21,274 nucleotides of DNA from a virus (IMGVR_UViG_3300025174_000954:1-21274); one strand, 5' to 3'; positions 1-21,274 are shown, numbered from the stretch's first letter. A program made the numbers and translations. Notes: a model not told the origin generated them from the letters alone.

Positions 1-1846
1 CATCGACCTCATCAGTTGTCGACGGGACATCGGGCGCCCCCATTGCCAGGGCAAGAAAGACGATCGTCGCGCTCCACGGGCGATAGAGCACCCCGAGCCG
101 CCGGACGAGCCGCGTCGGAAGCCCTGTCTCTTCTCTCATCTCACGGACGGCGGCATCGCGGGGACGTTCGCCAGGATCGATGTGCCCACCAGGGAGCACC
201 CAGAATGCATGGCCGCGGGGCCGTACGGCCCAGATCCGACCATCCGACGCAAGCACGGCGACGGCGACACGGGTATACGCAGGCGTGATCGCAGTGTCAA
301 AGGCTTCCGTACTGTAGAGGATTGTCCCCGTTGTAATTGAGATGAGCACTTGTGGATCACTCAGGACGGGACCGATCCCAAGCAGGAGGTACGGATCAGG
401 GGGATGCCCTTGCCGCCAGAACAATGTCATCGACAATGCCGCGAAATCCGTCCCAGTCAGCAGCGCCCCAGGAAACTCCCCTGGATCAATGGCCCCTATC
501 GAGTAGCGCTCAGCATCGACACGGGAGAGCAACGCCATCGCATAGGACGGAAGCACTGGGAACGTAAAGCCTCGCAGGGCCGGCCAACGTTCGATAATCT
601 CCCAGGGCAACCGTTGCATCGGTGGGGTCCAGGGCGGCTGCACGACCGCGCTATCATCGACCCATCCGGAGGCGACTTCAATCGGATGCGTCTTGACATT
701 GACGGCGCGCCAGCCCCGCCACATCTTGACTTCCGTCGTCGCCTGACGCCGACGCAGAAGCACGGTATCAGGACGATCATGCGCTATGGCACGCTCAAAA
801 CTTCCCCAACCATCCGTCTGAAGGCGCGCCAGCTGTGGCAGCTCACGCCATGGGAGTGCGATATACGTCGTCCCTTCCGGGTCCTCATCACGTTTGACAT
901 AGCGCAATGGCTGGAGGATCTCATGCCCCCAGCCCCACCCAATGTCAGCTTCCATCAGCATCGCCCGGCGTCGCGTATACCCATGCGCCCTGAGCCAGGC
1001 CATCCCCTCGGCTTGAAACGGACGCAGATCGGTCCCAGCCGGAAACACGGCTGGGACACATCGACAGTTGAAGTGGCGAGGTGGCAGTTCACCATCAAGC
1101 TCGTTAATCGCATACCCATGCCGCGCCGCGCAGCCAGGGGTGAGCCGCTCATCAAGGATCGCCCACCAGACCGAGAGGCTCCCGGTCTGTTCGGCCTGCT
1201 GCCCCATGAGAAGATTCCACTGCCGTCTGGCCTCGTTCTTGTAGACCTTCACCGACCCGTAGGCCGAGCCTGATGGGTCGGTCAGCTTGTCGACGCCAAA
1301 TGACCGGAGGAGGCGCGTCCGGACATCTTCAAATGATTCGCCTCCGAGCAGACCCCCACGCACATCGGCAACCAGCTTGTGCTTGAAGCTATCAGAGACA
1401 TTGAAGAGGTGATCGAAAAATGTCCCACCCCCGACGACACTGGTGGTCAGCTCACCAAGGACGGCCTGCGCGGCGACGGGCAGATCGACAAATTCAATCC
1501 CGATCGTTTTCCCGGTCAGGCGTCGGAGCTGTTGCCCCTGCAATCCGAGCGTGTCCTGGAGGCGATCCACTGCGCGGCGCCCGATGCGATCGGTGAGATC
1601 ACTCACCGTATCATCAATTGTCGCATTGAGCTGACGAATCGCCCCAGTCGTCCGCGCCTTGATATATGTCGGCTCATCGGCCAGATAGACATCGTACAAC
1701 CCGCGCAGCTTCTGCACCAGCTTGTCCCGCTGCCCGCGGTAGAGCTGGGCAATCTCGAGGGCGTCGTCATCCAGGCGGCGCTGGAGCCAGTCGCGCACCC
1801 GATCGTTCGCCCGACCAAGTGCGGCGTCGTAGGCGGCTTCGCGCAT
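1..1846 (-). CDS. Head morphogenesis protein (Mu F/SPP1 gp7 type) fused to Nudix hydrolase (partial)
   Basis: Open from ATG 1846 to the window edge: 615 codons, no stop, so the C-terminus is missing. I chose ATG 1846 because it is 4 bases after the previous stop; the ribosome-binding site is poor. Residues 1-190 are largely helical. Residues about 190-270 are a Mu F-type domain: VYKNEARRQWN (201-211), WWAILDERLTPGCAARHG (227-244) and PPRHFNCRC (255-263), with the family's Cys and His/Cys pattern. Residues 275-520 are not recognised. Residues 525-615 start a Nudix domain with a complete Nudix box (554-576): Gly554, Glu560, Arg568, Glu569, Glu572, Glu573, Gly575. Nudix enzymes hydrolyse nucleotide diphosphates linked to another group. 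Mu F proteins are made in few copies and enter the head, so the Nudix domain could be carried in the virion. Confidence 0.88.
   Translation of the reverse strand, partial: MREAAYDAALGRANDRVRDWLQRRLDDDALEIAQLYRGQRDKLVQKLRGLYDVYLADEPTYIKARTTGAIRQLNATIDDTVSDLTDRIGRRAVDRLQDTLGLQGQQLRRLTGKTIGIEFVDLPVAAQAVLGELTTSVVGGGTFFDHLFNVSDSFKHKLVADVRGGLLGGESFEDVRTRLLRSFGVDKLTDPSGSAYGSVKVYKNEARRQWNLLMGQQAEQTGSLSVWWAILDERLTPGCAARHGYAINELDGELPPRHFNCRCVPAVFPAGTDLRPFQAEGMAWLRAHGYTRRRAMLMEADIGWGWGHEILQPLRYVKRDEDPEGTTYIALPWRELPQLARLQTDGWGSFERAIAHDRPDTVLLRRRQATTEVKMWRGWRAVNVKTHPIEVASGWVDDSAVVQPPWTPPMQRLPWEIIERWPALRGFTFPVLPSYAMALLSRVDAERYSIGAIDPGEFPGALLTGTDFAALSMTLFWRQGHPPDPYLLLGIGPVLSDPQVLISITTGTILYSTEAFDTAITPAYTRVAVAVLASDGRIWAVRPRGHAFWVLPGGHIDPGERPRDAAVREMREETGLPTRLVRRLGVLYRPWSATIVFLALAMGAPDVPSTTDEVD
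119..187 (-). other. Nudix box within the head morphogenesis fusion
   Basis: The codons spell the full Gly-x5-Glu-x7-Arg-Glu-hydrophobic-x-Glu-Glu-x-Gly-hydrophobic signature without a mismatch, preceded by FWVLPGG. All metal-binding glutamates are present, so the domain is probably catalytically competent. The remaining part of the domain lies beyond base 1. Confidence 0.92.
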
Positions 1847-1850
1847 CAGA

Positions 1851-2486
1851 TTATTTCGCTGAGAGACGAGCAAGCATCTCCCGCTGCGTCTCGATGAGGT
1901 GCGTCACAAGCAGTGCGAGCCGCTGCGTCTCCTTCTGCTGTTTGCGGAATGCATGTTGGACGGGTGCCGAGAGCGCATCCCGCTTGGGCTTGGCGGCATC
2001 AACCCCCGCTCCAAACTCTGCCGTCACCGGGCCTCCAGGCTCACGTGGCACGCCGGGGGGCTGGGCCCCGACATCAGATGGTGGACTGATGACGGAACGG
2101 GCAACATCATCACCTGCCCCGATCCCACCTGCCTGTGGGAGGACCTTCTGCTCTTCGGCGATGTCGTGCATTTCCTTGGCGAACTCGTAATCCTCGAACC
2201 CCAACTCCTGTGCCGCCTGCGTTGCCGCCCGCTGACGACTGATGTAGTCCAACCCCTGCGCCGTGGCGATATCTTTCAGCTTGATCGAGCGATCTTCTTC
2301 ATAGACCGTCGGGAAGTTCATCTGAAACGCGGCATCGGGATTCGCCTTCAACCACGCCCGAGCGGTCTTGAGTGGGACAGGAGACCACTCAAGATCATCG
2401 GCTTCTTCAATCGCAGCATCGTCAAGGAGTTCGAGATCCAGCTCAAGATCACTCAGCGTGAGCCACTCCTCCGCCGGACAGCTCAC
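1851..2486 (-). CDS. Portal C-terminal domain as a separate in-frame ORF
   Basis: 211 codons beginning at GTG 2486, immediately after and in the same frame as the portal TGA. Residues 1-35 are very acidic. Residues 53-113 (AFQMNFPTVYEEDRSIKLK, then ATAQGLDYISRQRAATQA and LGFEDYEFAKEMHDI) look like the region after the portal crown in many phages, where a beta strand with 'P.i..eDr..k' is followed by 'G.iSr.tA...lG.dye.e...i'. Then comes a Gly/Pro-rich linker and a C-terminal basic helix (about 170-211). I think it is the displaced C-terminus of the portal, made by TGA readthrough or by reinitiation at GTG. An independent scaffold-like protein is the alternative. Confidence 0.65.
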   Translation of the reverse strand: MSCPAEEWLTLSDLELDLELLDDAAIEEADDLEWSPVPLKTARAWLKANPDAAFQMNFPTVYEEDRSIKLKDIATAQGLDYISRQRAATQAAQELGFEDYEFAKEMHDIAEEQKVLPQAGGIGAGDDVARSVISPPSDVGAQPPGVPREPGGPVTAEFGAGVDAAKPKRDALSAPVQHAFRKQQKETQRLALLVTHLIETQREMLARLSAK

Positions 2487-2510
2487 TCATCGACGCGCCG
2501 GACGGAGGAG
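2466..2510 (-). promoter_or_regulatory. Hairpin enclosing the portal stop codon
   Basis: In the mRNA sense, CTCCTCCG (2510-2503), a bulged base and CCGG (2501-2498) pair with CCGG (2477-2474) and CGGAGGAG (2473-2466). This gives 12 base pairs around a 20-base loop that contains the TGA and the following GTG. The 3' arm includes GGAGGAG, an SD-like sequence that would be hidden when folded. The structure is visible directly; its effect (readthrough, reinitiation control, or none) is not. Confidence 0.55.
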
Positions 2511-4091
2511 CACTGTCCGTCTCCCTGGTGTCGCTTCATCATCATCATCCTCCACCTGTGAGGGATCGTCTACCCGCTCAGGGTCGTGTTTGATCGCCCC
2601 CCGATCAAGACGCCCCGCGGCCAGGGCATCAGCCATGACGTAGTCATACACCGCTTCGATGGTCTCCTGCAGGAGCTGCTGCCGATCCTCAATCGTCTTC
2701 ACGGCCGGATCGGTCTTGACCAGCGCCGTCGCCCGGGCAGGACCGGTGCTTTCGATGTTGAAATACTCACCGGGCAGGTTCAGGGACGCTGCGACAATGT
2801 TCCCGATCTGTTGCCCAATTCCCGACGCCCCACGCCCGGCTGTCAGCTGTGCCGACGTCGCTTGCAGCTCCACGGCCTCGTTCTCAATCCATGTCCCGCC
2901 GGGTGGGGGCAACTCGGTCAGAGCAGCGTTGCTCAGGAAGGCATCAACATCGGCCTGATCCCCTTTGATCTTGATCTTGAAGACCAAGTTTGCTTCGAGC
3001 ACGGCCTTGATGGTCTGCCCGTTGTAGAAATCATTGAAGCGTTTGATCCACGGCATTGCTGCCAGAAGATCGCTCCGGCCACGTTTCTCCTGGCTCGAGA
3101 CGTTGATCTTCAGATGCAGGATGTTAGTCGGCGGGACTTGCTGGATGATGTACTTCGCCACTGGGATCTGCCCCGACACCCAGAGCTGATAGGGCGTCGG
3201 GTACTGAAAGTGATAGTAGAACACATGTTCGATGTCTTCGGGATCGGTGACAACTTCCCAACAGGTCGACGGATCGAGCACAGTCAGGCGGACGTAGCCC
3301 TTCGCCCGCTCGAAGAAGCGGAGCATCAGCTCTCCCTGCCAGGGCAGGTCCCGCGCCATCAGGCGAATCTTGTCCCGCATCTTGTTCCGGACCCAAAACT
3401 CATCCCACTCGGCCTTCGCCTTGTCGTGCTTGATGTTGAAGTTGACACCACGCCCGAGCACGAACCGTTGCATGATCTTGATCGCCCCGGCCGCCAGGGC
3501 ACTGTGATTCGTCATCTCGAACGCCCGGGCGTGCATGAGCAGGTAATCGTAGATATAGAGCTGCTTGAAGAATGGCCCGGCCATGATCGGGACGAACTCC
3601 GTATCGATCAGACGCGTGGCGTCCTGACTCCCTCCCATCGGGTCGTCACCAGAGAAGTCCAGACCGAACTGCTCCATCATCCGTTTCTGCTTCCCATCCG
3701 CACTCTCGTGAAAGGCTTGCAGCTCGGCCTTGTTCTTGATCGGGATAGGCTTCCACCGGCGACTCTCCTGAATCGGCTGGAGCACAACACCTTCGCACTC
3801 AACAGCGCGGAACGTCTGCTGCCCGGGGATCGTCACTTCAAGCTTCGGATCGTCTGGGTTCGCAGCAATCACGAAGCGCTTGGCATATTCCGGCGCACTG
3901 ACCATGTAATCGGCCGCCCGTGTCCCGGCATCAGGATCGTACTGTACCCTGTTCGCCCAGCGCCCGTAGGGTTTCACCCGGTGCACAATCTCACGTGTAC
4001 TGAGGCGCTCGATCGCCGGGGTGCCGCTGATCGCCTGGCGAGCAGACTCATCGACAAAGTCGCCAAGATCGTCGTCTTTGATTTCGGTCAT
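2487..4091 (-). CDS. Portal protein (main ORF)
   Basis: 534 residues from ATG 4091, with AGGAGG 5-6 bases upstream; a longer frame from 4301 would overlap the terminase. The portal is the dodecameric ring at one head vertex through which DNA enters and leaves. Supporting stretches are FFKQLYIYDYLLMHARAFEM (174-193), MQRFVLGRGVNF (207-218), KRGRSDLLAAMPWIKRFNDF (336-355), NIVAASLNLPGEYFN (431-445) and a long helix with DRQQLLQETIEAVYDYVM (469-486), as in HK97/lambda-type portals. The position directly after the large terminase agrees. The ORF ends in an acidic then basic tail at TGA 2489-2487, and the next ORF continues in exactly the same reading frame, so the portal seems to be split by one stop codon. 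Confidence 0.88.
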   Translation of the reverse strand: MTEIKDDDLGDFVDESARQAISGTPAIERLSTREIVHRVKPYGRWANRVQYDPDAGTRAADYMVSAPEYAKRFVIAANPDDPKLEVTIPGQQTFRAVECEGVVLQPIQESRRWKPIPIKNKAELQAFHESADGKQKRMMEQFGLDFSGDDPMGGSQDATRLIDTEFVPIMAGPFFKQLYIYDYLLMHARAFEMTNHSALAAGAIKIMQRFVLGRGVNFNIKHDKAKAEWDEFWVRNKMRDKIRLMARDLPWQGELMLRFFERAKGYVRLTVLDPSTCWEVVTDPEDIEHVFYYHFQYPTPYQLWVSGQIPVAKYIIQQVPPTNILHLKINVSSQEKRGRSDLLAAMPWIKRFNDFYNGQTIKAVLEANLVFKIKIKGDQADVDAFLSNAALTELPPPGGTWIENEAVELQATSAQLTAGRGASGIGQQIGNIVAASLNLPGEYFNIESTGPARATALVKTDPAVKTIEDRQQLLQETIEAVYDYVMADALAAGRLDRGAIKHDPERVDDPSQVEDDDDEATPGRRTVLLRPARR

Positions 4092-4110
4092 GCGACCTCC
4101 TTCTCTCTGT

Positions 4111-5931
4111 TCAGCGATACCGGGTGCGCACCCAGCCGGCCTGTCCCCCAACCGTGGGACGCCCGCTATGTGGAATCTGTTGTCCAACACCCGCCCGGCC
4201 ACCCCCCCAGCTCTTGCCATCCTCATTCCCGAGACGCTTGATCCCGGCCGGGATGTTCTCGGGCTTCCCGGCCATCGGGCGGAGGGCCTTGCCCGCCCCA
4301 CTGGCCACCCACCAGTACATCAGCAAGCTGTGAAAGTGATCCGGGCTCTTCTTGCCTTCGATATTCCCGGCCGCCGAGGCGTACTCATCCTGTTCATCGG
4401 GGTCGATGATCCGGATGCGCCCGACGGCATCCATCTCGTACTTGACCATCGAGGTCTGGGCCATCAGGGCATCTCGCGTACTGCGCCCGGCCCCATCAGG
4501 ATCATAGAGCTGTCCGAGCGCGATGAACCCTTGCTCGAACGCCCGCCGAAGGATCCACCCCATCTCGGCCTTGAGATTGACGTACTTCGTATCGAGGAGG
4601 TGCTTCCGGGCGCGGCGCTCCCGCTCATCGGCAGTCTTGGCGCGATCGGTCGGCGCCGCCCCGAAGTTGATCGGGATGACCCGCTCCCCCCTGCGCTTGA
4701 GAATATCAACCACCCCGCCACCGACACCGGTGTCGTCGATGACGATCACATCCGCCCCCTGCTGCATGCGAATCCGTTGACAGGCATCCGCCGTCGCATC
4801 TACTGACCGATACCGCGGGTGCCGGGCGCTGCTCCCGATGTTCGCCTCCGTCGCATCAGGGGAGAGCGACTCCGCCGGGGTCCGGGCGATCGTCTCGGCG
4901 TAGGTAATCGTCCCACCGCGACCGCAGAGAATCACCGTGCGGTCGCGGCCATACCGGGCGACGTCGCAACTGACCACCATCAGATCCCCCGGCATCCCGC
5001 TCTCCAGATCTTCAGCGTCAGAGAGCCACCCGAACGGGATCAGGACGTCCCCTTCAACCGATGGGAAATCCCCAATACAGCGGGCGATGTAGACCGGAGA
5101 ATCCACCCCCCAGCGCTCCGCCCCTTCACGGAGGAACTGATCGCGGACGCGGGCCGAGTAGTACGTCCCGTGCAGTGAGTGTGGTGGGGCTTCCGGGCGC
5201 TTGAGCTTCGCCTTCAGCTGAATCGGGTGAATGACGAAGGTCGCCTTCCAGGTCGTCCGGAACTTCGTGAAGACCTTGTAGAACTCCCCGCTCAGGCCCC
5301 CAGGCGTGGAGGCGACGAGCAGCTTGGCCTCTTGCGTCGTCCGCATGCCCTGGACGGAATCCCAAATCGGGTGTTTGATCCCCTTGGCTTCATCGAAGAC
5401 AGCCAGGAGGTGCGGACTGTGATACCCCTCGATGTTCAGGGGTTCACTCGACGCAATCCCGACCGCGAACCACTCGTTGTGATTCGCCTTGTGATAGAGC
5501 CGTGTCGTCACCAGCTCGAACTGCCTGAACAGCCACGCCGCGTCGGGGTTCTGTTTCCCTGAGCGCCACCAGCGGGCGATTTCCGCCCAGAGCACATCGC
5601 GGACCTGCTTGTTGAACGTCGGCGCCGTCGTCGGGACCTTCGGGAACGGCCGCGTCGTCGTGAACCACTCGATGATCCAGGCCAGCAGGGCCGTCTTCCC
5701 CACCCCGTGGCAGGCACGGATCGCGACGCTATCTTCTTCAGTGATGGCATCCATGACATCACACTGCCATGGATCAGGTTGCGCCAGGAGCGCATCGCAA
5801 GTATAATGGACCGGCGACTGCATCCAGTCAACCAGCTGCGCTTCCTGATGCTCGAGTTGGGCGAGCGACGCCTCAACCAACGCCGGATCAGGCGCCTTCT
5901 CGATATACCGGACGCCCGTCTGGTAACGCAT
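4111..5931 (-). CDS. terL: Terminase large subunit
   Basis: 606 residues. This is the DNA-packaging motor: an ATPase that drives DNA into the prohead and a nuclease that cuts the concatemer. ATPase domain: a Q-like region around DPWQCDVM, Walker A ACHGVGKT (73-80), Walker B LLAVFDEAKG (175-184), coupling motif ASTPGG (207-212). RNase H-like nuclease: VSCDVARYGRD (320-330; Asp323), VIVIDDTGVGGG (395-406; Asp399/400), KKSPDHFHSL (527-536; Asp531), giving the three acidic positions expected. Between the first two nuclease motifs is a linker (about 350-378) that looks longer than usual. The C-terminal 55 residues are Gly/Pro/Arg-rich. The length is within the usual 450-650 range. The start shares one base with the preceding stop. 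Confidence 0.95.
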   Translation of the reverse strand: MRYQTGVRYIEKAPDPALVEASLAQLEHQEAQLVDWMQSPVHYTCDALLAQPDPWQCDVMDAITEEDSVAIRACHGVGKTALLAWIIEWFTTTRPFPKVPTTAPTFNKQVRDVLWAEIARWWRSGKQNPDAAWLFRQFELVTTRLYHKANHNEWFAVGIASSEPLNIEGYHSPHLLAVFDEAKGIKHPIWDSVQGMRTTQEAKLLVASTPGGLSGEFYKVFTKFRTTWKATFVIHPIQLKAKLKRPEAPPHSLHGTYYSARVRDQFLREGAERWGVDSPVYIARCIGDFPSVEGDVLIPFGWLSDAEDLESGMPGDLMVVSCDVARYGRDRTVILCGRGGTITYAETIARTPAESLSPDATEANIGSSARHPRYRSVDATADACQRIRMQQGADVIVIDDTGVGGGVVDILKRRGERVIPINFGAAPTDRAKTADERERRARKHLLDTKYVNLKAEMGWILRRAFEQGFIALGQLYDPDGAGRSTRDALMAQTSMVKYEMDAVGRIRIIDPDEQDEYASAAGNIEGKKSPDHFHSLLMYWWVASGAGKALRPMAGKPENIPAGIKRLGNEDGKSWGGGRAGVGQQIPHSGRPTVGGQAGWVRTRYR

Positions 5932-6722
5932 CAGCCCCCAATCCTGGGCATCGGGAGTGGTGCCGATCGCCGCGGGGACGATGCCGAGACGACTGGCCCC
6001 TGAATCAGCTCACCGCCAACAATCGGTTGATCGCTGCGTCCGAGCCGAAGCCGCTTGCCGGTCTCCCACATCAACTCGATCGTCCACTTCCCATCCTCGC
6101 GTCGCACTGGCCAGGCCGCCACGGGGGCGAAGTGCCCGACGGGGGAATCAAGGTCGACATAGATCGGGAATCCGGCATTGCGGCACTGCTCGTAGAAGTA
6201 CATATCCTCGGCACACTCATCGGCCGTGTATCGCCCGAGTGCAAACCAAGGATCAGGAATTTTCTCGAAGACATCGCGCCGGACCAGAATCCCCGCCCCC
6301 GCCGCCGCAAAGACGGGGTAGAGCCCCAGCCGCCCGTCCAGCTCTGACCAGGGAATCGAGATGAACTGTTTCCGCCCGTTCTCGTGCGTCTCGCCCTTGA
6401 AGAGCACCGGGTGGAACGGGGGTTTGGAGAATGAGACCAGGGCGCCGACGACGGGGACGTTCCAGCGCAGGAGCCGGAGGACGAGATCCATGTCGAAGTG
6501 ATGGTCGTCATCCATGAAGAAGAAGTGGGAGACTTCCGGCCCGGCAAGTCGCACGGCGTCGTTCCTGTTCTTCGCTGGGGACGCCGAGGCGATCCGGTAG
6601 ATGCATGTCTTGTCCGGGACGCAGAGCCCTTCCAGGGACGTCTCGAAGAGCAGATACCGCGTCATCCCCCCGCTGGGGATGCAGACCGCCACGGGCTTGT
6701 ACGCACTCTCGACGACTTGCAT
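5931..6722 (-). CDS. GT-A type glycosyltransferase
   Basis: 263 residues; AGGAG lies 5 bases before the ATG, one base after the previous stop. Motifs: VAVCIPSGG (11-19), the motif SASPAKNRNDAVRLA (46-60), a clear metal site HFFFMDDDHHFD (66-77), VVGALVS (91-97), GAGILVRRDVFEKIPDPWF, and DECAEDMYFYEQCRNAGFPI with the Glu-Asp catalytic region. This group of GT-A proteins is common in phage and metagenomic contigs. The C-terminal 45 residues are a Ser/Pro/Arg-rich tail. Its TGA shares its A with the large terminase start (TGATG), so it is translated together with the packaging motor. Confidence 0.83.
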   Translation of the reverse strand: MQVVESAYKPVAVCIPSGGMTRYLLFETSLEGLCVPDKTCIYRIASASPAKNRNDAVRLAGPEVSHFFFMDDDHHFDMDLVLRLLRWNVPVVGALVSFSKPPFHPVLFKGETHENGRKQFISIPWSELDGRLGLYPVFAAAGAGILVRRDVFEKIPDPWFALGRYTADECAEDMYFYEQCRNAGFPIYVDLDSPVGHFAPVAAWPVRREDGKWTIELMWETGKRLRLGRSDQPIVGGELIQGPVVSASSPRRSAPLPMPRIGG

Positions 6723-6723
6723 G

Positions 6724-8076
6724 TCAGCTCCTGTCGGTGCCGCCGACCTGCGGCGTATAGGGGATCTTCGTCAGCAGGAAGCGGATGAAGAGTTCGCTCT
6801 CCGGGTCGCCAAACGTAGCAATGTCCTGTTCGTTCCGTGCGACCAGGTTCGCTGTGATCCCGACGAACCGGCCGCCGTACTTCGACTGGATCTGATTCCA
6901 GTAGAGCGCGGAGCGAGCGACGAAGAGACTCTTGTGTGTCGGATCGTGAATCGCCCCCAGCGCGTGCGCATGGGGGACAATGATCTCGGCCAGGCCACCG
7001 ACCTTGAGCACGCGGTCGATTTCGTTGATGATAAAGATCACGTCCTCGCTGACAAAGTGTTCAAGCACGTTGTCCAGCAGGACGTGATCGAACGTCTCAT
7101 CGTTGAACGGGAGTCCCCGTCGGATATCCCGGACGACATCCACACCGGGCCCGGGCGTCAGATTCAGGTTGAGCCAGCGATCCATCCCTTCACTCGAGCG
7201 TGGCTGATCGCCACAGCCGATATTCAGACAGAACCGATTCCGGAGACTCTGCTGTCCGTACTTGGCCTGGAAGATCTGCCCGTTCAGCTTGTACTGGCGG
7301 TCCCACTCTTGCGACCCGAGCAAGCGCATGTAGCTCGAGCTGTGTGGGAACCCGGCCCGCCCATGCGCGACGATCACGGCCGACGTCGCCCCGCACTTGA
7401 ACCCGGCCGCCTTGACGCGACGGTTGTAATCGTCATCGTCAAACCCGTACCCGACAAACCGTTCGTCGAGTGGGCCGACGCGATTCCAGATCTCACGGGG
7501 AATGCCGACGGCAATGAAGCAGACCGTCCGCGTACACTCGGTAATCCCCCCGACAGGGAGGCGCTCCGCCCGTTGCTCGTCGTTCCCAACCCCGCCAACA
7601 ATGCCACAGGCGAGGAGCCCGAACTTGAGTTCACGAGCAAGATCCATGAGATAGCAGACCCTCGCCTGCCACTCGGGCGTCTGCATCTCCGTATCGTCAT
7701 TGAGGACGAAGAGATCCGCGTCCGGTGGCGCGGCGGCGGCCATGAGGTTGATCGCTCGGGCAAACACGAACGGCTTCGGGATGTCAACGTATGTTACCTG
7801 TGGGAAGTCGATGCGGACGTCAGGCTCCAAGCCGTTATCTCCGACGATGACGCTGGCAAGGGAGCCTGGACTGGACTTCTCCAGACTGGTCAGGCAGGTC
7901 GCCAAAAAGGCCCCCGTACAGCTCGGAATCAGGACCGCCAGGGGCCGGAGAACCCCCGCCTGTGCTCCCTGCTGCCCCCCAGCTGAGACTTTGCCCTCCA
8001 AGGGGTGGGTTTCCCCCTCCACGGGGTCCTGGGATGCCCCTATGACCACTTGCTCTTGCCCGATAATCTGCGTCAT
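6724..8076 (-). CDS. Glycosyltransferase-methyltransferase fusion
   Basis: 450 residues. Residues 1-44 are a Gly/Gln-rich, probably flexible leader. Residues 46-275 are a family 2 glycosyltransferase: LAVLIPSC (46-53), SVIVGDNGL (75-83), metal-binding FVLNDDTEM (123-131), and GPLDERFVGYGFDDDDYNRR (201-220). Residues 280-445 are a class I methyltransferase: CLNIGCGDQP (283-292), FDHVLLDNVLEHF (329-341), VLKVGGLAEIIVPH (356-369). The C-terminal domain resembles the small methyltransferases that act on sugars. One polypeptide may thus attach and methylate a sugar in sequence. The glycosyltransferase half is paralogous to the stand-alone enzyme at 13072-12308. ATG 8076 has GGAG 11 bases upstream, and the 36-base gap before it contains nothing else. 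Confidence 0.87.
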   Translation of the reverse strand: MTQIIGQEQVVIGASQDPVEGETHPLEGKVSAGGQQGAQAGVLRPLAVLIPSCTGAFLATCLTSLEKSSPGSLASVIVGDNGLEPDVRIDFPQVTYVDIPKPFVFARAINLMAAAAPPDADLFVLNDDTEMQTPEWQARVCYLMDLARELKFGLLACGIVGGVGNDEQRAERLPVGGITECTRTVCFIAVGIPREIWNRVGPLDERFVGYGFDDDDYNRRVKAAGFKCGATSAVIVAHGRAGFPHSSSYMRLLGSQEWDRQYKLNGQIFQAKYGQQSLRNRFCLNIGCGDQPRSSEGMDRWLNLNLTPGPGVDVVRDIRRGLPFNDETFDHVLLDNVLEHFVSEDVIFIINEIDRVLKVGGLAEIIVPHAHALGAIHDPTHKSLFVARSALYWNQIQSKYGGRFVGITANLVARNEQDIATFGDPESELFIRFLLTKIPYTPQVGGTDRS

Positions 8077-8112
8077 GCGATCTCGCTCTCCAGTCTGTTC
8101 AGGTGTACCATG

Positions 8113-8316
8113 TTAACATTGCGCCCATGCCAGCGCTCCACCGAATGCGACACCGAGCAGGAACCACGGCCAGCGCCGTGGTGTCTCCAGTGTCAGACGA
8201 ATCCAGAGCCGGTTCGCGAGATACCGCGCCCGCTCGGTGGGCGTAAGCAGCATGCTCTCACTCTCCTGAAGCGCCGCGTGCATCACCATCATGATCTGTT
8301 CATGTGTCACTGGCAT
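8113..8316 (-). CDS. Small tail-anchored membrane protein
   Basis: 67 residues from ATG 8316, chosen because AGGAG and GGGGA lie directly before it. The N-terminal 45 residues are soluble and helical (HEQIMMVMHAALQESE, TERARYLANRLWIRL). The last 20 form one transmembrane segment (WPWFLLGVAFGGALAWAQC) ending in a terminal Cys. As with the other tail-anchored protein in this block, it sits between two glycosyltransferase genes, which would fit a membrane tether for cytoplasmic enzymes. A holin-like role is possible but unsupported. Confidence 0.65.
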   Translation of the reverse strand: MPVTHEQIMMVMHAALQESESMLLTPTERARYLANRLWIRLTLETPRRWPWFLLGVAFGGALAWAQC

Positions 8317-8321
8317 TCCCC

Positions 8322-9269
8322 TTACTCCTGATCCTCCCATGGGACGAGCACAACCGGCCCGGGGGCGTGTTGATTGGGCTGCCCGATGATGTGCCGGTAC
8401 TCGCCTTCGAATGTATTGCCAGGATCAATGCGGTTGTAAAACTCGAACTTCCGCTGTCGATCCTCGCCATCCCAGTAGCCGAAGTGAATGAGCGGCTGCG
8501 CGTAGATCGCCGCCACTGGGTCCACCCCATTCGGGCGGAAGTTCTCACGCGGGATGCTCCCGCAATGGAACCCACCCTTGCTCCCTTCCCACGAGAACCG
8601 CATGATGTGGAGCTGCTCGCTCGACACACGAGCGATCGAGAACAGGCGTGGGAACCGGAGGCGTGGGAGCGCATCATCCGCCAGCCCATAGATGCCGTCC
8701 ATCCGGATCTGCCCGGGGGCGTCCCAGAGATAGACGAACGGGATGTGCATGATGTCGACCTGTCGTTCCAGGGCGGCAATCGCCTGGCCGAACTGCCGCA
8801 TGAAGCGCCGGGATGGCAGCTCATCCCCGTCCAGGCAGAGCATGTGCAAGAACGGAACGTTGGCCTTGCAGTACTCCCAGAGGAAGTTCTTGTCCCTGAT
8901 CTCACTCACCGCCTGCGTCGGGCGCGCCGTCGCCGGGCGGAATGGGGACTGGAGGACATGGAGCACCCGCGCCGCGGGCGTCAACTCGACATCACGGACG
9001 TTCGCCGCCGTCTGTGTCACATCCCAGACGTAGTAGCCAGTGGTGCTGAGGGCGTCACGGGTCCCTTCGTATGCCTCCTGCGCCAGAGCGTCGTCCTGAT
9101 AGACCGCGCGCAGGCACTCCAGGATCGTCTCATCGTCGCTCCCGTCGTCGAGCACTACGATCGACCCGACGAGGTGGAACGCCCGTTCGAGAATCGAGCG
9201 AATCCAGCGCGCCTCGTTCCGGATGCGCATCATGCAGGCGACCTGCCCCCGGGCGTACGTCCCCATCAC
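8322..9269 (-). CDS. Glycosyltransferase family 2
   Basis: 315 residues. Sequence features of a GT-A enzyme: CMMRIRNEARWIRSILE (12-28), the nucleotide-binding IVVLDDGSDDET (37-48), and the metal-binding MLCLDGDELPS (143-153). The NEA...DDGSxDxT and LDxDE patterns match family 2 members such as lipopolysaccharide core-type glucosyltransferases. An extra segment (about 50-115) lies between the first and second motifs. The C-terminal third has FHCGSIPRENFRPNG and RKFEFYNRIDPGNTFEG. It is not close to the other glycosyltransferases here. No membrane segment is visible. The next gene begins 5 bases after its TAA and uses AGGAG/GGGGA spanning the stop. Confidence 0.82.
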   Translation of the reverse strand: MMGTYARGQVACMMRIRNEARWIRSILERAFHLVGSIVVLDDGSDDETILECLRAVYQDDALAQEAYEGTRDALSTTGYYVWDVTQTAANVRDVELTPAARVLHVLQSPFRPATARPTQAVSEIRDKNFLWEYCKANVPFLHMLCLDGDELPSRRFMRQFGQAIAALERQVDIMHIPFVYLWDAPGQIRMDGIYGLADDALPRLRFPRLFSIARVSSEQLHIMRFSWEGSKGGFHCGSIPRENFRPNGVDPVAAIYAQPLIHFGYWDGEDRQRKFEFYNRIDPGNTFEGEYRHIIGQPNQHAPGPVVLVPWEDQE

Positions 9270-9595
9270 GCGGGCGCGCCTTCCGCCCCGAACTGGGCAT
9301 CCTGGTCGTCTGCGACATCGGGAAGCATGACGTCATCGGACTGCAGCGGGCCCTCTCCCGACTCCCCCATCTCTGGTATCTGATCCAGAACCTCGGCAGG
9401 CCCACCGTCCGGGGGCGCTGTAGGGGCTGCCGCTGGCTCCTGCTCGCTGAGCAGGGCGAGATCCCCCTGATACCACGGGCCGGTCTCGACGCCATCGATG
9501 AGGACAGTGTAGTAGTCCGGCCCACCACGCTCGGCCAGCACGCGCCCGACCTGCCCGTTCGATACCTGCACCAGTTGATTGCGTTCGAGCTTCAT
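9266..9595 (-). CDS. Small SH3-like N-terminus with acidic tail, unknown
   Basis: 109 residues; GGAGG lies about 7 bases before the ATG. Residues 1-50 form a compact beta domain (NQLVQVSNGQVGRVLAER, YYTVLIDG, WYQGDLALL) resembling an SH3/KOW-type barrel that reads or binds a partner. The remaining 60 residues are Pro/Glu/Asp-rich and probably disordered. The stop overlaps the next glycosyltransferase start (ATGA). It could be an adaptor linking a glycosyltransferase to its target or a small head protein; neither is proven. Confidence 0.6.
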   Translation of the reverse strand: MKLERNQLVQVSNGQVGRVLAERGGPDYYTVLIDGVETGPWYQGDLALLSEQEPAAAPTAPPDGGPAEVLDQIPEMGESGEGPLQSDDVMLPDVADDQDAQFGAEGAPA

Positions 9596-9605
9596 GTGTC
9601 GCCTC

Positions 9606-10337
9606 CTATCGCGTCTGTGTAATGTGGAAATAGTCGACGTCTATGCCGTCAGTCACGCCCGTCGTGTTAGAACTCCCCGCAACCGGCTTGAGGGCGGCCG
9701 ACGGAATGTTCGTCACGATACTTCCCTTCGAGACATCATCGATGAAGAACTCAACGCTGGTTCCATCTCCCGTCACCACTGCCTTGAGCTCGTGGAAGAC
9801 GCCGTTCGCAGCCGCGGTCGCCATGCTCAGTATCGACTCGCTGTTGCTATTCCGGCAGACGGCAGTGATGTCGCCGCCCACCGTCGCCTTCCAAAAGATC
9901 CCATCAGCTGGCGTGACACCACCACCGGCGGCGACGTGGCAACCAGCCATCCGTGTCGCCGCCCCGGTGCCGAACTGCGCATACCGGACACGAATTGTAG
10001 GGTTCTTTCCCGGCGACACCCAGCCAGCTCCATTATTAGAGCCGCCCATCAGGTGATTCAAGTACGGCGCCGTACTCGACGTCGGGATCAGCCTCACCAC
10101 GCCACCGACGTTCGAGCCCGCGAGCGGGTTATCCGTTGTCACGCGCCAGGCGTGCTGATACGACCTGAGCGCGTCAACTGCCGCGGCAGCCGTAAAGCCG
10201 TCAGAGACGAAATCCTCGTAGAACTGCAGCGTCGTCGACGGGTCCACGACGCCAGACGCTCCGGCAGCGCCGGCAGCGCCGGTAGCGCCAGCTGGTCCGG
10301 CCGGACCGCGAAGATTTGTAAACGAGTAGAGTGGCAT
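9606..10337 (-). CDS. Collagen-like surface protein with lectin-like C-terminus
   Basis: 243 residues, with GAGGAGG before the ATG. A ten-residue N-terminus (MPLYSFTNLR) is followed by a run of seven Gly-X-Y starts (11-29), i.e. a short collagen-like trimerising rod. From about residue 37 the sequence is a beta-sandwich of the LamG/concanavalin-like type (FYEDFVSDGF; AGCHVAAGGG; IFWKATVGGD; HELKAVVTGDGTSVEFFIDD, then VDYFHIT near the end). In phages this architecture is typical of head or tail fibres and other surface adhesins, often binding carbohydrate. Surrounded by glycosyltransferases, it may be a glycosylated virion protein or may recognise a glycan. It is short for a tail fibre, so a head or neck fibre is equally possible. 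Confidence 0.7.
   Translation of the reverse strand: MPLYSFTNLRGPAGPAGATGAAGAAGASGVVDPSTTLQFYEDFVSDGFTAAAAVDALRSYQHAWRVTTDNPLAGSNVGGVVRLIPTSSTAPYLNHLMGGSNNGAGWVSPGKNPTIRVRYAQFGTGAATRMAGCHVAAGGGVTPADGIFWKATVGGDITAVCRNSNSESILSMATAAANGVFHELKAVVTGDGTSVEFFIDDVSKGSIVTNIPSAALKPVAGSSNTTGVTDGIDVDYFHITQTR
10251..10307 (-). repeat. Collagen-like Gly-X-Y repeat tract
   Basis: Seven consecutive Gly-starting triplets (GPA GPA GAT GAA GAA GAS G) within the surface protein gene. On the plus strand this shows as the repeated ccggcagcg/ccggtagcg motif. Tracts of this kind are prone to slippage and expansion. Confidence 0.8.
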
Positions 10338-10351
10338 CGTCGCATCCTCCT

Positions 10352-10729
10352 CTAGATCGCCCCGGCCGTGACGTACGGGATCACCGTCGTCGAGCCGGCG
10401 GCGACTTTCCCACGGATGCGGAACGTGCGGTGTGAGTCAATCCCAACCTGGAACGAGAGAATCGCCCCAGCCCCAAGTGTCGCGAACGTCGTACTATCGA
10501 CAGTCTCGTAATCAGCGTCCGCGGATTCCCCCGGTGCCTTCGGCGAGACTTCGACCAGGCAGGCGCTCAGGGCCGTCGCCCCCGTGTTCTGTAACGTGAA
10601 CGTCTTCCGGTCGAATCGAAGCAGGTCGATCGCCTGCACGATCACGGTGTAGTCCATCCCGACCGTCACCGGGACAGTGGGCTGGCTTGGATGTTGACTG
10701 AGAATATCACGCTGCACGATCTGCGCCAT
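10352..10729 (-). CDS. Beta-rich virion-type protein, unknown
   Basis: 125 residues with a strong AGGAGG 7 bases before the ATG, suggesting high expression. It is nearly all beta strand (VPVTVGMDYTVIVQAIDLLR, KTFTLQNTG, SFQVGIDSHRTFRIRGKV, TTVIPYVTAGAI), the profile of a small immunoglobulin-like or jelly-roll protein. Such proteins in phage late operons are often capsid decoration, head-fibre or neck proteins. It is followed at 14 bases by the collagen-like gene, with the same strong ribosome-binding site, so the two may be assembled together. Identification as structural is inference from fold type and context. Confidence 0.6.
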   Translation of the reverse strand: MAQIVQRDILSQHPSQPTVPVTVGMDYTVIVQAIDLLRFDRKTFTLQNTGATALSACLVEVSPKAPGESADADYETVDSTTFATLGAGAILSFQVGIDSHRTFRIRGKVAAGSTTVIPYVTAGAI

Positions 10730-10743
10730 GTGCGACCTCCTCT

Positions 10744-11682
10744 CTAAACGATGCGATGCCGGTAGAACCCCTTGAGCCGCGGCACCCGGATCAGGTCATA
10801 CTCGGTCCCGTTGATCGTGATGACCTCTGGGGTCGCGTTCAGCTCCGGGACGAACTGCTTGAAGTACTGCTCCATGTGGAGCGCCGAGGGTGGCCAGTCC
10901 TCGTGCCGCAGGACGTTCTCACTGTGATACGTGACCCGCGGGCCGGCGAAGTATTTCGTCCACTTGTTCACCCAGTTGACCACGCCGGCGCTGATGCGCT
11001 CCAGGCTCGCCGGGTCGTTGGTCGCCGTTGCATGATGAATGACCTGCACACCAGGATCGGCCCCGAGCTTGTACCCGGCCAGGCGGAGACGTGTCTGGAA
11101 GTCGACTTCGTCTTGATGCCCGAGCGTTTCATCGAAGTACTGATCTCGCCCGAATGGCCATGGTCTGAGTACGGCCTCGGCGATGCCCTGCACGGGAAGC
11201 GTCGCCCGCATGGCAACGCGATTGACCATCCAACAGAACCCGACACCCCAGAGAATCTCAACATAGGGCCCACGGCCAATCGGGGCCGCCCCACCATTCG
11301 GGAACACCATGCCCAGCTCGTGATAGCGGTCGAGCAAGCCAGCCAGGGCTTCATCCCACCCCCACGTCAGTGGGATCGCATCGTCGTCGATATAGGCAAC
11401 GTATTCTGTCTCCGCCCATGTGAGAATGACGTTCACAGCCCCCGCGTAGCCGACATTGTGTGGCATGTGCTCGATGTGTATACGGTGTTTGTGTTCGTAC
11501 TGTACCCGGGCGCAGAGCGTCTCAATAGCCTGCTGCTTGACCTTGTCTGGGTGTTCGTTGATGACGATCAGGCACCGCCAGTCCGTCGCCATGGTTGTCG
11601 CCAGGGCGTTGACCACCTGCTCAAGGCGTTCCGGTTTCCCGTAGGCGGCGATTCCGATATCAAGGCGTCGGCTATTCGTCAT
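10744..11682 (-). CDS. Glycosyltransferase family 2
   Basis: 312 residues; GAGGA lies upstream and the ATG overlaps the previous stop. GT-A fold signs: LDIGIAAYGKPERLEQVV (7-24), LIVINEH (38-44), HNVGYAGAVN (75-84), the metal-binding AYIDDDAIP (96-104), an acceptor region with GVGFCWMVNRVAM, and LGHQDEVDFQTRLRLAGYKL, containing the acidic residue of the ED motif. The last 70 residues (WVNKWTKYF onward) are an extra C-terminal segment not needed for the fold. It is related to, but clearly distinct from, the other glycosyltransferases here, so it probably uses a different sugar or acceptor. No membrane segment is seen. Confidence 0.85.
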   Translation of the reverse strand: MTNSRRLDIGIAAYGKPERLEQVVNALATTMATDWRCLIVINEHPDKVKQQAIETLCARVQYEHKHRIHIEHMPHNVGYAGAVNVILTWAETEYVAYIDDDAIPLTWGWDEALAGLLDRYHELGMVFPNGGAAPIGRGPYVEILWGVGFCWMVNRVAMRATLPVQGIAEAVLRPWPFGRDQYFDETLGHQDEVDFQTRLRLAGYKLGADPGVQVIHHATATNDPASLERISAGVVNWVNKWTKYFAGPRVTYHSENVLRHEDWPPSALHMEQYFKQFVPELNATPEVITINGTEYDLIRVPRLKGFYRHRIV

Positions 11683-11909
11683 GTCACGTCCTCACTTTCT
11701 GCCCTGTCGTTGACTGCGACGTACTCGACCGTTTTCACGGCCTGCACATCCACCCGAAGCCTCGGCGTTCGTGGCAACTCGAAGGGCTCCCCATAGACGA
11801 GTCTGATCAGTTCAAGTCCCCGGAGAAAGTTATCAAGATCCCGCCGCTGGCGCGGAGAGAGTCCGTCCTGGTCCGGCGTCGTCTCAAGCTGGGGGAGCAG
11901 TCTGGCCAA
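11679..11909 (-). CDS. Small hypothetical protein with TTG start
   Basis: 76 residues. No ATG or GTG is available in frame; TTG 11909 is preceded by GGAG at 6 bases, so I take it as the start. It overlaps the previous gene by 26 bases, and its TGA overlaps the next ATG (ATGA). The N-terminal half is charged and helical (SPRQRRDLDNFLRGLELIR). The C-terminal half has short beta strands (RLRVDVQAVKTVEYVAVND) and an acidic end. No family is recognised. The rare start codon with a preceding overlap suggests low-level coupled translation. Confidence 0.55.
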   Translation of the reverse strand: MARLLPQLETTPDQDGLSPRQRRDLDNFLRGLELIRLVYGEPFELPRTPRLRVDVQAVKTVEYVAVNDRAESEDVT

Positions 11910-12111
11910 GCCGGGCTCCGCAGACGCGGACGGTCATAACGACCTGGTTCACGGTCCGCTGGATACTCTCGATCAGGGGGGCCTCACAGCCAATGCCACG
12001 CAGCTCCTTCGCCAGTGCGATCGTCACGGTCTCAGGGGCACATCCCTGAAGCTGTGCCTGCACGGCCGTGTGAATGATATCGAGAAGCGTGAGCGCGCCA
12101 TCCGTACTCAT
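11884..12111 (-). CDS. Small helical hypothetical protein
   Basis: 75 residues from ATG 12111, which shares one base with the previous stop. The protein is predicted helical throughout (LTLLDIIHTAVQAQL, VTIALAKELRGIG, LIESIQRTVNQVVM) with three Cys scattered (GCAPE, GCEAP, RVCG). I recognise no domain. The 3' end overlaps the next gene by 26 bases. Together with its neighbours it forms a group of three tiny genes between two glycosyltransferases. Confidence 0.55.
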   Translation of the reverse strand: MSTDGALTLLDIIHTAVQAQLQGCAPETVTIALAKELRGIGCEAPLIESIQRTVNQVVMTVRVCGARLGQTAPPA

Positions 12112-12305
12112 CAGCTGACCCGTGACAGGACATACACGACGACGGCCAACGTCCCCACGACGCCGAGGAGGAGCCACACCAGATGCGACCCTGAAATCAC
12201 GGTGAGCTGCCCACCAGGGAAGACGAGGTGGAGCGATGTCCGTTCCTGCCGACGGCCATCACTCTCATGATCAATCTTCCGGCGGTCGCGGCCAATGTAG
12301 AACAT
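12111..12305 (-). CDS. Small C-terminally anchored membrane protein
   Basis: 64 residues from ATG 12305, two bases after the glycosyltransferase stop. The first 38 residues are polar and basic (IGRDRRKIDHESDGRRQER). A single transmembrane segment follows near the C-terminus (LVWLLLGVVGTLAVVVYVL), leaving only RVS outside. The topology is tail-anchored with a cytoplasmic domain. It might be holin-like, but one membrane span with a long cytoplasmic N-terminus is not a standard holin, and its place among glycan genes would also suit a membrane tether. Its TGA shares its A with the next ATG (TGATG). Confidence 0.65.
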   Translation of the reverse strand: MFYIGRDRRKIDHESDGRRQERTSLHLVFPGGQLTVISGSHLVWLLLGVVGTLAVVVYVLSRVS

Positions 12306-12307
12306 GC

Positions 12308-13072
12308 TCACGGCTCCTCTCGGCAGTGACAGGCGAATCGTTTGAAGTGGACATCGGTCTCCGGGCGCTCGACCACCCACGGTTTGGGCGGGACGCGCCC
12401 AGTCCACTTCTGGTGGAAGATCTCAAAGTTGACATCGAGCTTCTCCAGCATGGCGGCCCAGGACCCGAGTCGCTTCACCCAGCCAGTGGCCTGGGCGTCG
12501 GTATGCAACACCACATCCCCAGCGACGCCGAGCAGATACCCAGCATGCAGGAGGCGCAGGCCGTAGTCGAAGTCGTCAAAGCCGTAGCCGACGAGCGTCT
12601 CATCCCAGGGGCCGATCTCCCGAAGAATCCGACGTGGAATCGCAATGCTACTCCCCGTCGCCACCATCGACATCTCGATGGGGTGCAGTGGGGGCGGCAT
12701 GCGCCCGTAGACACTCGGCGTCGTCGTCTCCGCAAAGCTGAGCAGGCCGTAGGCCATCGGCCAGTCGTCGAAGAGTTGCATGATTCGCTGCAGCCACTGA
12801 TCCGTCAGGATCTCCGAATCATCGCCAATCACGACGACATCATCATCTGGGACGGCCGCAAACCCGATGTTGAATGCCTGCGCCGCCACAAACGGATCGC
12901 CAGGGACCGGGAGGTAACGGGCCTGCGGCCAGTGCCGATGGAGTTCTCCGGTGAGCCCGTTATCAAGCACGATCACGCTCGCCACCGACCCGGGCTCCCG
13001 GGCCTCCATACAGGTGAACAGGGCAGTGAGCCGCTCATCCTGGAACGACGGAATCAGAACGCTGACGCTCAT
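12308..13072 (-). CDS. Glycosyltransferase family 2
   Basis: 254 residues from ATG 13072. A longer in-frame version from 13165 would overlap the previous gene and is rejected. GT-A fold: SVSVLIPSFQ (2-11), SVIVLDNGL (32-40), FNIGFAAV (67-74), the metal-binding VVIGDDSEI (80-88), GSSIAIP as an acceptor-loop-like segment, and GPWDETLVGYGFDDFDYGLR, the conserved acidic ED-type region of the family. It is clearly paralogous to the N-terminal half of the glycosyltransferase-methyltransferase fusion 4.3 kb downstream: both have PGSxASVIVxDNGL and VGYGFDDxDY. No membrane anchor is visible, so it is probably a cytoplasmic enzyme adding one sugar to a protein or glycan acceptor. Confidence 0.85.
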   Translation of the reverse strand: MSVSVLIPSFQDERLTALFTCMEAREPGSVASVIVLDNGLTGELHRHWPQARYLPVPGDPFVAAQAFNIGFAAVPDDDVVVIGDDSEILTDQWLQRIMQLFDDWPMAYGLLSFAETTTPSVYGRMPPPLHPIEMSMVATGSSIAIPRRILREIGPWDETLVGYGFDDFDYGLRLLHAGYLLGVAGDVVLHTDAQATGWVKRLGSWAAMLEKLDVNFEIFHQKWTGRVPPKPWVVERPETDVHFKRFACHCREEP

Positions 13073-13146
13073 CCCCGGCGCCCCAGGGCCCAGAGCCGGA
13101 AGTACCACCCGACGACACGGGCGACGACGCAGCGCCAACAGCTCAT
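13069..13146 (-). CDS. 25-codon coupling mini-ORF
   Basis: ATG 13146 overlaps the stop of the reductase-methyltransferase gene (ATGA), and its own TGA overlaps the next glycosyltransferase start in the same way. The peptide is short, basic and aromatic (MSCWRCVVARVVGWYFRLW, then ALGRRG), with CxxC spacing and amphipathic character. Without it, the glycosyltransferase would start 70 bases after the upstream stop with a poor ribosome-binding site, so its likely job is to carry ribosomes across. It might also be a real membrane-active micropeptide. Confidence 0.45.
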   Translation of the reverse strand: MSCWRCVVARVVGWYFRLWALGRRG

Positions 13147-14915
13147 GGCTTCCGCCACCACCCACCCTCAGCCCGTTCTAGACCAGCTTGGAGCAGGAGC
13201 GAATCCCAGAGCGCCCGCCCGTCGGCTGCCGGATCAGGGTCAGCGTCGGCGTACTTGTTGTTGCGCGTCAGGTGCTGCGGGATCGATCCCCCATGCTCAT
13301 CGTCACCCATCGCGAAGGCGTTCTGCGCGAGAAACAGGCCACCGGGGTGGAGCACCCTGGCCACCCACTGCACCCACTCGTCGACGTTCGGGAGGTGCTC
13401 GAAAAAGTCGAGCGCAACCACAGCGGCGACGTGGCCTTTGGCAACGTGATCGGGGACGGGCCCTATGGCCTCCCACATCGGCGGGTGCCAATCATCAGAG
13501 AGCACCATCAGTGGCTCGGCCTGTCCACGCCGGGCGAACCGGAACGCGGCAAACCTGGCTGTCACCGAGTCGAGCAGATCATGATAGATCGGCGTCAGCC
13601 CCGCCGCCTGGCAGGCCAGCGTCAGGTCCCCGATCCCATCCCCCAAGCAGAGAACGCTATTCCGCCCCACCATCCGCTCCGGCTCCGCCGCAAGCCGGGC
13701 AGCAATCCCCTGGCACATCCCGGCGTAGTTGAACCCGGCGTCCAGGTGATACGCCGTCAGCTCCCAGACGTAGCGGTCGGTGTCCCGGTACCAGGCGAGC
13801 AGGGCATCGTCGTGATAGGGACCCGGCAGGGCGCGCCGGAAATCCTCCGTCACGCGCTGATGAAAATACCCAAACCCACGAAGCAGCTCGGCGTAGACCT
13901 CCCCTTCAGGACGCCCGAAGAACATCGCCAGCTCGAGGGCCCGATCCCTGGGACTCTGTGGATCCATCCGCCACCTCCAGTCGTTGACGGCCTCACCGAG
14001 AGCATCGTCGAACAGCTCGAACGCAATGGCGTCAGGGCCGAACGTCGTCTCCCATGGGCGCGGGGCCAGGGTTGAAAACTCAGCTTCATGGAGCGAGAGC
14101 ACGATCTGCGCCCCCCGCTCCTGCGAGAGCACCTTGGCCAGGCGCTCATGCACACGGGTGGCCAGCATCAGCCGACTGACGCGGAGGGGAAGCCCGATGT
14201 GGAGCACGTGGCGGCGGGTGAGATACCGCTCCAGCACGGGGGGGAGCGGATCGAGCGTGGCGAGCAGCTCCCAGAACGCCCGCGCTGCGTCTGCGGCGAA
14301 GCAGGGGGAGAACCACCGGTCAACGACCTCGTGTTGGAGTGCCCCATACCGCCGACACCAGGACTCCAGGGGGTTCTCACGCCCCACGGACGGGAACGGG
14401 CGGATGCCGAGGACGAACGTCAGACGCGTGATGATCGTCCGCTCGAACTGCGAGACGAGCAGCTCCGCCTGGAGCTTCTGTCGCCCGTAGGCGTTCACCG
14501 GTGGGTCGGCGAGATCCAGGAGCTGCCATGGGGTCAGCGCCCGGTACGGAGCGTGGCGGCCACCGAAGACCCCCTGCGTACTGACGTGCACGTACCAGGC
14601 GCTGTTCACCTCCGCCCACTCGGCCAGGACGCGGGGCAGCTCCACGTTGATGAACTGATAGGTGGACGGGTCCTGCTCCACCACGTCCGGGCGGTTCTCC
14701 CCCGCGAGGTTGAGAATCACGCTCGGGGTCGCGGCATCCAGGAGACTCCGCACTGCGATGGGATCGTCCAGCGGCTGGCACTCCGCCCACGGGAGACGCT
14801 GATGGCCGGTCATGTACAGGCAAGCGCGGTCCGGGGGTTCAAATCGACGGAGCGTCTGCCCGACGATCCCACTCGCGCCGAGAATCAAGACCGGATGCCG
14901 CGGGTCAGTGGACAT
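13143..14915 (-). CDS. Bifunctional RmlD-like sugar reductase and SAM methyltransferase
   Basis: 590 residues. The N-terminal 300 residues are an extended short-chain dehydrogenase of the RmlD (dTDP-4-dehydrorhamnose reductase) type: NAD(P)-binding GASGIVG (13-19), NLAGENRPD (69-77), VHVSTQGVFGG (109-119) with the Ser/Thr, and AYGRQKLQAE (142-151) with catalytic Tyr143 and Lys147. The C-terminal part (about 395-590) is a class I methyltransferase: VLCLGDGIGDLTL (421-433), VVALDFFEHLPN (499-510), VLHPGGLFL (521-529). The domains are joined by a helical stretch. This suggests reduction of a 4-keto-deoxysugar nucleotide and methylation of the sugar or of a downstream glycan. The rest of the dTDP-rhamnose pathway (RmlA, B, C) is not in the window, so the precursor would come from the host or another region. 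Its stop overlaps a 25-codon mini-ORF. Confidence 0.8.
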   Translation of the reverse strand: MSTDPRHPVLILGASGIVGQTLRRFEPPDRACLYMTGHQRLPWAECQPLDDPIAVRSLLDAATPSVILNLAGENRPDVVEQDPSTYQFINVELPRVLAEWAEVNSAWYVHVSTQGVFGGRHAPYRALTPWQLLDLADPPVNAYGRQKLQAELLVSQFERTIITRLTFVLGIRPFPSVGRENPLESWCRRYGALQHEVVDRWFSPCFAADAARAFWELLATLDPLPPVLERYLTRRHVLHIGLPLRVSRLMLATRVHERLAKVLSQERGAQIVLSLHEAEFSTLAPRPWETTFGPDAIAFELFDDALGEAVNDWRWRMDPQSPRDRALELAMFFGRPEGEVYAELLRGFGYFHQRVTEDFRRALPGPYHDDALLAWYRDTDRYVWELTAYHLDAGFNYAGMCQGIAARLAAEPERMVGRNSVLCLGDGIGDLTLACQAAGLTPIYHDLLDSVTARFAAFRFARRGQAEPLMVLSDDWHPPMWEAIGPVPDHVAKGHVAAVVALDFFEHLPNVDEWVQWVARVLHPGGLFLAQNAFAMGDDEHGGSIPQHLTRNNKYADADPDPAADGRALWDSLLLQAGLERAEGGWWRKP

Positions 14916-14918
14916 GGC

Positions 14919-15341
14919 CTAGAACTGATCTGCCTGGACAATGAGATCCGTCGTTGTCCCACACCCCGCACCATAGTTGCCCAAGATTGTCGCAGTTGCC
15001 CCGACAGAGAGCGTCAGTGGCGGATTCCACTTGTACTGTCCAACGGGATACGTAATGTTGCTGTACGTCTGCCCTGGTGTTGCAAACACAAGTGCCGTCC
15101 CATCAATGACGCGCACTGTTGGGACGACAACCGAATTCGCATTGTAACAGACGACGGTAACATTGTAGATCCGAACACGTTGTCCGCTCACGCCAGGAAT
15201 CGTCACCGTCGCAGTGTTCGGATATGTCGCCGAGACATATTGGTTAACTGGGGTGTACTGTCCAGTTGGCCCATCCGCCAGGACCGGGCGAACGGCAAAC
15301 AGAAGGAGAGTCGCAAGGACCCACACTGCTAGCTTTCTCAT
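14919..15341 (-). CDS. Secreted beta-rich protein with Sec signal peptide
   Basis: 140 residues from ATG 15341; GAGGAG lies about 9 bases upstream, overlapping the previous stop. Residues 1-22 are a classical signal peptide: MRK, a hydrophobic core (LAVWVLATLLLFAV), and a likely cleavage after VLA before DG. The mature part is almost all beta strand (TATVTIPGVSGQRVRIYNVT, PTVRVIDGTALVF, PPLTLSVGATATIL) rich in Thr, Val, Tyr and Asn. It has two Cys that could form a disulfide outside the cytoplasm. No enzymatic motif is visible. A signal peptide is odd among packaging genes; it suggests a protein exported by the infected cell or lysogen, perhaps coating the surface. It lies between glycan genes and could be an acceptor, which is speculation. 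Confidence 0.75.
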   Translation of the reverse strand: MRKLAVWVLATLLLFAVRPVLADGPTGQYTPVNQYVSATYPNTATVTIPGVSGQRVRIYNVTVVCYNANSVVVPTVRVIDGTALVFATPGQTYSNITYPVGQYKWNPPLTLSVGATATILGNYGAGCGTTTDLIVQADQF

Positions 15342-15354
15342 TGAGCATCTCCTC

Positions 15355-15960
15355 TTACGTCGTAAGGAACGGCGTGCCAGCCCACTTCCGTTCCAGCTTC
15401 TCTTTGTACAGTCGATGTTCATTCACTGGCCATCCATTCCGACTCGACATACATGGGTTCGGATGGTCCGCCCATCCAGGGACGACGAGAACGGGCAGCC
15501 CTGCCGCAGCCGCTTGCAGGCAAAAATCTTCGACGCAGCAGTGGAACCAATCAAATGTCTTCTCGTCGAAACTGACCTGGACACGAGCGGCAGTCGCACG
15601 GCTCACGAAGACGCTGCACGAATCAAGCGTCGAGACCGGCGTTGGCGCTGTGACATCACGCGACCAAATGCCGCCGGGGTCACCTCGCCCAACTACCCCT
15701 GCGATCGCCCCACCAGTGGCAGCGGCAACCAGTGCCGTGCAGACAGTTCCGGAGAGCATGAGATCAGCGTGCACCAGTCCAAGGACATCACCCTGCGCCG
15801 CGGCGAGATAGTGATTGCCAATCCGCCCCAGGCCACCCCACTGGGCACTGAGATTCGCAACAAAGATCAGCTCATCAGCCATGGATGGATCAATCCCCCG
15901 CCCCGCGACGCAACACTCATCCCGGGAACGCCCGAGCACGACAAGCGTCAGGGTGCTCAT
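15355..15960 (-). CDS. GT-A type glycosyltransferase (family 2-like)
   Basis: 201 residues from ATG 15960, selected for the ATGA overlap with the methyltransferase. It begins with the first beta strand of a GT-A fold (TLTLVVLGRSRD). The metal-binding position is LVHADLML (63-70), an HxD variant of the DxD motif. Later features are STLDSCSVFVSR (110-121) and FHCCVEDFCLQAAAAG (139-154), where the Glu-Asp pair fits the catalytic-base region of family 2 enzymes. It is compact and has no membrane segment, so it probably acts in the cytoplasm on a nucleotide sugar. Its TAA is followed 11 bases later by a gene for a secreted protein. The sugar and acceptor are unknown. Confidence 0.75.
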   Translation of the reverse strand: MSTLTLVVLGRSRDECCVAGRGIDPSMADELIFVANLSAQWGGLGRIGNHYLAAAQGDVLGLVHADLMLSGTVCTALVAAATGGAIAGVVGRGDPGGIWSRDVTAPTPVSTLDSCSVFVSRATAARVQVSFDEKTFDWFHCCVEDFCLQAAAAGLPVLVVPGWADHPNPCMSSRNGWPVNEHRLYKEKLERKWAGTPFLTT

Positions 15961-16502
15961 CCCATCATCGCACGGCACTCAAAATAGAGCACCGTCTCGG
16001 TGTGATACTGCGTCCTGGTTGGTAGACTCTCCTCCTTCACAAACAGCTCATGACAGTGCGCAAGCAACTCATCCTTATTGAAACTCAGATCGGGAATCCC
16101 GGCCCAGTTCGTCGCGATCTGACACGTTGGCCCACTGCTCCACGGTGTGAAAATCACCAGAACAAGTCGATGGCGTATACTTGCCAGTGCATTGGCAAGG
16201 ATGCCCTGCCAGTTATGATTGTGCTCTAGCACATGACGTAGAAGGATCCCATCCACGTCACTACGATATGCCTGTAGATCACGCATGACGCCAATACTGC
16301 CATCAACGACCTGATAGCGGGCATGCGTGAAGAATTGCCCAGCCCACCCTGCACCACCACCCCAGTCTTCGACAGACCAATCGTCAACATCAAGCCATGC
16401 AGCGGCTAGTTGATAGGTTGTGCTATCAACATCAGGCGGCAACAGCGAACTCACACCAGGTGGGTACAGCCCTGCCCACAGCCCGCGCATGTCCTTAGCC
16501 AT
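15957..16502 (-). CDS. Class I SAM-dependent methyltransferase
   Basis: 181 residues from ATG 16502 (an in-frame GTG directly before it is possible). It transfers a methyl group from S-adenosylmethionine. Motif I appears as DWGGGAGW (residues 46-53), the acidic strand end as VVDGS (about 65-69), and the post-motif helix as ILLRHVLEH (86-94), a pattern typical of small metabolic and sugar methyltransferases. It is shorter than most (200-250 residues) and lacks a visible substrate domain. It overlaps the next glycosyltransferase start by ATGA, so the pair is co-translated, which suggests a sugar or glycan hydroxyl as substrate. DNA or protein methylation is less likely because no target-recognition region or DPPY-type motif is seen. 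Confidence 0.8.
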   Translation of the reverse strand: MAKDMRGLWAGLYPPGVSSLLPPDVDSTTYQLAAAWLDVDDWSVEDWGGGAGWAGQFFTHARYQVVDGSIGVMRDLQAYRSDVDGILLRHVLEHNHNWQGILANALASIRHRLVLVIFTPWSSGPTCQIATNWAGIPDLSFNKDELLAHCHELFVKEESLPTRTQYHTETVLYFECRAMMG

Positions 16503-16543
16503 CACCGCCCGCTGCCAAGGACAACAAGCGTCACCGTTGTCAT
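16502..16543 (-). CDS. 13-codon mini-ORF resembling a glycosyltransferase start
   Basis: ATG 16543 overlaps the upstream stop (ATGA), and its TGA shares its A with the ATG of the following methyltransferase gene (TGATG). The 13-residue peptide MTTVTLVVLGSGR resembles the first residues of the glycosyltransferase two genes later (MSTLTLVVLGRSR), and ten bases (TGACGCTTGT) are identical in the two genes. It is therefore either a decayed copy of a glycosyltransferase 5' end or a leader kept for translational coupling. I cannot show that it is translated. Confidence 0.4.
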   Translation of the reverse strand: MTTVTLVVLGSGR

Positions 16544-16992
16544 CGCCGCTCCTGCTCGCGCCGCTCGTAGAGATACGGCTTCCGCTGGGGGGCCGTACTG
16601 AGTGATTCTTTCAGCTCCGCGGACTCCAGCTCCTCGCGCATCTCGATCGGCTCCCGCAAGCGGGGGCAGTCTTTACAGCCCCGCGACATGATGAAGTTGG
16701 CGATCCGCTGCTGCCGGACCATTTCTCCTATCACCCGCGTGAGCCCGGTATGTTCCTTCTCTGCCGCCGCGCGGGCCCCAACAACTATTTGCTTCAGCTC
16801 CCCCACAGCCTGCACTTGCATGATATCAACGGCGACCTTGGCCCCCATCGCCCCACCGCCAAAGAGGAGCGTCAGGGCCGCTAGGCCGATGACAACCCGC
16901 TTCGACCAGTGGAAGTATCGGCCATTGCGCCACCCCACTGGCCCCAGCGGTGGGAGCGTGTCGTTGTTGTCATCGGATCTAGGTTGTTTCAT
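16540..16992 (-). CDS. Single-pass membrane protein with CxxC
   Basis: 150 residues; GAGGAG sits just before the ATG. A 30-residue polar, basic N-terminus is followed by one transmembrane segment at about residues 32-55 (VVIGLAALTLLFGGGAMGA) and then an amphipathic helix with likely coiled coil. A GCKDCPRL motif lies around residue 105 and the C-terminus is highly charged. By the positive-inside rule the N-terminus is cytoplasmic and the coiled coil would face outside. This layout recalls spanin-like or anchoring proteins, but there are no lysis genes nearby, so I do not assign one. Its stop overlaps a 13-codon mini-ORF that leads into the methyltransferase gene. Confidence 0.7.
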   Translation of the reverse strand: MKQPRSDDNNDTLPPLGPVGWRNGRYFHWSKRVVIGLAALTLLFGGGAMGAKVAVDIMQVQAVGELKQIVVGARAAAEKEHTGLTRVIGEMVRQQRIANFIMSRGCKDCPRLREPIEMREELESAELKESLSTAPQRKPYLYERREQERR

Positions 16993-17009
16993 GTCTCCTC
17001 ATCTCTTTC

Positions 17010-17417
17010 CTAGAGGTACTGCCCACCGGGCCTGGAGGGACCGGGACGGACGTCGATCTCCACCTCTTCGCGGCGGCAGCGGAACGTCTGCATGTCCAGG
17101 GCACGGGCGGTGAACCAGGGCCCAGCGCCGTCCCCTTCCAGCTCGAGGACGATGAGCGGCTGCTGCGTCAACTTGTGCAGCAGCTTCACCCCTGGCTGAA
17201 TGCGGTCAGCTGCCGGGAGGATCGTCGTCGCGAACGTGCCATCAGCCTGGAGCCGTGTGAGCATCTCTTCGCGCAGGAGGACGAGCACTTCATCAATCTC
17301 CGCGACAGTCGCCTGGGCTGGGCCTGCACATTCTGTTGACCGCGCCCAGAACGTCACATCCGCCGTCACCGAGCGAATCACTCGTCCTGTCGAGAGCGTG
17401 CGGCCATTCACGGTCAT
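17010..17417 (-). CDS. Conserved-looking hypothetical protein
   Basis: 135 residues; AGGAGG lies 7 bases before the ATG, which overlaps the upstream stop. Visible structure: a short beta N-terminus (TGRVIRSVTADVTFWAR), a helical centre (ATVAEIDEVLVLLREEMLTR), and a beta-rich C-terminal half with PLIVLELEGDGAGPWFTAR, ending in a Pro/Gly-rich tail. The alternation is consistent with a small alpha/beta virion or connector protein, but I recognise no family and there are no catalytic motifs. Its position among other small late genes is the only functional hint. Confidence 0.65.
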   Translation of the reverse strand: MTVNGRTLSTGRVIRSVTADVTFWARSTECAGPAQATVAEIDEVLVLLREEMLTRLQADGTFATTILPAADRIQPGVKLLHKLTQQPLIVLELEGDGAGPWFTARALDMQTFRCRREEVEIDVRPGPSRPGGQYL

Positions 17418-17830
17418 AGCTCGTCCTCCTGGTCATCTGTATCGTCTGTCAGCGGACCGCTGAACGCTTGCGCACCCTGCAAGAGCCGCTGCCGGATCTC
17501 GATGCGCGCGGCGAGCTGGCTGAGATACTCCCCGTGCGTCTGGAGATAGATGCTCACCGCCGCGTCGCCACGATACCGGGCCGCTTCGCGCCGCCAGCTC
17601 TCGGCGTCTTCGCGGATGAGCGCCACCGCCCCACACGAACAGGCCGTTGGGTTCACACCTGGCGGCACCCCCAGGTCTGCCATCAGCGCCGCTCGGTCGG
17701 CACAGTTGCACAGGGACCATGGACGTGCACACCGCGGGCAGGTCGGCGACGACGCAGGTGGGGCACTCGGCTCACCTGGGAGTGGCGTGCCAACTGGGCG
17801 ATCATCGGAGGGGATTTCGTTATCAGTCAT
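17414..17830 (-). CDS. Small protein with Cys-rich ribbon, unknown function
   Basis: 138 residues from ATG 17830, preferred over ATG 17851 because GGGGAG lies 8 bases upstream and the gene then begins just after the previous stop. A Pro/Ser-rich N-terminus leads into CPRCARPWSLCNC (about residues 31-43) and a later CSC, a four-plus-cysteine knuckle that likely binds zinc. The second half is a long amphipathic helix (Arg/Ala/Glu/Leu) ending in an acidic tail (TDDTDDQEDEL). Its stop overlaps the next start by ATGA. The family is not recognised. Confidence 0.7.
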   Translation of the reverse strand: MTDNEIPSDDRPVGTPLPGEPSAPPASSPTCPRCARPWSLCNCADRAALMADLGVPPGVNPTACSCGAVALIREDAESWRREAARYRGDAAVSIYLQTHGEYLSQLAARIEIRQRLLQGAQAFSGPLTDDTDDQEDEL

Positions 17831-17832
17831 TA

Positions 17833-18333
17833 TCACAACTCCCCGCGCCATTGTTTAAGTCGCCCATCAGCGACAGTCTGCGCACGTGTGATCTCCTCGA
17901 TAAGGTGTTGGCGACGACGGGGCGCAAACTGACTTGTCGCACTGAGGAACATGAGACAGGACGTGAGCAGGGCAGAACAGTGCTGGACGACATCCGCCAG
18001 GCTGATCCGCCGCATGCGTTCCAGCTCCGTCCGCTGGGCATGCACGACAGTGTTCAGGCGCTCGGCTTCAGCCTGCCAGTGGAGCATGTTGTGTGTCGCA
18101 GCGGCAAGCGCGGCGGTCTTCTCGACAAGTGCAGTGTTCGTGTCAGCGAACATACGGGCGACATGGGCATCAAATGCCTCGGCTTCAAGCTGTCTGATCG
18201 CAGCATCCAGTGGCTCTGGACGAAGCGGCCCGGCGTCGACGAGATTGCTGAAGCTCATCCCCTCAAGGATCTGCTGAGCTGCCGATGGGGGCGACGAGAA
18301 CCCCCGCATGAACCGCCCCCACCGTGTCGCCAT
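17833..18333 (-). CDS. Helical coiled-coil protein, unknown function
   Basis: 166 residues from ATG 18333. A longer in-frame version starting at 18540 would overlap the whole previous gene, so I reject that start. The protein is almost entirely predicted helix: residues 50-120 are Ala/Glu/Leu-rich with heptad-like spacing (HWQAEAERLNTVVHAQRTEL), followed by a Cys/Leu/Ser hydrophobic helix (VVQHCSALLTSCLMFLS) and a basic tail. The hydrophobic helix is too polar to call transmembrane with confidence. Such proteins in late operons are often scaffold-like or assembly factors, but nothing here proves that. Confidence 0.7.
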   Translation of the reverse strand: MATRWGRFMRGFSSPPSAAQQILEGMSFSNLVDAGPLRPEPLDAAIRQLEAEAFDAHVARMFADTNTALVEKTAALAAATHNMLHWQAEAERLNTVVHAQRTELERMRRISLADVVQHCSALLTSCLMFLSATSQFAPRRRQHLIEEITRAQTVADGRLKQWRGEL

Positions 18334-18587
18334 CACAGCCCTCGCTGAAGGATGTCCGGCATCCCGTCCCAGTGTTGCCCCGACGGAATGTTCTTGACTA
18401 CCACCTCGGTCCCGTAGACAATGACCACGTGCGCGGGGCAGTAGTGCCGGCCGAAGACATTGCTCCACCCCGGGGGGAAGGGGAGCGTCAGGCCACTCAG
18501 GCGCTCGATGGTCACGGTGATCTCGTGGCGGACCTGACATCCCGGTTGATCGCAGAACAGGGCGACCTGCAACGACCCATCAATCAT
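18333..18587 (-). CDS. Small zinc-ribbon-like protein
   Basis: 84 residues from ATG 18587, chosen because it sits directly after the upstream stop and because residues before it in the longer frame are Arg-rich and overlap another gene. Cys pairs FCDQPGC (residues 11-17) and HYCPAH (about residues 48-53), separated by a beta-rich stretch with PPGW, resemble small phage zinc-ribbon proteins of the type C-D-x-x-G-C ... C-P-x-H. Its TGA shares the A with the next ATG (TGATG). Zinc binding is inferred; the role is not known. Confidence 0.7.
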   Translation of the reverse strand: MIDGSLQVALFCDQPGCQVRHEITVTIERLSGLTLPFPPGWSNVFGRHYCPAHVVIVYGTEVVVKNIPSGQHWDGMPDILQRGL

Positions 18588-18588
18588 C

Positions 18589-18753
18589 TTAGGGTGCCGT
18601 CGCCTGCGCCCAGGTCGTCGCCCCGCAGCAGCAGCGCGTCTCCGGGGGCGGTGTCGTCGCCGTCCCTGCCTGTCCGGGCTGAACCCCACCGCCACCCCAC
18701 CACCAGACGTGCGTACGGCCTGAACACTGCGGTGCCTGCGGATTGATTGCCAT
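18589..18753 (-). CDS. 54-residue cysteine-containing mini-protein
   Basis: A short frame with a strong ribosome-binding site, GAGGAGG about 9 bases before ATG 18753. The protein has a Cys at position 10, a Trp/Gly-rich centre (WWWGGGG), a Thr/Pro linker and a CCCG motif near the C-terminus, the arrangement of a minimal zinc ribbon or knuckle. It stops at TAA 18591, one base before the next ATG, so the two genes are coupled. A competing GTG-started frame overlapping it gives an Arg-rich peptide and is less credible. The function is unknown; similar tiny Cys proteins are common between packaging and head genes of phages. Confidence 0.6.
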   Translation of the reverse strand: MAINPQAPQCSGRTHVWWWGGGGVQPGQAGTATTPPPETRCCCGATTWAQATAP

Positions 18754-18771
18754 CCTTCGCGTCCTCCTCGC

Positions 18772-19188
18772 TTAGAGAATACCCTTCTTGTACTGCTTCA
18801 GCGTGGACTTCAAGGAGTTAACCCCTGACCCAGTGGCGACTTCATCAGACCGTCCGCCAGAGCGGTCAACGACCGTCCAGGCATTGTTCCCATGGTCAAT
18901 GACGATGCTATGATTCGGCGCCTTCCCACTCTGGGCGCGTCCCCCGTAATACTCCTGTCCACCAGAGAACGACCCGGCCGACCGATAGCCGGCAGCGCGA
19001 AGATGTGAGACCATTTGCCGACTTGCCGCTGTGGGGGTATTCGGATCACCACCGGCATCGCCGCCATCAGGCCCTTTCCCGCCACCCTTCCGGGGCCCAG
19101 AGCCTGGCCCCCCTTCGACCCCTGTAACGTGTCGACCTTCAACGAGGCGACGCTTGATCACCCATGTTAGGGCCTCACTCGTTTTCAT
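18772..19188 (-). CDS. Small phage protein sharing the GGPGSGP N-terminal module
   Basis: 138 residues; AAGGAAG lies 6 bases before the ATG, 11 bases after the previous stop. Residues 1-33 repeat the module of the preceding gene (RRLVEGRHV, EGGPGSGP) with an extra two residues before EGG. Residues 34-55 are Gly/Asp/Pro-rich linker. Residues 56-138 look like a small alpha/beta domain (HLRAAGYRSAGSF, HSIVIDHGNNAWTVVDRSGG) that I do not recognise. The pair arose by duplication of the 5' part or by exchange of C-terminal domains. Base composition of both genes looks less GC-rich than the terminase and portal genes, hinting at separate acquisition. Confidence 0.75.
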   Translation of the reverse strand: MKTSEALTWVIKRRLVEGRHVTGVEGGPGSGPRKGGGKGPDGGDAGGDPNTPTAASRQMVSHLRAAGYRSAGSFSGGQEYYGGRAQSGKAPNHSIVIDHGNNAWTVVDRSGGRSDEVATGSGVNSLKSTLKQYKKGIL

Positions 19189-19199
19189 CTCGTCTTCCT

Positions 19200-19499
19200 T
19201 TACTTGAGCATGCGATCTGTCGGGAGCTGTTGAAGACGATCTTGGGCCCGATTGAGCTGCCCCTGTGATCCACCAGTCTTCTTGAGTTGATTGATCTCCT
19301 GCTTCACCTTCACTTTGGCAGCTCGATTCTTACTTTTCCACCGTTCCAAATCACCAGCCTTGACATCAGCACTCCCGCCGAGACCACCTTTCCCACCTCT
19401 GCCCGGCTGAGGTCCAGAGCCAGGCCCACCCTCGCTGACATGGCGTCCTTCAACAAGGCGGCGTTGAATGACCTGTGCTATTTTCTCGGATGTTCTCAT
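19200..19499 (-). CDS. Small basic phage protein with GGPGSGP N-terminal module
   Basis: 99 residues; GGAGG lies about 6 bases before the ATG, which overlaps the upstream stop. Residues 1-30 (MRTSEKIAQVIQRRL, then VEGRHV and EGGPGSGP) closely match the first 33 residues of the next gene, while the rest does not. After a Gly-rich linker, residues 48-99 are charged and helical (Lys, Gln, Arg, Asn), probably a short coiled coil. The GGPGSGP/Gly-rich motif occurs, from memory, in other phage head-region proteins, where its role is not clear to me. The sharing of one N-terminus by two neighbouring genes suggests a targeting or attachment module. No enzymatic motif is visible. Confidence 0.75.
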   Translation of the reverse strand: MRTSEKIAQVIQRRLVEGRHVSEGGPGSGPQPGRGGKGGLGGSADVKAGDLERWKSKNRAAKVKVKQEINQLKKTGGSQGQLNRAQDRLQQLPTDRMLK

Positions 19500-20305
19500 C
19501 GTTTCCCTCCAGTCTGCCCAGCCTGTGGAAGTGCCTTTGGGGGCCGTGGATCCCTCGGGCGTGCCGGGAGAGCTGCCCCCAGGACAGGGCTGGCTGCCAT
19601 TCTGGGAGCCCCTGGCCCCCCGCCCTGAGTCTCCACAGGGGTGGCGTCCTGCTCCTGAGCCAGGCGCCTGGCCAGGATGCGTTCGAGCATGCCCCCAAGA
19701 TCCGCGCTGAACACGCCGGCCACGCCGTTCAGGGGCGGGATGAGATTGCCCAGCGGATTCGTTCGGTCTTCAATCACGACGATCTTCCCGTACGTCTCAG
19801 GCTCGAGCCTGGCCAGGAGTTCAAGGGCGATCTTCGGATCACTGTACGCATTCGCCATGATGGCGTCAAGCAGAAACATCTTCGGGTACGTCTCCGCCTC
19901 GGCCAGGAGGACGCGGAACGTTTCGTACGGTTCACCGGGGTGATGCCGCCAGCGACTGATGCTCACATCAGCAACCCCGGCCCACGCCGCGGCCGCCAGG
20001 TCAGACGCCCCGCCACGCTTGGCGGCAAGGACCTTCTCGGCAATCGCATTGGTCAGCTTGAGATTATTCCCTGCCCGTGGATCTTTGCTCGGGTGTGGGG
20101 GGAGTTTCACTGGTAGGGGAATGGGGAGCGTCACCATCGGTCGCTTGTGATGCGGTTGCCCCGGGGGAAGCATCCCGAGCCGTGCCAGCGCCGCCCCCGC
20201 GTCTGGCATCGTCAGCGGCGCTACGGCGGGAGGTGCCGGCCGACGGCGGGCAGTCTGTTGACTGCGCTGTCGTGTCGTCGCCGTGCGAGCCGCCTGGGTG
20301 CGCAT
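19496..20305 (-). CDS. terS: Putative terminase small subunit (helix-turn-helix)
   Basis: 269 residues. The small terminase binds the phage packaging site and hands DNA to the large subunit. Residues 1-75 are a basic Ala/Pro/Arg-rich tail. Residues 80-125 form a likely helix-turn-helix (AAAAWAGVADVSISRWR), followed by helical segments around AEAETYPKMFLLDAIM and ending in LELLARLEPETYG, the kind of aa..aGvs..tis.W then Lerr.Pe.yg pattern seen in many phage small terminases. The C-terminal 70 residues are Pro/Gly/Arg-rich and probably disordered. AGGA lies 9 bases before the ATG, and its TGA overlaps the next ATG (ATGA). The oddity is distance: the large subunit gene starts about 13.6 kb downstream, whereas the two are normally adjacent. 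A different DNA-binding regulator is possible. Confidence 0.65.
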   Translation of the reverse strand: MRTQAARTATTRQRSQQTARRRPAPPAVAPLTMPDAGAALARLGMLPPGQPHHKRPMVTLPIPLPVKLPPHPSKDPRAGNNLKLTNAIAEKVLAAKRGGASDLAAAAWAGVADVSISRWRHHPGEPYETFRVLLAEAETYPKMFLLDAIMANAYSDPKIALELLARLEPETYGKIVVIEDRTNPLGNLIPPLNGVAGVFSADLGGMLERILARRLAQEQDATPVETQGGGPGAPRMAASPVLGAALPARPRDPRPPKALPQAGQTGGKR

Positions 20306-20349
20306 AACTCTTGGTCCTGCACTCTAATCCACCTGGCTGGAGGGTGTCC

Positions 20350-20377
20350 AGAAGAAAATAACGAGCCCTGAAGGCTC
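20350..20377 (-). terminator. Weak intrinsic terminator candidate
   Basis: Read on the minus strand, GAGCC, a five-base loop and GGCTC are followed by a T-rich run (GTTATTTTCTTCT). The hairpin overlaps the stop codon of the cysteine-rich protein gene. The stem is only 5 bp, so termination may be partial. The 70-base gap that follows (20306-20375) is the longest non-coding stretch in the window, a natural place for an operon boundary. Beyond this hairpin and an AGGA ribosome-binding site before ATG 20305, I see only a poor promoter candidate there. Confidence 0.4.
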
Positions 20378-21107
20378 ACTCAGGCAGGGCATCAACAAGG
20401 TCTTCGAGTGTGATCCGCGCTGCCCGTGCCTGCGCAAGAGCATCATCGAACATTTGCCCGACATCAAGTATCACTCGGAGCCCTCGGGCACTGTGCCGAT
20501 CCACCCGTTCGTGCGCCACGAACATACGGGCCGCGGCAACAATCTCCATCGCCCGTGCTGACATCATTTTCAACGCACTCATTGGATGGGATGGGCACTG
20601 TTCGATATGATCTTTCAGGGTCTGCGCCATCGTCGCCGGCACTTCGTTGTCTGGCCCATAGCGGTGCCCACAATAGACGCAATTGATGTACATGCCGGCC
20701 TGCAGGTCATCCACCCAGTGCCGGAGCTGCGTCACCTCGGCCTTCAACGCCGTGACGACACCCAGCACATCCTGCACACACGTCCCGTCCCGCGTCGTGG
20801 TCACGTGATCAAGGCCGAGTCCTGTCACAATGGCAGCGAGCATCGCCCCACCCGTTTCACTCTCGCGCTTGTAGTGCGTCCGCGCAGCGTCCTGTTCCAG
20901 GATGAGACACAGTGGACAGTACGACGTGCCATGCAGGCCCACGAACATCGGCCCCTCGCAGACATGGCATACGCCATGCCCATGCGGCGCCGCATGGGAC
21001 GGACAGAGCCCAACGCGATTGGCATCATGATCGTAACAACACCCACACATCTGCTCGGTGGATCCTGGATCAGCCTGTTTCGGCGTCAGCCAGACGAGTG
21101 CACTCAT
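20376..21107 (-). CDS. Cysteine-rich zinc-binding-type protein, unknown function
   Basis: 243 residues from ATG 21107. I chose this start because AAGGAG lies about 10 bases upstream; a longer in-frame version adds an Arg/Pro-rich segment that looks like antisense-type translation. The first 60 residues hold several Cys pairs (CGCC, CHVC, CPLC) with His residues, suggesting a double zinc ribbon. A second site near residues 140-175 has CVYC followed by a His and CPSH, like a zinc-finger knuckle. Between and after these are helical, Ala/Met-rich segments with a possible coiled coil. Zinc binding is inferred from Cys/His spacing, and I cannot name a family. It is the last gene before the weak terminator, so it may belong to the preceding operon. 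It could bind nucleic acid or only be structural. Confidence 0.75.
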   Translation of the reverse strand: MSALVWLTPKQADPGSTEQMCGCCYDHDANRVGLCPSHAAPHGHGVCHVCEGPMFVGLHGTSYCPLCLILEQDAARTHYKRESETGGAMLAAIVTGLGLDHVTTTRDGTCVQDVLGVVTALKAEVTQLRHWVDDLQAGMYINCVYCGHRYGPDNEVPATMAQTLKDHIEQCPSHPMSALKMMSARAMEIVAAARMFVAHERVDRHSARGLRVILDVGQMFDDALAQARAARITLEDLVDALPE

Positions 21108-21127
21108 TGCCAGCGTCTCCTTCTCGC

Positions 21128-21274
21128 TCACCGCCGTGGGGCGGGCGTGTCCGGCCCCGGTTTCTCGTCTGGCTGGACGAGAACAAAGGGCTGGACTTGC
21201 GTCACGAGCATCCGGGGCTCGTCCATCCACCGCGACTCCACCCAGGCGCCCTTGTCATCAACATCAGGCTGCAC
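21128..21274 (-). CDS. 3' end of an unidentified gene (partial)
   Basis: An open frame enters from the right edge and stops at TGA (21130-21128). Only the last 48 codons are visible. The peptide is rich in Pro, Asp and Val, ends in a Pro/Arg tail, and has no motif I recognise. Its stop lies 20 bases before the next ATG, and that gap holds the AAGGAG ribosome-binding site of the next gene, which is the spacing expected of consecutive operon genes. The first visible codon is GTG, but this is probably coincidence and the true start lies outside the window. Coding status rests only on an open frame and sensible spacing. Confidence 0.5.
   Translation of the reverse strand: MQPDVDDKGAWVESRWMDEPRMLVTQVQPFVLVQPDEKPGPDTPAPRR

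Follow-up and report, generated by a model that had tools for sequence, protein, structure and literature searches.

The window analysed here is a 21,274-base virus record from IMG/VR. Its genes all lie on the minus strand, in the order small-terminase-like gene (TerS), small genes, an enzyme island (16505-5931), large terminase (TerL), portal, a gene at 1851-2486, and a MuF gene that continues off the end (Table 1). The island is tightly packed between TerS and TerL, with intergenic junctions of -100 to +36 bp, and its products hold ten enzyme domains: six GT-A glycosyltransferases, three methyltransferases of class I and a single RmlD-type reductase. A sequence-only reading had proposed these ten domains and a close gene chain running up to TerL. 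Both were recovered: the domains lie where that reading had placed them, in most cases with Pfam matches and homologues, and TerL borders the island directly.

Table 1. Island genes, bordering genes and candidate acceptors in the window.
Feature	Coordinates	Strand	Supporting evidence
TerS, small-terminase-like gene, upstream border of the island region	19496-20305	-	phrog_4102, E 6.5e-5; kept in both syntenic relatives
MT182, putative class I methyltransferase	15957-16505	-	Methyltransf_23, E 0.024 (sub-threshold), and motifs only
GT207, GT-A family 2-like glycosyltransferase	15355-15978	-	PF00535, E 0.045; homologues down to 4e-32 in other phage loci
Small protein, hydrophobic signal-peptide-like N-terminus (candidate acceptor, from 15341)	14919-15422	-	hydropathy peak 2.21
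SDR::MTx fusion, RmlD-type reductase and class I methyltransferase, cassette hallmark	13143-14915	-	RmlD_sub_bind, 1.5e-24; Methyltransf_23, 3.4e-5
GT285, GT-A glycosyltransferase, GTA2 type	12308-13165	-	Glyco_tranf_2_3, 1.9e-6; aligns with GTA2 family
GT312, GT-A glycosyltransferase, conserved partner of SDR::MTx	10744-11682	-	PF00535, 5.7e-12; 13-sequence alignment, 38-55% identity; GT-A model
Small protein, candidate acceptor	10352-10729	-	no Pfam, PHROG or locus match
Protein with short collagen-like GPAGPAG stretch, candidate acceptor	9606-10337	-	Collagen, E 0.014
GT315, divergent GT-A glycosyltransferase	8322-9269	-	no Pfam match; 36-38% identity to five locus homologues, DD and DGDE invariant
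GTA2::MTc fusion, N-terminal GT-A domain and C-terminal Methyltransf_11 domain	6724-8076	-	Methyltransf_11, 2.6e-8
GT263, GT-A-like glycosyltransferase	5931-6722	-	PF00535, 0.009; same-slot relatives at 1e-76 and 4e-83
TerL, large terminase, downstream border	4111-5931	-	phrog_2, 7.1e-28
Portal protein (longest ORF; true start probably further in)	2487-4301	-	phrog_10963, 2.9e-21

Pfam alone is weak for GT207, GT263 and MT182 and gives no match at all for GT315. Homologues lend further support to GT315, the GTA2 domains, GT263, GT312 and GT207, and no homologue of MT182 was found in the fetched loci. The catalytic motifs of the glycosyltransferase domains are intact, as expected of enzymes in phage virion protein glycosylation; the GT-A half of GTA2::MTc, for example, carries the motifs NDD and YGFDDDDY and is 34-38% identical to its homologues.

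Between the enzymes lie small proteins, three of which (9606-10337, 10352-10729 and 14919-15341) had been put forward as glycan acceptors. This proposal found no backing, as none of the three has a detectable homologue in any fetched locus, syntenic ones included; the protein at 9606-10337 likewise gave no useful PDB match. Of two proteins described as tail-anchored, the one at 12111-12407 indeed has a clear C-terminal transmembrane stretch, whereas the one at 8113-8340 falls below the hydropathy cut-off used. Hydropathy revealed no protein with multiple transmembrane segments in the island, and the enzymes look soluble.

Two further features of the window lie outside the island. The MuF-like minor head protein (2-1873, minus strand; PF04233, 2.2e-5), which runs off the window end, has a C-terminal NUDIX hydrolase domain (PF00293, 1.2e-15) and is possibly a head-borne enzyme. 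In addition, two adjoining small proteins (18772-19188 and 19200-19499, minus strand) have a similar N-terminus with a GGPGSGP motif, and a larger protein of G013, one of the closest relatives, begins with a related GGPGSG stretch.

Closest relatives and the conserved core

The closest relatives of the window are two IMG/VR records, G013 and G014 (75,470 and 97,311 bp), with TerL proteins 66% identical to that of the window. Both keep its gene order: TerS, small genes, SDR::MTx, GT312, GT315 (59-61% identical to the window copy), small genes, GTA2::MTc, GT263, TerL and portal. Neither record yielded GT207, MT182, a separate gene for GT285 or any of the suggested surface proteins. Thus, the ten domains co-occur in these relatives in part: five proteins form a core and the rest are variable. 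Conservation of the core order at this distance rules out a set of chance open reading frames, and the even GC content along the window (0.58-0.67) makes a recent foreign insertion unlikely.

G013 and G014 also encode a TS-family protein whose best match is CMP 5-hydroxymethylase (E 1e-25, versus 1e-12 for thymidylate synthase). This protein (L160:2680-3630, plus strand, with its homologue in G014) carries Asp at the base-discriminating position; we take Asp here, in place of the Asn of thymidylate synthase, to mark the dCMP-hydroxymethylase type. With this match and this residue, hydroxymethylcytosine DNA appears plausible in the lineage, as judged from sequence. G014 further contains a thymidylate-kinase-like gene and, close to it, a 388-residue protein that looks GT-B-like by eye (L168:1388-2554, minus strand) and gave no database match.

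The SDR::MTx fusion and its partner enzymes

In a 14-sequence alignment of SDR::MTx the active-site residues are invariant (Ser and YxxxK in the SDR half), and the MTx half retains the motif LGDGxGD. The AlphaFold model (pLDDT 85.5) gives the SDR half an RmlD fold, with a target-normalised TM-score of about 0.83-0.84 against RmlD structures. Fold and catalytic residues are thus those of RmlD, but the equivalog score, at 82.9 bits, falls short of the 224 bits that NCBIfam sets for rmlD, which leaves the exact substrate uncertain. The MTx half weakly resembles UbiG-type O-methyltransferases. Large phages encode SDR and MTx in two adjoining genes, after which GT312, MTc and, in L227, a GT17-family enzyme often come next; the window protein is therefore a fusion of two enzymes that also occur side by side, and we regard it as a candidate new sugar-tailoring enzyme.

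An RmlA-type nucleotidylyltransferase (PF00483, NTP_transferase), which a complete virus-encoded dTDP-rhamnose pathway would require, was found in none of the 25 module records tested. The activated precursor should therefore come from the host. The GT-A model of GT312 lies near TarS/TarP, SpsA and polypeptide GalNAc-transferases, which is compatible with a protein or polymer acceptor.

A conserved cassette in uncultured phages

Scans of IMG/VR from GT315, GTA2 and SDR::MTx recovered more than 200 loci, several of them sharing one record, and at least 49 distinct records bearing MTx; because the collection scans were seeded by short patterns, these counts are lower bounds. SDR::MTx and GT312 form a conserved pair, usually accompanied by GT315, a GTA2-type glycosyltransferase and the methyltransferase MTc, and where a locus has both, MTx almost always precedes GT312 on the same strand. 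The usual longer order is MTc-GTA2-SDR::MTx-GT312-GT315, from which the window departs by carrying its GTA2::MTc fusion at the end of the cassette.

Outside uncultured viruses the family is scarce. Queries with MTx and GT312 had no match in 50,697 GenBank phage records, and the SDR::MTx of the window retrieved only RmlD-like reductases from GenBank phages; GT263 and GTMT450 queries of the same kind returned no or few relatives. Among 84,980 prokaryote genomes, a pattern-seeded scan gave a single MTx-family match, on an Acidobacteria MAG contig (L174). A bacterial origin was set aside in this case, as an integrase gene adjoins the cassette and the contig is likely a prophage, which hints at Acidobacteria as one group of hosts.

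Linkage to head and packaging genes

Head and tail genes were located by locus-derived profiles, partly verified with PHROGs. These replaced phrog_2 and phrog_21, which on their own gave few TerL and portal matches near the glycosyltransferase loci, many of these phages relying on terminases or portals of other families. Of the 49 distinct MTx records, 24 had head or tail genes in their fetched flanks; among the 25 that carry the fused form, 20 did. The cassette occupies at least four slots: between TerS and TerL in the window clade; between TerL and portal in L119 and L225 (with one flank visible in L113, L116, L131, L194 and L195); between capsid and adaptor in L188 and L140; and between adaptor or head closure and tail genes in L031 and L178. 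Except for the TerL of L089, the structural genes share the strand of the cassette. Such linkage to virion structural genes supports, but does not prove, membership among virion glycosylation systems.

In the MTx tree, the window groups with G013 and G014 (100/97), adjoining a large-phage clade whose modules have no recognised head or packaging gene in their vicinity; in L206 a virion structural protein is about 8 kb away. Slot labels on the tree require more changes than one origin each, with several deep forks poorly resolved. Within one TerL lineage, every record reaching far enough downstream shows the beginning of the cassette. An empty-site comparison there found no close relative without the cassette, as records lacking it end soon after TerL, with the exception of the distant L248 (34% identity).

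Discussion

A multi-enzyme glycan cassette recurs in the head and packaging modules of unrelated phages, at different slots, which favours the virion as its target. The earlier suggestion of a coordinated methylated-deoxysugar pathway tied to late genes is supported. We give about an even chance to the reading that the island serves to build, late in infection and in the cytoplasm, an O-methylated 6-deoxysugar glycan on a virion protein, from a host dTDP-sugar precursor. The operon would be expressed late, along with the packaging genes. A host RmlA/B/C-type pathway would supply dTDP-4-keto-6-deoxyhexose, which the RmlD half of the 13143-14915 protein would reduce and the fused MTx half would O-methylate at a hydroxyl. 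GT312 would then transfer the methylated 6-deoxysugar; GT315, the GTA2-type enzymes and GT263 may build the remainder of a short glycan, with MTc and MT182 perhaps methylating other positions. Nucleotide sugars would feed a stepwise cytoplasmic assembly directly on at least one head or tail protein, without a lipid carrier or flippase. In a broader form, the SDR::MTx and GT312 pair would define a virus-specific operon, widespread in uncultured phages and placed several times in the head and packaging operons of unrelated tailed phages, that would coat capsid or tail proteins with a defined methylated-deoxysugar oligosaccharide. We put this forward tentatively, as a possibility a little short of even.

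Other targets must be weighed against the virion. The enzymes might remodel glycans of the infected cell, be it LPS, capsule or teichoic acid, for superinfection exclusion or receptor masking; phage glycosyltransferase and epimerase clusters of jumbo phages and cyanophages have been read in this way (PMC7824862), the predicted fold of GT312 is like that of TarS/TarP, which glycosylate wall teichoic acid, and the module was not seen beside structural genes in large phages. We nevertheless consider this rather unlikely, since several independent head and packaging slots would not be expected for a surface function, and the GtrA flippase (PF04138), which acts with bactoprenol-linked membrane glycosyltransferases in GtrABC-type O-antigen (serotype) conversion, is absent from the 25 records tested, as are multi-transmembrane proteins from the island. 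It is the head-gene linkage, the lack of a flippase and the soluble-looking enzymes together that favour a virion protein.

The glycan could instead be placed on hydroxymethylated cytosine of phage DNA, shortly before or during packaging. The hydroxymethylase-like protein of G013 and G014, with its Asp for Asn, and the thymidylate-kinase-like gene of G014 would fit this idea, and multi-sugar DNA glycans made by phage glycosyltransferases are known (Pyle, 2024, as cited in PMC12619734). Late head-gene linkage is a poor fit, however, and PF00303 is absent from 23 of 25 module records, the TS-family gene being confined to G013 and G014 (the window is a fragment, too short to show a hydroxymethylase). 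Tet_JBP matches are weak, sub-threshold and limited to three large records. Together with the separate GT-B-like gene that G014 has near its nucleotide genes, the general absence of PF00303 makes DNA a less likely target of the island, and we judge this explanation improbable. Combinations of SDR, methyltransferase and glycosyltransferase enzymes also occur in antibiotic deoxysugar pathways, which raises the thought that the product is a free glycosylated metabolite and that no polymer is decorated. Secondary-metabolite clusters have been proposed for cyanophages (PMC7824862), but neither an aglycone synthase nor an exporter was recognised among the island genes, and the linkage to head genes would be left unexplained; a small-molecule product seems very improbable.

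Glycosylation of virion proteins remains our preferred reading. To our knowledge, few phages, namely mycobacteriophages, have been shown to carry glycosylated virions, and the trait is usually deduced from the presence of one or two glycosyltransferase genes. The conserved cassette, with its several enzymes and a hallmark protein specific to viruses, would offer a searchable marker for virion glycosylation in metagenomes. It also predicts a concrete chemistry, an O-methylated 6-deoxysugar, and makes the reasons for which environmental phages might coat themselves testable, be it stability, adsorption or escape from recognition.

Other fetched phage loci also hold glycan genes. A ten-gene block lies upstream of a head-tail adaptor (L008:1972-7363, plus strand), with GT-A, GT-B, TOD1/MUCI70 and DUF2334 proteins. 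In another phage, methyltransferase and glycosyltransferase-like genes and a protein that looks radical-SAM-like by eye precede a portal-like gene (L011:1390-6689, plus strand). A DegT-like sugar aminotransferase, again by eye, sits among glycosyltransferase and MTc genes close to tail genes (L047:2402-3529, plus strand), which suggests an amino-sugar version of such an island.

Comparison with known systems

The sequence-only reading had put the island forward as a candidate for an undescribed system. This needs qualifying, as virion glycosylation by phage enzymes and phage polysaccharide clusters are already known; what is new is the conserved cassette, of which we found no description in the mainly open-access literature searched. 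In podovirus ctKR88 (MW202524, Manatee Spring), a glycosyltransferase and methyltransferase block that includes an MTc relative lies directly downstream of the major capsid protein, and no match to SDR::MTx, GT312 or GT315 was found there. RmlD itself (dTDP-4-dehydrorhamnose reductase) has its fold and catalytic motif in common with the SDR half, whereas SDR::MTx is only about 20% identical to it, carries the fused MTx and scores below the rmlD cut-off. The RmlD-like nucleotide-sugar epimerases of coliphages (Phapecoctavirus, Justusliebigvirus) are 24-31% identical over the SDR part, but lack the MTx half and come with no GT312 match.

The polysaccharide clusters of jumbo phages and cyanophages (PMC7824862) are alike in combining several glycosyltransferases with NAD-dependent epimerase/dehydratase genes. 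Those clusters may also hold sugar isomerases, kinases and nucleotidyltransferases, and their proposed target is the outer polysaccharide of the host; the cassette, in contrast, is without RmlA-type enzymes and in many records is linked to head genes. A further likeness in kind is to mycobacteriophages, in which capsid and tail proteins are modified by phage-encoded glycosyltransferases, sometimes with a methyltransferase alongside (Freeman et al., 2023, Cell Host Microbe; as cited in PMC12619734 and PMC13313380). According to these citing papers, however, mycobacteriophages have few glycosyltransferase genes, whereas the island unites six glycosyltransferase domains, three methyltransferase domains and an RmlD-type reductase in one head module.
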